Assembly (NCBI GenBank): GCA_903876875.1
Contig: CAIRBT010000033.1
Coordinates: 1 to 54,595, forward strand
From: an uncultured Geobacteraceae bacterium
GTDB taxonomy: Bacteria > Desulfobacterota > Desulfuromonadia > Geobacterales > Pseudopelobacteraceae
Direction: 5' to 3'
Length of the DNA: 54,595 bases
A model generated the notes under the pieces. It was given only the letters and a program-made list of their open reading frames with translations, was not told where the DNA came from and did no database searches. Numbering within the stretch: the first letter of the stretch is position 1; each line of letters begins with the position of its first letter. The position numbers were made by a program, and so were the translations under genes. This document shows, one piece after another, positions 1 through 54,595 of the stretch.

Positions 1-192
1 CTCCTGTTCCTCTTGCCCCTGAAACATCTTCATCGGCACAAAACCTGTTGAGCCTTGCTCTGCAGTCGAAACAAATTCCGATGTTCGTTTTTCAGCTACC
101 GGCAACAGCCCGGCATTACCAATGGTTCTGAAACTGTACTCGACGATTCCGTTGTCCTGAATCGCCTGTTTGATGATCTTAGACGAGGACAT
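1..192 (-). CDS. fliH: Flagellar assembly protein FliH, N-terminal part (runs off left edge)
   Basis: This is the first 64 codons of a gene that continues beyond the window. FliH regulates the flagellar export ATPase FliI at the cytoplasmic face of the export gate. The assignment rests on position, directly after fliG in the conserved order flgB-flgC-fliE-fliF-fliG-fliH, and on a start MSSSKIIKQ followed by a polar stretch, as is usual for FliH N-termini. The conserved coiled-coil and C-terminal domains are not visible. The ATG at 190-192 overlaps the fliG stop by 14 bases, which suggests translational coupling. The name is inferred mainly from operon order. Confidence 0.7.
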   Translation of the reverse strand, partial: MSSSKIIKQAIQDNGIVEYSFRTIGNAGLLPVAEKRTSEFVSTAEQGSTGFVPMKMFQGQEEQE

Positions 193-1171
193 CCTCGCCT
201 CCCCGACCGGCGAGCACTATTTTCCCTTCTTCTTCCATCTTGCGGACGATCTTTATGATCTCACTCTGGGCTTTTTCAACATCCGACAGACGCACCGGAC
301 CCATTACCTCAAGGTCTTCCTTAATCATATCAGCAGCACGGCTGGAAATATTTTTGAAGATCTTGTCCTTAACCTCATCGGGTGAGGTTTTCATGGCCAG
401 CGTCAGCGTATCATTAGAGACTTCCCGCATAACCGACTGAATACTCCGATCGTCCAGGGCAAAGACATCCTCAAAGGTAAAGAGGTGCTTTCTAATAATT
501 TCCGAAAGGGGCGGACTGAGGACATCAAGTTTATCAAGGATCTGTTTTTCCTTGCTTCGCTCAAAGTGATTGAACATATCAACCACCTTGTCAATGCCAC
601 CAACCTTGTACCGCTGGGTGCCCCCCATGGCCTGGATTTCCCGCTTCATCACTTCATCAATGTCTTTCAGAATGTCAGGTGACACCTGATCAACATCGGC
701 GATACGCAGCACAACTTCCGCCTGCAGTTCCTGGGGAAGAAAGCTGATAATTTCACTGGTCTGTTTTGATTTTAATTTTGCAAGTATCACCGCAATGGTC
801 TGGGGATGTTCCTGCGAGAGAAAGTTGGCAATGGTTTTTGAATCCATATTAGCCAGAATATCAATCAAGTCACCGTAACTGGAGGCCTGTAACTCGCCCA
901 TCAGCATGTGTGCTTTTTCAGGGCCAAGTGCCTTTTCAAGAATTCTCAGGACAAACTCATCCCCCTGGGAAAACATGCCGGCTTCCGGGTCGATAACCGT
1001 GGTAAAGTCAGAGACCACCTCAAGAATCGTCTCCCGTGACACATGGCCCAGGGACCCCATACTCTTGCTTATTTTCTTTATCTCAGTGTCGTCAAGATGC
1101 TCAAAAACCCTGCCCGTTACATCATGGCCAAGATAGAGCAATAAAATAGCAGCCCGTTCTGAACCTGTCAT
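179..1171 (-). CDS. fliG: Flagellar motor switch protein FliG
   Basis: FliG forms the upper part of the cytoplasmic C-ring, joins it to the MS-ring protein FliF, and carries the helix that interacts with the stator for torque. The 330-residue length is normal. The N-terminal domain has the FliG pattern MTGSERAAILLLYLG, the middle domain has the EHPQ motif in SQEHPQTIAVILA, and the C-terminal domain has the charged torque helix around FTFEDVFALDDRSIQSVM. The gene is fourth in the flgB-to-fliH run, 40 bases after fliF, and overlaps fliH. All three domains appear intact. Identification is close to certain. Confidence 0.97.
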   Translation of the reverse strand: MTGSERAAILLLYLGHDVTGRVFEHLDDTEIKKISKSMGSLGHVSRETILEVVSDFTTVIDPEAGMFSQGDEFVLRILEKALGPEKAHMLMGELQASSYGDLIDILANMDSKTIANFLSQEHPQTIAVILAKLKSKQTSEIISFLPQELQAEVVLRIADVDQVSPDILKDIDEVMKREIQAMGGTQRYKVGGIDKVVDMFNHFERSKEKQILDKLDVLSPPLSEIIRKHLFTFEDVFALDDRSIQSVMREVSNDTLTLAMKTSPDEVKDKIFKNISSRAADMIKEDLEVMGPVRLSDVEKAQSEIIKIVRKMEEEGKIVLAGRGGEDVLV

Positions 1172-1211
1172 GGTGCTCCTTTTTATTTATACTAGCATTA
1201 AGTAACTTTAA

Positions 1212-2804
1212 TTATTTATCTTCAGAAACCCAGTTTTGTAAAATCTGGGCTACCTGATAGGGATCATTCTTTGCCTGTTCAATCAGGGTTTTCTGCTCAG
1301 CCATCTGCACCTCTATGAGAGCCCGGTCAGAAGCGGTGAGCTGTTCCGCCCCCCCGGCACCAAACTGCTCTATAATTTCACCACTGGCCTGCCGTTTGCC
1401 AACGCGCAACGACGCCAGCAGGGGGCGGATCACAAACAGAATCAACACGAGAAAGCCGATGCCGACCAGGAGATTTTTGCCAAACGACATGATTACCGGA
1501 TTGGTCCACCATTTGGGGATTTCACTGGTTCCCACCTCATCCGTATCCTGGAAGGGAATATTCTGGAGACTCAGTTGATCTCCCCGTTCACCATTAAAAC
1601 CGACCGCACTTTTGACCAATGTCTCAATTTTTTGAAGTTCATCGGCCGAGCGGGGGATATATTTTGACTTGGCAACCTGTCCCTCTTTGGTTACCGGAGG
1701 TGCTTCATATTTTCCATCCACCAGCACGGCAACCGAGATTTTGCTCAAGGCACCGACCGGTTCAATTATTTTCGCCGTTGAGCGACTCACTTCATAGCTC
1801 AGCGTTTCATCATTCTTTGAGCCACCCCCCGAGGTACTGCCGGCTCCGCCACCATTATTCCGTGCCAGATTATTCTGTACCCCCGCCACCTGTTGACTAT
1901 TGGTGGTCGTGGCACCCTTCTCTTCCGTCCGCTGTTCACTCTTGACGGCGATACTTTCAGGGTCAAACTTTTCTTCAACACGCTCAACCTGTTTGTAATC
2001 GAAGGTTGCTGTCACCCGAGCCACCGATTTACCCCCGCCAACGATGCGGTCAAGCAGGGTCTGGAGCCGCTCTTCAACATTTTTTTCGTAAGAACGCTGG
2101 GATTCCTGCATGGCACTGGTCATGCGGGACGTGGGATCGCTGCTCCCCCCCTTGCTCAATATTTTGCCCCGATTGTCAAGCACCGACACATGCTCCGGGT
2201 CTAACCCCTCCACCGAGGCCGACACCAGATGCACAACCCCCTGTACTTCCGAGTCTTGCAGATTGCGACTGGACTTCATCTTGATAACGATGGATGCCGT
2301 GGGAGGTTTTTCATTATTACGATACAGTGATTTTTCCGGGATAACCAGATGCACCCGCGCCTGCTCCACCCCGACCAGTTGGGAGATAGTACGGGACAAT
2401 TCACCCTGCAATGCTCGCTGGTAATTGAGTTTTTGGGCAAACTCCGTCACGCCGAAATTCATCTTCCGGTCAAAGAGTTCAAAACCGACCCCACCACCTT
2501 GCGGAATCCCTTCCGTTGCCAGGGTAAGGCGAAGCTCGTACACCTTGTCGGAGGGGACCAGAACCCCTTTGCCATCGGCGGTTATCTGGTAGGGTGTTTT
2601 GGAATCCTTCAGTTTTTTGACGATTTCTCCGGCATCTTCTGTGCTGAGATTGGTAAAAAGCGGCCGATAGTCGGTGCGGTTTGCCACAAAAATAAGAATG
2701 GCAAAAGCCAGCGCAGACAGAAAAGCCACCGCAACGGTCAGCATCTGCTTCCCCGGTGAAAGGGCGAGAAAAGGTTCTATGAGTCGGCGTATTCCTTCTG
2801 GCAT
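1212..2804 (-). CDS. fliF: Flagellar MS-ring protein FliF
   Basis: FliF builds the inner-membrane MS ring, the platform for the export apparatus and the C-ring. The 530 residues are near the family norm. A transmembrane helix lies at about residues 21-42, followed by ring-building domains with a YRPLFTNLS-type start and the conserved stretch TEFAQKLNYQRALQGELSRTI. A low-complexity Gly/Ser/Asn loop follows near residue 310, then a second membrane helix near residue 440, and a cytoplasmic tail that binds FliG. The gene sits 57 bases after fliE and 40 before fliG. Nothing is missing. Confidence 0.97.
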   Translation of the reverse strand: MPEGIRRLIEPFLALSPGKQMLTVAVAFLSALAFAILIFVANRTDYRPLFTNLSTEDAGEIVKKLKDSKTPYQITADGKGVLVPSDKVYELRLTLATEGIPQGGGVGFELFDRKMNFGVTEFAQKLNYQRALQGELSRTISQLVGVEQARVHLVIPEKSLYRNNEKPPTASIVIKMKSSRNLQDSEVQGVVHLVSASVEGLDPEHVSVLDNRGKILSKGGSSDPTSRMTSAMQESQRSYEKNVEERLQTLLDRIVGGGKSVARVTATFDYKQVERVEEKFDPESIAVKSEQRTEEKGATTTNSQQVAGVQNNLARNNGGGAGSTSGGGSKNDETLSYEVSRSTAKIIEPVGALSKISVAVLVDGKYEAPPVTKEGQVAKSKYIPRSADELQKIETLVKSAVGFNGERGDQLSLQNIPFQDTDEVGTSEIPKWWTNPVIMSFGKNLLVGIGFLVLILFVIRPLLASLRVGKRQASGEIIEQFGAGGAEQLTASDRALIEVQMAEQKTLIEQAKNDPYQVAQILQNWVSEDK

Positions 2805-2861
2805 TGGGAAGAATGCGTTCCTTTCATGTGAAGTTTGTTACGTATTCCAAACAGACGGACA

Positions 2862-3161
2862 TCACACCTGCATACGCATGATTTCCTGATAGGCATCCAG
2901 AGCTTTGTTACGAACCTGTGTCATGAACTGAAAAGAGATACTCGCCTTTTCAACTTCAATCATTACCTCATGGAGATTTTTGTTCTCTCCACTTGCCAAA
3001 CCCTGAATCGACTTATCTGATTTTACCTGCATATCGTTTACTTTGGATACCAGCTCGCTGAAAAATTTACCGGCACCGGAAACGGTCGACGAATTATCTT
3101 TGTCCGCCACCGGAAAAGCTTTTGACAGTCCAATGCCACTTTCTATGCCTGAGATTTCCAT
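2862..3161 (-). CDS. fliE: Flagellar hook-basal body complex protein FliE
   Basis: FliE is the small adaptor between the MS ring and the proximal rod (FlgB, FlgC, FlgF). The protein has 99 residues, the normal size. The C-terminal half shows the FliE signature, with a helix ending [19 protein letters not shown] and a tail [10 protein letters not shown]; the N-terminal 35 residues are polar and variable. It starts 11 bases after flgC, so it is surely in the same transcript. No anomalies. Confidence 0.95.
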
Positions 3162-3172
3162 AACCTATCCCC

Positions 3173-3610
3173 CTACTTGCCTATTTCAAGAGTTTTCATC
3201 GCCATGGCTTTCGCCGCCTGAACCGCCGTCACATTTGCTTCGTAGGAGCGGGTGGCACTGATCATATCTGCCATTTCTTCAACAACATTGACATTGGGAA
3301 AGGCCACATACCCCTGGGCATTGGCATCGGGGTGACCCGGATCGTACTGTAGACGGGGGGGATTTGTGTCCTCCACGATTTTAACGACCTCAACCTGTCG
3401 TGCCTGCTGGGCAACGGCATCTTTCACCAGCCTGTTGAATTTCCCCTCGGGCAGGGTTGCTTCAAAGACGGCATCCTTACGCTTGTAAGGCCCCCCCTCC
3501 GGTGTACGGGTGGTTGTGGCATTGGCCAGATTATTGGAAATGAGGTTCATGCGCGTCCGCTCTGCCGCCAGAGCCGAGCCACTCACGTTCATAGAACTGA
3601 AAAAGTCCAT
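3173..3610 (-). CDS. flgC: Flagellar basal-body rod protein FlgC
   Basis: FlgC is a proximal rod subunit of the flagellar drive shaft. The 145 residues match the family. The N-terminus has the rod/hook signature with ALAAERTRMNLISNNLAN, the middle has the FlgC pattern YDPGHPDANAQGYV, and the C-terminus has the matching helix SYEANVTAVQAAKAMAMKTL. The ATG at 3608-3610 directly abuts the flgB stop at 3611, so translation is coupled. Confidence 0.96.
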   Translation of the reverse strand: MDFFSSMNVSGSALAAERTRMNLISNNLANATTTRTPEGGPYKRKDAVFEATLPEGKFNRLVKDAVAQQARQVEVVKIVEDTNPPRLQYDPGHPDANAQGYVAFPNVNVVEEMADMISATRSYEANVTAVQAAKAMAMKTLEIGK

Positions 3611-4045
3611 TTAGAGCGCCCCCTTGATTGCCGTTCGCAATCCTTCGAATTTTTTTGACAGCATCTGGACGGAGGCATTAAACATGATCTGGTTTTCCGC
3701 CATTTTGCCCATCTCGGTTTCAACCTCAACGGCATTCCCATCCCGTCCCACCTGCTTGGAGGGGGTATCCACTACCTTGCCGGTAACTTTGTGTACCGAA
3801 GAGCGCCCCCCCTCAACCTGGGCGGTAGCCAGATCCATATTTACCGCCGATGACGGATAATCGCCAGCCCGGTCATTTTTCATCGCCCCCTGTAACTCCG
3901 ACTCAAACTGCAACGTTTTAGGGATATAGTTCGGGGTTTCAGCATTAGCAATGTTCGCTGCAATGAGATTTTGATTTTTTGCCCGTAGATCGATGCTTTT
4001 CCCCAACAGATCAACTGTGTTACTGAAAATACCATCAATACGCAT
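3611..4045 (-). CDS. flgB: Flagellar basal-body rod protein FlgB
   Basis: FlgB is the most proximal rod subunit and the first gene of this operon. The chosen start MRIDGIFSNTVDLLG at 4045 gives 144 residues and lies 8 bases after a GGAGG ribosome site (4054-4058). A longer reading frame reaches 4093 but has no ribosome site and an unconserved N-terminus. The signature LRAKNQNLIAANIANAETPN is the usual rod-protein motif, and the C-terminal helix FEGLRTAIKGAL pairs with it. A sigma54-type promoter lies about 27 bases upstream. Confidence 0.95.
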   Translation of the reverse strand: MRIDGIFSNTVDLLGKSIDLRAKNQNLIAANIANAETPNYIPKTLQFESELQGAMKNDRAGDYPSSAVNMDLATAQVEGGRSSVHKVTGKVVDTPSKQVGRDGNAVEVETEMGKMAENQIMFNASVQMLSKKFEGLRTAIKGAL

Positions 4046-4071
4046 AGTAGATACCTCCGGGCATCTGAACT

Positions 4072-4087
4072 TGCAAAAACCATGCCG
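4072..4087 (-). promoter_or_regulatory. Sigma54-type -24/-12 promoter of the flgB operon
   Basis: On the minus strand the site reads CGGCATG, four bases, TTGCA, close to the consensus TGGCACG-N4-TTGCA with the required 12-base GG-to-GC step. Transcription would start near 4061, just ahead of the flgB ribosome site. Sigma54 control of early and middle flagellar genes is usual in Geobacter-type and many other bacteria. The rest of the 302-base gap (4046-4347) shows nothing else I can name. Confidence 0.6.
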
Positions 4088-4347
4088 CCACAAAGAATGT
4101 GTCCACCAAAATGGCCACCCTCCGAGAGAGGACAGGGCATAACGGGCACCTTAGCAACACAAAAACAATACATTATACCAATTGGCAGACTTTGATTTGA
4201 GAATACTTCTTAGATTGCTCTAAAGAACTTACCATTATTTTGTGTAATAAATTGTTTTTAATCGGCTCAGCAGATCACGGGAGACAGAGGAAACCACAAG
4301 CCGGATTTAGCCATATTTTTGACAGAGTCAGACTATTGACACGACAA

Positions 4348-6501
4348 TCAGCGGGAGGGGGGTTTTGCGTCCATATCGGCCAGTGCCTGCTGGGCAAGTT
4401 TCTGCCAGTCGGCATCCTTACCGTTTTTCGCAAGTTGCCCGAACAACACGCGGGCGCGTGCAGATTTTTTTTCTTTCAGATTACTTTGGGCAGCCCGGTA
4501 GATAAACTCCTCACTCCGGGGGTTGTCTGCCAGCTTGAGAGCGGCTTCATAAATACGCAACGCCCCTTTTTGATCCCCCGCACTCTCACGGGATGAGCCG
4601 TCGATAAAATAGGCGTCCGGCAGCAATTGTGGATTGCGGCCGGCGGCAGAGAGCAGAAAAAGATCCATGGCTTTGGCCGCCTGCCCGTACTGTTGCAGGG
4701 ACCAGAGGGAACGCCCCAGCTTGTAGTAACTCTCGGCACGTTGTGCATGCTCACCTTTGTTAAGGAGCCAGAGCAATGCCCCCTTGACCTGTTGATGCTT
4801 GTCTGCTGCGAAATAGGACCCGCCAAGACGCTCCGTGATCATCCGGGATTGTTGATGGGCAGGGAACCGGGAAATAAAAGTTTTCATCATCCGTTCGGTG
4901 GTGGCCGTATCGCCGATAAGTTCCGCGTTATCGATAATACAGAGGTACAATTCCGGCGCAATGGGTGCCGCCCATACCCGGTCTACCAACGCAGACAGCA
5001 GCCGAACCAGCTCAATCGGCCGCCCCGCTTCCGTGTAGGCACGGCTCAGCGTGGCGAGAAAACCGGGCTGTTCCACACAACCGGTCAGATATTCATGTTG
5101 TTCATCCATAAATCTGACCAGCGCTGAGGCATCACTTTTCCAATCAGTTTTCCGAAATACTTCGGCAACCAGTACTTCCCTGATGGTTCGGATTACCGCG
5201 ACATAGACGCCGCGCGGAAATTTACGCTGGAACGACATTACCTGCTGGAGTGCCCCCCCGGCCTCACCATGCATTGATTCCAGCAGCACATACTTGAAAT
5301 GAGCCTCCTCGCGCATATCAAGATCGCCACTATGCAGGGAGGCATTCAGATAGACATCGCTGACAGAGCGGTAATTCCAGGGAGTGGTCTGCAGAAATTC
5401 ACTGTCAGCCACCCGCATCAACGCCATCTGACACGCTTTGTGTGTCTTGAAGTTTTCAGCCACATTCCGGTAGAGTGCCCGCGCTTCCGGTTCATGACCC
5501 TGGCGAGCCATGATATCCCCGAGACGCACCAGAAGTGCTGGTGAAAAAGCCTTATCGGCCAACCGTGCCACCAGAGAGGCCAGCAGAGTGCGGGCGGTTG
5601 CCAGCTCCCCGCTGCGGGCTATGCTATCGCCGTAATAGAAGGTGACCCCCGGATTTAAATTGAGATAGGCAGGCCACAGTTTTTCAGCTTCCCGAAATGT
5701 GGCCAGGGCCTGGGGATATTTCTGCAGTTTATACCAGACCTCCGCCAACCGATAGAGTGCCAGGGCACGAATCGGTGCAGAGCGGGTTGAAAACTGGGTG
5801 AACAGAGTTTCGGCCTCAGTTAACTGCCCTTTATAGAGTGCCGATTCGGCGGCCATGAACTGCTTTTGTTCCTCTTCACCGAGAAAGTTAGCGAGAATTT
5901 GCCGGTCAGTTGGCGTAAAAGGGATCTCCGATTTGAGGGGAGGATCAAAATCCCTCACCAGTTTTTCAACACCATTCCAGATTTTTTCGCGCCCCGCCAG
6001 GGAGGGGTGTGGTACACCCGGCTTAAAGGGGACTCCCACATCAACGGTAATGGCAGTAACGTCCGATCGGGAAAGATCGCGCCAACCGGCGCTCCGGGCG
6101 ATTTGAAAAGTAACCAGCAGATCATTGCCGCGAGTTTTCAGTACGAGTCCGCCAATATTTTTATCGGAGTATCTGCGAAATTTTTTGAAGAGGGTGCCAC
6201 TGGTGCCGCGCATGACCACGCGTAGACGGTTACCCGGAATGGCGGAAAGCTGGTAGTTGGGGGAGTCGGCAAGGCGAATGGTAATACGGGTAAAATCTTT
6301 TTCCGGCAGAATTTCTATGCGATACAGATGATTAATTGGCAGTGATGCCGTTGCACAACCAGGCGTTACCGCTACAATCGCAAGGATATGCAGCAGCACT
6401 ACGAAAGCAGCCCGACAAAAACTCCGTCCGGTAACCGTGTGTGAAACAGGAGCTTGACCCATACCCGTACCCGCCTGTCCCTGAAGCGGGAGCCAAGCCA
6501 T
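4348..6501 (-). CDS. Secreted or lipid-anchored TPR-repeat protein of unknown function
   Basis: The predicted protein has 717 residues, or 704 if the internal Met14 is the true start; neither has a convincing ribosome site. A hydrophobic export segment at about residues 31-48 (AAFVVLLHILAIVAV) precedes a Cys that could be lipidated. Residues 55-155 form a beta-rich AMIN-like region (HLYRIEILPEKDFTRITIRL). From about residue 200 to the end there is a long series of tetratricopeptide-like helical repeats, for example AESALYKGQLTEAETLF and ALALYRLAEVWYKLQKYPQALA. It is probably a periplasmic or outer-membrane scaffold. Its place between flagellar and chemotaxis genes suggests a link to motility, but the sequence does not prove one. 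Confidence 0.75.
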   Translation of the reverse strand: MAWLPLQGQAGTGMGQAPVSHTVTGRSFCRAAFVVLLHILAIVAVTPGCATASLPINHLYRIEILPEKDFTRITIRLADSPNYQLSAIPGNRLRVVMRGTSGTLFKKFRRYSDKNIGGLVLKTRGNDLLVTFQIARSAGWRDLSRSDVTAITVDVGVPFKPGVPHPSLAGREKIWNGVEKLVRDFDPPLKSEIPFTPTDRQILANFLGEEEQKQFMAAESALYKGQLTEAETLFTQFSTRSAPIRALALYRLAEVWYKLQKYPQALATFREAEKLWPAYLNLNPGVTFYYGDSIARSGELATARTLLASLVARLADKAFSPALLVRLGDIMARQGHEPEARALYRNVAENFKTHKACQMALMRVADSEFLQTTPWNYRSVSDVYLNASLHSGDLDMREEAHFKYVLLESMHGEAGGALQQVMSFQRKFPRGVYVAVIRTIREVLVAEVFRKTDWKSDASALVRFMDEQHEYLTGCVEQPGFLATLSRAYTEAGRPIELVRLLSALVDRVWAAPIAPELYLCIIDNAELIGDTATTERMMKTFISRFPAHQQSRMITERLGGSYFAADKHQQVKGALLWLLNKGEHAQRAESYYKLGRSLWSLQQYGQAAKAMDLFLLSAAGRNPQLLPDAYFIDGSSRESAGDQKGALRIYEAALKLADNPRSEEFIYRAAQSNLKEKKSARARVLFGQLAKNGKDADWQKLAQQALADMDAKPPSR

Positions 6502-6551
6502 ATCGGAAGTTAGTACACATGACCCGGTGGGTATCCCACCTGCTGACAGCG

Positions 6552-7604
6552 TTAAATCTTGCAGTAGCGCTGCACTTTTGCCGTCACATCATCTTTATCA
6601 AAGGGCTTGATAATAATGTCACGGGCTCCGTACTTCAGTGCCTTCAGGACGGCGGTCCGTGTCCAGCACTCGGCACTCATGATAATCGGCGGCGGAGAGT
6701 CCTGACGGATGGCGTTAACCTTTATGCAAACCGCCAGCTCACGATCATCGGCATCCTGTGAGCCAATGAGAACCATCTTGACGTTTCGCCCCGCAAAGAG
6801 CTCCTTGAGATCGGCATTAAGCGTCCCTTCGGCCACCTGATACCCGGTAAAGGCGACCATGTCGATCATTAGCTTGCGCTGATCTTCATCATCTTCAAGC
6901 ACAATGATACTGTCAACGCCGGGGGCCGCAGATACGGACGTTTCAGCATCATCGTCCGCTCCACCGGAACCGTCTTGTGCCGGTGAACCGCCAGAATCGG
7001 CCTCCGCTCCCGGTGCTTCGGCAACCGGCTGGGGATCGAAACTGTTCGCCAGTGAAAGCGGCATCAATATGTCGAGGCAGTTCATCTCCTGTCCCGGCAT
7101 TTCAAGCCGGGAGCGGAACATGAGATAATCCCCGTCGGGCAACGGAGATTCGGAAGTTAGTTCATCAATTTCCGGAATATACTTTTTCGGCGGCAGTAAC
7201 TTAAGCCGGACTTTATTGGGAAGCCCCCCCTGAAAAACAGTATTGAGCGCTCCGTTAACCATGTTGGCAATTTCGGAAAACGCATCTATGTCATCGTTTT
7301 CAATAATGGAAAGTCGCTTCTTCTCCTGGATACGTGCCGGCGGTATACCGAGCAGAATACTGCTCAGTACGATGGCATCCCGCAGGGAAAACACCAGAAA
7401 GAACTGCCCCGGATAGGCCTCTCCCGAACCTACCCCCAGAACAAAACAACCATCCTCCATCCCACCAAAATAGGAGCTTTTATTGGTGGACAGGGAGTCG
7501 GCAAGGGCGATGGACAAATCCTGCCCCAGAAGCATGCCGCTCTCTTCGCCGGCCTGCTTGAGTGCCGTTTCCAGCATCCCGTATAGATTGGTATACCCAT
7601 CCAT
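6552..7604 (-). CDS. CheX-like phosphatase domain fused to a degenerate receiver domain
   Basis: The 350-residue protein has two parts. Residues 1-185 resemble CheC/CheX/FliY phosphatases and keep the E-x-x-N catalytic motif (AFSEIANMVNGAL), which in this family hydrolyses phospho-CheY. A Ser/Ala/Gly/Asp-rich linker covers about residues 190-230. Residues 231-350 are a response-regulator receiver fold with the acidic pair (VLEDDEDQRK) and the Lys (IIIKPFD), but the phospho-acceptor Asp is replaced: the strand reads KMVLIGSQ where LxxLD is expected. It follows cheX by 7 bases and is probably translated from the cheY transcript. The receiver may act as a docking domain rather than a phosphorylated switch; that is inference. 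Confidence 0.8.
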   Translation of the reverse strand: MDGYTNLYGMLETALKQAGEESGMLLGQDLSIALADSLSTNKSSYFGGMEDGCFVLGVGSGEAYPGQFFLVFSLRDAIVLSSILLGIPPARIQEKKRLSIIENDDIDAFSEIANMVNGALNTVFQGGLPNKVRLKLLPPKKYIPEIDELTSESPLPDGDYLMFRSRLEMPGQEMNCLDILMPLSLANSFDPQPVAEAPGAEADSGGSPAQDGSGGADDDAETSVSAAPGVDSIIVLEDDEDQRKLMIDMVAFTGYQVAEGTLNADLKELFAGRNVKMVLIGSQDADDRELAVCIKVNAIRQDSPPPIIMSAECWTRTAVLKALKYGARDIIIKPFDKDDVTAKVQRYCKI

Positions 7605-7611
7605 CGGATTT

Positions 7612-8118
7612 TCAGTCTTCCTTCTTTAGTGTAAGTCCCACAAGCAGGGTTCTGCCTTCAGCAGTAAACGGAACGACCACACAATCACTGTCGGAGAGAG
7701 AATTGACCGTGTAATCCTCACCCGAAATAACCGTCGGTATGGAGAGTTTCACGTCAAGCCCGCCTTTGGAGAGGACGCTCTTCACGCTCCCTCCCAGCAT
7801 ATTGGCAATTTCACCAATGGCATCATTTAAGTCATCGTTTACTTCATCACACTCAACACCAAGCATATTTGACGTAATCAGCTGTGCCAGTTCAACGGGG
7901 CAATGAATGGAGATAACACCGGAATAGGAACCGGCAAAGCCGACCATTCCGGTGATACTGCATTTAAAACGGTGCACCGGTTCCGTGAGTGGGAAGTCCC
8001 CCTTTACGTCCATCATAACCATGGTGGAGAACACGTCCCGTGTGGCACTGATTACATACTCGGCAATCAACTCTTCAGTGAAATTGGTAATCTGAGAGAT
8101 GTCCGGGTTTAGACTCAT
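7612..8118 (-). CDS. cheX: Chemotaxis phosphatase CheX
   Basis: CheX dephosphorylates CheY-P and so resets the chemotaxis signal. The 168-residue length and the central motif AIGEIANMLGGSVKS, with Glu and Asn three apart, fit CheX. The N-terminal half contains the usual paired beta strands with VISIHCPVELAQLI. Its ATG overlaps the cheY stop in an ATGA arrangement, so a regulator and its phosphatase are translationally coupled. The following gene carries a second, related phosphatase domain. Confidence 0.88.
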   Translation of the reverse strand: MSLNPDISQITNFTEELIAEYVISATRDVFSTMVMMDVKGDFPLTEPVHRFKCSITGMVGFAGSYSGVISIHCPVELAQLITSNMLGVECDEVNDDLNDAIGEIANMLGGSVKSVLSKGGLDVKLSIPTVISGEDYTVNSLSDSDCVVVPFTAEGRTLLVGLTLKKED

Positions 8119-8480
8119 AGAAGTCCCCCCAGCTTTTGCTGGAGCTGGTCCGGGGTGAAGGGTTTTTTGATACTATCACTGGCACCGCTTGAAATGGCTT
8201 CGGCAATAATTTCCTCGCCACCTTCCGTCGTGATCATGACGATGGGTGTCGGGTTGCCATTGGCACGTACCGCTTTGACGAATTCCAGGCCATCCATGTT
8301 CGGCATATTAATATCCGACAGGATCAGATGAATGGTTTTACCGGAGGCAATAACGGAAAGCCCCTCAATGCCGTCGCCCGCCTCAAAGATTTCGTCAACA
8401 GCCAGTCCCGCCTGACGGAGCGACCTCGAAATAATTTTACGCATGGTGGATGAATCGTCAACAATCAGAATGTTTGCCAT
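8115..8480 (-). CDS. cheY: CheY-like single-domain response regulator
   Basis: The 121 residues form one complete receiver domain with no output domain. The acidic pair Asp8-Asp9 (ILIVDDSSTMRK), phospho-acceptor Asp56 (LILSDINMPNMDG), the conserved Thr (VMITTEGGE) and the Lys (IKKPFTPDQL) are all present. Such proteins bind the motor switch when phosphorylated. An ATGA overlap links it to cheX. The ribosome site GAAAGGAG precedes the ATG at suitable spacing, and a sigma70-type promoter lies about 95 bases upstream. Which histidine kinase acts on it cannot be seen here. Confidence 0.9.
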   Translation of the reverse strand: MANILIVDDSSTMRKIISRSLRQAGLAVDEIFEAGDGIEGLSVIASGKTIHLILSDINMPNMDGLEFVKAVRANGNPTPIVMITTEGGEEIIAEAISSGASDSIKKPFTPDQLQQKLGGLL

Positions 8481-8574
8481 AGCAGTGTGCTCCTTTCGTG
8501 GTTTTCCATAAAAATATGGATAATGTGATTATTGTAGTTAACGCCCGTTTTTAATTATGTGGTGCAGCCACCGG

Positions 8575-8602
8575 ATTATAACTGTTTTTTTCGCCAGTGC
8601 AA
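8575..8602 (-). promoter_or_regulatory. Sigma70-type promoter of the cheY-cheX operon
   Basis: The minus strand reads TTGCAC, 16 bases, TATAAT, a near-consensus vegetative promoter. The leader to cheY would be about 88 nucleotides long and contains a small hairpin, CCATA-TTTT-TATGG (8507-8520). The chemotaxis genes therefore seem to be expressed independently of the sigma54 flagellar promoter. Confidence 0.6.
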
Positions 8603-8652
8603 CTGTGTTGTGACAATCAACAAAAATCTTTTTCAATTAATGGAAATAATAA

Positions 8653-10062
8653 TCAACACCCGGCAATAATTATTGCCTGTCGGAGGAAGCGTTCAACCTG
8701 ATCAAGATCACCGGCTTCGCTGTATAGACGCAGCACCGGCTCGGTTCCTGAGGGGCGTATCAACAGCCAGTCCCCGTTGTCAAAAATGAATTTGAAGCCA
8801 TCACTGAAATTGGTAGCGGCTACCCGCTGCCCGTCAATCGTCACCGGCGGGTTTGTGCGAAGTCGCTCGATCAGCTCCTTTTTTGCACCGTCATCAATAT
8901 GCCGGTCAATGCGACGATAAGAGAAGTGCCCGATATCGTCCATGGTTTCGTCCAGCAACTGACGCAGTCCTTTGCCACTGACCGCCACCGCTTCCAGCAG
9001 CAGCAGGCCGAGCAAAATGCCGTCCCGTTCCGGGATATGCCCCTTAACCCCCAGTCCTCCCGATTCTTCTCCCCCCATGAGAATGTCATGTTTGAGCATC
9101 AGTTCGCAAATATGCTTGAAGCCGATGGGGGTTTCATAGAGCTTAAGGCCGAATTTGTCTGCCAACAGATCGACCATGCGGGTGGTTGACACAGTTTTGA
9201 CCACCCCGCCGGTCAATTTTTTGTACTCCAGCAGATGCCGCAGAATAACCGTAAAAATGCAGTGAGATGAGAAAAATTCACCCTGCTCGTCCACGGCACC
9301 GATCCGGTCAGCATCACCGTCCAGAGCAAGTCCGACCTGATAGGCACCCTTTTTGAGCAGAGTGGATAATTCCTGCAGGTTCTGCCCAATCGGTTCGGGG
9401 GGAAGGCCACCAAAGGAGGGGTTGGCTTCGGTATGAATTTCGGTAATCGTCGGCAGCAACCGGGAAATATAGCCGGTACCGGCACCAAACATGGGATCCA
9501 CAACGGCAGTGACACCCGAACGGGCTATCAGCTCAAGATCCACATAGCGACCTATCTGATGAAAATAGCCTTCACTGGGGTCAAACAGCTCTATGAGCCC
9601 CTTTTGCACCGCTTCATCGTAGGGGAGTGCAATAATGCGGCGGTCGTTCAGCTGGTTATAGGCAACAATTTCCTCGATGACTTTGGTGGTATGGGGCAAG
9701 GCGGAACCTCCAAAGGACTCTTTGATTTTGAAACCGTTATATTCCGGTGGGTTGTGGCTGGCAGTAATCATGATACCGGCTCCGGCACCACTTTCACGTA
9801 CGGCCCAGGAAACAGCCGGAGTCGGTGCGTAATCCTCCGTCAATTTGACGTGAATGTCGTTGCCAGCCGCCACTTCCGCCACCCGCTTGGCAAATTCCCG
9901 GGACAAAAAACGCCGGTCATGGCCGATAATAAGCCCCTTTGCCCCGCTGCCGTCCCGATTCAGGTAGTCCATGGTCGCCTGGGCAACCCGCGACAAGTTT
10001 TCAAACGTAAACTCACGGGCAATAATGCCCCGCCAGCCGTCAGTACCAAATTTAATCTGCAT
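8653..10062 (-). CDS. Phosphohexomutase (phosphoglucomutase/phosphomannomutase family)
   Basis: The enzyme interconverts hexose 1- and 6-phosphates and feeds nucleotide-sugar, polysaccharide and glycosylation pathways. The 469-residue reading begins at MQIKFGTDGWRG, after a GGGGAGGA ribosome site; a longer frame upstream is not conserved. Four family motifs are visible in order: the phosphoserine loop MITASHNPPEYNGFK near residue 100, the metal loop DGDADRIGAVD, the sugar loop GGEESGG, and the phosphate-binding loop RPSGTEPVLRLY near the C-terminus. The substrate (glucose or mannose) cannot be fixed from sequence. It lies between flagellar genes, 19 bases after the flhB-like stub, and could supply sugars for filament glycosylation. 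Confidence 0.92.
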   Translation of the reverse strand: MQIKFGTDGWRGIIAREFTFENLSRVAQATMDYLNRDGSGAKGLIIGHDRRFLSREFAKRVAEVAAGNDIHVKLTEDYAPTPAVSWAVRESGAGAGIMITASHNPPEYNGFKIKESFGGSALPHTTKVIEEIVAYNQLNDRRIIALPYDEAVQKGLIELFDPSEGYFHQIGRYVDLELIARSGVTAVVDPMFGAGTGYISRLLPTITEIHTEANPSFGGLPPEPIGQNLQELSTLLKKGAYQVGLALDGDADRIGAVDEQGEFFSSHCIFTVILRHLLEYKKLTGGVVKTVSTTRMVDLLADKFGLKLYETPIGFKHICELMLKHDILMGGEESGGLGVKGHIPERDGILLGLLLLEAVAVSGKGLRQLLDETMDDIGHFSYRRIDRHIDDGAKKELIERLRTNPPVTIDGQRVAATNFSDGFKFIFDNGDWLLIRPSGTEPVLRLYSEAGDLDQVERFLRQAIIIAGC

Positions 10063-10081
10063 TGATTCCTCCCCATGAGAA

Positions 10082-10363
10082 TTATTTTTTCTGACATTCC
10101 AGCCAGTGCAGCCAGACCAGTACTTCAGCAACCGCCCGATACAGTTCGGGGGGGATATGCTGATCACAATCCACCTGCATGAGCATCTTCACCAGTTCCG
10201 GCGATTCGTGGACATAGACACCGGCCTCGTGGGCGCAGGCTATGATCGCCTCGGCAACCACCCCCGTACCACGGGCGACCACAACCGGAGCGTAGTACCC
10301 CTGCTTGTAGGAGAGTGCAGCGGCTCTCCGCTCCCGGTCAGTAGGTAACGACATGGGCAACAC
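10082..10363 (-). CDS. FlhB C-terminal-like protein (FlhB2/EscU-type stub)
   Basis: The 93-residue protein matches only the cytoplasmic C-terminal domain of the flagellar export switch protein FlhB. It has the pattern SYKQGYYAPVVVARGTG, and ends with the helix PPELYRAVAEVLVWL. The four-helix membrane domain is absent. The autocleavage motif NPTH is not present, so self-processing as in full FlhB is not expected. Free-standing FlhB-like proteins commonly follow fliK-type genes, as here. The start is either GTG at 10363 or ATG at 10354; both overlap the end of the fliK-like gene, so translation is coupled. Confidence 0.82.
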   Translation of the reverse strand: MLPMSLPTDRERRAAALSYKQGYYAPVVVARGTGVVAEAIIACAHEAGVYVHESPELVKMLMQVDCDQHIPPELYRAVAEVLVWLHWLECQKK

Positions 10364-12485
10364 TCATCTCCGCCGTGGTCAATCCCGCCCCTGCCAACTG
10401 TTCGTGCAAACGCTCCCGACCCCCCTCAAGCACCGCAACGGTGGTGGCCTGTTCGGCGGAAAATTTCACCGAAAGTCGGCTGCCGTCCAGCACGATCCGC
10501 GCCCCTACCCCCCCTAAATGGGGAAGATTGAGAGAAACGGCGGTTTCCCAGCTCCGTTCCCGGACACCGGCCCTGTTGCGTGCCCCATCCCGCTCCACAA
10601 CGGACCATTCCAGCTTCTGCCCCGGAAACAGGTCACCCCGAAGCAACAGGTGCCCGGTCTGCAACGAGTGGAGTTGCTCACCGACTATCGGCAACGTCCG
10701 GCCATCGGCAATCCCCTCGTGGCTCCCCTCACCAGTGCCCCGGCCAAAGACCCCCTTTATTGCCTCCTCAAGTCCGGAGCGGGGATCGACAGCACCCGGC
10801 ACACCGCCGGGCAGCGGCACCTGGCCATCAGTACGGGCAAGACGGGCAGACAACAACCCCTGGGGCTCTTTGAGGATGTCACCCAATGCATAGTCGCCGC
10901 CAAACCAGCGGGCCAGGTGGGACTCGTAAAAAAGGCCACTCTCCCGCAGCCGACTTTGCAGAAGAGTACCAAGCAGTGTTGCATCTGAGGTGGGTCCGGT
11001 CAGCACCGTTTTCAGAATGCTCAACGTAGCCTGGGCAGAAATCTTTGCCGAGGCCTCCCCCAGAAAACCACTCAACCAGCGCCCCGTTTCACTGACGCGC
11101 CCCTCCGTTGACGTTCCGAAACGAGCCATCAAAAAGGTCGGACGGGGCTCATCGCTGATATAGTACAGGGTAATCAGATCGCCGCTTTTTATGCCGCGCG
11201 GCGTAAGAAATTCCAACATCTGGCCGGCAACCTGCACCGTGGCACGTCCTCCCAGCAGTGCCAGCACATCCCCCTTCAGCTGTTGCCCCGGCTGAAAGGG
11301 ACTGGCCGCAGCCTGTTGGGTAAGGCTCTCCAGCAACACCAAACGATTCCCCTTGATAACCGCCTGTAACAGGCGAGCCATATCATCGGAGAGGACGATA
11401 CCATTGCCTGAAGGGAGCGGAGCGGCTCCATCGGCCGACGGCGTGGTCGCAGCAGTCGGCAGCGTGCTGCGGGAATAGGTGAGTCGATCCTCGTTGATGG
11501 CGCTGAAGGCGGGGGAGTCGGGAGGCAGGTTTTGCAGTACGGTGTTGAGACGCTCCAACACATATGATTGCTGTTCGGAGATCCCCCCCTCACTATGTTC
11601 AAGCACACTCAACCAGCGTCCCGCTTCACTCAATACTGGCGGGAAACTATCCGGTATCTGGCGACCGAAGGCAAAGACCGGCTTTGGTTCGGACGCGATA
11701 AAGGTGAGCCGAAGTATATCCCCCGGTGCCATTTTTTGGGGAAGGGACAACTCCAACGTCTCACCGGCAACCTGTACAAAAGCCCTCCCCCCCGGCAGTG
11801 TGCCGATGATGGTGCCGTTAACCTCCTGCCCCGGCTTGAGCGGCAAGGGGCTCACCGGCGAGTTGGCAGCTTCCACCAACGTAAACCGGGAGTCCTGGGC
11901 AATATTTTTTAAAATGCGGGAAGCGGTGGCTTCAAAGGTGTCAAGGGCGAGCTGGCCGGAGCGGGTGGTCACCACGCCGGGGGAACCGGCCGTGGTCGGT
12001 TCCTGTTTCCCCCCGTAGACCAGTGCCTCATCAAGCAGATGTGCCAGAACGGCCGATTCACCGGAAGAACGGCGCAACATGTCGCCAATATTCTGGAGTG
12101 ACGCCCGCATCTGTGGATCGTCAGCCTGGCCATTGCTCACCAGCAGACTGAGCAGACGTGAGGCATCGGAGAGACTTACCGGAGGTGCAACCGGCACCGG
12201 ACGGGCAATGGCAAAAGTGGAGCGTGGATCGCCGGAGACAAAGGTCATCTCAACCCGCTGGCCGACCCGCACCGCCATCGGCAGCTCCAGATTAAAATAA
12301 TCGCTGCCGGCCCGCACCTGGTAGCGGTTATTGGGCATTGGTGCTATAATCTCGGCACTGACCCGCTGCCCCGGCGTCAAGCTGCTGACGCGACCGGGCT
12401 GCTCCTCTGCGGTCACAAAAGAGAGACTCGAGTTGCGGGAGACGAGATCGAAAACCTGTTGCCGAATGTCAGTTGTTACGGCCAT
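10338..12485 (-). CDS. fliK: FliK-type flagellar hook-length control protein with three internal repeats
   Basis: FliK measures hook length and switches export specificity through FlhB. The last ~90 residues show the FliK C-terminal pattern (AVSLNLPHLGGVGARIVLDG then LHEQLAGAGLTTAEMSVAHV). The 715 residues are long for FliK. The N-terminal part carries three related blocks at about residues 36-94, 216-275 and 396-456, each beginning with PGQ and running through a Val-Gln/Arg-Ala-Gly strand to D/EP(R/K)(S/P)(T/V)F. They look like small beta-barrel repeats separated by helical spacers. The next gene, overlapping by 26 bases, is the FlhB-like stub, which supports the assignment. Confidence 0.85.
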   Translation of the reverse strand: MAVTTDIRQQVFDLVSRNSSLSFVTAEEQPGRVSSLTPGQRVSAEIIAPMPNNRYQVRAGSDYFNLELPMAVRVGQRVEMTFVSGDPRSTFAIARPVPVAPPVSLSDASRLLSLLVSNGQADDPQMRASLQNIGDMLRRSSGESAVLAHLLDEALVYGGKQEPTTAGSPGVVTTRSGQLALDTFEATASRILKNIAQDSRFTLVEAANSPVSPLPLKPGQEVNGTIIGTLPGGRAFVQVAGETLELSLPQKMAPGDILRLTFIASEPKPVFAFGRQIPDSFPPVLSEAGRWLSVLEHSEGGISEQQSYVLERLNTVLQNLPPDSPAFSAINEDRLTYSRSTLPTAATTPSADGAAPLPSGNGIVLSDDMARLLQAVIKGNRLVLLESLTQQAAASPFQPGQQLKGDVLALLGGRATVQVAGQMLEFLTPRGIKSGDLITLYYISDEPRPTFLMARFGTSTEGRVSETGRWLSGFLGEASAKISAQATLSILKTVLTGPTSDATLLGTLLQSRLRESGLFYESHLARWFGGDYALGDILKEPQGLLSARLARTDGQVPLPGGVPGAVDPRSGLEEAIKGVFGRGTGEGSHEGIADGRTLPIVGEQLHSLQTGHLLLRGDLFPGQKLEWSVVERDGARNRAGVRERSWETAVSLNLPHLGGVGARIVLDGSRLSVKFSAEQATTVAVLEGGRERLHEQLAGAGLTTAEMSVAHVVTY

Positions 12486-12534
12486 TACTGATCCAATAGT
12501 TTAAAGTTTGGCACATGCTCCACAGCCGCTTTCC

Positions 12535-12563
12535 AGAATAGGTTCATTTTGACCATATGTCAA
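12535..12563 (-). promoter_or_regulatory. Sigma70-type promoter of the fliK-like operon
   Basis: The minus strand reads TTGACA, 17 bases, TATTCT. The start would be near 12528, about 43 bases ahead of the fliK ATG. The -35 lies inside an imperfect palindrome TTGACCATATGTCAA (12549-12563, plus strand). Confidence 0.5.
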
Positions 12564-12566
12564 TCA

Positions 12567-12582
12567 TGCAGTAACTGTGCCG
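12567..12582 (-). promoter_or_regulatory. Sigma54-type promoter candidate of the fliK-like operon
   Basis: The minus strand reads CGGCACA, four bases, CTGCA, with the correct 12-base GG-to-GC spacing. Transcription would start near 12556. It lies just upstream of the sigma70-type element, so fliK may have two alternative promoters; the flgB operon has a similar sigma54 site. Confidence 0.45.
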
Positions 12583-12648
12583 CCACCGCTTACCCTGTCG
12601 TCAATGATGACAAAATTATGTGGAACCAATGAACTTTGAACATTTTTA

Positions 12649-12678
12649 TTGACAACTGTATACAGTTCTGCCTATAAG
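12649..12678 (+). promoter_or_regulatory. Promoter of the cbb3 oxidase operon with operator-like palindrome in the spacer
   Basis: The site reads TTGACA, 18 bases, TATAAG. Its spacer begins with a perfect 14-base palindrome AACTGTATACAGTT (12654-12667), a position where a bound repressor would block polymerase. The start would be near 12685, giving a leader of about 110 bases to ccoN. No standard FNR box (TTGAT-N4-ATCAA) was found in 12486-12794. Confidence 0.55.
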
Positions 12679-12794
12679 GCGACCTATGCTATCCTATTTA
12701 TCCTGTTGTTGATAAATCAGGTATGGATATGCAGTCACTGTTAGTTTTATACCAGATCACTGGTAGCGTCACATCTCTTCACAAGGAGGACATC

Positions 12795-14198
12795 ATGAAT
12801 CAGAAGGAAGGCTATGCCGATGAGGTCGTAAAGGGCTTCATCACTTGGAGCCTCGTATGGGGCGTTGTTGCTGTGTTGCTGGGTGTGGTTATCTCACTAC
12901 AGCTCGCGTACCCGCAACTGAATCTCCCCCCCTACCTGTCCTACGGCAGACTGCGGCCGATTCACACCAACGCCGGTATTTTCGGCTGGGGCGTGGGCAG
13001 TTTCATGGCATTTTTCATCTACGTTACCCAGCGCTTGACCAAGACCAAGCTCTGGAGTCCGGGCCTGGCCAAGTTCCAACTCTGGCTGTTCAACGTCATC
13101 ATCGCTTCGGCAGCGGTGACGCTGATGCTCGGCATGACCCGTTCCAAGGAGTATGCCGAACTTGAGTGGCCCATCGCCCTCCTGATCGTAGTGCTCTGGG
13201 TCATCTTCAGCATCAATATCATCATGACCATCATCAAGCGTAAAGAAGAGCAGATGTACATCTCGCTCTGGTACATCATGGCTGCCCTCATCGGGGTTGC
13301 GGTGCTCTACCTGGTTAATAATGCCGGCATCCCGGTTTCCCTGACCAAGTCCTATTCGGCCTACGCCGGAGCCAACGATGCGAACGTGCAGTGGTGGTAC
13401 GGCCATAATGCCGTGGCCATGGTGTTGACCGCACCTCCCCTGGCTCTCTTTTACTACTTCCTTCCCAAGTCAACCGGCGTGCCGATTTACAGCCACCGCA
13501 TGGGGGTTATCGCCTTCTGGAGTCTTATCTTCATGTACCTCTGGACCGGTGCCCACCACCTGCTGTGGACTCCGGTTCCCGACTGGGTTCAGACCCTGGC
13601 CATGGCATTTTCCGTCATGCTGATTGCCCCGTCGTGGGCGTCGGTATTTAACGGTTATTTCTCCATGAATGGTCAATGGCACCAGATGCGGGAAAACTAT
13701 CTGGTCAAGTTTTTCATTTTCGGCATTACCTTCTACGGCTTGCAGACCATCCAGGGGCCTTCCCAGGCGGTACGTACCTTCTCCGCTTTTATTCACTATA
13801 CGGACTGGGTTCCAGGCCATGTACACATGGGCACCCTGGGCTGGGTATCGCTGATTATCTTTGCCTCCATCTACTATGTGGTACCACGGATTTATGGCAA
13901 GGAAATTTATAGCATCCCGCTGGTAAACCTCCACTTCTGGCTGGCGGTAACCGGTCAGCTGATTTTTTCCATTACCATGTGGATCGCCGGTGTTCAGCAG
14001 GCAACCATGCTGAACGCTACCAACAGCGATGGCAGCCTCCACTACAGCTTCATGGAGACCCTGGTGGAAATGTACCCCTACTGGTATGGCCGGGCTTTTG
14101 GCGGCATCATCTATTTTGTCAGTATGCTGATCTTCGTCTATAACATCGTCAAGACCGTCAACGGCAATTCTACGAATGCCGCCATCAAGAAAGCCTGA
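12795..14198 (+). CDS. ccoN: cbb3-type cytochrome c oxidase subunit I (CcoN)
   Basis: CcoN is the catalytic heme-copper subunit of the high-affinity cbb3 oxidase in the inner membrane; it reduces O2 to water while pumping protons. The 467-residue reading starts at MNQKEGYADE, 5 bases after AAGGAGG; a longer frame from 12723 has no ribosome site. About twelve membrane helices are apparent. Ligand-bearing motifs are visible: HTNAGIFGWG for low-spin heme b, WWYGHNAVAMVL and GAHHLLWTPVP for CuB/heme b3, and VPGHVHMGTLGWV. It leads the ccoNOQP operon, 13 bases before ccoO. Identification is firm. Confidence 0.97.
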   Translation: MNQKEGYADEVVKGFITWSLVWGVVAVLLGVVISLQLAYPQLNLPPYLSYGRLRPIHTNAGIFGWGVGSFMAFFIYVTQRLTKTKLWSPGLAKFQLWLFNVIIASAAVTLMLGMTRSKEYAELEWPIALLIVVLWVIFSINIIMTIIKRKEEQMYISLWYIMAALIGVAVLYLVNNAGIPVSLTKSYSAYAGANDANVQWWYGHNAVAMVLTAPPLALFYYFLPKSTGVPIYSHRMGVIAFWSLIFMYLWTGAHHLLWTPVPDWVQTLAMAFSVMLIAPSWASVFNGYFSMNGQWHQMRENYLVKFFIFGITFYGLQTIQGPSQAVRTFSAFIHYTDWVPGHVHMGTLGWVSLIIFASIYYVVPRIYGKEIYSIPLVNLHFWLAVTGQLIFSITMWIAGVQQATMLNATNSDGSLHYSFMETLVEMYPYWYGRAFGGIIYFVSMLIFVYNIVKTVNGNSTNAAIKKA

Positions 14199-14211
14199 GA
14201 AAGGAGATATC

Positions 14212-15075
14212 ATGCTCGAAAAGAAACCAGTCATATTCCTGCTCCTTGCTACCGTGGTCATTTTAATCGGCACCGCCGTAACCATGATAGCTCCCTTCAA
14301 ATGGATTAATGATCCGAAGCTGAAAATTGCCGAGGTCAAGCCGTATACCGCTCTGCAACTTGAAGGACGGGATATCTACATTCGTGAAGGGTGCAACAAC
14401 TGCCATACCCAAACCGTACGCCCCCTGCTTGCCGATGTTGAACGGTATGGTGAGTACTCCAAGGTTGGTGAATTCATCTACGACCAGCCACACCTCTGGG
14501 GCTCACGCCGCACCGGCCCGGATCTTGCCCGCATTGGCGGCAAATATCCGGATGCCTGGCACCTCAAACATATGGTTGACCCCCAGTCCATGGTACCCCG
14601 TTCCAACATGCCGAAGTACGCCTTTCTGCAGCGGCCACTGGATACCAGCCTGACCGAGAAGAAAATGAAGGCGTTGAAATTCCCCTCTACGCCGGCAGAG
14701 CTTGCTGCCCTTACGGGCAAAAGCGAACTGGATGCCATGGTTGCCTATCTGCAAAAACTGGGCAGTGACATTCCCTGGCGTAAGTCGGCTCAGGCCGCCG
14801 TGCTGGGTGACCTGAAAAACCCCTTCCTTGACAACAAAACTGTGTTGCCCGAAGGCAAGGCGATCTACGAAAAAGAGTGTGCCCAGTGCCATGGTGCCGA
14901 CCTCAAAGGGGGCGTTGGCCCATCCCTTGCGGACATGGACAAGCCAGATTCCTACATCTTCAAGACACTCTTCGGCGGTATTCCAGCTGGTGGTATGCCT
15001 GCCTTTGGCGATTCACTCGGCAAGGATCGTATCTGGAAAGTCGCTTCGTTCCTCAAGTCACGGCAGGCTCACTGA
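14212..15075 (+). CDS. ccoO: cbb3 oxidase subunit II (CcoO) with an extra C-terminal cytochrome c domain
   Basis: CcoO is a membrane-anchored cytochrome c that passes electrons to CcoN. The start at 14212 follows AAGGAGAT. Residues 8-28 are the anchor helix; the CcoO signature YIREGCNNCHTQTVRP carries heme C61-H65. The core resembles normal CcoO to about residue 200. The protein then continues to 287 residues with a second cytochrome c domain: CAQCH at 223-227 and a probable Met ligand in GGMPAFG. Typical CcoO has about 200 residues and one heme. Since CcoP in this operon has only one heme, a heme domain appears to have moved from P to O. Confidence 0.93.
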   Translation: MLEKKPVIFLLLATVVILIGTAVTMIAPFKWINDPKLKIAEVKPYTALQLEGRDIYIREGCNNCHTQTVRPLLADVERYGEYSKVGEFIYDQPHLWGSRRTGPDLARIGGKYPDAWHLKHMVDPQSMVPRSNMPKYAFLQRPLDTSLTEKKMKALKFPSTPAELAALTGKSELDAMVAYLQKLGSDIPWRKSAQAAVLGDLKNPFLDNKTVLPEGKAIYEKECAQCHGADLKGGVGPSLADMDKPDSYIFKTLFGGIPAGGMPAFGDSLGKDRIWKVASFLKSRQAH

Positions 15076-15076
15076 C

Positions 15077-15217
15077 ATGGAACTGGCCAGCGTGTATTAT
15101 CTTGGCGTGACCTTTCTGATGTTTATCATCTTCGTGGTCATCGTCGCACGGACTTACAGCAAAAAGGAACGTCTCCGGGGTGAAAGCCCCAAGTTCCGGA
15201 TGATGGACGACGAGTAA
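15077..15217 (+). CDS. ccoQ: CcoQ-like small membrane subunit
   Basis: The 46-residue protein has one membrane helix (YLGVTFLMFIIFVVIVARTY) and a charged cytoplasmic tail ending RMMDDE. Its ATG starts one base after the ccoO stop. Size, topology and position between ccoO and ccoP fit CcoQ, a non-catalytic subunit that stabilises the oxidase. Sequence conservation in this family is low, so the name rests largely on context. Confidence 0.8.
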   Translation: MELASVYYLGVTFLMFIIFVVIVARTYSKKERLRGESPKFRMMDDE

Positions 15218-15280
15218 GCAGACACTCGTCCCATCGCACCACGACAGGCTTCACTTAGCACACTACACAGGAGGTTTTTC

Positions 15281-15763
15281 ATGTCTGATGAGAATAAGGA
15301 TTATGATGGAATCCACTACCGGGTTGAGACCAAATCCCCGCTGATTTTCCGGCTGCTGCTCACCGTACTGGTGATATGGGGTGTGTCATATATGGGCTAT
15401 TATCTGTTCAGCGGCTGGAGTTCGGAAGCTGAATTTGCCCAGAACAAAAAAGCCAAACAGGAACGACTGGCGGCTGCTCCCCCCGCGGCAGCTCCGGCTG
15501 CCGGAGACAAGGGTGCCAACAAGGAAGATTCCGCAGCCCTTGGCAAAAAAGAGTTTGCCGAGCGGTGTGCCGCCTGCCACGGCGCAGATGGCAAGGGGGG
15601 CATCGGCCCCGACCTGACCCGCAAGGAGTTTAAATTCGGCAAGAGTGCTGCGGAGATAACCACCTCTATTACCGATGGCCGTCCCGGCGGCATGCCCTCC
15701 TTCAAGAGCGATCTCTCCCACGAAAAGATTGAGGGGCTGGTTAAGCATATACTGTCACTGTAA
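15281..15763 (+). CDS. ccoP: cbb3 oxidase subunit III (CcoP), short form with a single heme
   Basis: CcoP normally is a diheme cytochrome c of about 300 residues that receives electrons from soluble cytochromes. Here it has 160 residues: an N-terminal DYDGIHYR motif typical of CcoP, a membrane helix at about 21-43, an Ala/Pro-rich linker (residues 64-80), and one cytochrome c domain with CAACH at 96-100 and a Met-ligand motif GGMPSF. The ribosome site is AGGAGG. The missing second heme domain is matched by an extra one on CcoO, so the complex may still carry three c-type hemes. Confidence 0.92.
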   Translation: MSDENKDYDGIHYRVETKSPLIFRLLLTVLVIWGVSYMGYYLFSGWSSEAEFAQNKKAKQERLAAAPPAAAPAAGDKGANKEDSAALGKKEFAERCAACHGADGKGGIGPDLTRKEFKFGKSAAEITTSITDGRPGGMPSFKSDLSHEKIEGLVKHILSL

Positions 15764-15824
15764 CACGGTATGTCTTGGTAGCAGCGGCTCAAAGCCGACT
15801 CTGCTGAGGCTGTTTCCATCATGT

Positions 15825-15865
15825 CATCCCGGCGGAGAATCTATTCTTCGCCGGGATGCTGTTTT
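15825..15865 (+). terminator. Long inverted repeat with T-run between ccoP and fixH
   Basis: Arms 15825-15840 and 15843-15858 pair over 15 of 16 positions (outer arm CATCCCGGCG) with a two-base loop, followed by a GTTTTTC tract at 15860-15866. It could be an intrinsic terminator that partly separates the structural ccoNOQP genes from the assembly genes, or a dispersed palindromic repeat element. Confidence 0.65.
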
Positions 15866-15915
15866 TCAAGGTTCTCCGTTTATCACCACCTTTTGACACC
15901 CAGTGAGGCTATAGG

Positions 15916-16377
15916 ATGAATAACCATCGAAACGATGCGGGTAAATTCTGGATACGGATTATAACTGGTGTCCTTGTGCTATTCATTGCCGCCACGGTCG
16001 CCAGTATTGTCATTGCCAAAAAACGGGGGAGCAGGGTTGTTGACACCGAGTATTACAGCCATGGGCTCCATTACGCCGAAAATCATGACACTGCGGGCAA
16101 TACGGGCAATAAATGGGTCATGGCTGCCACTGCCGACAGCACACACATACAGGTAACCGTCCGGGACGAACAGGGTGCCCCCCTCACGGGGGGCGCAGCA
16201 ACCTGCTCCCTGGATCAGAGTGCAACCACCCCCGGCACCGTGCTTCAGCTGTCAGAATCACCCCCCGGTATTTATCGTGCCCCCCGCCCAACCTCTGCCC
16301 AAGGTGAGCTGCGTGGCACCATCCGGGTTGCCAAAGGGAGTGGTGTGATCTCCGGCAGGGTGGTACTCTTCAATTGA
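15916..16377 (+). CDS. fixH: FixH-family cbb3 oxidase assembly protein
   Basis: FixH (CcoG/H-I-S locus family) is a membrane-anchored protein needed for cbb3 oxidase maturation, probably with the copper pump CcoI. The 153 residues have one membrane helix at about 13-33 and a periplasmic beta-rich domain with the FixH pattern VDTEYYSHGLHYAE and DEQGAPLTGG. The gene sits in the usual place before ccoI and its stop overlaps the ccoI start. Sequence similarity in the family is modest, but context is strong. Confidence 0.85.
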   Translation: MNNHRNDAGKFWIRIITGVLVLFIAATVASIVIAKKRGSRVVDTEYYSHGLHYAENHDTAGNTGNKWVMAATADSTHIQVTVRDEQGAPLTGGAATCSLDQSATTPGTVLQLSESPPGIYRAPRPTSAQGELRGTIRVAKGSGVISGRVVLFN

Positions 16378-18797
16378 CCAGCTCCGTCAGCACATGCTTT
16401 CACTGCGGCCTCCCCATTCCTTCGGGGATGGTGGTTACCGAACAGCATGACGACCAGTTACTGGAGTTCTGCTGTCCCGGCTGCCGTGGTGCCTACCTGC
16501 TGATCACCGGTGCCGGGCTGGGGGATTTTTATCTCCGGCGGGATTGCCAGGAGGCGGGACTTGGTGAGGCGGCATTCCACAACACGTTCCATGATCCCTA
16601 CCTGCTCCGCTTTGTTTACTCACACGAAGGGAACAGCGTTATCGACATTCTCATTGAGGGGATCCGCTGCGCCAGCTGTGTCTGGCTTAATGAACGGATT
16701 ATCGGCAATCTCCCCGGTGTCATTTCGGTACGGGTCAACTACGCCACCAGCAGGGCACGGGTAGAATTCAATCCGGCTCAAATTTTGCCGTCGGCTCTTT
16801 TTTCCCGCATCGCCCTTCTGGGATACCTCCCCCGCCCTTTTACCCGTTCAGCTGCCGAAGAAAATGCCAACCGGGAACGGAAAGATCTGTTGATCCGCTT
16901 CGGCACCGCTTTTTTTCTGACCATGCAGCTGATGGCTTACTCCTTTGCTCTCTATGCCGGCTATTTCCAGGGAATTGAGCCGGGCACCAAACAGTATCTG
17001 CACTACTTTTCCCTGCTGGTGACCACGCCGGTCATTTTCTATTCGGGGTGGCCCTTTCTCCGGGGTGCCTGGCGCGGCATCATCAACAGAGCCCCCAATA
17101 TGGAGCTGCTCATCACCATCGGCGCTCTTTCATCCTACATTTTCAGCAGCTACACGACCTTTGCCGGTGGTGAAGCCTATTATGAAACCGCCGCCATGAT
17201 TATCACCCTGATTCTGGCGGGACGCATTCTGGAAAACATCGCCAAACGCCATGCAGCCGTCGGCGTTGAGCGGCTCCTGAGCCTCACGGCCGGCACGGCT
17301 CGCCGCTTTGTCGGCAACCAACTGGAATCCGTTGACAGTGCCGAACTGGTGACCGGTGACCTCATACTGGTGGCCGCCGGGGAGCGCTTCCCGGTGGACG
17401 GACACCTCGTGGAGGGCTCCACCGATGTTGATGAATCCCCCGCCACCGGTGAGTCAATTCCGGTGGTCAAGAACCGTGACGATGGGGTGATTGCCGGGAG
17501 TATTAATCTCACCGGCACGGTACGTATCCGCTGCGACCGTCCGGCGTCAGAAAGCTTCATTGCCCGGGTGGCCCGTCTTGTGGAGGAAGCCCAGAGCCGT
17601 CGCGCACCGATTCAAGGGGTGGCCGATCGAGCGGCCGCCTGGTTTGTGCCGACGGTACTAGTTATGGCAGTCACCACCTTTGCGTGGCAGTACACGAGCA
17701 CCGGCAGACTGGCCAGCTCACTCATGACCTCACTGGCCGTAGTCGTCATCGCCTGCCCCTGCGCCCTCGGCCTGGCAACCCCCACGGCCATTCTGGCCGG
17801 TACCGGCGCGGCGGCGGCCTCCGGCATCATTTTCAAGGGGGGGGACATTCTGGAGCGTCTCAGCAGAATCACCGTGGCGGTGTTTGACAAAACCGGCACC
17901 GTCACCTGCGGTAAACCGATCATTGTCGCGGTTTCCACCTTCAGAAACACCACACCAGAAGAGGTTATCTCACTGGCGGCATCGGTAGAAAGCGGCTCCC
18001 TGCATCCCCTGGGACGGGCAATCTGTCAGCACGCGAGCCTCCACACCATCCCCTTTACCACCGGCACCGAACTCACCGCAGTGGCCGGCGGGGGGGTCAG
18101 CGGCTTGGTCGGCGATACTGCTGTTGCCGTCGGCAACGGAGCCTTCCTCCGCTCACAGGGGGTAATTGACCTGCCGGAAGAGGTTACCTGCACATCGGGT
18201 CAGTCGATTATCTTCGTAGCCCGCTCCGGCCACACCATCGCCTCCCTGATCGTAGAGGACAGTATGCTGCCGGAAGCACCAGCACTGGTTGCCTTTTTCA
18301 GAAAAAACTCCATTCGCAGCGTTCTACTCAGCGGCGACCGCCCGGAGACGGTGCGCCAGATTGCCGCCGCCATTGGCATCGACACCGGCATCGGCGAGGT
18401 TGCCCCGGCTGGCAAGGCCGACTATCTGGAAAAAATCCGTCTCGATGGTGAAATCGTGCTCATGGTGGGTGATGGCATTAACGATGCCCCGGCACTCTCG
18501 GCAGCCGATGTGGGGTGTGCTGTGGCAGGGGGCACCGATATTGCCCTTGAAACGTCGGATCTGGTTCTGGTAAAACCGGACATAGAACGTCTTGCCGTGG
18601 CGTACCGCATCGCCCGCCGTACCATGGCCGTTGTGCGGCAGAATCTGGGGTGGGCCTTCATCTACAACCTGATCGGTATACCGCTGGCCATGACCGGCCA
18701 TCTGACGCCGATATATGCGGCGGCGGCCATGGCCTTAAGTTCGGTCTGTGTCGTAGGCAATTCCCTCAGGATTACGAGGTACACGGATGGTAGATAA
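16374..18797 (+). CDS. ccoI: Copper-transporting P-type ATPase CcoI/FixI
   Basis: CcoI is a P1B-type ATPase that delivers copper for the CuB centre of cbb3 oxidase. The 807 residues include an N-terminal metal-binding segment with Cys clusters (CFHCGLPIP and FCCPGCRGAY), a heavy-metal domain with GIRCASCVW, eight predicted helices, the copper site CPCALGLATP, the phosphorylation loop FDKTGTVTCGKP, and the hinge GDGINDAPAL. The TTG start at 16374 overlaps the fixH stop (TTGA), the best-supported start in this frame. ccoS overlaps its end. All catalytic motifs are intact. Confidence 0.95.
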   Translation: MTSSVSTCFHCGLPIPSGMVVTEQHDDQLLEFCCPGCRGAYLLITGAGLGDFYLRRDCQEAGLGEAAFHNTFHDPYLLRFVYSHEGNSVIDILIEGIRCASCVWLNERIIGNLPGVISVRVNYATSRARVEFNPAQILPSALFSRIALLGYLPRPFTRSAAEENANRERKDLLIRFGTAFFLTMQLMAYSFALYAGYFQGIEPGTKQYLHYFSLLVTTPVIFYSGWPFLRGAWRGIINRAPNMELLITIGALSSYIFSSYTTFAGGEAYYETAAMIITLILAGRILENIAKRHAAVGVERLLSLTAGTARRFVGNQLESVDSAELVTGDLILVAAGERFPVDGHLVEGSTDVDESPATGESIPVVKNRDDGVIAGSINLTGTVRIRCDRPASESFIARVARLVEEAQSRRAPIQGVADRAAAWFVPTVLVMAVTTFAWQYTSTGRLASSLMTSLAVVVIACPCALGLATPTAILAGTGAAAASGIIFKGGDILERLSRITVAVFDKTGTVTCGKPIIVAVSTFRNTTPEEVISLAASVESGSLHPLGRAICQHASLHTIPFTTGTELTAVAGGGVSGLVGDTAVAVGNGAFLRSQGVIDLPEEVTCTSGQSIIFVARSGHTIASLIVEDSMLPEAPALVAFFRKNSIRSVLLSGDRPETVRQIAAAIGIDTGIGEVAPAGKADYLEKIRLDGEIVLMVGDGINDAPALSAADVGCAVAGGTDIALETSDLVLVKPDIERLAVAYRIARRTMAVVRQNLGWAFIYNLIGIPLAMTGHLTPIYAAAAMALSSVCVVGNSLRITRYTDGR

Positions 18798-18993
18798 CTC
18801 ACTGATTGCCCTGATTATCCTGTCGCTTTTCCTCGGCTGCGGCTGTTGGCTCTTTTTTATCTGGGCGGTGAAAAAGGGGGAATTTGATGATATTGAGCGC
18901 CCCAAGCACCGGATGCTCGACGACGACTTCCCGGCCAGTGAGGGGGAAAACAAGAGTGAGGACAGCAGCACTCCCCGGAAGGAAAAACTATGA
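18787..18993 (+). CDS. ccoS: cbb3 oxidase maturation protein CcoS
   Basis: CcoS is a very small membrane protein required to place heme and copper in CcoN. The 68 residues have a helix at about 6-28 (LIALIILSLFLGCGCWLFFI) followed by the family motif WAVKKGEFDDIERPKHRML. The start overlaps the end of ccoI by 11 bases and the stop overlaps the next ATG, so three genes are translationally linked. Confidence 0.93.
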   Translation: MVDNSLIALIILSLFLGCGCWLFFIWAVKKGEFDDIERPKHRMLDDDFPASEGENKSEDSSTPRKEKL

Positions 18994-19664
18994 TTGAAAT
19001 ATGGCTGGCGTTTCTGGCCGGAGTGGCCGGCAGTGTCCACTGTATCGGCATGTGCGGGGGGATGGTTGCTGCGTTATCCCTCACCGGACGTTGCCGCACC
19101 CTCAACTCCCGTGTGGCCTCCCAGCTCTTCTACAACATCGGCCGTATCTCCACCTATGCGCTCCTCGGTGCCCTGGCCGGGTGGGCCGGGTCGTCACTTG
19201 ACCTGCCGACCATGAAGTCCTTCGGGCGGTGGTTCCTCGTGGGTGCCAATATCTTCATTATCCTCATCGGTATCGGCTCCGCACTGAAGCTGGGATGGTT
19301 CAGTATCTCCAGCCTGGAAGGGGGTGCGGGACACTTGCTTGCCAAACCGCTCCGCCGCCTTCTCACCGGCACCTCACCACTGTCGGCTCTGCCACTTGGC
19401 ATGCTGTTGGGGCTGCTTCCCTGCGGACTTGTTTACACCCCGCTGATGGTGGCCATGGGGAGTGGCACCCCCCTCAAGGGTGCCGCCATTATGGCCGCCC
19501 TCGGAGTTGGCACCCTGCCGCTCTTGCTGCTGTTCGGCACCGCTTCAAGTGCCATTACCGGTGCTGTCCGGGAAATTATGTTTCGTCTGGTGGGGGTTAT
19601 TATCGCTTTAATGGGTGCTGCGGGACTCTGGCGGATGTTTGTGCAGATTGGCCATTATCATTAG
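18990..19664 (+). CDS. SafE/TauE-like membrane protein associated with cbb3 oxidase assembly
   Basis: The 224-residue protein has about six membrane helices and the motif GVAGSVHCIGMCGGMVAAL near the N-terminus, typical of the COG2836 'sulfite exporter TauE/SafE' family. A Pro-Cys motif, GLLPCGLVYTPL, lies in a later helix. Members close to cco genes are thought to handle copper or thiols during oxidase assembly rather than sulfite; that role is inferred from context. Its ATG overlaps the ccoS stop (ATGA). It is the last gene of the operon and faces the DUF342 gene tail to tail. Confidence 0.85.
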   Translation: MIEIWLAFLAGVAGSVHCIGMCGGMVAALSLTGRCRTLNSRVASQLFYNIGRISTYALLGALAGWAGSSLDLPTMKSFGRWFLVGANIFIILIGIGSALKLGWFSISSLEGGAGHLLAKPLRRLLTGTSPLSALPLGMLLGLLPCGLVYTPLMVAMGSGTPLKGAAIMAALGVGTLPLLLLFGTASSAITGAVREIMFRLVGVIIALMGAAGLWRMFVQIGHYH

Positions 19665-19688
19665 ATCTATGACACTTATGAGAAATGC

Positions 19689-21134
19689 TCATGGGTCCTG
19701 AATCAATTGCTTGGCACGTTCTTCAAGTCTCAAAGCCTCTTTCAGCTGGGTAGCATTCACCGACAACCTGCTCATCTGCAACTGAATTACCGTTCTTTCA
19801 TCGGGATCGCTGATAAGAGTAACCGGCCCGCAGATTTCTTCGGTAGTTATAAACGGCGTATGTCCCAGTTTGAATCTGACATTTTCGTAGATCGCTTTCA
19901 GGGCGTTAACCTTGGCATTGGTTGTATCGTACTGGTGGTTGTGTACCTGTTGTAACTGTGAAGAGAGCTTATTTCTCTCTTCCATAAAGCTGGCCAGAGC
20001 CAGCGGGTTGTGGGCATTTGCCATAAAGCGATCATTCAGTTCGATGAGCAGTCGATTGATTCTTTCTGCTTCGTTGTAGTCATAGTAGCTGACGCCAACG
20101 GTTACCGTTGTGGGCAGTGCCGTCTTTGAGCCAATACTGGCCGCTTCAATGCCAGCCAGCACGATGCACTGCCCACCACAAAAAGTACCCTGCTTGATGG
20201 TCAACGTTCCGAGACAATTGATGACACTGTTCCGCACCTCTGTTTGTACGGTGATATTCCCCTCAGCCGTCACCGATGAGTCGTTGCAGTATTTCATCGT
20301 CAAGTCGCCACCGCAATAGATGCTGCCAATGCCCGCGCCACTTATGCCACCAATATCAATACTTCCATTTGACGTAAGCCGTGCATTGCCCACAACACCA
20401 CGTATTTTTATCCCTTTGGTCGCATTAACTTGAAACCCGTCCAGCACATCCCCGGTTATCTCCACAAGCCCGTTGAACGTAATGTTACCGGTATGATAGT
20501 CCACATTACCTTTGACGGTATAAACGTTTTCTACCGTCAGACCTGAAGCCGAGTTGTGAACCCTACCGGCCAGATTAGCAAAGAGAGTACAACCATCTTC
20601 TCCGAGGCGGATACCTTTCCCGGTGCGCATCCGCATCGCTTTACCCGGCACCACCGGAATGATTTTTGATTGAACCGTTTTTCCGGCAGTTCCGGCCGTG
20701 GGGGGACGGATAATGCCGACGCAGTCGCCCGATTCCACATTGTAAAACGACTGTACTTTTTTGAAATTAACCGCCTTGAAGGCAAGTGGCTCATCCCGTT
20801 CGCTCTCATCGTTCTCTTCCGCCAGGGCATCGGGCACCAGCAATTCGAGAAAACTATCGGCACCCGGTTGCATCGGTATCCCCTGTGCCACGACGACATT
20901 ATCCATCCTTTTGTTGACAGCCGCTGCCTGCAGTAACGTCTCCACGGCATCGGTGCTGATGCTCTCTTTAATTGAGTGAGAAGCCAGGAATTGTCGAATG
21001 CCACTATCGGTAAGAACGGAAGTGGTAGCCGTAGGTATATAGCTGGCAGTACAGACCGTTTGACTGGCAGTCAATTTAATGCGCAGGGTAAAACCAGGCT
21101 TTACCAGCTCATAGGTGAGGTCATCAAATGCCAC
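19689..21134 (-). CDS. FapA-family (DUF342) protein
   Basis: The 481-residue protein has the DUF342/FapA layout. An N-terminal region of about 160 residues is followed by a right-handed beta-helix core of repeated Gly-rich strands (FNGLVEITGDVLDGFQV, GSIDIGGISGAGIGSIYCGG) at about 170-370. A coiled-coil segment at about 370-450 ends the protein. It has no signal peptide or membrane helix, so it is probably cytoplasmic. FapA-like proteins often occur with motility or signalling genes but lack a settled biochemical role. The start overlaps the end of the REC/HD-GYP gene by 11 bases, so the two are likely made together. Confidence 0.85.
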   Translation of the reverse strand: MAFDDLTYELVKPGFTLRIKLTASQTVCTASYIPTATTSVLTDSGIRQFLASHSIKESISTDAVETLLQAAAVNKRMDNVVVAQGIPMQPGADSFLELLVPDALAEENDESERDEPLAFKAVNFKKVQSFYNVESGDCVGIIRPPTAGTAGKTVQSKIIPVVPGKAMRMRTGKGIRLGEDGCTLFANLAGRVHNSASGLTVENVYTVKGNVDYHTGNITFNGLVEITGDVLDGFQVNATKGIKIRGVVGNARLTSNGSIDIGGISGAGIGSIYCGGDLTMKYCNDSSVTAEGNITVQTEVRNSVINCLGTLTIKQGTFCGGQCIVLAGIEAASIGSKTALPTTVTVGVSYYDYNEAERINRLLIELNDRFMANAHNPLALASFMEERNKLSSQLQQVHNHQYDTTNAKVNALKAIYENVRFKLGHTPFITTEEICGPVTLISDPDERTVIQLQMSRLSVNATQLKEALRLEERAKQLIQDP

Positions 21135-22131
21135 TGTACATCCCTTCTGCCACCCGCAGCATATGGGAGATCAGCTTTGGATCAAATTCAGTACCACCCC
21201 GTGCGGCAACCTTCTCCAGTATCTGTGCCAGTGGCAGCTTGCCCGAATACCGTGCCACATCACTTTCCACACTGCCGGCAAGATTGATAATGGCAGCTCC
21301 CAAAGGGATGTCACTCCCGGCGAGCCCATCGGGAAAGCCGCTGCCGTCATAATTTTCATGGTGATGACGAACCATGATGCCGATGTCATTAAGGCTTTCT
21401 ACGGTGCGCATCATACTCTGGCCAATGACAGGATGGGAGCGGAACAGAGCGTACTGGGCCTCAGTCATACATTCGGGAGACATTTCCCCCCCATCGCTCG
21501 AGAGGGCATTCAAACCGATATCGTGCATCAGGGCTGCCATGCGAACTTTTTCCAGCTCCGCCGGCGTGAGGCCAAGGCTGACAGAAATGCCAACAGCCAG
21601 TTCAGCTGTTCTCGTGGCGTGCAGCTTGCTGGTGACCGCATTCAAGTCCACAAAGCCGGCAAGAAAATCAAACAGTGAACGGAACTGCTCCTGATCCTGT
21701 TGCTGTTTTTCAAGGAGGTTACGGCTCTCCAGTGCTGACTGGGCATCTTCACGATATTTCTCGACGGCACTTCGGACAATTTCAAGTAATTCCTGATTTT
21801 CCCAGGGTTTACTGATATAGCGGGTAGCCCCCCCCTTATTGATGGCGTCTATGGTTACCTGCATGTCAGAATAGCCGGTAAGGAGCATTCTTACCGCTTT
21901 CGGGGCTATTTCACGGGATTTAATCAGGAATTCAGTCCCGTTCATACTCGGCATACGCTGGTCAGAAATGATAACTTCCACCTCTTCACTTGAAGACGCG
22001 AGGAGCTCAAGGGCACTGGCACCCGAGGACGCAAATTGAACCGTGTACGGTTCGAATTTGAAAAGCCGCTTCAAAGCAAGAAGTATCTGTTCTTCATCAT
22101 CAACAAATAATACCATTCCGTTGTTCCCCAT
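21124..22131 (-). CDS. Response regulator with HD-GYP phosphodiesterase domain (RpfG type)
   Basis: The 335-residue protein joins a receiver (residues 7-120; acidic pair Asp11-Asp12, phospho-acceptor Asp57 in IISDQRMPSMNG, Lys108 in SKPW) to an HD-GYP domain (about 155-335). HD-GYP motifs are visible: HATR at 171-174, HDIG at 203-206, HHEN at 257-260 and GFPDG at 265-269, where the usual GYP reads GFP. Such enzymes hydrolyse cyclic di-GMP, and some act on 3',3'-cGAMP. Start is ATG 22131 or the internal Met6. It probably signals with the overlapping DUF342 protein; the partner kinase is not nearby. Confidence 0.88.
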   Translation of the reverse strand: MGNNGMVLFVDDEEQILLALKRLFKFEPYTVQFASSGASALELLASSSEEVEVIISDQRMPSMNGTEFLIKSREIAPKAVRMLLTGYSDMQVTIDAINKGGATRYISKPWENQELLEIVRSAVEKYREDAQSALESRNLLEKQQQDQEQFRSLFDFLAGFVDLNAVTSKLHATRTAELAVGISVSLGLTPAELEKVRMAALMHDIGLNALSSDGGEMSPECMTEAQYALFRSHPVIGQSMMRTVESLNDIGIMVRHHHENYDGSGFPDGLAGSDIPLGAAIINLAGSVESDVARYSGKLPLAQILEKVAARGGTEFDPKLISHMLRVAEGMYSGI

Positions 22132-22499
22132 TACGCACGTATTTTGGCAATACTATCATTAGCTGACCGTACGCTGTCAATAGACATCAGCACATTGTGG
22201 GCAGTTTCGTGATATTTTACCCGTTACTATCTATTTAAAAGTCTTGCCACGGTTTTTGTTGTGGTGCCATATTGTATAGTCTGAATCTGAATAATACCCT
22301 AAAACACCAAGGGCAATGTTTTTAACGATAAAACAGTTTGCCTGTACAATGGCACCCCGTGTGGTGGTGTTTCGATCATTTTTCCCGTCAACCCGTATAA
22401 CCTCTGACGAATAACCGGCCGACGAATCCCCGCTGGGCTGGATGGTTCCCGGCTTGATCTGGAGGAATAAACGGAGATAAAAGCAGCAGGCTCACAAAA
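22132..22499. other. Intergenic stretch without a recognised gene
   Basis: About 370 bases lie between the REC/HD-GYP start and the T-box leader. No open frame here has a ribosome site or recognisable product. The minus-strand promoter of the REC/HD-GYP gene should lie at the left end, and a plus-strand small RNA ending at the hairpin 22500-22526 is possible but unproven. Confidence 0.4.
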
Positions 22500-22526
22500 C
22501 CGCTTGACTTTAAGCGGCATTTTTTT
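22500..22526 (+). terminator. Small hairpin with T-run before the T-box leader
   Basis: CCGCTT (22500-22505) and AAGCGG (22512-22517) form a perfect six-pair stem followed by a seven-T run (22520-22526). It looks like a weak intrinsic terminator for plus-strand transcripts. It overlaps the T-box promoter, whose -35 TTGACT lies in the loop. Confidence 0.45.
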
Positions 22527-22533
22527 CTACTAT
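22504..22533 (+). promoter_or_regulatory. Sigma70-type promoter of the leuA T-box leader
   Basis: The site reads TTGACT, 18 bases, TACTAT. Transcription would begin near 22540, giving a leader of about 300 nucleotides that holds the T-box and the attenuator before leuA. Confidence 0.5.
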
Positions 22534-22539
22534 GCACAA

Positions 22540-22775
22540 ATATGTAAAGGCAATGAAGAGGAGTAGTAACCATTTACGCTTTTCAGAGAGCCGGTGGGTG
22601 GTGCGAACCGGTAAGCAGCGTGGTGAACTCGCCTTGGAGCCGCTCTGGTGACAGGTAGTCAGAGTCGTGAACCTGCGTTAAAGGTATAATAAGGCCTGTC
22701 CCTCTGGCAGGTGAATTGGGTGGTACCGCGGAAGGTTTTGAACCTCTGCCCCAAATTGGGGGTTGAGGTTTTTTT
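22540..22775 (+). promoter_or_regulatory. Leucine-specific T-box riboswitch upstream of leuA
   Basis: A T-box senses uncharged tRNA and lets transcription pass a terminator. The conserved T-box sequence GGGTGGTACCGCG is at 22718-22730. Upstream, Stem I has the distal bulge pattern AGAGAGCCGGTGGGTGGTG (22585 onward) and the specifier-loop GAA followed by CTC at 22628-22630, a leucine codon matching the downstream gene. The terminator 22741-22775 follows the antiterminator directly. Uncharged tRNA-Leu should thus switch on leuA. T-boxes are mostly from Firmicutes; leuA T-boxes in Geobacter-type bacteria are known, as I recall. Confidence 0.93.
22741..22775 (+). terminator. Attenuator terminator of the leuA T-box
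   Basis: An outer stem AACCTC/GAGGTT encloses an inner stem CCCCAA/TTGGGG, followed by a seven-T run ending at 22775. It is the termination-competent alternative to the T-box antiterminator. Confidence 0.9.
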
Positions 22776-22840
22776 AATTTTGATCGAGAGTTTTTCACCA
22801 TTAGGTGCGCCACGGCGCAGCCACTGAAAGGAGTACACAT

Positions 22841-24394
22841 ATGGCATCAACACCACAAAGTACGGACCGGAAGATCATCAGGATTTTTGATACCACACTG
22901 CGGGACGGCGAGCAGGCCCCCGGCAACAGCATGAACATTGAGGAGAAACTCCGCATTGCCCGCCATCTGGAAAAAATGAATGTGGATGTCATCGAAGCCG
23001 GCTTCCCCATCGCTTCCGATGGTGATTTTGAAGCGGTAAAAAAAGTTGCCCAGACCATCAAAGGGCCGGAAATTGCCGGTCTCTGCCGTTCCAACGAAAA
23101 GGATATCGACCGCGCCTGGGACGCCCTCAAATATGCCGGTGAGAGGGGACGCATCCATACCTTCATCGCAACGTCTGACATCCACATGAAATACAAGCTG
23201 CAGATGGAACCGGCCAAGGTTCTGGCTTCAGCGGTGAAAGCGGTGCAGCGTGCCGCCTCCTATACGCCCAATGTTGAATTCTCCTGCGAAGATGCGGTGC
23301 GGACCCGACTGCCGTTCCTTGCGGAAGTGGTCGAAGCGGTCATCGCCGCCGGTGCCACCACCGTCAACATTCCCGATACCGTCGGCTATACGATTCCCTT
23401 TGAATATTTCAACATCATCAAATATCTGAAAGACAATGTACCGAACATAGACAAGGCGATCATCTCCGTCCACTGCCACAATGACCTGGGGCTGTCGGTG
23501 GCCAACTCCATCGCAGCAATCCAGGCCGGTGCCGGCCAGGTGGAATGTACCATCAACGGAATCGGTGAGCGGGCCGGTAACTGTTCACTGGAAGAGTTCG
23601 TCATGATCCTGAAAACCAGGGGTGACATCCTTCCCTTTGCCACCAATGTAATCACCGAGCATTTGACCCCCGCCAGCCGTCTGCTCACCACCGTAACCGG
23701 CATTGGCGTACAGCCGAATAAGGCTATTGTCGGTGCCAATGCCTTTGCCCATGAGGCCGGTATTCACCAGCACGGCATGCTGATGGAAAAAACCACCTAT
23801 GAAATCATGACCCCCGAATCGGTGGGTCTTGCGGCAAGCGCCATCGTACTCGGTAAGCATTCAGGTCACCACGCCCTGCGTAAGCGGTTGACTGAACTGG
23901 GTCATGAGTTGGATGAGGAAAAATTCCGCCGTACCTTTGATCGCTTCAAAGAACTTGCCGACCTGAAAAAAGAGATTTTTGACGAAGATCTGGACGCCAT
24001 CGTTACCGATGAAATCAGGGAAGAGGCACTCTATAAACTGGACCACGTTACCGTTACCTGCGGTTCCTTCGCCGTTGCAACGGCCACGGTGCAGATGGAG
24101 ATTAACGGTGTCACTGCACGCACCGCCGAACTGGGGGACGGGCCGGTGGATTCAACGTTCAAGGCGATCAAAAAGCTCACCAAATCAAAGGCCAAGCTGA
24201 CCCAATACAACGTGGGCTCCATTACCGGCGGCACCGATGCCCAGGGTGAAGTAACCGTGCGGGTAACCGAAGGTGATCACACCGTGGTCGGCAAAGGCTC
24301 TTCAACCGACATCATTGTCGCCTCGGCAAAAGCCTACATCCACGCTCTCAACCGCCTGAGCAGCAAGCAGAAACGGCTCTCCGACGCAGTATAG
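22841..24394 (+). CDS. leuA: 2-isopropylmalate synthase
   Basis: LeuA condenses acetyl-CoA with 2-oxoisovalerate, the first committed step of leucine synthesis. The 517 residues match bacterial LeuA. The catalytic domain starts with IFDTTLRDGEQAPGNSMN and has the metal-binding HCHNDLGLSVANS and HEAGIHQHGML motifs. The C-terminal leucine-binding regulatory domain (about residues 385-510) ends with the SSTDIIVASAKAYIHALN pattern. The ATG at 22841 follows AAAGGAG; an upstream frame extension lies in the leader. Expression should respond to tRNA-Leu charging through the T-box, with feedback inhibition by leucine through the C-terminal domain. Confidence 0.96.
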   Translation: MASTPQSTDRKIIRIFDTTLRDGEQAPGNSMNIEEKLRIARHLEKMNVDVIEAGFPIASDGDFEAVKKVAQTIKGPEIAGLCRSNEKDIDRAWDALKYAGERGRIHTFIATSDIHMKYKLQMEPAKVLASAVKAVQRAASYTPNVEFSCEDAVRTRLPFLAEVVEAVIAAGATTVNIPDTVGYTIPFEYFNIIKYLKDNVPNIDKAIISVHCHNDLGLSVANSIAAIQAGAGQVECTINGIGERAGNCSLEEFVMILKTRGDILPFATNVITEHLTPASRLLTTVTGIGVQPNKAIVGANAFAHEAGIHQHGMLMEKTTYEIMTPESVGLAASAIVLGKHSGHHALRKRLTELGHELDEEKFRRTFDRFKELADLKKEIFDEDLDAIVTDEIREEALYKLDHVTVTCGSFAVATATVQMEINGVTARTAELGDGPVDSTFKAIKKLTKSKAKLTQYNVGSITGGTDAQGEVTVRVTEGDHTVVGKGSSTDIIVASAKAYIHALNRLSSKQKRLSDAV

Positions 24395-24417
24395 CTATCG
24401 TGTACCAGTCACATTCT

Positions 24418-24448
24418 GAGCCACCGGGTAACATCTCCCCGGTGGCTC
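24418..24448 (+). terminator. Strong hairpin after leuA
   Basis: GAGCCACCGGG (24418-24428) pairs perfectly with CCCGGTGGCTC (24438-24448). There is no T-run after it, so it may act as a weak terminator or RNA stabiliser between leuA and the next gene. Confidence 0.5.
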
Positions 24449-24471
24449 AGTCTGCATAAAGGAGCCCCCCG

Positions 24472-25563
24472 GTGTCACTACATACTTACCTGTTGGGTGG
24501 AGCTGTGTTTGACGAGAGTGAAGAGTATTTCCGGTTTCAGTTCAGATTTCTTTTCCTTATTCTGCTGTTCGGCGCATTCTCCTCAATTTTATTTCTCGTT
24601 TCCCATCTGACCGGTGCCAATATCCTGCCGTCGGCGCATATAGTCGCAACAAAATACCATATCGTAGCAAATTTTCTGCTTGCTGCACTCTTGTATGGCC
24701 GGAAGAAAGCTTTTTATCCGGTGGCATGGCTGGCACTCACTTTCAGTTTTGTTATGTTTATGTCTGCCCTGCTGCTGGTCCCGGACGACCCGCTCCGGGT
24801 ACTCTGGTTTTTCCTCAACCTTCCGGCGGTCTATCTGCTCCTGGGGCGACTGGTGGGACTTGGTGCCACCGCACTCTCGGCAGCATGTATCATTATCGGC
24901 AACCACTACCTGAAAACCCCCTACCCCCCCAACGCCATTGCCACGTCAATTGTCGGCTTTCTTTACCTCTCGGTATTTTTTTATAGTTATTCAAGCAGAC
25001 CGATCTCCTATTTCCACCGCATGCTCGAATCCAATGAAAAACTGCGTTTCCTCGCCAACCACGACCCGCTGACCGGCTTGTTAAACGCCCGGACGTACTC
25101 CGAAGTGTGCGAACGAATGACCTGTACCGCCACCAGGGAGGGGAAATCTTTTTCGGTGCTCTTTGTCGATCTTGATCATTTTAAAGCGATCAACGATACC
25201 TATGGCCATGAAGCGGGGGACACCGTACTCAAAGAGGTGGCCGCATGTATGGTGGGAACCAGCCGCTTTTGTGATGTCTATGGGCGTATCGGTGGTGAAG
25301 AGTTTTCAATCTGCCTGCCGGAAACAGACCGGGCAGGGGCAGTGGTGCTGGCGGAGAAGTTGCGGAAACATATAGAACTGCTGATGCCGGTTATCAAGGG
25401 CGGTCCCGTACGGATCACGGCAAGCATCGGTGTGGCTTCAAATGCGGCTGGCCATACCTCCTTCACAGACATCCAACGAACTGCCGACCAGGCCATGTAT
25501 CACGCCAAGAGGCAGGGACGCAACCGGGTTTCATGCATTGATGAGCATCTTACGGCCGGGTAG
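24472..25563 (+). CDS. Membrane-bound diguanylate cyclase (GGDEF)
   Basis: The 363-residue protein has about five to six membrane helices in residues 25-175 with no recognised sensor domain. A short helical linker leads to a GGDEF domain (about 190-355). The active-site motif reads GGEEF at 274-278, with the metal and nucleotide residues in FVDLDHFKAINDTYGHEAGD. The inhibitory-site RxxD (RFCD, 265-268) lies five residues before it, so product feedback is likely. Such enzymes make cyclic di-GMP (in some Geobacter relatives cGAMP). The GTG start at 24472 follows AAAGGAG. Its last 14 bases overlap the DUF202 gene tail to tail. Confidence 0.92.
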   Translation: MSLHTYLLGGAVFDESEEYFRFQFRFLFLILLFGAFSSILFLVSHLTGANILPSAHIVATKYHIVANFLLAALLYGRKKAFYPVAWLALTFSFVMFMSALLLVPDDPLRVLWFFLNLPAVYLLLGRLVGLGATALSAACIIIGNHYLKTPYPPNAIATSIVGFLYLSVFFYSYSSRPISYFHRMLESNEKLRFLANHDPLTGLLNARTYSEVCERMTCTATREGKSFSVLFVDLDHFKAINDTYGHEAGDTVLKEVAACMVGTSRFCDVYGRIGGEEFSICLPETDRAGAVVLAEKLRKHIELLMPVIKGGPVRITASIGVASNAAGHTSFTDIQRTADQAMYHAKRQGRNRVSCIDEHLTAG

Positions 25564-25867
25564 GGGATTCCTGTACCGACTGCTGCTCAAACAGGGCTAG
25601 TTTAGTTCTGGTTTTCCGAAACCGGTACACCCCAATTACGGATATAATGCACGCTGAAGGTATGAGCGCACAGGCAACCAACTTCATCACCTGATCATTC
25701 TCAAACAGCTTAAAAATGGTCATGGCGGTTACCAACACGATAAATGCCGACCGCTCATAGGCAAGCAGGGTACGTTCATTTGCCAGGTGAGTCCGCTCGG
25801 CGGCCAAATAGTCCCGAAGAATCAGTTGCTCGTTGTGTGTCTTTTCATAGGCTCTGTGGTCACTCAT
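25550..25867 (-). CDS. DUF202-family small membrane protein
   Basis: The 105-residue protein begins with a charged segment containing LAAERTHLANERTLLAYERS, the DUF202 signature, followed by two membrane helices (about 43-60 and 65-83). The function of DUF202 proteins is not established. The convergent overlap with the diguanylate cyclase gene is unusual but both frames are well supported. It starts 30 bases after the end of the large membrane protein on the same strand, so the two may share a transcript. Confidence 0.85.
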   Translation of the reverse strand: MSDHRAYEKTHNEQLILRDYLAAERTHLANERTLLAYERSAFIVLVTAMTIFKLFENDQVMKLVACALIPSACIISVIGVYRFRKTRTKLALFEQQSVQESPTRP

Positions 25868-25897
25868 CGGACTATTGTGCCCCCTTCCAAACTGCCT

Positions 25898-27724
25898 TTA
25901 GTTCGGAGGTGTCTCGACCTCGTCCCCGTCAGAATCGGCCTTCGGCCATTTTCCCAACGCAATCGATTCCACCGCCACCAGCAGACCGAAAGAGAATACA
26001 CTAAAAACCAGTGGCATACCATGAATACCAAGCAGATCCGAGGCAAAAACCTTGAAGCCACCGGCCAACGTTATCAAGATTGCCATATTTCTCAGTTCTT
26101 TATTACGACGCACGAAAGCCAGAACGATCAGAACCAGGCCAGCTCCGTTGATGAGAACTGACTGGGAACAGCTGAAAACCGCCGGCACAACCGCCCCGGA
26201 AACCACCAGCAGCGTCTGGTGAATTACCGATCGAATAACGCTAAAACAGCAGAGCAGCCCGGTAAGCAGCAGTAACGTTGCGGTACGATCCTTCGGGTCG
26301 AAGCGGTCAAAAAAAGTGTAGCCGTCCGGAGTGTGCAAGCGACACCATTGAAAATGGTACAGGACAATGCAGGCCACCAGACCGGCCGGCACGATGGCCA
26401 CAAAATCAAGGGCCATGGGACTGTCCCCCCGGAGGAGAAATACGGTCACCACACCGCAGTAGAGGCTGAACAGGTAGGTTGCCAGCCTGACACTGCCGCT
26501 TTTCCAGGAGCGGGAAATGACCGCCATAAAAATGGCAATGACGGAAAGGATCGGCAGGGAAAAGATTATTTTCCCGGTCAGGGTCGGCAGTGCCACGGCC
26601 AGCAGCGCACCGGAAGCAAACACCAGGGCACCGGCACCGCCGGTTCCGGAGGTGGTACGGTTTGCGTACCAAAAGCTGATGGCAAGAAAACCGAGCGCGG
26701 TAGCGCTACCAATGACACCGATAATGATCGAGGCCGAACCGGTGGGACCAACCATATAGAGAGCCGTTGAAAAGGCCCAGAGTGAATTAATGGTGGGAAG
26801 CATGGCATCAAAGCGGGATACCCGTTCAGAAGTGCGGGAGATTATCCCGTACAGGGCAAGGGCAAAATAGGTCAGGGCAAAAACCGCCAGAATCGGGAGG
26901 AACAGCGCCGGGGCAGCGTCGGGAGGGATCGTTTCCCCCTTTCTGACCAGATAGCCGAGTCGATACCCCCAGAGTTGGAGCATGAACATGCTGACAAATG
27001 CCGCCGTCCAGCGGAGCCAGCCACAATGCTTCATCTGCGCAGCGATGTTGGCGAGAATAGTTGCTGCAAACAGCACCAAAGAGAGGTAGGGGAAGTAGGG
27101 GTGAGGATAATCAATGGCAGCTCCCGCCAGACACATGCCGAGGGTACCGACAGAAATGGGGGTAAACGCACCATATTTACGGCTGATCAGAGCCATGGCA
27201 ATGCCGGTAACCACCAGTGTCAGATACGCCGGTACCAGGGGGAGTGCTTTGAAATGGCTGTGGGTCTCCACAACAACAGAGGACATAAGAAGGGCTCCGC
27301 AGGCGGCACAGACCGGGGCAAGTGGGCTTTTTCTTTCATACAGGAACCAACCGGCAATAATGAGGGTGGCGGCGTATCCCATGCCGAGTCCGGAACCTAT
27401 CAATTTGTTAATGATACCACTATCGGTGACCGTCCTGAGAATCAGTGCTATTACCAGCAAAAAGCAGAGGGCTGCAACCCGGGGGAGCAGGGCATTGCGG
27501 CTCGCCCAGTTAAGTACCTCCTCGGAAACGTCGGCCAAATCTTCCGGCTGGGAATAGCTAGTACCACTGGTCGGCATCGGGGAATTCACCGTCACGGCGG
27601 GTGATGCATCACCCGCTCCCTCCTCACTCATCCGGGCGGTAAGCCTTTCCAGTTGTTGTTCCATAGCCTGCAAACGTGCTGCAAGTTCTTTTTCCCGCTC
27701 GCCGGGTTGTTCCGGTGATGTCAT
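25898..27724 (-). CDS. Large polytopic membrane protein (DUF2339-like)
   Basis: The 608-residue reading starts at MTSPEQPGE, 6 bases after AAAGGAG; a longer frame to 27775 lacks a ribosome site. Residues 1-35 include a charged coiled-coil helix (EKELAARLQAMEQQLERL). From about residue 75 to the end there are close to 18-20 membrane helices with short loops. The opening of the membrane part (RNALLPRVAALCFLLVIALI) resembles DUF2339 proteins, a family with no proven function. No transporter motif or enzyme site was found. Confidence 0.75.
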   Translation of the reverse strand: MTSPEQPGEREKELAARLQAMEQQLERLTARMSEEGAGDASPAVTVNSPMPTSGTSYSQPEDLADVSEEVLNWASRNALLPRVAALCFLLVIALILRTVTDSGIINKLIGSGLGMGYAATLIIAGWFLYERKSPLAPVCAACGALLMSSVVVETHSHFKALPLVPAYLTLVVTGIAMALISRKYGAFTPISVGTLGMCLAGAAIDYPHPYFPYLSLVLFAATILANIAAQMKHCGWLRWTAAFVSMFMLQLWGYRLGYLVRKGETIPPDAAPALFLPILAVFALTYFALALYGIISRTSERVSRFDAMLPTINSLWAFSTALYMVGPTGSASIIIGVIGSATALGFLAISFWYANRTTSGTGGAGALVFASGALLAVALPTLTGKIIFSLPILSVIAIFMAVISRSWKSGSVRLATYLFSLYCGVVTVFLLRGDSPMALDFVAIVPAGLVACIVLYHFQWCRLHTPDGYTFFDRFDPKDRTATLLLLTGLLCCFSVIRSVIHQTLLVVSGAVVPAVFSCSQSVLINGAGLVLIVLAFVRRNKELRNMAILITLAGGFKVFASDLLGIHGMPLVFSVFSFGLLVAVESIALGKWPKADSDGDEVETPPN

Positions 27725-27936
27725 GGCACGCTCCTTTGTCATACATGGTTCTAATTTTGTAACAACGTAATACAAGGGGTTAAAGCATTTGCCTTGAGCT
27801 TGCTCTCAGATTTATGTCCAATAATATAACAACGTTTAAAATATGCTTATCGAGAGCTTTTGTCAACTGTTTGATTACGGATAACCGGCGATGCGAAAGA
27901 GGAGTCAAATGAACATTCAGGTGAAATACCAAGCAT

Positions 27937-27966
27937 TTTGACTTGCATATTACAGTTTTTCTATGC
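27937..27966 (+). promoter_or_regulatory. Sigma70-type promoter of the multiheme cytochrome gene
   Basis: The site reads TTGACT, 18 bases, TATGCT, about 90 bases before the cytochrome ATG. The rest of the 330-base gap (27725-28055) is AT-rich and shows no other gene or clear motif. Confidence 0.5.
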
Positions 27967-28055
27967 TATTAACGAACGTTTATTAGCTACTGGCCTGTCT
28001 ACGCACGGTATCATTTTAACGTTGCTATGACAGGTACAGAAACCGGGAGGGGTCA

Positions 28056-29600
28056 ATGGCAATTCAAGAAGGAGATTCGCGTAAAATCATGTCTGCCGAA
28101 AAGTATTACATGAACATCATCAGCCTGCTGGGGATGCTCACGTCGGCAATATCGGCACTGGTGATCATCCTGTTTATCGCGCTTCAGGAATTCATGGGGT
28201 TTGAAAACCCCTATCTGGAAATCATTACACTGTTCCTGCTGCCGGGGGGGATCCTCTTTGGTGGCGTCCTGACCTACTTCGGTGCCTGGCGGGCACGGAG
28301 TAACCACCGGAAAAACCCCAGTGTTGATCTTCCCGCACTACCGCGACTTGATTTCAACGATCCCAAAAAACTTCGCCTCACTATTTTCTTCGCCCTGGTC
28401 ACGGTGGTATTTTTCGCCATCATCGGCGTTACCACCATCAAAGGTTTTGAATTTACCGAATCAACCACCTTCTGCGGCGAGGTGTGTCATGTCCCCATGG
28501 AGCCTGAGCATGTAGCCTGGCAGCAGTCTCCCCACGCTCGGGTTCGCTGTGTGGAATGCCATGTTGGCTCGGGACTCAACTACTATATCAAGGCAAAAAT
28601 CAACGGCACCCGTCAGCTCTACTCTATCCTGACCGGCACCTTTCCGACACCAATCCCGACACCGGTTCACAACCTGCGCCCGGCACGGGGTACCTGCGAA
28701 CGCTGCCACTGGCCGGAAAAGTTTGTTGCAGCTCGTTACAAGATTTTCTCCCACAACGCACCAAATGAAGAGAATACCCGTCGTGAGACCCAGATGCTGA
28801 TCAAGATCGGTGGCACTCCCGCCTCTCCGAACTCATCCGGTATCCACTGGCACATCGGCAAGGAAGTCGCATATGTGGCAACCGACGAGCGGCGCATGGA
28901 TATCCCCTATGTTGCCGTCAAAAAAGCCGATGGCTCACTTGACGAGTACGTCAGCCAGGAGAAACCAATTTCCAAGGCAGAGCTTGAGAAACATGAAAAG
29001 CGGGTCATGGATTGCATCGACTGCCATACCCGTCCGGCCCACTCCTTTAATCCACCAAGTCTGGAAATGGATCACCGCTTTGCCGCCGGCAAACTTGACC
29101 CCTCCCTCCCCTACCTGAAAAAGGTCAGTGGCGAGTTACTGGAAAAACCGTACAAAACAACAGAAGAAGCAACCGCAGCCATCGCTGTCGGCCTTCAGGA
29201 ATACTACGCCAAGAACTACCCGGCTCTGGTGAAGAGCAAGGCTGCTTCCATCGCCCAGGCGGTTGAGCAGATTCAGCAGATTTATAAGAGAAATTTCTTC
29301 CCGAAAATGAAAGTTCAGTGGGGAGCTTATCCGACCCAGATCGGTCACTTCTACTTCCCCGGCTGCTTCCGCTGCCACGACGGCAAGCATAAGAACGCCG
29401 CCGGAAAAGTGATTCCGAAGGATTGCAACCTGTGTCACACAGTTGTCAGCCAAACCCAGGAAAACATTCCCAAGGGAACCCAGGTGAAGGATTTTGTCCA
29501 TCCGGTGGATATCGGCGACGAGATCATGAAGTCAAACTGCAGTGACTGTCACGCACCAAGCGGTGTGGATGTTACCGGCGGCGAGCAGAAGAAACACTAA
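28056..29600 (+). CDS. imcH: Seven-heme NapC/NirT-type inner-membrane cytochrome c (ImcH-like)
   Basis: The 514-residue protein has three membrane helices in the first 130 residues (about 24-45, 54-76, 108-127), then a periplasmic cytochrome region. Seven heme-binding sites are visible: one atypical C-x3-CH (CGEVCH, 140-145) and six C-x2-CH (CVECH 165, CERCH 214, then CIDCH, CFRCH, CNLCH and CSDCH). This number, the length and the NapC/NirT-like N-terminus match ImcH of Geobacter, which takes electrons from menaquinone to the periplasm for high-potential acceptors. The name is by recall of that protein. The ATG at 28056 follows GGGAGG. A strong terminator follows. Confidence 0.82.
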   Translation: MAIQEGDSRKIMSAEKYYMNIISLLGMLTSAISALVIILFIALQEFMGFENPYLEIITLFLLPGGILFGGVLTYFGAWRARSNHRKNPSVDLPALPRLDFNDPKKLRLTIFFALVTVVFFAIIGVTTIKGFEFTESTTFCGEVCHVPMEPEHVAWQQSPHARVRCVECHVGSGLNYYIKAKINGTRQLYSILTGTFPTPIPTPVHNLRPARGTCERCHWPEKFVAARYKIFSHNAPNEENTRRETQMLIKIGGTPASPNSSGIHWHIGKEVAYVATDERRMDIPYVAVKKADGSLDEYVSQEKPISKAELEKHEKRVMDCIDCHTRPAHSFNPPSLEMDHRFAAGKLDPSLPYLKKVSGELLEKPYKTTEEATAAIAVGLQEYYAKNYPALVKSKAASIAQAVEQIQQIYKRNFFPKMKVQWGAYPTQIGHFYFPGCFRCHDGKHKNAAGKVIPKDCNLCHTVVSQTQENIPKGTQVKDFVHPVDIGDEIMKSNCSDCHAPSGVDVTGGEQKKH

Positions 29601-29606
29601 GCTCTC

Positions 29607-29647
29607 AAACAGAAAAGGCCCCCACCATGTGGGGGCCTTTTCTGTTT
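29607..29647. terminator. Bidirectional intrinsic terminator
   Basis: A long perfect palindrome, AAACAGAAAAGGCCCCCAC and its complement around a CAT centre, gives a stem of about 19 pairs with A-runs upstream and T-runs downstream on both strands. It separates the cytochrome gene (plus) from the small gene and trxB (minus). Confidence 0.93.
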
Positions 29648-29669
29648 AATTGGTATTTACAGCAGAAAA

Positions 29670-29855
29670 TCACAACTCCTCAAAACCGTCCTCTTCGGAA
29701 ACGGTGCCACCGACACTTTCCTCTTCTGCTTCATCGCTGTCCGTGGCCTCTTCCTTCAAATTACGGATGAATAGCTTGTTCTCCTTAATGGTTCGCTGTA
29801 CATCGGCAAGTAGCTTGCCCAGCTCATCCAGTTCAGCACTGTTGTCGCCATTCAT
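29670..29855 (-). CDS. Small acidic protein of unknown function, coupled to trxB
   Basis: The 61-residue reading starts at MNGDNSAELDELGKLL, one base after the trxB stop (TGACATG). An amphipathic helix (LGKLLADVQRTIKENKLFIRN) is followed by a very acidic tail rich in Glu, Asp and Ser. No domain is recognised. The longer frame upstream lies within trxB. Tight spacing after trxB and the terminator behind it indicate the end of a two-gene operon. Confidence 0.65.
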   Translation of the reverse strand: MNGDNSAELDELGKLLADVQRTIKENKLFIRNLKEEATDSDEAEEESVGGTVSEEDGFEEL

Positions 29856-29856
29856 G

Positions 29857-30843
<987 letters not shown>

Positions 30844-30925
30844 TCAGCAAACGGCTCTCTTGCCAAGTATGTTTGACCGTTGCCCTGCCATCTGCTACTA
30901 TCACCGGTACTTCCAAAGGAGTGGT

Positions 30926-32137
30926 ATGCCCATGCAGCTGACCAATCTTATTTCCGATGCCTCAGATCGCCTGAAAAAACGCGTCCGACGCAGCGAACTG
31001 ATGTATTCCCATTACTACAGCGAGCAGCTTGGCCTGCCGCTCCATTTCAAATGCGAAAATCTGCAACGGACCGGTTCCTTCAAAATCAGGGGGGCGCTCA
31101 ACTTTATGACCTCCCAATCCCGTGAGCAGTTAAAAAATGGGGTTATCACCGCTTCCGCCGGTAATCATGCCCAGGGGGTGGCCTTCTCCGCCGACCTGCT
31201 CTCCGTTGCGGCCACGGTCTATATGCCAGAAATCACACCGCCACAGAAGGTACAGGCAACCCGTGATTACGGTGCCCACGTCGTGCTGACCGGCAGAAAC
31301 TTTGATGAGGCCTGTGCGGCAGCCATGGCAGCCCAACAGGAGAGTGGCGCCCTATTTGTCCACCCCTTTAATGATGAGCTGGTCATGGCGGGCCAGGGAA
31401 CCATTGGTCTGGAGATTATCGAAGAGCTGCCGGATCTGCGAAATATTATCGTCCCGGTCGGTGGTGGCGGCCTGATTGCCGGCATTGCCGCAGCCCTGCG
31501 GGAGCGTGTCCCCCATGTCAGGATTATCGGCGTTGAGTCGGAGGCTGCCCCCTCCATGTCCGCCTCTTTTGCCGCCGGTACACCGACGGAACAGCCGGTA
31601 CGTGCCACTCTGGCCGACGGCATTGCCGTCAAACTGCCCGGCTCAAAAACCGTACCGGTCATTTGTAGCCTCGTGGACGAAATTGTCCAGGTCGCCGAAG
31701 AGGATATTGCCCTTGCCATCGTTTCCCTTCTGGAAAAAACCAAAATGCTGGTGGAGGGGGCCGGCGCGGTAACCCTGGCGGCGGTGTTAAACAAACGGAT
31801 TCCCCACCTTGAAGGTAAAACCGTCTGCCTATTGTCCGGGGGAAATATTGATGTCAAGACCATTGCCCAGGTGGTAGAACGGGGGCTGATCGCCGGAGGA
31901 CGTTATCTCAAGCTGGTGGTTGAGCTGGAAGACCATCCCGGTGCCCTGGCACTGTTGGCCGATACCATTGCGGTCACCCGGGCAAACATTTTTCACATCA
32001 CCCATGATCGGCGTTCCAAATCCCTGACCATCGGCCGCACCGTGGTCTCCCTGGAACTGGAGACCAGAGGGTATGAGCATATCAAGGATATTGTCACCCA
32101 TCTCCAGGAGAAAGGGTACAGCCTGACGGTTGTTTAG
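30926..32137 (+). CDS. ilvA: Threonine ammonia-lyase (threonine dehydratase) with ACT domain
   Basis: The enzyme converts threonine to 2-oxobutyrate and ammonia, the entry to isoleucine synthesis. The 403-residue reading starts at MPMQLTNLI after AAAGGAG. The PLP-binding Lys is in TGSFKIRGALNF, the substrate loop is SAGNHAQGVAFS, and the phosphate-binding Gly loop is PVGGGGLIAG. The last ~75 residues (LVVELEDHPGALALLADTI) form a single ACT domain, as in the short ~400-residue type, while E. coli IlvA has two such domains in 514 residues. A TPR-glycosyltransferase gene begins only 9 bases after the stop. Confidence 0.92.
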   Translation: MPMQLTNLISDASDRLKKRVRRSELMYSHYYSEQLGLPLHFKCENLQRTGSFKIRGALNFMTSQSREQLKNGVITASAGNHAQGVAFSADLLSVAATVYMPEITPPQKVQATRDYGAHVVLTGRNFDEACAAAMAAQQESGALFVHPFNDELVMAGQGTIGLEIIEELPDLRNIIVPVGGGGLIAGIAAALRERVPHVRIIGVESEAAPSMSASFAAGTPTEQPVRATLADGIAVKLPGSKTVPVICSLVDEIVQVAEEDIALAIVSLLEKTKMLVEGAGAVTLAAVLNKRIPHLEGKTVCLLSGGNIDVKTIAQVVERGLIAGGRYLKLVVELEDHPGALALLADTIAVTRANIFHITHDRRSKSLTIGRTVVSLELETRGYEHIKDIVTHLQEKGYSLTVV

Positions 32138-32146
32138 TGTGCAGTG

Positions 32147-33544
32147 ATGGAAGATAATCAACAGGTTGTGCAGCAACTCTTTCAGGAGGGAGCGGAACTG
32201 CTCCAACAGGGGGACGCCGCCGCTGCCCTGAAACGGTTCCAGGAGGCACTGGCACGGAACGCTGCTGTCGCACTGCTCCATCTCTATGCCGGCACCGCAC
32301 TCCACGAACTGGGCCGTTATGAAGAGGCGATCGCCGCCTACCGTTCGGCTCTCGAAATCGCTCCTCAAGCGGGGGAAGTTCATAACAATCGAGGAAACTC
32401 GCTGATGGCTCTCGGTCGTTTTACCGAGGCCGTTGCCAGCTTCAGCCGGGCTGCCGAGCTACTGCCCGCATCTCCCGTGCCACTCACCGCCCGAGCCACC
32501 GCACTGCAAGCCCTTGGCATGGTACGGGAGGCCGAGACTGACTGTCGCCGTGCCCTGACCATTGATCCCGCCTTTGCCGAAGCCCACTGGAATCTCTCCC
32601 TCGCCCTGCTGCTCACGGGGAAGTACCATGCCGGATGGCAGGAATATGAATGGCGGTGGCAACGCCCGACCTTTACCTCCCCGCGCCGTCATGACGACAT
32701 TCCGCTTTGGGACGGCACCCCCCTTGATGGCCGCACCATTCTTCTCCACGCCGAACAGGGCTTTGGCGATGCCCTACAGTTTGCCCGCTATATCCCGCTG
32801 GTGGCCTCCCGTGGCGGCAGGGTGGTGGTGGAGTGCCACCCGCCACTGGCAACCCTCCTGGAATCCGTAGCGGGGGTAACAGCAGTGCTCCCGTTCGGAG
32901 TACCGGTGCCGCCGGCCCATTGCCAGGCACCCCTGCTTTCTCTCCCCCGCATCTTTGATACCACCCTTGAAAGTATTCCGCAGCAACTCCCCTATCTCTG
33001 TGCTCCGGCCGGTTATGGTGAAAAATGGGCGGTACTACTCCCCCGGCGGGATGATACGCTCCGCATCGGTCTGGTATGGGGGGGGAAGAGTTATCCCGAT
33101 CCGCTCCGCTCCGCCCGTCTTGCCGACTTTGCACCACTGGCCGATATGACGGGGGTACGCTTTTATTCCCTGCAGATCGGTGAAGCTGCACTGCAGGCCA
33201 CCTCACCTCCAGAGGGTATGCAGCTGATTGATGTCACAGGACAGATTGGCGACTTTGCCGATACGGCCGCCCTTATTGACGAGCTTGACCTGGTTATCAG
33301 TATCGACACCGCCGTGGCCCATCTTGCCGCTGCGGTGGGAAAACCGGTGTTTCTGCTACTACCACTGGCAGCGGACTGGCGTTGGCTACGGGAGAGAAGC
33401 GATTCCCCCTGGTATCCGGGGATGGAGTTGTTTCGGCAGCGGCGTTCCGGCGAGTGGGGTGAGGTGGTGCAGCGGGTGCGGAGCGCGGTGATCCGGTGGA
33501 GTGGCGGGCAAAAAAAATCCTTCAGGAATGTCCCAAAGGATTAG
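32147..33544 (+). CDS. TPR protein with GT9-like glycosyltransferase domain (single module)
   Basis: The 465-residue protein has about four TPR units (residues 8-140; LHLYAGTALHELGRYEEAIA, VHNNRGNSLMALGRFTEA) followed by a glycosyltransferase-like region (about 165-450). Marker motifs are WDGTPLDGRTILLHAEQGFG near residue 185 and SIDTAVAHLAAAVGKPVFLL near residue 380; the latter resembles the nucleotide-sugar loop of GT9 heptosyltransferases. The ATG at 32147 or GTG at 32144 may start it. It is a one-module version of the giant four-module protein at 35999-41425, so it is probably part of the same surface-sugar system, though the target is unknown. It appears co-transcribed with ilvA. Confidence 0.85.
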   Translation: MEDNQQVVQQLFQEGAELLQQGDAAAALKRFQEALARNAAVALLHLYAGTALHELGRYEEAIAAYRSALEIAPQAGEVHNNRGNSLMALGRFTEAVASFSRAAELLPASPVPLTARATALQALGMVREAETDCRRALTIDPAFAEAHWNLSLALLLTGKYHAGWQEYEWRWQRPTFTSPRRHDDIPLWDGTPLDGRTILLHAEQGFGDALQFARYIPLVASRGGRVVVECHPPLATLLESVAGVTAVLPFGVPVPPAHCQAPLLSLPRIFDTTLESIPQQLPYLCAPAGYGEKWAVLLPRRDDTLRIGLVWGGKSYPDPLRSARLADFAPLADMTGVRFYSLQIGEAALQATSPPEGMQLIDVTGQIGDFADTAALIDELDLVISIDTAVAHLAAAVGKPVFLLLPLAADWRWLRERSDSPWYPGMELFRQRRSGEWGEVVQRVRSAVIRWSGGQKKSFRNVPKD

Positions 33545-33572
33545 TCACACCTATATCAGTCGTGTGTGGTGC

Positions 33573-33953
33573 TTACTCGCCCGCTTTGGTCCGCAAGCCG
33601 GATGCGATATTAAAATTAATATCAATGACAATCGTCAGCTTTTCCGGGTCGGGGAACGCCATGACCTCAAAGAGACGTTTGTCTATGAACAGACTGAGGT
33701 TAAGAATATCTTCACGAAGATTCCTCGGCAGCGGGTTGTCCGGATCGGATAACTCGGCCTGAAAAAAACTCCAGACCTTCTGATTGAACTTGATCGCCTC
33801 CTGCAATTTCTGGTTGCGATCCGGAGAACTCCAGTTTTCCTTGACACTCTTCAGCATCAGACCGGCACGGGAGAGTACCGATGCCTCCAACTCCCGGCCA
33901 CTCAACGTCTCTTTTTGAATAGTAGTATAGGCATTAACCGGGTTTTGTAGCAT
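33573..33953 (-). CDS. flaF: Flagellin regulator FlaF
   Basis: FlaF, known best from Caulobacter and other alphaproteobacteria, is needed for flagellin synthesis or secretion and counteracts FlbT. The 126-residue reading starts at MLQNPVNAYTTIQKET, the family N-terminus, after a GAGGAG site 11 bases away. The signature GRELEASVLSRAGLMLKSV and the helix NQKVWSFFQAELSDPDNPLP are present. It overlaps flbT by 20 bases and lies last in the set flagellin, small unknown protein, flbT, flaF. Confidence 0.87.
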   Translation of the reverse strand: MLQNPVNAYTTIQKETLSGRELEASVLSRAGLMLKSVKENWSSPDRNQKLQEAIKFNQKVWSFFQAELSDPDNPLPRNLREDILNLSLFIDKRLFEVMAFPDPEKLTIVIDINFNIASGLRTKAGE

Positions 33954-34329
33954 AATCCATGAGCTCCTCTTCATAGGTAATAAGTTTTTTAGCAACTTTT
34001 AACGCAGAATAAAAGTCAGCATCGACAATATACGTGCTTACCTGCGAAATCAAGACATTTGTGCTTGGTGCCGCAGCAAGCACCTCCCGGGCAAGATCCC
34101 AAAACAGTTTTGAAAGATCCTCCGTCATGCCACCAATATACATGAGCTGTACTATGAGATAGATCCTCTTGCAGGGGGAGGTGGCCTCGGCTTCAGTCAG
34201 AATGTCCTTCTGCCTGAGCAGGGTGGCCTGACTTTCAATCTGCAAGTGGGCAACGGTAGGTCCGTTCTTTATGACGGTTCCAGCCAGGATAACCCTTTCA
34301 CCTGGTTTGAGGGTCAGTTTAAGGGGCAT
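33934..34329 (-). CDS. flbT: Flagellin mRNA regulator FlbT
   Basis: In Caulobacter FlbT binds the 5' leader of flagellin mRNA and promotes its decay until the hook is complete. The 131-residue protein has the FlbT start PLKLTLKPGERVILAGTVI, a middle strand KRIYLIVQLMYIGG and the C-terminal helix ADFYSALKVAKKLITYEEEL. A hairpin in the leader of the nearby flagellin gene (35898-35912) is a possible target. It starts 3 bases after the preceding gene and overlaps flaF. FlbT/FlaF pairs are typical of alphaproteobacteria, so the module may have been acquired. Confidence 0.87.
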   Translation of the reverse strand: MPLKLTLKPGERVILAGTVIKNGPTVAHLQIESQATLLRQKDILTEAEATSPCKRIYLIVQLMYIGGMTEDLSKLFWDLAREVLAAAPSTNVLISQVSTYIVDADFYSALKVAKKLITYEEELMDYATKPG

Positions 34330-34332
34330 CTT

Positions 34333-34965
34333 CTAGGACCGCATAACCAGATTAACGGTGGACTCCTGGACAAGGTTAATCTGGCTGGAAATAACGTCAA
34401 GCTGCTTGGCCGCAGCCATTACGTGGCTATGTGGTGCATCCTGCGGAAGTGACTGCACCTGAACCGAACTCCCCGTGCCACCGGTCAAGCCGTCCCACAG
34501 ATGCTTTACCTTGTCGTAGAGCGGCGCAGGTGGTGCGGGGAGCATCAGGCTCTGGAGCTGCTGACGCAGGGAAGAGTACCCCATCAGTTGCTCCATCCGC
34601 CCTTGATCCTCAACCGGATAGGGGGGATAGTTTTTGACAACGTTGTCCAGCGTTGTCTTCATTTTCTCCGTAAGGGCACTGGCAGCCGTAAGCCCTTCAT
34701 AGGTCTGACGGAGGTTGGTGGCCAAAGAGTTGAGAATGTCCGAAGCATTGCCGATCCGCTGCAGGGTGTCAATGGTGTTCTGGGGCACGTTAATCTTGAT
34801 GGAAACCGTATCCCCCCCCAGGGATTGCACCGAATCCGATTTGCTGCCGCTGCCGAAATCCGGCTGCTGTGAGGACTTGGGTGCCAGTGTCTGTTGAATT
34901 CCCGATTGCTGCATCTGTAAGGCGGTTGCAACTGCAAGCCGCTGATCGTTACCATCTATTATCAT
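34333..34965 (-). CDS. Hypothetical protein between flagellin and flbT
   Basis: The 210-residue protein is not recognised. It has no signal peptide or membrane helix. A Ser/Gln-rich N-terminus is followed by a helical middle (IDTLQRIGNASDILNSLATN, LTEKMKTTLDNVVKNY), a Pro-rich spacer (MLPAPPAPLYDKV) and a C-terminal helix (VISSQINLVQESTVNLVMRS). Its place just before flbT in the same direction suggests a flagellin chaperone, export or regulatory role, but nothing in the sequence proves it. The ribosome site GGAGG lies 7 bases before the ATG. Confidence 0.65.
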   Translation of the reverse strand: MIIDGNDQRLAVATALQMQQSGIQQTLAPKSSQQPDFGSGSKSDSVQSLGGDTVSIKINVPQNTIDTLQRIGNASDILNSLATNLRQTYEGLTAASALTEKMKTTLDNVVKNYPPYPVEDQGRMEQLMGYSSLRQQLQSLMLPAPPAPLYDKVKHLWDGLTGGTGSSVQVQSLPQDAPHSHVMAAAKQLDVISSQINLVQESTVNLVMRS

Positions 34966-34995
34966 GGGTTGGTTACCTCCATCGCTGAAAAGCGT

Positions 34996-35022
34996 AAACG
35001 GGGAGAGGTTGCCCTCTCCCCG
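34996..35022 (-). terminator. Intrinsic terminator after the flagellin gene
   Basis: On the minus strand CGGGGAGAGG and CCTCTCCCCG form a perfect ten-pair stem closed by a GCAA tetraloop, followed by TTT. It lies 37 bases after the flagellin stop and before the downstream hypothetical gene. Partial read-through would give a low level of flbT/flaF relative to flagellin. Confidence 0.8.
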
Positions 35023-35058
35023 CGTCGGTTAAAACCTGCTATCGTTGTTCACGAGCTG

Positions 35059-35874
35059 TTAGAAGAGTTTGAGAACCGACTGGGCAGCCTGGGAAGAGAG
35101 ACTCAGTGCTGTGGTTCCGAGGGACTGACGGGTCTGCAGAGCCAGCATGTTCGCACCTTCCTGGTTCATATCGGCCAGTGTCAAGTTGTCGGATCCGACC
35201 TGAAGCGTATTGATCATCGAATCGGTGAAGGTCTGACGGGTGGTGATGGTTGTCAGGTTACTTGCCAGTGACGAAGACTGGGTACGCAGGGTTGTCAATG
35301 CCGTATCCATGAAAGCGTTGGTACTGGCAGCGTTACCGCTGGTCATCCAGCTACCTGCTGAAGAGATACCCAGGGTTGAAGCGTCGGCACCGAAACCGTT
35401 AACGGTCAGGTTGGCATCGCCGGTTTTCTGGCTGAACTCGATTGAAAGTGTACCGGAAGTCAACAGGTTGGTACCACGATAGCCGGCGTCACTTGCCAGC
35501 GTAGTAATCTGGCTGGCGATGGTGTTGAACTGGGTTTCGTAGGTGGCCTGGGACAACGTATCGTTGGTTGCTGCCGCTGCACTGGCAAGACCTTTGGCGG
35601 ACTGGATCAACCCGGTAATTGCGGAGATACCGTTGTCAGCACTTTTGATGGTCTGAACGGCTTCGCTCATGCCGTCTTTACGGTCTGCAAGGTCACTTGC
35701 ACGGTTGGTTGCAGCTTGGGCGGCGAAAAAGTTGGTCGGATTATCAAGGGCGGTGTTTACTTTTTTACCACTGCTCAGACGATTCTGTGTCTGGGTAACT
35801 TGGGTTGCTGTCTGCTGAAGTGCGAGGAGGTTGTTCCTCATGCCTGCGGTAAGTGAGATATCTGAGATTGCCAT
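35059..35874 (-). CDS. fliC: Flagellin, short form with alphaproteobacterial-type ends
   Basis: The flagellin monomer builds the external filament. The 271-residue reading begins at MAISDISLTAGMRNNLLAL, after AAAGGAG. The conserved D0/D1 ends are present: QNRLSSGKKVNTALDNPTNF at the N-terminus and LALQTRQSLGTTALSLSSQ at the C-terminus, ending VLKLF. The variable middle is only about 100 residues, so no large outer D2/D3 domain is expected. The NPTNFF pattern is like flagellins that work with FlaF and FlbT. Many Ser/Thr residues in the middle could be glycosylated. It has its own sigma28-type promoter and follows the giant glycosyltransferase gene. Confidence 0.95.
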   Translation of the reverse strand: MAISDISLTAGMRNNLLALQQTATQVTQTQNRLSSGKKVNTALDNPTNFFAAQAATNRASDLADRKDGMSEAVQTIKSADNGISAITGLIQSAKGLASAAAATNDTLSQATYETQFNTIASQITTLASDAGYRGTNLLTSGTLSIEFSQKTGDANLTVNGFGADASTLGISSAGSWMTSGNAASTNAFMDTALTTLRTQSSSLASNLTTITTRQTFTDSMINTLQVGSDNLTLADMNQEGANMLALQTRQSLGTTALSLSSQAAQSVLKLF

Positions 35875-35897
35875 TGTGATGCTCCTTTCTAGGTTGT

Positions 35898-35912
35898 TCC
35901 GGAAAAACCGGA
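35898..35912 (-). promoter_or_regulatory. Hairpin in the flagellin 5' leader, possible FlbT target
   Basis: On the minus strand TCCGG and CCGGA form a five-pair stem with a TTTTT loop, just before the flagellin ribosome site and about 16 bases after the predicted start. In Caulobacter FlbT acts on the flagellin mRNA leader; a similar role here is inference. Confidence 0.4.
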
Positions 35913-35935
35913 TATGCATTCTGCATTTAATCTAC

Positions 35936-35962
35936 TCATCGACCGGGTGACGAAAAACTTGA
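35936..35962 (-). promoter_or_regulatory. Sigma28 (FliA) promoter of flagellin
   Basis: The minus strand reads TCAAGTTT, 11 bases, GTCGATGA, close to the sigma28 consensus TAAAGTTT-N11-GCCGATAA with 13 of 16 positions matched. The start would be near 35928 with a leader of about 55 bases. Late flagellar genes are typically under FliA control. Confidence 0.75.
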
Positions 35963-35998
35963 GAAGAAATTTCGCACCAGGGAAAAAAATATTCCTAT

Positions 35999-38900
35999 TC
36001 ACCCCGTCGCTGCGAGTTTTTCCGTCTGCTTGCGTACCAGTGCCGCTGCAACTACCTGTAATAGTTCCGACCATTCGGTATCGGCACCTTTCCGAAAGAG
36101 GGTCATGGTCGGGTACCAGGCGGTGCAGCTCCCCCCTTGAGACCAGCGCCAGTCGGCACCGTGGGGGAGCAGAGTCCAGGTCGGGACGCCAAGGGCACCG
36201 GCCAGATGGGCAACGGCGGTATCAATGGTAACAACCAGATCCAAATTTACCATGAAGGCGGCGGTATCGGCAAAGGTGTGGAATTCTGCCGTGTGGTCGA
36301 TCACGGTGAAGCCAAGGTTGTGGGCAGCACACTGTTCCGAACCATCCCCTACCTGCAGACTGTATACTTCGACATTCGGAATGGCGGCCAACGGCGCAAA
36401 ACATGCCAGGGGACAGGAACGCTTCCGGTTCAGCAGTTGCCCCTGCCTGCCATGCCAGACAATGCCGACTTTCAACGCGCGGGATGGTGCCAGTCGCCCC
36501 TGCCACTGCATGCTCTCCCCAGCGGGAGCCGTCAGATAAGGAACCGTGGCCGGGATGGTGTCTACCGTGGTGCCAAACAGGAGCGGTAGGGACATCATCG
36601 GCAGATGGTATTCAAACGCGGGGAGCGTTTCACCGGCTGCGTACACCTCCGCCACCCCGGCAACGGAGGCTAACAACCGTTTCAGAGCCGGAACCTGACA
36701 CTCCAGAATGACCCTGCCCCCCCGTGCTGCCACCAGAGTTGCATAGCGGGCAAATTGCAGGGTGTCGCCAAACCCCTGCTCGGCATGGAGCAGGATGGTG
36801 GCACCTTCAAGCCGGGCACCATCCCAGCGGGGCGCGGAAAAGGCACGCTGTGGCACCGGACTCCCCTTTCTGAAACGCCATTCGAACTCCTGCCACCCCG
36901 CTCCATAGTCACCGACCGCCAGAAGAGCCAGCGACATATTCCAGTGTCCCTCCCCATACTCAGGGTGCAGCTCAATGAGTCGCCCATAGACGGTGAGTGC
37001 CTCGCCCAACCGTTCCTGAGCAGTCAGTACGCCGGCCAGGTTATTCAGTAAGATGGCCCGTTCCGGATCCAGAGCCAGGGCCCGGCGATAGCATGCTTCG
37101 GCATCCGCCAACTGGCCACTGCACTGGTAGGTGCTTCCCAGCATATTGAGGGCGTTGATACGCCCCGGCTCCAGGAGCAGTGCCCTCTGATAGGCGGTGA
37201 TCGCATCGGCAAACCGCTCCTCTTCCCGGCAGATATCGCCCATACCCTGAAAAGCCTCAGCAGAGGCAGGGTCAAGCAGCAAGGCGGTTCGATAGTGAAA
37301 GAGGGCACCCGATGTATCGTGGGTCATTTTGCGCAGCTCACCCAGAGCCAGGTGAGCCGGAACAAAAGTATCCCGCACCAGCAGTACCTGTTCAAAGCAG
37401 CGGGCTGCGTGATCCGGCTTCCCCTGGGAGCGGAAACTGTTCCCCATGTTAAAGAGTGCTTCCGGGTAATCTGCCTTAAGAGCCAGTGCTTTCCGATAAC
37501 GAGCCACTGCATCGTCGTAGCGCCCTAAACTATCAAGGGTAACGCCATGGTTGCAGTAGGCTTCCGCATCGTCCGGGTGTGCGGCGACCAGGGCGGCAAA
37601 TTGCCGTTCAGCCTCCTCTATCCTCCCCGCACGCAGCAACTGGAGCGGAGCCTCACGGGGTAACGCACGTTCAGCAATCCAGTCGGTCAAAGCCTGGCAG
37701 ATCTGACTGATGACCGGCTGCCACGCTCCGGCAGCTGCCTGACGGAACAGCTTCATCGACGGGTACCAGGGGGAATCATCCCGTTCCAGCAGCCACCGCC
37801 AGTCCGCCACAAAGGGGAGCAGCGTCCAGACAGGTCTGCCAAGAGCACCGGCCAGATGGGCTACGGCCGTATCAACAGTGATGACCAGATCGAGATGCTC
37901 CAGCAGGGCAGCCGTATCGGCAAAGTCCGTGATGGTGCCGGAGTGATCCACGAAAGGTACGGCGCTCGGTATTGGCGTCCGGGTGACCACCTGGAGTGAG
38001 TGGAATGTTATCCCCGCACTCTTCCAGAGTGGAGCCAGCAACTCAAAGGGGCAGCTTCGCTCCGGACTTGGCTCCCGGTTCCCCTCCCAGGCCAGACCAA
38101 CGTTCACGCTTCCGGAGAAGGGTGCCATGATGGCCGCCCACCTGCTCCGATAATCTGCCGGTGCCTGAAGATAGGGGATAGAGGCCGGAATGGTTGCTTC
38201 CGTGGTGGCAAAACGGTGAGGAAGGCTCTGCACCGGAATCTGAAAATCAAAGGAGGGAAGTGCCTCCTCCGGCGTCACTACCTGGGAGACTCCCGGTACC
38301 GTGGCCAGCAGGGGTGCCAACTCAGGAAGGGACAGCACGAGAACCCGTGCCCCCCGTGCTGCGATGAGGGGGGCGTAGCGAATAAACTGGAGCATATCTC
38401 CCCGCCCCTGCTCCATGGGGATGAGGAGGGTTTTGCCTGCCAGCGAAGAACCGTCCCAGAGCGGGAAATCGGGGGCTGGATTCCTGGCCAGAAACTTTTC
38501 CGAGTGCCAGCGCCACTCATACTCCTGCCATCCCGGGATGAAATCCCCTTGACGGAGCAGCAACGCACCCCGCAACCAATGGGCGTCGGCGTGAGCCGGG
38601 GCGAGGGCAATGGCCGCTTCCGCCGAAGAGAGTGCCTCTGTGTACCACCCCACCGCCTGACAACTGAAGGCACGGTTAAACCAGCCCTTCAGGAAGAGCG
38701 GGTCCCGACTCGTCGCATGGCGATAGGCGGTAATGGCCTCTTCTGTTCTCCCCTGCAGCTGGAGCGCAACCCCCAGACTCTGGTAAGGGTCGGGAAGTTC
38801 GGGAGCCTCTGTGACAATACTCCGGAAGCAGCGTTCCCCGGCAGCTCCCCTCCCCTGCTCCACCAGCCAACAACCGTAGGAGTAGCGGGCCGGGATGCCA

Positions 38901-41425
38901 ACCGAAGGGGAGGTGACGACATGGTCGGTCAGTAACCGCTCAAGCTCACTCTTTACCCTGCCCATAACGCCACCCCACCCCTCACCGGCGGTCTGTTCAA
39001 ATGCTGTCATGGTCGGATACCAGGGGGAGTGCCGGTCACCATGGAGCCAGCGCCAGTCGGCCAGGGCCGGCAGCAAAACCCAAACCGGTCGCCCCAGGGC
39101 TCCGGCCAGATGAACCACGGCGGTATCGACCGAAATAACAAGATCAAGGGAGGCGATCAGCGCGGCGGTCTCGGTAAAATCGGTCAACGAGGAGGCCACA
39201 TCGACGATGGTCATGGCCGGTGCCGCCGTCGCCACCTCACGTGAGATATCCCCCACCTGCAGACTGTAAAAGGCAACGCCCGGCAGCTTCGCCAGGGGGG
39301 TAAATTCCGTTACGGCACAGGAGCGATCCCGGTCACGGGGGTTGTCCGGATTGCCACGCCACACCAGGCCAACGTTATAGACAGCATGACCGGTCAGTCG
39401 CTGCTGCCACCACCGTACTTTAACCGGATCGGCATGCAAATAGGGAGCCTGCCCCGGAACGGTGTCAACGGTAGTGCCACAGAGAGCGGGGAGGCTGAGC
39501 GACTGGATATAGTAGTCACTGTTCGGCGGCGTAGCCGATTTTGCCACAAGGGTGCCTACGCCGGGGAAATTTCTCAGGAGCGGAATAAGCAGGGGATCAA
39601 TCTCTAAAATGACGTATGCACCCTGTTCGGCAACCAGCGTAATGTAGCGGGCAAGCTGAATGGTATCACCCAGTCCCTGTTCGCAGAAAATCAGCAGACT
39701 TTTACCGGAAAGAGCCGAACCGTCCCACCGTGGTTGCCGGTAGGTACGGCCATCAATAGCAAGGGAAGCCATGGAGAGCCGCACCTCAAAATTGGCAAAG
39801 CCCTGCCGGTAATCGCCGGTATGCAGTTGCAGGAACGCCAGGTTGTAGCGTGCTATGGCGTTATCCGGTGCCAACCGAAGAATGGCGTGGCAGCATTCAA
39901 AGGCATCGGGAAGCTTGCCCTGCTTTACCAGTGTTTCCCCCAAGTGCATAAGAATGTCAACGGAATCGGGCTTGAGCCGATGGGCTCGCTTGAGTGTTGC
40001 CTCCGCTTCGACCAACTCCCCCCCCTTCAGAAGGGCGCGGCCGAGATTAAAAGGAATGACCGGCAGATCACCAATAAGTCGGGAAAGAGCTTTCAGTTCA
40101 CGGATAGCACTATCATCGTCACCCCGTTCCAGCCCCCCTAACGCACTCTGAAGTCTCGGTTCCAGAAGGTCAAGGGTTGCCTCCGTGATGGTAACCTGCG
40201 GATAGCGACTGAGCAGAGCCTCTCCGATGCGACCGATGACCGCCTGCCACTCCCCGGCCCGTTCCTGGCGGAACAGCTCCATGGTCGGATACCAGGGGGA
40301 GTCGGACCTGTCTGTGAGCCAACGCCAGTCGGCATGGGCCGCCAGCATCAGCCAGACCGGTTTACCCAGGGCTCCGGCCAGATGTGCCGTGGCGGTATCA
40401 ATGGTGATTATCAGGTCAAGGTTGGCCATGAACGCCCCACTGTCGGCAAAACAGCGGATCTCGCCCCCCCGGTCGGTGAGGAGTCGTGCCATTCCAGGGG
40501 GAAGCGAATCTCCTGAGTGGTCGTCCGGCTGTAATGAATAGAAGCTGACGCCCGCCAGGGTCAGCAGCGGTAGCAACTCTTTCGGCGGGCAGGAACGTTC
40601 CGGGTAGGGAAAAGGCTTGCCACTCCAGACCAGGCCCACGGCGACAGTGCCCTCCCGGCGGGAAAAACTGCTCCGCCACCGGTCACTCACCTCCGGCGGA
40701 GGGGAGAGGTATGGCACCACATGGGGAATGGAGTCGGCGGTGGTGCCGAAGAGGAACGGCAGGCTGAGCAGCGGGATATGGAAATCGGTAACCGGGGGTG
40801 AGGGAGCTTTGGCAAAAACCTGTTCGACACCGGGAAGCTGTTGGAAGAGTGTCACCAGCGGTTCCTGTACCTCCAAAAAAATCCGCGCCCCCAGACGAAC
40901 CAGCAGCGGCAGATAGCGCACAAACATCAGGGCATCGCCAAACCCCTGTTCTCCATAGACCAGCAGGGTACGATGCCGCAGAGGGGAACCATCCCAGCGG
41001 GGCTGGCTGTACTGCCGGTCATCAAGACCGGCCATGGCTTCAAACCGATATTCGTAGTCAGCAAAACCGTCACGGAAATTGCCGTTCCGGAGCAGGTGAG
41101 CCGCCCGGTTGTAGCGGGCTTTGGCGTTATGGGGAGCGTCGGCAATCACCGCCTCGTAACAGCGGAGTGACTCCTCCTCCCGGCCACGGCGGTCGAGCAC
41201 ATAGCCCAGATTCAGGAGTGTTTCCAATGACCGGGGGACGCTTGCAAGCACGGCACGAAAAGCAGCTTCCGCGTCTTCATAACGGCGCTCAGCCGTGTAT
41301 GCCACACCCTGGGCAAACCATGCTTCGGCGGTGCGGGGGACTAGTGCCGGGTGCTCTTCCCCCGCTGGAGACGGGGAAGACTCAGCCAACCGGAAGTCGC
41401 CGTTGCCTGATAGACCGTAGCTCAT
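35999..41425 (-). CDS. Giant TPR-glycosyltransferase with four tandem TPR/GT9-like modules
   Basis: The 1808-residue protein consists of four TPR-plus-glycosyltransferase units in tandem, at about residues 33-410, 411-840, 841-1255 and 1256-1808. Each has a WDGxxL...EQGxGD motif (near 144, 567, 990, 1534) and a (S/T)xDTAxxHLAGALGxP loop (near 341, 765, 1183, 1733), the latter like the GT9 nucleotide-sugar loop. All four keep both motifs, so none looks decayed. Module 4 has about six TPR units, the others two or three. There is no signal peptide or membrane helix, so it acts in the cytoplasm. It overlaps the preceding glycosyltransferase by 4 bases and lies 124 bases before flagellin; flagellin glycosylation is the likeliest role, by inference. 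Confidence 0.88.
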   Translation of the reverse strand: MSYGLSGNGDFRLAESSPSPAGEEHPALVPRTAEAWFAQGVAYTAERRYEDAEAAFRAVLASVPRSLETLLNLGYVLDRRGREEESLRCYEAVIADAPHNAKARYNRAAHLLRNGNFRDGFADYEYRFEAMAGLDDRQYSQPRWDGSPLRHRTLLVYGEQGFGDALMFVRYLPLLVRLGARIFLEVQEPLVTLFQQLPGVEQVFAKAPSPPVTDFHIPLLSLPFLFGTTADSIPHVVPYLSPPPEVSDRWRSSFSRREGTVAVGLVWSGKPFPYPERSCPPKELLPLLTLAGVSFYSLQPDDHSGDSLPPGMARLLTDRGGEIRCFADSGAFMANLDLIITIDTATAHLAGALGKPVWLMLAAHADWRWLTDRSDSPWYPTMELFRQERAGEWQAVIGRIGEALLSRYPQVTITEATLDLLEPRLQSALGGLERGDDDSAIRELKALSRLIGDLPVIPFNLGRALLKGGELVEAEATLKRAHRLKPDSVDILMHLGETLVKQGKLPDAFECCHAILRLAPDNAIARYNLAFLQLHTGDYRQGFANFEVRLSMASLAIDGRTYRQPRWDGSALSGKSLLIFCEQGLGDTIQLARYITLVAEQGAYVILEIDPLLIPLLRNFPGVGTLVAKSATPPNSDYYIQSLSLPALCGTTVDTVPGQAPYLHADPVKVRWWQQRLTGHAVYNVGLVWRGNPDNPRDRDRSCAVTEFTPLAKLPGVAFYSLQVGDISREVATAAPAMTIVDVASSLTDFTETAALIASLDLVISVDTAVVHLAGALGRPVWVLLPALADWRWLHGDRHSPWYPTMTAFEQTAGEGWGGVMGRVKSELERLLTDHVVTSPSVGIPARYSYGCWLVEQGRGAAGERCFRSIVTEAPELPDPYQSLGVALQLQGRTEEAITAYRHATSRDPLFLKGWFNRAFSCQAVGWYTEALSSAEAAIALAPAHADAHWLRGALLLRQGDFIPGWQEYEWRWHSEKFLARNPAPDFPLWDGSSLAGKTLLIPMEQGRGDMLQFIRYAPLIAARGARVLVLSLPELAPLLATVPGVSQVVTPEEALPSFDFQIPVQSLPHRFATTEATIPASIPYLQAPADYRSRWAAIMAPFSGSVNVGLAWEGNREPSPERSCPFELLAPLWKSAGITFHSLQVVTRTPIPSAVPFVDHSGTITDFADTAALLEHLDLVITVDTAVAHLAGALGRPVWTLLPFVADWRWLLERDDSPWYPSMKLFRQAAAGAWQPVISQICQALTDWIAERALPREAPLQLLRAGRIEEAERQFAALVAAHPDDAEAYCNHGVTLDSLGRYDDAVARYRKALALKADYPEALFNMGNSFRSQGKPDHAARCFEQVLLVRDTFVPAHLALGELRKMTHDTSGALFHYRTALLLDPASAEAFQGMGDICREEERFADAITAYQRALLLEPGRINALNMLGSTYQCSGQLADAEACYRRALALDPERAILLNNLAGVLTAQERLGEALTVYGRLIELHPEYGEGHWNMSLALLAVGDYGAGWQEFEWRFRKGSPVPQRAFSAPRWDGARLEGATILLHAEQGFGDTLQFARYATLVAARGGRVILECQVPALKRLLASVAGVAEVYAAGETLPAFEYHLPMMSLPLLFGTTVDTIPATVPYLTAPAGESMQWQGRLAPSRALKVGIVWHGRQGQLLNRKRSCPLACFAPLAAIPNVEVYSLQVGDGSEQCAAHNLGFTVIDHTAEFHTFADTAAFMVNLDLVVTIDTAVAHLAGALGVPTWTLLPHGADWRWSQGGSCTAWYPTMTLFRKGADTEWSELLQVVAAALVRKQTEKLAATG

Positions 41426-43386
41426 GTCCGCTGTTCGCCCTGTCCTCCCCCGGCTTTACGAGCCAGTACGTCGATAAAACGCCGCAGAGGAGCCAACTTG
41501 CTTTCGTCAGGGAAGTAGCGGGCCGCATCATCAAGCCATTGCCGGGCAGCATCGACATGCCCTCCGACCGCCAACCCCTGGGCTGTGTCCGAAATATAGG
41601 AAAAAAACAGACTTTCCAACAGTTCCCGGTTGTTGTCCCGGTCCGCAATACCTTGCCATTTATTCAGAAAGAATTTGCGGTTTTTCAGAAGAATTTCCCC
41701 GGCGGTGCGACTCTGTTCATAATAGCCTATCTCACGCAGTGCCCGGATGGAGCCGCTCCAGTGGTGGTCATAACTGGTCACCGGCACCACATAGCTTTTT
41801 AAACCGGCGCGTTTGATCTGCAGCCCCAGATCCCACTCTTCAAAGTAACAGGGGGTGAAGCCGTTTTCAAAGCGGATAATCTTGTCGTTGAAGTGCTGGA
41901 GACGAATCGCGAAAAAGAAGCCGGAAACCGCATCGACCTCCATTGGAGTGTGAACCGCCCCCTTGTCGTAATAGACATAGTCACGGGTCATCGAAAACTC
42001 GACAAAACTTCCTTGGGGGCCGACACAGGCGGCAAGCGGCAGCGTGGTGAGAGCCCGTTCCAGTTCGTCTACCGCCTGCTGCTCCAGATGGAGATCGGCA
42101 TTGAGAATGAAAACCACCGGAGTGACGGCCATCTCCAACCCCAGGTTCCAGGCACGAGCAACGCCGATATTCTGTTTCAGTACGGCATAGCGGGTGATAC
42201 GGGGGTGCGACTTCAGGTGTTCGGCAATTTCCTGACCGTTGAACACAATAATAACCTCCCCCTCTATGTCCTGCAAATCCTCAAGGAGGGTCACGATATT
42301 GTATTCGCTGGCCGGGGACATATCCAGCACCGGAATAACGAAACTTCGGCTGGAGGAACCGATACAGAGATGTGCCGGATTATCCCGGTCTACGGCCGGC
42401 ACGTTCACCAGGGAGCGTTGCCGCAGCTCACCGGCGGAGCAGGTATCCGACTTCCCTTCGAGTGCCACCGCCAGCAGGTCTTCGACGCGATGTCCATAGG
42501 TATGGGCGTTGAGCACCAACCGCTGCCCCCGGGCGGCAATCTGCTCCCGCAGTTCTTCATTCTCCAGATAAAAGGCGGCAACATCACCGATGGCGGCATC
42601 ACGGTAGAGTGCATAATCCTCCCCAGCCCTGAACAGTTCATCCTGGCCACTGTTACGAGCCATGTCGGAGAGCAGCAGGGAACCGGTGGCCATGACCTCA
42701 AAAACCCGCATGTTCAGATCATTTTTGACCGCTTCATTAAAGACGATTTTAGAGCGGCTGAAAACCTGTGCCATGTCATCCCAGAAACAGCGCTCGTAGT
42801 GAACCGGAATGGTGGCCGAAAGGGCAGAGAGCAGACCTTCCCGCCGGGTTCCGGGCTGGACACTGCCGACAAAGCCGACCTGATATTCCCCGGTCGGTTC
42901 GGTTCGGCGGTGGATGTCGGGACAGCAGGCCAGCGGAAGCCAGTGAACCCGTATCCCCTGACGGCGGAAATCATCCAGATATTCCCGCTGGGCAATGAAC
43001 ACCATGTCAAATTCTTTGGCCCACTCCAGATGGGTGGCGAGGTTCAGGTGCGAATCGATCAGGTAGCAGACCTTGGGACAGGTCACCGCCCCCAGGTTCA
43101 GCGGGTAATGGCCGCCGACCGATTCAACCCACAGGTACAGATCGGGAAGGTCACCGGGGGGGGTGGCGGCAAGCAGTGCTTTCATATCCGGGTTCGGGCC
43201 GGTCGAAATATTCTGCTCGGTCAGCGGCAGCTTCATATTCTGCAACTTCCATCGCTCGATCAATTCGGGGGGGAACGGGGGGCCAATGGTCGTGGTACGG
43301 CAACAACTTCTCAGGGCTCGTTCCAGATAGGCTGCAGTGGTAACCGGGTAGGCTACATACGCCAGCCAGACATGTATGTTTTTCAT
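41422..43386 (-). CDS. Two-domain glycosyltransferase (GT4-like plus GT2-like)
   Basis: The 654-residue protein joins two transferase types. Residues 1-330 are a GT-B fold with a CgeB/GT4-like end, AVKNDLNMRVFEVMATGSLL, where the Glu lies in the nucleotide-sugar site. Residues 345-600 are a GT2-like GT-A domain with IGVARAWNLGLEMAVTPVV and the metal motif around ILNADLHLEQQAVDELERAL. The last ~50 residues are helical. It is probably a cytoplasmic enzyme that adds two sugars or types of linkage. It overlaps its neighbours on both sides by 4 bases, within the glycosyltransferase cluster. The donors and acceptor cannot be read from sequence. Confidence 0.85.
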   Translation of the reverse strand: MKNIHVWLAYVAYPVTTAAYLERALRSCCRTTTIGPPFPPELIERWKLQNMKLPLTEQNISTGPNPDMKALLAATPPGDLPDLYLWVESVGGHYPLNLGAVTCPKVCYLIDSHLNLATHLEWAKEFDMVFIAQREYLDDFRRQGIRVHWLPLACCPDIHRRTEPTGEYQVGFVGSVQPGTRREGLLSALSATIPVHYERCFWDDMAQVFSRSKIVFNEAVKNDLNMRVFEVMATGSLLLSDMARNSGQDELFRAGEDYALYRDAAIGDVAAFYLENEELREQIAARGQRLVLNAHTYGHRVEDLLAVALEGKSDTCSAGELRQRSLVNVPAVDRDNPAHLCIGSSSRSFVIPVLDMSPASEYNIVTLLEDLQDIEGEVIIVFNGQEIAEHLKSHPRITRYAVLKQNIGVARAWNLGLEMAVTPVVFILNADLHLEQQAVDELERALTTLPLAACVGPQGSFVEFSMTRDYVYYDKGAVHTPMEVDAVSGFFFAIRLQHFNDKIIRFENGFTPCYFEEWDLGLQIKRAGLKSYVVPVTSYDHHWSGSIRALREIGYYEQSRTAGEILLKNRKFFLNKWQGIADRDNNRELLESLFFSYISDTAQGLAVGGHVDAARQWLDDAARYFPDESKLAPLRRFIDVLARKAGGGQGEQRT

Positions 43387-44426
43387 AGAGGTTTCCTTGT
43401 CAGACAGTGTGTGCCGATGGCATGAAACTGCCGCGCCGCCTTATTCCACGCCAGTTGTTTCATATCTTCGGCGGCAATGGCTCCTTTTTCGTGGCAGAAA
43501 GAGCGGTTCTGATAGGCCGATTCCAGCCGGAACAGTATTTCTTCAACGGAGTTTTCATACCAGACCGCCGACGGTGCCCCGCTGCCATTGGTAATGAGTA
43601 ACGGTTCGTAACTGGTCAGCGGCAGGGCATTCTGTTCAGTAATGACATCGCCATGACCGGTGCTGTCGTTGGCAATAACGGTACGGCCACACGCCATGTA
43701 CTCGCACATGACCATATTGTTCCCCCCCTCACAACGATTGGGAAACAGGCCAATGTCGGTCTGCTGGTAAATCTGTCGGATCAGTGTATTGTCAACGAGG
43801 GGTGCCAGATAGACCCGGTCGGGCGGAATACCGTTTTCAGAGAGGGTTCGGTGCAGAATAGTTGTACAGTCATCGTCACCAGGGTGAAAGGTGATGTGGG
43901 AGGAGCGCGCCATGGTCGCCACGGAAAAGGGCCACTGGTTCCCCCAACTACAGGCGAGATAGGCGTCCTTGTGTCGTGCCATGAACACCTTCATGGCGGC
44001 AATCACCAGATCCTGCCCCTTCCGATATTCAAACTTCCCCCCGGAGAACACAATGAAACGGCCATCGTCAGCCCGAAATGGGAGCTTGTGGAAATTGGCC
44101 GGGTCGATCCCCTGCAAAACCGTGGCGGTCTGGCGCACACCACCAATTCGCAGCTGATACTCGCACCACGAAGAACCGGCAACGATAAAATCCCACTCAC
44201 GGGCGGCACGGCGCGTATGGCGAAGAACTTCAATATCATTTTCAAAAAAACAGTAACCGATATTGATACGGCTCCGTTGCCCAGGGTCCATGGGGCGCAG
44301 GTCACAGCCGGAGATGCAGTGGAGGGTCACCCCCTCAAGGGGGGGCAACGCGGCAATTTCGCGGGACAGGTATTCACCGGCAATGCCCCAGCCATGGGCG
44401 CGCCCGGTGGGCATGGAGACTCTCAT
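43383..44426 (-). CDS. GT4-family glycosyltransferase
   Basis: The 347-residue reading starts at MRVSMPTGRAHGWGIAGEYL; its ATG overlaps the stop of the TPR gene in an ATGA. A longer frame to 44480 lies inside that gene and is not used. The C-terminal half has the GT4 pattern GLFPNRCEGGNNMVMCEYMA with the catalytic-loop Glu pair. The donor-site start FIVFSGGKFEYRKGQDLVI is typical of retaining GT-B enzymes. It seems to be cytoplasmic, part of a coupled set with the two-domain transferase and the giant TPR-GT protein. Substrate unknown. Confidence 0.87.
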   Translation of the reverse strand: MRVSMPTGRAHGWGIAGEYLSREIAALPPLEGVTLHCISGCDLRPMDPGQRSRINIGYCFFENDIEVLRHTRRAAREWDFIVAGSSWCEYQLRIGGVRQTATVLQGIDPANFHKLPFRADDGRFIVFSGGKFEYRKGQDLVIAAMKVFMARHKDAYLACSWGNQWPFSVATMARSSHITFHPGDDDCTTILHRTLSENGIPPDRVYLAPLVDNTLIRQIYQQTDIGLFPNRCEGGNNMVMCEYMACGRTVIANDSTGHGDVITEQNALPLTSYEPLLITNGSGAPSAVWYENSVEEILFRLESAYQNRSFCHEKGAIAAEDMKQLAWNKAARQFHAIGTHCLTRKPL

Positions 44427-45601
44427 ACTGGCTGGGCCGCACCTATGGTCCGGAGAGATTCTGCCGCATCCAGGTCCCACGGTTTGATGGCAAGCAGCTG
44501 TTCAAGGAAAAAGCGGGCATCTTCCTGCCGGTCTATCTCCAGACAGATATGGGCAATGGCCTTCAGTAGCTCCACATCGTAGCGGTTCTCGGCAAACAGT
44601 CGGACGTAGATATCCAGTGCCTCTTCAAAGGCACCAAAATCGCAGTAGAGAAGGTCGGCCAGATTCTTGGCAAAGGTAGTATTTTCCGGTTGCAGCCGCA
44701 CCGCCGCTTCATGGTGATAGCGGGAGGACGTCCGATCACCGGTTTTCTGGTAGAGAACCCCCAGATCGTTATGGGCAATGGCACTGTCCGGAGTTGTGCT
44801 GATAATCGTTTGCAAAAGTGCCACAGACTCATCCAGCCTCCCCTCGTTGGCCAGGCTAACCGCCTCCTGATAGAGATCGACGGCTGAAGAGGCCGGTTCG
44901 GCGGCAATCGCCAGAAACAGATCCTGAAAAGAAGAGGTGACGGGGGCGGGTGAGGCCGCTGACGGTTGAGCCATTGACGGTTGTGGCGTTAGCAGTGGAG
45001 CCGGCTCCAACCAGGGAGCCAGCGCTGCTGGTGGGGGTGGGGGTGGTTGGGTAACTGCTGCCGGCAGTGGAGGCGGTTCCGGCTGGACGATCTGCTTCTG
45101 GGGGGCTGCCGTCCCGGAGGGGGGGGGGAGCTGTTGGAGCCCATGGGCCGCCTCGAAATTATTCACATCAATCTGCAGGGTGCGGGTGAAATACTGGCGA
45201 GCCTGCTCCCTGCGACCAATTTTCTGACTGATGGTTCCGAGGGCGTTCAGGGTTTCAATATCAAAGGCGTTATCCTTGAGGATATCCAGATAGGTGTTGA
45301 TAGCCTCTCCGGTCCATGCAAGTTCCACAAAATAGAAATCGGCCAGTTTTTTCCGGAACACCACATTGGCCGGTTCAAGCTTATGGGCCTTTTCATAATG
45401 AGCCAGTGCCTTCAGGGAATTTCCGGCCTGATAATACATGACCGCCACATCGTTATGGGCCTGGGCGAAATCCGGGTAGATTTTCAGAAAATCCTCAATA
45501 TGCCGAAGCCCCTCATCGGCTTCAACCTCGCGTACTTCGGTCAGAATCCGCTCATAGGTTGCGGCTCCCTCAATCAGGATTAAGCTGTTTTTATTCTTCA
45601 T
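44423..45601 (-). CDS. TPR-repeat protein with proline-rich linker
   Basis: The 392-residue protein has two TPR blocks. The N-terminal block (about 20-165; AHNDVAVMYYQAGNSLKALA and ETLNALGTISQKIGRREQAR) is joined by a Pro/Ala-rich linker (about 160-225, with runs of Pro near 170-195) to a second block (about 240-385; AIAHNDLGVLYQKTGDRTSS). No enzyme domain and no signal peptide are seen. It is probably a scaffold that gathers glycosyltransferases or their target. It lies 69 bases after the first gene of the cluster and overlaps the next by ATGA. Confidence 0.82.
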   Translation of the reverse strand: MKNKNSLILIEGAATYERILTEVREVEADEGLRHIEDFLKIYPDFAQAHNDVAVMYYQAGNSLKALAHYEKAHKLEPANVVFRKKLADFYFVELAWTGEAINTYLDILKDNAFDIETLNALGTISQKIGRREQARQYFTRTLQIDVNNFEAAHGLQQLPPPSGTAAPQKQIVQPEPPPLPAAVTQPPPPPPAALAPWLEPAPLLTPQPSMAQPSAASPAPVTSSFQDLFLAIAAEPASSAVDLYQEAVSLANEGRLDESVALLQTIISTTPDSAIAHNDLGVLYQKTGDRTSSRYHHEAAVRLQPENTTFAKNLADLLYCDFGAFEEALDIYVRLFAENRYDVELLKAIAHICLEIDRQEDARFFLEQLLAIKPWDLDAAESLRTIGAAQPV

Positions 45602-45670
45602 TGGTTCCCGTCTCCCCTCAAAATGTCAGGCGGTAAAAGCAAAGTGTTTGTGGTTCACGTCATGAATGGC

Positions 45671-46894
45671 TTAGAACGGAGTAATGTTGAAGCCGTCCAC
45701 TTCATTGGCCGTCTTGTCCATGGGGCGACCTGACGCATCCTTCCCGTTAAAAGCAAATACCACGTGTGATGGGTCAATAACCGTATTGCCCGCTGCATCC
45801 TGGTTGAGCCGGAACACGAGTGTGGCCTCCTGGGAGGTGGCATCGTAGAAGACCGACTCCGGTGTGGGGGGGAGTGCCGCATCACGGGTGGACAGTGGCA
45901 TCATGTTGTTGTAATAGCCGCCACCGGTACTGTTAGCCCTTGAAATACTCCAGTTTTGGGTATTGGTAACCGATGGCACATCCATCGAAGTGTTGAAGCC
46001 GATGGTGACGGAAAAAGTTTTACTCGAACTGGGAGCGGTCAGCAGGGTAGGATCGAGCATCCAGAGCGGCGTGCTCGGCCCCAGATTCCCCATGAAACCA
46101 CCGCTCTTCTTGGTGTCCATGTAGATCATGGCCGGCTTGTCGAGGATGAACTTGAGATTGGTCGCCTGGGTCGGACTGGACGCTTGCAGCAGGGTCAACT
46201 GTTTTTGAGCGTCATCGGTTCGCCCCAGGGCATCATAGGCCACCCCCAGCTCATAATTAGCGGCCGGGAAATTCTTTTTAAGATTCAGGGCTTTTTCGAG
46301 ACTGGCGGCCGCCTCTTCGGAACGGCCCTGTTTGTTATAGACCATCCCCAATGCGTAAAACACGTTGCCATCGGTGGGAGAAATTTTCTTAGCCTTCAAA
46401 AATTGGGTTTCAGCTTCCGCCAGGCGATCCGTATTTGAATATTGCAGTCCCAAGGTGTAGGCCGGAAGGGGATTCTGGGGTGCCAGACTTGCCGCCAGCT
46501 TAAACTGTTTTTCCGAGGCACCATACTGTTTGTCCTGCAGATAGGCATTGCCCAGGCCGATAATGGCATCGACCTTTGTAGGGGCGTTGGCCGAAGTGTC
46601 GGCTATGGCTTGATTTGACTGGATGCGTACCAGCTGTTGATACGCCTTGATGGCGTCAGCATTTTTCCCCTGGGAGAGATAAAGCTTTCCCAGATAATTA
46701 TTGGCAGTGGCATTTTGCGGATCAATGGTCAGTGCCCTTTTAAAGGCACTGATGGCCTGATCCGTGCGGTTATTCTGGAGAAACGTGGCCGCCTGGAGCA
46801 CCGAATACTGGGCCAACTGTTTTTTCTGGCTGGTCAGATCCTGTCCAAGGACAATAAACGGGTCGCTGCTCCCTTCAAATACCGTACTTGCCAT
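45671..46894 (-). CDS. TPR protein with Ig-like C-terminal domain, first gene of the glycosyltransferase cluster
   Basis: The 407-residue protein starts with MASTVFEGSSDPF, then has about six TPR units (residues 25-245; SAFKRALTIDPQNATANNYL, ALGMVYNKQGRSEEAAASLE). A C-terminal beta-rich region (about 290-405) holds FSVTIGFNTSMDVPSVTNT and reads like a bacterial Ig/SbsA-type domain. There is no signal peptide, so if it leaves the cell it would need flagellar-type export or another path. It is the first gene behind a sigma28-type promoter (46932-46958), which ties the whole cluster to late flagellar expression. Ribosome site GAGGTGAGG is somewhat far. Confidence 0.8.
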   Translation of the reverse strand: MASTVFEGSSDPFIVLGQDLTSQKKQLAQYSVLQAATFLQNNRTDQAISAFKRALTIDPQNATANNYLGKLYLSQGKNADAIKAYQQLVRIQSNQAIADTSANAPTKVDAIIGLGNAYLQDKQYGASEKQFKLAASLAPQNPLPAYTLGLQYSNTDRLAEAETQFLKAKKISPTDGNVFYALGMVYNKQGRSEEAAASLEKALNLKKNFPAANYELGVAYDALGRTDDAQKQLTLLQASSPTQATNLKFILDKPAMIYMDTKKSGGFMGNLGPSTPLWMLDPTLLTAPSSSKTFSVTIGFNTSMDVPSVTNTQNWSISRANSTGGGYYNNMMPLSTRDAALPPTPESVFYDATSQEATLVFRLNQDAAGNTVIDPSHVVFAFNGKDASGRPMDKTANEVDGFNITPF

Positions 46895-46931
46895 TTGACC
46901 TCACCTCACCGGAGAAAACCGTATATCTTCT

Positions 46932-46958
46932 CTATCGGCATAAGAAACCACAGATTTA
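46932..46958 (-). promoter_or_regulatory. Sigma28 (FliA) promoter of the TPR/glycosyltransferase cluster
   Basis: The minus strand reads TAAATCTG, 11 bases, GCCGATAG. The -10 matches the sigma28 consensus GCCGATAA in 7 of 8 positions and the -35 keeps TAAA. The start would be near 46922, about 28 bases before the first ATG. The closely packed genes down to 35999 are probably one transcript. Confidence 0.75.
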
Positions 46959-47140
46959 AGACAAACATCATCCGACATAATATTTCAGGTCACCGAATAT
47001 GTCCACCAGATTCCATACAGCACCCTTTACAGAACCTCTGAAGGGGTGATATAAACGGAAAAACAGTGATTTCCAGACAACGGACAGACACCACATTAAA
47101 ATTGATTGGTTCACACTGATCAATGACAGGACTATCACCC

Positions 47141-47767
47141 ATGAAATATATCAAATTATCCCTGCTTCCGGCACTCCTCCTCGTGGGTACACATCTGGCA
47201 GGCTGCTCCTCCCTGACGCCGACGATAAAAAAAAGTGCCTGTACCGGCAAGTCCTTTAATCAATTGCTGGAGGCCACCGACTTAAAACCGCTCTTTAGCG
47301 GCATCGCCCGGGAACTCTGTACCGAGTCGTGTGCTGTTTCCTCCGTTGCACCAGGCATCGGGGTCGTCTGTGCTTCGGCTGCCGACAACCCAAACCAATC
47401 GGTACTGGTCACCGATTTCGTTGACATTCAGTCCTTTACACCCGCGTCACAAGGGATTTTAATGGGAGAGCTGATGCGCGGAAATCTCAGTTCGGTCTGC
47501 GGCACAAAAATCGTCCAGGCCGAATTTGCCAAATTTTTCAGCCTGAACGAAAAAGGGCTCGTCGTCCTTTCCCGAAAAACCTCAGAAATCAAGAAAGATG
47601 AATTCGACCAGACCGAAGCGATCGTCGGCACCTACAGCTATCTGAGTAATAAAATTGTCATTTTTGCCCGCAGAATAAACGTGGTTACCGGAAAAATTTC
47701 ACGGATGTCAATGCGTGAAATAGATTACAGCTGCAACGGCTCCACGGTGGGCTATTCGGTAAAATAA
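47141..47767 (+). CDS. FlgO-like outer-membrane lipoprotein
   Basis: The 208-residue reading begins at MKYIKLSLLPALLL, with a signal peptide and lipobox HLAGC, so the mature protein is lipid-anchored. The rest matches the FlgO family pattern: LMGELMRGNLSSVCGTKIVQ, LVVLSRKTSEIKKDEF, and YSYLSNKIVIFARRIN. FlgO in Vibrio is an outer-membrane protein needed for flagellar stability. An alternative start at 47123 adds six residues without a ribosome site. It diverges from the sigma28-led glycosyltransferase cluster, in keeping with a flagellar role; no sigma28 site of its own is evident. Confidence 0.77.
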   Translation: MKYIKLSLLPALLLVGTHLAGCSSLTPTIKKSACTGKSFNQLLEATDLKPLFSGIARELCTESCAVSSVAPGIGVVCASAADNPNQSVLVTDFVDIQSFTPASQGILMGELMRGNLSSVCGTKIVQAEFAKFFSLNEKGLVVLSRKTSEIKKDEFDQTEAIVGTYSYLSNKIVIFARRINVVTGKISRMSMREIDYSCNGSTVGYSVK

Positions 47768-47768
47768 C

Positions 47769-47803
47769 ATGGGCCGTTCATCTTTCCCGGATGAACGACC
47801 CAT
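47769..47803. terminator. Hairpin between convergent lipoprotein and protease genes
   Basis: ATGGG-CCGTTCATC and GATGAACG-ACCCAT pair with one mismatch around a TTTCCCG loop. There is no clear T-run after the stem on the plus strand; on the minus strand TTATTTTA follows. It may terminate both genes. Confidence 0.6.
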
Positions 47804-47837
47804 AGTTATAAACGGCTTTCTTTACGACCCTCTTGCC

Positions 47838-50800
47838 CTACTGGAACTTCACCACCGCAGTGGACGGCCTCACCGCAACATTCCCCATCCTATCAACTGC
47901 CCACCCGTAGAGGTTCTTCGTACCGAGCGACGTTGTCGTGTAGCTCGTCGGAGCCGTTGCGCTCCACCGGGAATCCGTCGCAGCAGGTGCTGTGGCACTC
48001 TCGGTAATCAGATATCCCTTAATACCACTCCAGTCATCCAAAGCACTTAGCAGCTGCACAGCCACCGTGGTGCCTTTTGCCGTTGGTGAAACAAATAAGG
48101 GCAACATCAGTGGTGGCGTATTATCCACATAGGTCGTGGCAGAGCGGGGGGTGCTGATATTTCCGGCGGCGTCCCGCGCCCAGGCGTAAATCATCTGAAA
48201 ACTATTACCGGCAACGGTGAAGCTGGTCGGTACGGTAGCACTCCACCCGGGATCGCGGAGAGAAGGTTTTGCGGAGGACTGTGTAATAAGATAACCGGTT
48301 ACCCCGATGTTATCGGTGGCGGTGAAGGTGGTGATCGGTACCGTGGTTTTGGGTGCTATGGACGGTGTCACAAAGCTCGAAACGATCGGGATCTGTGAAT
48401 CAAGTGAGATTGTCGCCGACAGTGACGCGGAGACAGTTCCTGCAGCATTCTTTACCCAGCCGTAGAGTGTTTTCGATCCGCTTGTTCCATACGGGAAGCT
48501 GTAGCTGGCAGGTGGCGTGGTGAACCATCCCCCATTGGTGGCAGACGGCGTGGCGGCAGCTTCAGTGATCAGATAATAGCCGGTGCCGGCGGCGAGATTA
48601 GAGGTGAAGGTGGTAATTGACACCACATTGGTAGCCGTTTGTAAGCCGACTGCAAAACCGGTAACCATCGGTTTGGTCAGCGTGATCGTGGCAGATGCGG
48701 TTTTTGCCGGTGAAACATGGCCGGCCAGATCCTTCACCCAGGCGTATAACGTGAAGGTACCGCTACTTGTCGCCGTATAGCTGGTGAGGGGAATGGCAGA
48801 CCATCCTGCCCCGGTGGCAGGGGGAGCAGTGGCGGTTGTTGTTATCTGGTAGCCGCTGATTACGCTGGTATCATCCGTTGCGGTCATGGAGACATTCAAC
48901 ACGCTGCCGGCACCGTTCGTTACGACAAAGGAGGTAACGGTCGGGTGTGAGGGGGTGACCGTTTGACAGAAGGCTCCCGATGCTATGGATGAAATATTAC
49001 CTGCGGCGTCTTTTACCCAGGGATAGAGGATAACCGTACCACCGGAACTCACGGTGTAACTTTTTGGCGGCGTCGCTGACCATGCCCCATCGGAGGCCAA
49101 AGGAGTGGTGCCCTTATTGACGAGATACCCGGTAACGCCGACATTGTCGGTTGCGGTAAAACCGGCAATGGGAATGGTCAGGCCATCAACAAAAGACGGC
49201 ACCGTGAACGAGGTGACCTTTGGCGGCGAGAAGTCAACGCTTGATGAGAATAATTTCGGTGCCGAGATGTTTCCGGCGGCATCCTTGACCCAGGCGTACA
49301 AATTCAGGGTTCCGCTGGTGGCACCGAAATAATAGACCGGGTTGACGCCGGACCAGAGAGCCGTTGCGGAAGGCGTTGCGGAAGATGTGGTAATCAGATA
49401 GGCAGCCACACCGGAATTATCGTCGGTGGCGGTGAGTGCGGTCTTTAAAACACCGGTGCCCGGCGTCACGGTGAAGCTGGTTACCACCGGTGGTGTGGTA
49501 TCAACATTGACCGTCGCCGTTACCGGTGCTGAAACCGCCCCACCAAGGTCTTTTGCCCATCCGTAGAGGGTAATCGGCCCCTGTTTTGTCACCGTATAGG
49601 TGCGGGGAAGGGAGCCCCATCCCGTCGTTGGAGGAATCGGTGTTGTGGTTATCTGGGCGTAGAGTGCCGGGCTGCTCCCTCCGGCCATACTGAAGGAGAC
49701 CGGTATCGTCATTGAATTGGTGAGTGCCGGAACGGAAAACGATGAGACACTTGGCGGAACAAAAGCCGTATTGGCCTGCTGTGTCAACGTGGTGGTTCCT
49801 GCCGCGACCCCCGAGGCATTATAGATCGTGATGGTTGCTGTCCGATCCGTTGAGCCGGTGTACGTGGGGACACTCACCGAAAGGGAGGCACTCCCCTTGC
49901 CGGAACTGGTCAGCAGCTGTGCCCATGCGGAGTCGCTCTTTACGGTCCACGAGCAGGAATCCAAGGTCGCAAGCACCCCAAACGTTGCATAATTGGCAAA
50001 TGAATTGGTCGTGACGCCCGCCGTAAGCGTATAATCACAGGCCGTTGGAGCGGCCGTGTCATAGGCAATGGCCTGTGACCCGAATTTAACCACGCTACCG
50101 GTTTCGCTATAGGCAATGCGGAAATAGCCACCCGGATCGCCCCCCCCCGCTTCCCCCCAGCCGGTACCCCAGCTGTTCTTGACTATAAAGTAGCCCCCTC
50201 CCGGAAAGGAGGTATCATCGTTATAGCCGACGACTGTCACCGCATGACCACCGGCAAGAGTGCCACCGGTATAGGAGTACACCCCCCCGGCGTAGGAGAA
50301 GAAGTCATCATACACCCGCATGGCAACCACAATCGGACCGGAGGTAAAGACCGCATTCTTAAGGGTTGTCACATCGGCCGTCCCGTAACCGACCCATTGC
50401 CAACCGGCAATTTTATCCGTGGCACTTTGCCAGTTGGTGGTGATTGACGAGCAGGCCTTATCGGAAGCGGTGTACGGTGCAAAGGAATCCGCCGGAACAC
50501 CGGTCGTCTGGGCAAAGGCAGCGGCCTTGTTGATATAGCCCCCACTGCACGAACCGGCACCGCTGCACGAAAGCATTATCTGCTCAGACAGATTGAGGCC
50601 GGTATCAAAATTTTGCCGGAGCGCGTAGGATTCAAGCACGGCGGTCGTCGCAAAGGCCCAGCAGCTGCCACAGTCACCCTGATCTTTTACCTGGGTGACA
50701 TAGTTGACACCACCATAATTACGCCAGTCCATGCCTCCACTTGGTGCATACAACAGGTTTGCGGTAGAAACCTGGCCGGTGGCATTTGCCGAAAGGGTGG

Positions 50801-51011
50801 CTGCCGCAATTGCCACAGGGGTATCGATAAGTCCGACTTTCCGTTTGCGGTGCTGTGTGTCAAGCTTGTGCATGCTCGTTGAGGCGGCCTTCCAATGGGC
50901 TTTCTTGGAACTGATATCTTTCTGGATATCATCGAGCTCTGCCCCAAAGGCAAGGCTGGCGGTGAGGCAGGTAGTGATAAGGATAGAGATAAGTCTGCTG
51001 AGTATTCGCAT
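47838..51011 (-). CDS. Secreted papain-family protease with BACON-like domain and seven repeats
   Basis: The 1057-residue protein has a signal peptide (cleavage near residue 23). A C1-type (papain) cysteine protease domain covers about residues 90-320. The catalytic residues are visible: Gln111 and Cys117 in QGDCGSCWAF, His256 in GGHAVTVVGYN and Asn279 in FIVKNSWGTGWGE. Residues 325-412 resemble a BACON domain. From 418 to the end there are seven ~90-residue repeats with the core T(D/A)TDN-GV-GYLIT...W(S/F)...YAWVKDAAGN-S, of unknown type. It is probably a surface or extracellular protease. A GEMM riboswitch and terminator precede it, so it should respond to cyclic dinucleotide. Ribosome site GGAGGG. 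Confidence 0.9.
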   Translation of the reverse strand: MRILSRLISILITTCLTASLAFGAELDDIQKDISSKKAHWKAASTSMHKLDTQHRKRKVGLIDTPVAIAAATLSANATGQVSTANLLYAPSGGMDWRNYGGVNYVTQVKDQGDCGSCWAFATTAVLESYALRQNFDTGLNLSEQIMLSCSGAGSCSGGYINKAAAFAQTTGVPADSFAPYTASDKACSSITTNWQSATDKIAGWQWVGYGTADVTTLKNAVFTSGPIVVAMRVYDDFFSYAGGVYSYTGGTLAGGHAVTVVGYNDDTSFPGGGYFIVKNSWGTGWGEAGGGDPGGYFRIAYSETGSVVKFGSQAIAYDTAAPTACDYTLTAGVTTNSFANYATFGVLATLDSCSWTVKSDSAWAQLLTSSGKGSASLSVSVPTYTGSTDRTATITIYNASGVAAGTTTLTQQANTAFVPPSVSSFSVPALTNSMTIPVSFSMAGGSSPALYAQITTTPIPPTTGWGSLPRTYTVTKQGPITLYGWAKDLGGAVSAPVTATVNVDTTPPVVTSFTVTPGTGVLKTALTATDDNSGVAAYLITTSSATPSATALWSGVNPVYYFGATSGTLNLYAWVKDAAGNISAPKLFSSSVDFSPPKVTSFTVPSFVDGLTIPIAGFTATDNVGVTGYLVNKGTTPLASDGAWSATPPKSYTVSSGGTVILYPWVKDAAGNISSIASGAFCQTVTPSHPTVTSFVVTNGAGSVLNVSMTATDDTSVISGYQITTTATAPPATGAGWSAIPLTSYTATSSGTFTLYAWVKDLAGHVSPAKTASATITLTKPMVTGFAVGLQTATNVVSITTFTSNLAAGTGYYLITEAAATPSATNGGWFTTPPASYSFPYGTSGSKTLYGWVKNAAGTVSASLSATISLDSQIPIVSSFVTPSIAPKTTVPITTFTATDNIGVTGYLITQSSAKPSLRDPGWSATVPTSFTVAGNSFQMIYAWARDAAGNISTPRSATTYVDNTPPLMLPLFVSPTAKGTTVAVQLLSALDDWSGIKGYLITESATAPAATDSRWSATAPTSYTTTSLGTKNLYGWAVDRMGNVAVRPSTAVVKFQ

Positions 51012-51052
51012 GATGATGTTCCCTCCGTGGTGAGGTTGGACGCTGAGGGCTC

Positions 51053-51085
51053 AAAAAAACGCCCTACTACGATTAAAGTAGGGCG
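51053..51085 (-). terminator. Riboswitch-linked intrinsic terminator
   Basis: On the minus strand CGCCCTACT (from 51085) pairs with AGTAGGGCG and is followed by seven T at 51053-51059. It sits between the GEMM aptamer and the protease gene, as expected of a transcription-attenuation riboswitch. Confidence 0.92.
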
Positions 51086-51097
51086 CAAGAGAAGCAA

Positions 51098-51178
51098 CAC
51101 CCTCTTTCAGGAGCCCGGCTGCCCCCTGTAGGGCCCGTGGCTTTGCGTCACCGGGTTACCCCGGCTTTGCGTTGTACA
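51098..51178 (-). promoter_or_regulatory. GEMM-I (cyclic dinucleotide) riboswitch aptamer
   Basis: On the minus strand the conserved GEMM strings are present: ACGCAAAGCC twice (around 51161-51172 and 51139-51148), the second after GGTG as in the consensus, then CACGGGCCCTAC, then GGGGGCAGCCGGGCTCC, the distal half that carries the tetraloop receptor. GEMM-I RNAs bind cyclic di-GMP; a Geobacter-associated subtype prefers 3',3'-cGAMP. Which one this is depends on one ligand-contact base that I cannot assign safely without an alignment. The RNA leads straight into the terminator at 51053-51085. Confidence 0.88.
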
Positions 51179-51181
51179 GAG

Positions 51182-51210
51182 AATTTATGTGTGTGGAGAG
51201 CTATCTGCAA
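51182..51210 (-). promoter_or_regulatory. Sigma70-type promoter of the riboswitch-protease transcript
   Basis: The minus strand reads TTGCAG, 17 bases, TAAATT, placing the start near 51175, just at the 5' edge of the aptamer. Confidence 0.55.
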
Positions 51211-51233
51211 GCCGTATAAAACCGACCCATTGT

Positions 51234-51287
51234 CAGAATAATACTATTTTATTTTTTTAACAATAAAATTTATGTACAATTATTCTG
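51234..51287. repeat. Nested AT-rich inverted repeat upstream of the riboswitch promoter
   Basis: The outer arms CAGAATAAT (51234-51242) and ATTATTCTG (51279-51287) are perfect complements, and inside them ATTTTATT (51246-51253) and AATAAAAT (51262-51269) pair as well. The element lies about 25-80 bases upstream of the -35, where an activator or bend-inducing protein could bind, or it could fold in RNA from the other side. No T-run terminator role is obvious. Confidence 0.55.
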
Positions 51288-51315
51288 TGTTGTCCGGTTA
51301 GAAAATTGCGGAGGA

Positions 51316-51355
51316 CACCCCCCCCCTCATCCGTTGGGGCCGATGAGGGGGGGTG
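51316..51355. terminator. GC-rich hairpin after the lipoprotein gene
   Basis: CACCCCCCCCCTCATC (51316-51331) pairs with GATGAGGGGGGGTG (51342-51355) around a ten-base loop. No T-run follows in either direction. It lies 38 bases after the lipoprotein stop and may terminate or protect its mRNA. Confidence 0.6.
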
Positions 51356-51393
51356 GTATGAAGATTTAGATGTTACCTGGCACTACGTCATAT

Positions 51394-52656
51394 TCAATTC
51401 CCCAGTAACGCCGTCACCACAACAACCCCAGCCACCGGATTGTCACCATCAAGACCAGAAACATCCGTTACTGAAAGGCTTCCTGCTGCATCACCGCTCA
51501 CACTACAGAGAATGTTCCCCAGCGACAAACCCGCTTGAGAGTTGGCCGTAAAGTGGCTGCCCCCACCAAACCAGAGCGTCAGCATATTATTCCCCGTTAA
51601 CCTGCCGGTAACGATACCACCCGGCAGTAAGGAGGTCACCGCACCGGTCGAAGTAACTCCCCGTGCGTTGGTGGAGAGCTGCATGCCGTCCGGTATGGTA
51701 ACGGTCATCTGAACGCCGTAGAGTGGCGTTGCCGAACTGCTGGTGACAGTCAGATTATAGCTCTTCATGCTCTGGCGAGTCGCATCGCTTGACGTGTTTA
51801 CCGCACTCTTAATGGCATTCACGGTGGCGGCGGGGAGTGTGGCAGACGCACTATTCACAACGGCAGAAAGTGTCGTCACAACCTCCGGTGCTGTCACCGT
51901 AACCACCGGCGGGGCACCGGTGCCGGTGCCGCTGGCTATGGTAATGCCGCTACTTATCTGGTTGAGCGCGGAAGAGAGTGCGTCCTGCAAATCGCGACCG
52001 GTTACACTGGTGGTGGCCATACCGGTTGTGGTGGCAGCAAATTGTGCCACGTATGCCGACAACTGAACCAGCGCCACCGCATAGGTGGTTGCAGCACCAC
52101 TAGTCGTTTGACTGGTGAGCGATGTCACCGCCACCGGAATTGCGGTGGTAACGTCGGTCAGGCCAAACAACTGGGCAACCCCCTGATTGTTTCGCGTAAT
52201 GGAGGCATTCGTCATCGTCGTTTGCAGTGTCTTGGTCGCGGCGATGTCCGTCAGTGGAGTCACCGGAATGGTAGTGCCACTCGTCACCGAGGTCCCAGGC
52301 ACCAACGCTTTCAGCGGCAGGGCATCGGTTATGGTCACCGAGCGTCCGGTGGCCTCATCGTTAAAATTACCCGAAATATTAATGCGCAAGGGGCCGCTGT
52401 ACCCGCCCACATTGGCTGAAAACGCCCCCTGGCTCCCGGAGAAGGTGCAGAAGGTCAGGGTATATTCCTTACTCTGATTAACGCCGGAATACCCCTTGAA
52501 CACAGCTTTACCTTTTGAGAAGATACCGGCCTGGGCGACGCCGTTAATGGTTTTCCCCGCAGGAGCAGAGGAACCGCCCCCGCCGCCACCACAGGCGGTC
52601 ATAGTCAGCAGCACGGACAACAGGGTACACAGGGTGAGTAGTTTTTGTATTTTCAT
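51394..52656 (-). CDS. Secreted lipoprotein with cohesin-like C-terminal domain
   Basis: The 420-residue reading begins at MKIQKLLTLCTLLSVL after AAAGGA; the lipobox is TMTAC with a run of Gly after it. Residues 30-130 are beta-rich (GVAQAGIFSKGKAVFKGYSG). The middle (about 130-290) is Thr/Ala/Ser-rich with helical segments. The last ~120 residues (YNLTVTSSSATPLYGVQMTV, then IPDGMQLST and GLSLGNILCSVSGDAA) resemble cohesin-type domains. The preceding gene, only 39 bases upstream, ends in a dockerin-like segment, so the two might bind each other. Both points are by recall of patterns, not a search. Confidence 0.7.
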   Translation of the reverse strand: MKIQKLLTLCTLLSVLLTMTACGGGGGGSSAPAGKTINGVAQAGIFSKGKAVFKGYSGVNQSKEYTLTFCTFSGSQGAFSANVGGYSGPLRINISGNFNDEATGRSVTITDALPLKALVPGTSVTSGTTIPVTPLTDIAATKTLQTTMTNASITRNNQGVAQLFGLTDVTTAIPVAVTSLTSQTTSGAATTYAVALVQLSAYVAQFAATTTGMATTSVTGRDLQDALSSALNQISSGITIASGTGTGAPPVVTVTAPEVVTTLSAVVNSASATLPAATVNAIKSAVNTSSDATRQSMKSYNLTVTSSSATPLYGVQMTVTIPDGMQLSTNARGVTSTGAVTSLLPGGIVTGRLTGNNMLTLWFGGGSHFTANSQAGLSLGNILCSVSGDAAGSLSVTDVSGLDGDNPVAGVVVVTALLGN

Positions 52657-52695
52657 ATCTAAAGTCCTTTCGAAAGAGCGATGAGTTACCGACAA

Positions 52696-54595
52696 TTACC
52701 AGGTCATCCCGTTCAAATCACCAACCACCAGCCGCAGCAGTATGATGACATCACCGAGGGTCAACTGACCGTCCGGATGATGTTTTCCGGCGACGAGGGG
52801 TCCCACGTCCAGCCGGTCAAGGTCGGCCTGGGTTTGGTCTGCATTACCTGAGGCGATCTGCAGGGCACGCAGGGCATCGCCAATCGTGTACGGCTGATAG
52901 ACGATGTTGCGCGACGCCGTGGTCTTGTTGCCAGCCGCGTCCGTGGCACCAATGGCAATGGTGTATGTCTGCGGTGTGGTAAAGGTGACGGCCTGGGCGA
53001 ACGAGCCATCGTTGTTCACGGTGGCCGCCGGGGTTATGGCAGCACCGTTGACCGTTGTCGAGAGGGTCACGCCATTATTGTTGTCCGATGTAGTTCCCGT
53101 AACCTCATACCTGTCCAGGGTCGTGGTAATGGCCGTGGCCGGGTCGGTGATAGCCAGCACCGGCGCGGTTGCGTCATAGGTTACGGTACGCTGGGCGGTG
53201 GTGCCATGTGGCGGTGTGTCGGCATCCTGTGCCAGTATGCTGATGGTATGCTCACCCGGTGTCAGCGTCACGTTCAGAGTGAAGTTATTCTGGGCACCGG
53301 TGGTATTTACTCTCACCGGCTCGTTGCTATTATCCGTAATGGTGACGGTTCCCGGCTTGCTCACTCGCCCGGCAATGGTGGCACTCTGCTGATTGGTGAA
53401 GGAGTGATCCGCCGGTGTAGGTGGAGTAGTCAGGGTTATTTCCGGCACCGTGGTGTCGTAGATGATGGTACGGGTGTCGGTGGTCTGATTGCCAGCGGCG
53501 TCAGTCGCCACGGTAGTGATGGTATTTTGTCCCGGCACCAGGCTGCGTGCCGTTGTGAAGCTGCTGCCGGTCAGCGTGACCGCCGTGCCGGTTACCGTCA
53601 CGGACGAGATGCCGTTGGTGTCGGTCGCCGTACCGCTGATGTTAAAGGTATTGTCGCTGGTCACGGTGTCGTTGGCCAGTGCGGTCAGGTTTAATTGGGG
53701 TGCCGTGGCATCGACCGTACATGGTGTGCTGTCGGTTGAGGGGGTGGCGGTTATGGAGCCATTGCTTGCGGTATTGGCACGGAGAGTGACGGCGAGCGTC
53801 CCGTTGCCGGTAATCCCGGACAGAGTCACGGTTCGCGTCGTCGTACCGGTTCCGCTTACCGCTGCGGAGCCGTTGGCGGTTCCGGTTTTGATAACAGTGA
53901 CGTCACTGTTGGCCAGGGTAATGGCGGTCGCATCCGTGTAGGTGACCGTATAGGTTACCGTACTGCCCGGTTTTACGACGGTGGCCGATGGTGCGCCGAG
54001 CACCGGTGTCAAAATGTTGGGGGTGACGCTGCCGGAAGCCGCCGACGCCGCACCGCTCCCTTTGCTATTGGTCGCCACAACGGTAAAGGTATAGGCTGTC
54101 CCGTTCGTCAGGTTGGTCATGGCATGTGTTGTTAGCGTTGCCCCGGCATTACTGTCAACGCCACCGGGCGGGATGGACGTCACCGTGTAACCGGTGATGG
54201 CACTGCCGCCATTGGAGGCCGGAGCGGCAAAGGTCACCGTCGCCTGGGTATTGCCCGGGGTTGCAGTGACTGCGGTGGGCGCACCCGGCACGGTCGCCTC
54301 GGGGGTTACGCTGGCAGAGGCTGAAGAGGCACTGCTTGTCCCGACTGCGTTGGTGGCGGTGACCGTGAAGGTGTAGGCGGTGCCGTTGGTCAGGCCGGTA
54401 ATCGTGTGTGATGGTGCCGTTGACCCGGCGTTGCTATCGACACCACCGGCGGGAGTTGAGGTGACGGTGTAGCCGGTGATGGTGCTGCCGCCGTTAGAGG
54501 CCGGGGGGGTGAAGGTTACGGAAGCCTGGCCGTTGCCTGCGGTGGCGATGCCGATGGTCGGCGCTCCCGGTATGGTCATTGGAGTTACGCTGGCA
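52696..54595 (-). CDS. Fn3/Ig-repeat surface protein with dockerin-like C-terminus (N-terminus off right edge)
   Basis: The reading frame is open to the right edge, so only the C-terminal ~632 residues are seen; a Met near the edge lies within a repeat and is not the start. Two fibronectin type III repeats of ~92 residues come first (PGAPTAVTATPGNTQATVTF; GYTVTS and LTNGTAYTFTV in each). Then come four or five Ig-like domains with Thr/Val strands (VTATDAAGN-like endings in several). The final ~65 residues hold TIGDALRALQIASGN and a second copy with PDGQLTLGDVIILLRLVVGD, a dockerin-like pair of helix-loop motifs. It is probably a large extracellular protein. It precedes the cohesin-like lipoprotein gene by 39 bases in the same direction. 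Confidence 0.85.
   Translation of the reverse strand, partial: ASVTPMTIPGAPTIGIATAGNGQASVTFTPPASNGGSTITGYTVTSTPAGGVDSNAGSTAPSHTITGLTNGTAYTFTVTATNAVGTSSASSASASVTPEATVPGAPTAVTATPGNTQATVTFAAPASNGGSAITGYTVTSIPPGGVDSNAGATLTTHAMTNLTNGTAYTFTVVATNSKGSGAASAASGSVTPNILTPVLGAPSATVVKPGSTVTYTVTYTDATAITLANSDVTVIKTGTANGSAAVSGTGTTTRTVTLSGITGNGTLAVTLRANTASNGSITATPSTDSTPCTVDATAPQLNLTALANDTVTSDNTFNISGTATDTNGISSVTVTGTAVTLTGSSFTTARSLVPGQNTITTVATDAAGNQTTDTRTIIYDTTVPEITLTTPPTPADHSFTNQQSATIAGRVSKPGTVTITDNSNEPVRVNTTGAQNNFTLNVTLTPGEHTISILAQDADTPPHGTTAQRTVTYDATAPVLAITDPATAITTTLDRYEVTGTTSDNNNGVTLSTTVNGAAITPAATVNNDGSFAQAVTFTTPQTYTIAIGATDAAGNKTTASRNIVYQPYTIGDALRALQIASGNADQTQADLDRLDVGPLVAGKHHPDGQLTLGDVIILLRLVVGDLNGMTW

Follow-up and report, generated by a model that had tools for sequence, protein, structure and literature searches.

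A predicted FliA-timed flagellin glycosylation island with multi-module TPR-GT9 proteins in an uncultured Geobacteraceae bacterium

The stretch of DNA analysed here (54,595 nt, referred to as the window) very probably encodes a FliA-timed island for the cytoplasmic O-glycosylation of flagellin, which follows the logic of FlmG with catalytic modules of GT9 type. This reading draws on computed results, i.e., the gene set, the conservation of its promoters, the behaviour of the island in relatives, the association with flagellin size and the fold of the modules; the acceptor, the order of steps, the donor and the division of labour are what we infer.

Gene Layout of the Window

The host genome (3.93 Mb, 191 contigs) has a completeness of 95.84%, and the window is its contig C33. 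Its nearest named relatives are uncultured Geobacteraceae/Desulfuromonadaceae and other delta-proteobacterial bins. Along the minus strand (46958 to 33516), a sigma28-like site (46932..46958) precedes the genes of TPRBig (407 aa, 45671..46894), which combines a TPR superhelix with a C-terminal beta domain, TPR2 (392 aa, 44423..45601), which has two TPR blocks with a Pro-rich linker between them, a GT4-type glycosyltransferase (365 aa, 43383..44480; Glyco_trans_1_4 match) with a likely start at ATG 44426, a GT4-GT2 fusion glycosyltransferase (654 aa, 41422..43386) and the four-module TPR-GT9 protein (1808 aa, 35999..41425) with four complete GT motif sets. That is, every gene of the five-gene cluster described in the initial annotation (two TPR proteins, GT4, GT4-GT2, four-module GT9-like) is present, as is flagellin. 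The cluster was also said to end next to flagellin, and it does: the four-module gene is followed by a second sigma28-like site (35936..35962) and the flagellin gene (271 aa, 35059..35874, ATG at 35874). The flagellin has no outer-domain insert; its Flagellin_N match is above and its Flagellin_C match slightly below the cut-off (22.1 vs. 23 bits). Further downstream on the same strand lie a conserved 210-aa protein without family match that fills the interval between flagellin and FlbT (34333..34965), FlbT itself (33934..34329; 120.3 bits, above cut-off), FlaF of the flagellin export chaperone family (33573..33995; 118 bits, above cut-off) and, 3' of FlaF, a terminator-like stem-loop of 12 pairs with a T run (33516..33542). 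The FlgO gene is divergent from TPRBig.

With regard to the 4-base overlaps by which the genes were said to be largely joined, three of the four junctions have them, i.e., GT4/GT4-GT2, GT4-GT2/TPR-GT9 and, if GT4 starts at ATG 44426 and not at the listed GTG, TPR2/GT4; TPRBig and TPR2 are separated by 69 bases. A scan of the stretch for sigma70-type sites and terminators stayed near the shuffle level (8 vs. 7.2 and 18 vs. 14.8, respectively).

A further TPR-GT9 gene, overlooked by the initial annotation, is encoded on the plus strand (32144..33544) downstream of threonine ammonia-lyase and convergent with FlaF, a place it also has in relatives. It has a single module and an FlmG-like layout.

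Sigma28-Type Sites and FliA Control

Both claimed sigma28-type promoter sites are found on the minus strand, i.e., TAAA-N15-GCCGATAG in front of the cluster and TCAAGTTT-N11-GTCGATGA in front of flagellin. The pattern TAAA-N14-16-GCCGATA occurs twice in the window, namely before TPRBig and at 28150-28176 inside a cytochrome gene, given a shuffle mean of 0.07. Genome-wide, 12 matches compare to 8 for the reversed pattern, such that a consensus match by itself proves little. The flagellin site matches 9 of 12 consensus positions; since its pattern was fitted to the sequence, the respective chance figure means little.

Conservation of position is the stronger evidence. Upstream of TPRBig, the best site (at least 9/12) is located at -80..-50 in 47 of 87 loci, i.e., 47 of 85 distinct ones (L115 and L119 repeat L034 and L035; L171 and L176, which have no full-length TPRBig, are not counted), while shuffles of the 87 upstream regions place it there in 1.3 cases on average and 5 at most. 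This interval was picked after part of the upstream data had been viewed; an interval-free check finds 49 of the 65 distinct upstream regions that score at least 9 in two 30-base bins from -90 to -31. For flagellin, the best site is at -84..-93 in 18 of 23 upstream regions of relatives and paralogs (11/12, 6/10, plus G008), the flagellin paralog on contig C31 of the host genome being one exception. The host genome also encodes FliA (255.7 bits vs. a cut-off of 189.6). Position conservation and the FliA gene thus support the proposed timing in the last stage (class III) of flagellar assembly, and the TPRBig cluster and flagellin are apparently members of the predicted FliA regulon.

TPR-GT9 Proteins, TPRBig and TPR2

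Each module of the four-module TPR-GT9 protein shows the motifs EQGxGD, DTAxxHL and DWRW, and the modules are 37-44% identical to one another. The protein may be an assembly line or may modify several sites simultaneously. The one-module protein joins TPRs and a GT-B domain in one chain; it has a Glyco_transf_9 match, and its predicted structure (mean pLDDT 90.7) shows the GT9 fold. PF13844 (GT41) is absent from the family matches of both proteins. Heptosyltransferase models match both, in all cases far below the equivalog cut-offs, and sequence searches against solved structures returned solely TPR matches among the best 60 of 137 and the best 60 of 213. Among the 117 genomes used for all genome-wide counts (host included), 80 have TPR-GT9 matches, 11 of these without a flagellin match, so TPR-GT9 proteins may also act on acceptors other than flagellin.

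TPRBig has no hydrophobic leader. We read its C-terminal beta domain, which has no family match, as Ig-like; a fold search gave TPR superhelices (best 50 of 1742) and was uninformative on this domain. Since TPRBig is encoded in 84 of the 117 genomes, host included, and also in loci without any recognised window-type glycosyltransferase, it probably belongs to the flagellum generally and not to the glycosylation set. The cultured relatives Oryzomonas japonica, O. rubra and Pelotalea chapellei have TPRBig as well. It may be a flagellin-handling or an exported filament-associated protein. For TPR2, we propose the role of an adaptor of the glycosylation set.

Variability of the Island in Relatives

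A search with TPRBig yielded 14 loci, of which four (L037-L040) were dropped as they matched the TPR stretch only. The order TPRBig, TPR2, GT4, GT4-GT2 is kept in six of the ten remaining full-length loci (L027, L028, L029, L031, L032, L033); L034 breaks off behind TPR2 and L035 shortly past TPRBig, and L030 and L036 do not have the set. In 80 further stretches of relatives, which include second copies and two repeats, TPRBig, GT4 and GT4-GT2 occur in order in 12, and TPRBig, TPR2 and GT4-GT2 in 2 others. On the other side of the island, flagellin, the unknown gene, FlbT and FlaF recur together with the convergent one-module TPR-GT9 in six genomes (G001, G002, G003, G005, G006, G007).

What lies between these constant ends differs; among the 10 island proteins scanned are methyltransferases and radical-SAM proteins, together with a UDP-sugar dehydrogenase, a protein that contains GT41, and other glycosyltransferases. 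The distance from TPRBig to flagellin varies likewise, i.e., 0.15 kb in L030, 9.8 kb in the window and 28.7 kb in G005. The gene-order comparison suggested in the initial annotation thus reveals a core order and, from TPRBig to flagellin, an island of varying content. That is, variable glycosyltransferase and sugar-modifying genes lie beside flagellin, as is the mark of flagellin glycosylation islands.

In L030, TPRBig stands immediately before flagellin, and the one-module TPR-GT9 beyond FlaF is missing as well. By its contig coordinates, this locus belongs to G035 (completeness 100%), a genome in which neither TPR-GT9 nor GT4-GT2 is found at E 1e-60; it lacks the enzyme set as a whole and retains TPRBig. 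The flagellin of this relative has 70 Ser/Thr residues, which does not set it apart from the other flagellins of G001-G007 (62-77). We also considered extra flagellins with glycosyltransferase clusters of their own and rejected this: the unlinked flagellin copies on contigs C31 and C144 lie among unrelated genes (methyltransferase, radical SAM, pdxA and cobalamin genes; hydrolase and PP-loop; 10 neighbours scanned).

Flagellin Size and Enzyme Type

A flagellin match is present in 80 of the 117 genomes, GT4-GT2 in 39 and Maf (PF01973) in 17, 15 of the latter above cut-off. We call a flagellin long if it has at least 450 aa; size classes come from the listed matches, so further long paralogs are possible, and flagellins cut by a contig end (G034, G073, G075, G099) count as short because their matched part has no insert. 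Among the matches listed, 11 genomes have a long flagellin, one of which (G063) also has a short one. TPR-GT9 is found in 3 of these 11 (G021, G063, G076; one match each) vs. 66 of the 69 short-only genomes, and GT4-GT2 in 0/11 vs. 36/69, again among the matches listed and with related genomes treated as independent.

The same trend is seen for 47 classified flagellin loci from the 80 flagellin-positive genomes, a non-random pick of already fetched loci that were compared with single reference proteins, for which 'none' may reflect a cut contig (G039, G030). Within 10 kb of flagellin, TPR-GT9 is found in 33 of 38 short but 1 of 9 long loci, and Maf in none of the short but 5 of the long ones; TPR-GT41 adjoins flagellin in one long locus. 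A GT41 match of some kind lies within 10 kb in 21/38 short loci, many of these matches being weak. Four short loci (G026, G030, G035, G074) have neither TPR-GT9, Maf nor GT41, and G068 has GT41 alone. Three loci were left out of these tables (L216-L218): G126 combines a short flagellin with TPR-GT9, while G094 and the second copy of G063 show no TPR-GT9, Maf or GT41. G035 implies that a short flagellin can do without the set, and G076, in which TPR-GT9 adjoins a long flagellin, runs counter to a simple size rule.

Two long-flagellin loci illustrate the other machines. Downstream of its long flagellin, G028 encodes a 272-aa protein with weak similarity to the 210-aa one of the window, then FlbT, FlaF, a 292-aa protein, Maf and a nonulosonate set (PseB-like, PseC-like, NeuB, cytidylyltransferase). 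In G037, the long flagellin precedes a 203-aa protein (again weakly like the 210-aa one), FlbT and two TPR-GT41 proteins.

Short and long flagellins coexist in four genera (g1, g2, g6, g12). Since the long-flagellin genomes of g2 (G063) and g6 (G076) keep TPR-GT9, size and enzyme co-vary within a genus in g1 and g12 only. Given this restriction of the concerted switch, we put forward tentatively, and as rather doubtful, that outer-domain-less flagellins of Geobacter-like bacteria wear a glycan coat in place of D2/D3, which would be made by TPR-GT9 proteins that are timed by FliA and act as assembly lines (one to four modules or more, non-nonulosonate donor), and that lineages switch flagellin size and machine together. 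The size link, though not glycosylation as such, might alternatively reflect a neighbourhood kept by descent after few ancestral transfers without functional coupling. Kinship among the long-flagellin genomes (five in g1, two in g12) and the mentioned restriction to these two genera speak for it; still, we consider it unlikely, as g1 and g12 each contain short and long flagellins as well as genomes with and without TPR-GT9, the set is lost on both sides of FlaF in L030, and the class III promoter is conserved.

Donor Sugar

Both NeuB-like (PF03102) matches of the host genome are DAHP synthases, which makes a nonulosonic acid donor unlikely, and we rejected it; a NeuB synthase was not found in this genome, for which a missed gene is possible at its completeness of 95.84%. 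ADP-heptose or an ordinary NDP-hexose is the likelier donor. The Maf route was rejected too, given no PF01973 match in the host genome (G000).

Proposed Mechanism and Alternatives

In the proposed mechanism, FliA would turn on flagellin and the enzyme set once the hook is complete. The TPR superhelices of the one- and four-module TPR-GT9 proteins would hold newly made flagellin in the cytoplasm prior to export, while their GT-B (GT9-type) domains would prime Ser/Thr residues on the exposed D1 face with first sugars. GT4, GT4-GT2 and the TPR2 adaptor may then lengthen or cap the chain, and FlaF would carry the modified flagellin to export. The initial annotation had regarded flagellin glycosylation as the simplest reading. 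Several observations point to flagellin as the acceptor and so argue for this reading: the sigma28-like sites are conserved, the island is variable and located between TPRBig and flagellin, one relative has lost the set, and others have Maf or TPR-GT41 instead.

GT4 and GT2 enzymes are common in LPS loci, and GT9 is best known as an LPS heptosyltransferase family, whose models match the TPR-GT9 proteins, albeit far below their cut-offs. The enzymes could hence make an LPS or capsule sugar and merely share late flagellar control. We deem this very unlikely: the cluster proteins include no flippase, polymerase or membrane-anchored starter enzyme, the sigma28-like site is conserved, and it is flagellin that has TPR-GT9 nearby in most short loci and Maf beside it in five of the nine long ones. 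That another exported flagellar protein (e.g., TPRBig, a hook-associated or a cap protein) is the acceptor has a marginal chance at best, for although TPRBig heads the cluster and is widespread, it is retained where the set is lost (L030) and in loci without recognised window glycosyltransferases, and the enzymes follow the flagellin size class.

If flagellin glycosylation by this set is true, the idea of a TPR-guided flagellin transferase would reach beyond an alphaproteobacterial enzyme that uses a nonulosonate and include a multi-module set of GT9 type across a whole order. The relatives would offer a natural series (set lost, TPR-GT9, Maf, TPR-GT41) for testing the roles of flagellin glycans, including substitution for outer domains, and multi-site TPR-GT9 scaffolds might find use in cytoplasmic glyco-engineering.

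Comparison with Known Systems

The view that the protein set is not a described system stands in part. Flagellin glycosylation islands have been described before, and so has a flagellin transferase of TPR-GT type (FlmG). Searches of open-licence papers yielded neither the multi-module version of GT9 type nor its exchange for Maf or GT41.

The closest likeness is to Caulobacter FlmG as described: an N-terminal TPR and a C-terminal GT-B domain in one protein, within a flagellin system with FlaF and FlbT and with cytoplasmic modification of flagellin, which for the window is our inference (PMC7591256). In the same account, the TPR domain of FlmG binds flagellin in a two-hybrid assay, and FlmG requires pseudaminic acid and NeuB (PMC7591256). 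Unlike FlmG, the window's genome offers DAHP synthases as its only NeuB-like matches, and the window's modules are of GT9 type, one plus four, with GT4 and GT4-GT2 added.

Five relatives with a long flagellin carry Maf next to flagellin, FlbT and FlaF; the host genome has no match to its domain PF01973. TPR-GT41 proteins (OGT/SPINDLY type) share the TPR superhelix and GT-B architecture, while the window's modules match GT9 and not PF13844.

With regard to genomic organisation, the Enterobacteriaceae flagellin glycosylation islands are described with an insert between fliC and fliA, unlike the window, and neither TPR nor tetratricopeptide appears as a word in the main text on them (PMC4875605). 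What the window shares with these islands, as they are described there, is the highly variable insert of glycosyltransferase and sugar-modifying genes adjoining flagellin (PMC4875605).

Distribution of the TPRBig family

TPRBig, the TPR protein with a C-terminal beta domain that opens the cluster near flagellin (window 45671-46894), belongs to a widespread, flagellum-linked family, with matches in 84/117 genomes of the comparison. No name for this family was found in the sources searched. Two matches per genome are observed in 16 genomes, and in two of these (G030, G094) the matches are pieces. A genome labelled Bacteroidota (G010; loci L036, L069) also carries TPRBig (42%) together with two flagellins (58%), with sigma28 sites that show a 12/12 match. 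The Bacteroidota label may be a binning error.

Flagellins and flagellin-associated genes

Between flagellin and FlbT, the window encodes a 210-aa protein (34333-34965, minus strand) for which no family match was found. Its counterparts show 54-93% identity in L030 (a relative without the glycosyltransferase set), G001, G002, G003, G005 and G006, and 37% in G007, while proteins no more than weakly similar to it hold the same position in loci with long flagellins (450 aa or more).

Two more flagellins of the window's own genome, 96-97% identical to the window flagellin, are located on contigs C31 and C144 (L055, L056). Each is isolated among unrelated genes. The C144 copy retains a sigma28-like site at -89; no such site was found at the corresponding upstream position of the C31 copy.

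PF01973 (Maf domain) proteins of about 850 aa are present in G104, G115, G121 and G123, i.e., in genomes without a flagellin match of the window type at E 1e-20, and may serve a different flagellin there.

Other domain architectures

Past FlgO, two further proteins are encoded on the minus strand at 47838-54579 of the window: a papain-family protease that carries a BACON domain, and one that consists of fibronectin type III and Ig-like domains.

Absent from the window TPR-GT9 protein (TPR plus GT9-type modules), an extra GT unit is found at the C-terminal end of the large TPR-GT9 proteins of L058, L064, L066, L067 and L068. In all five species its halves are inverted, i.e., the donor half is followed by TPR and then by the acceptor half.
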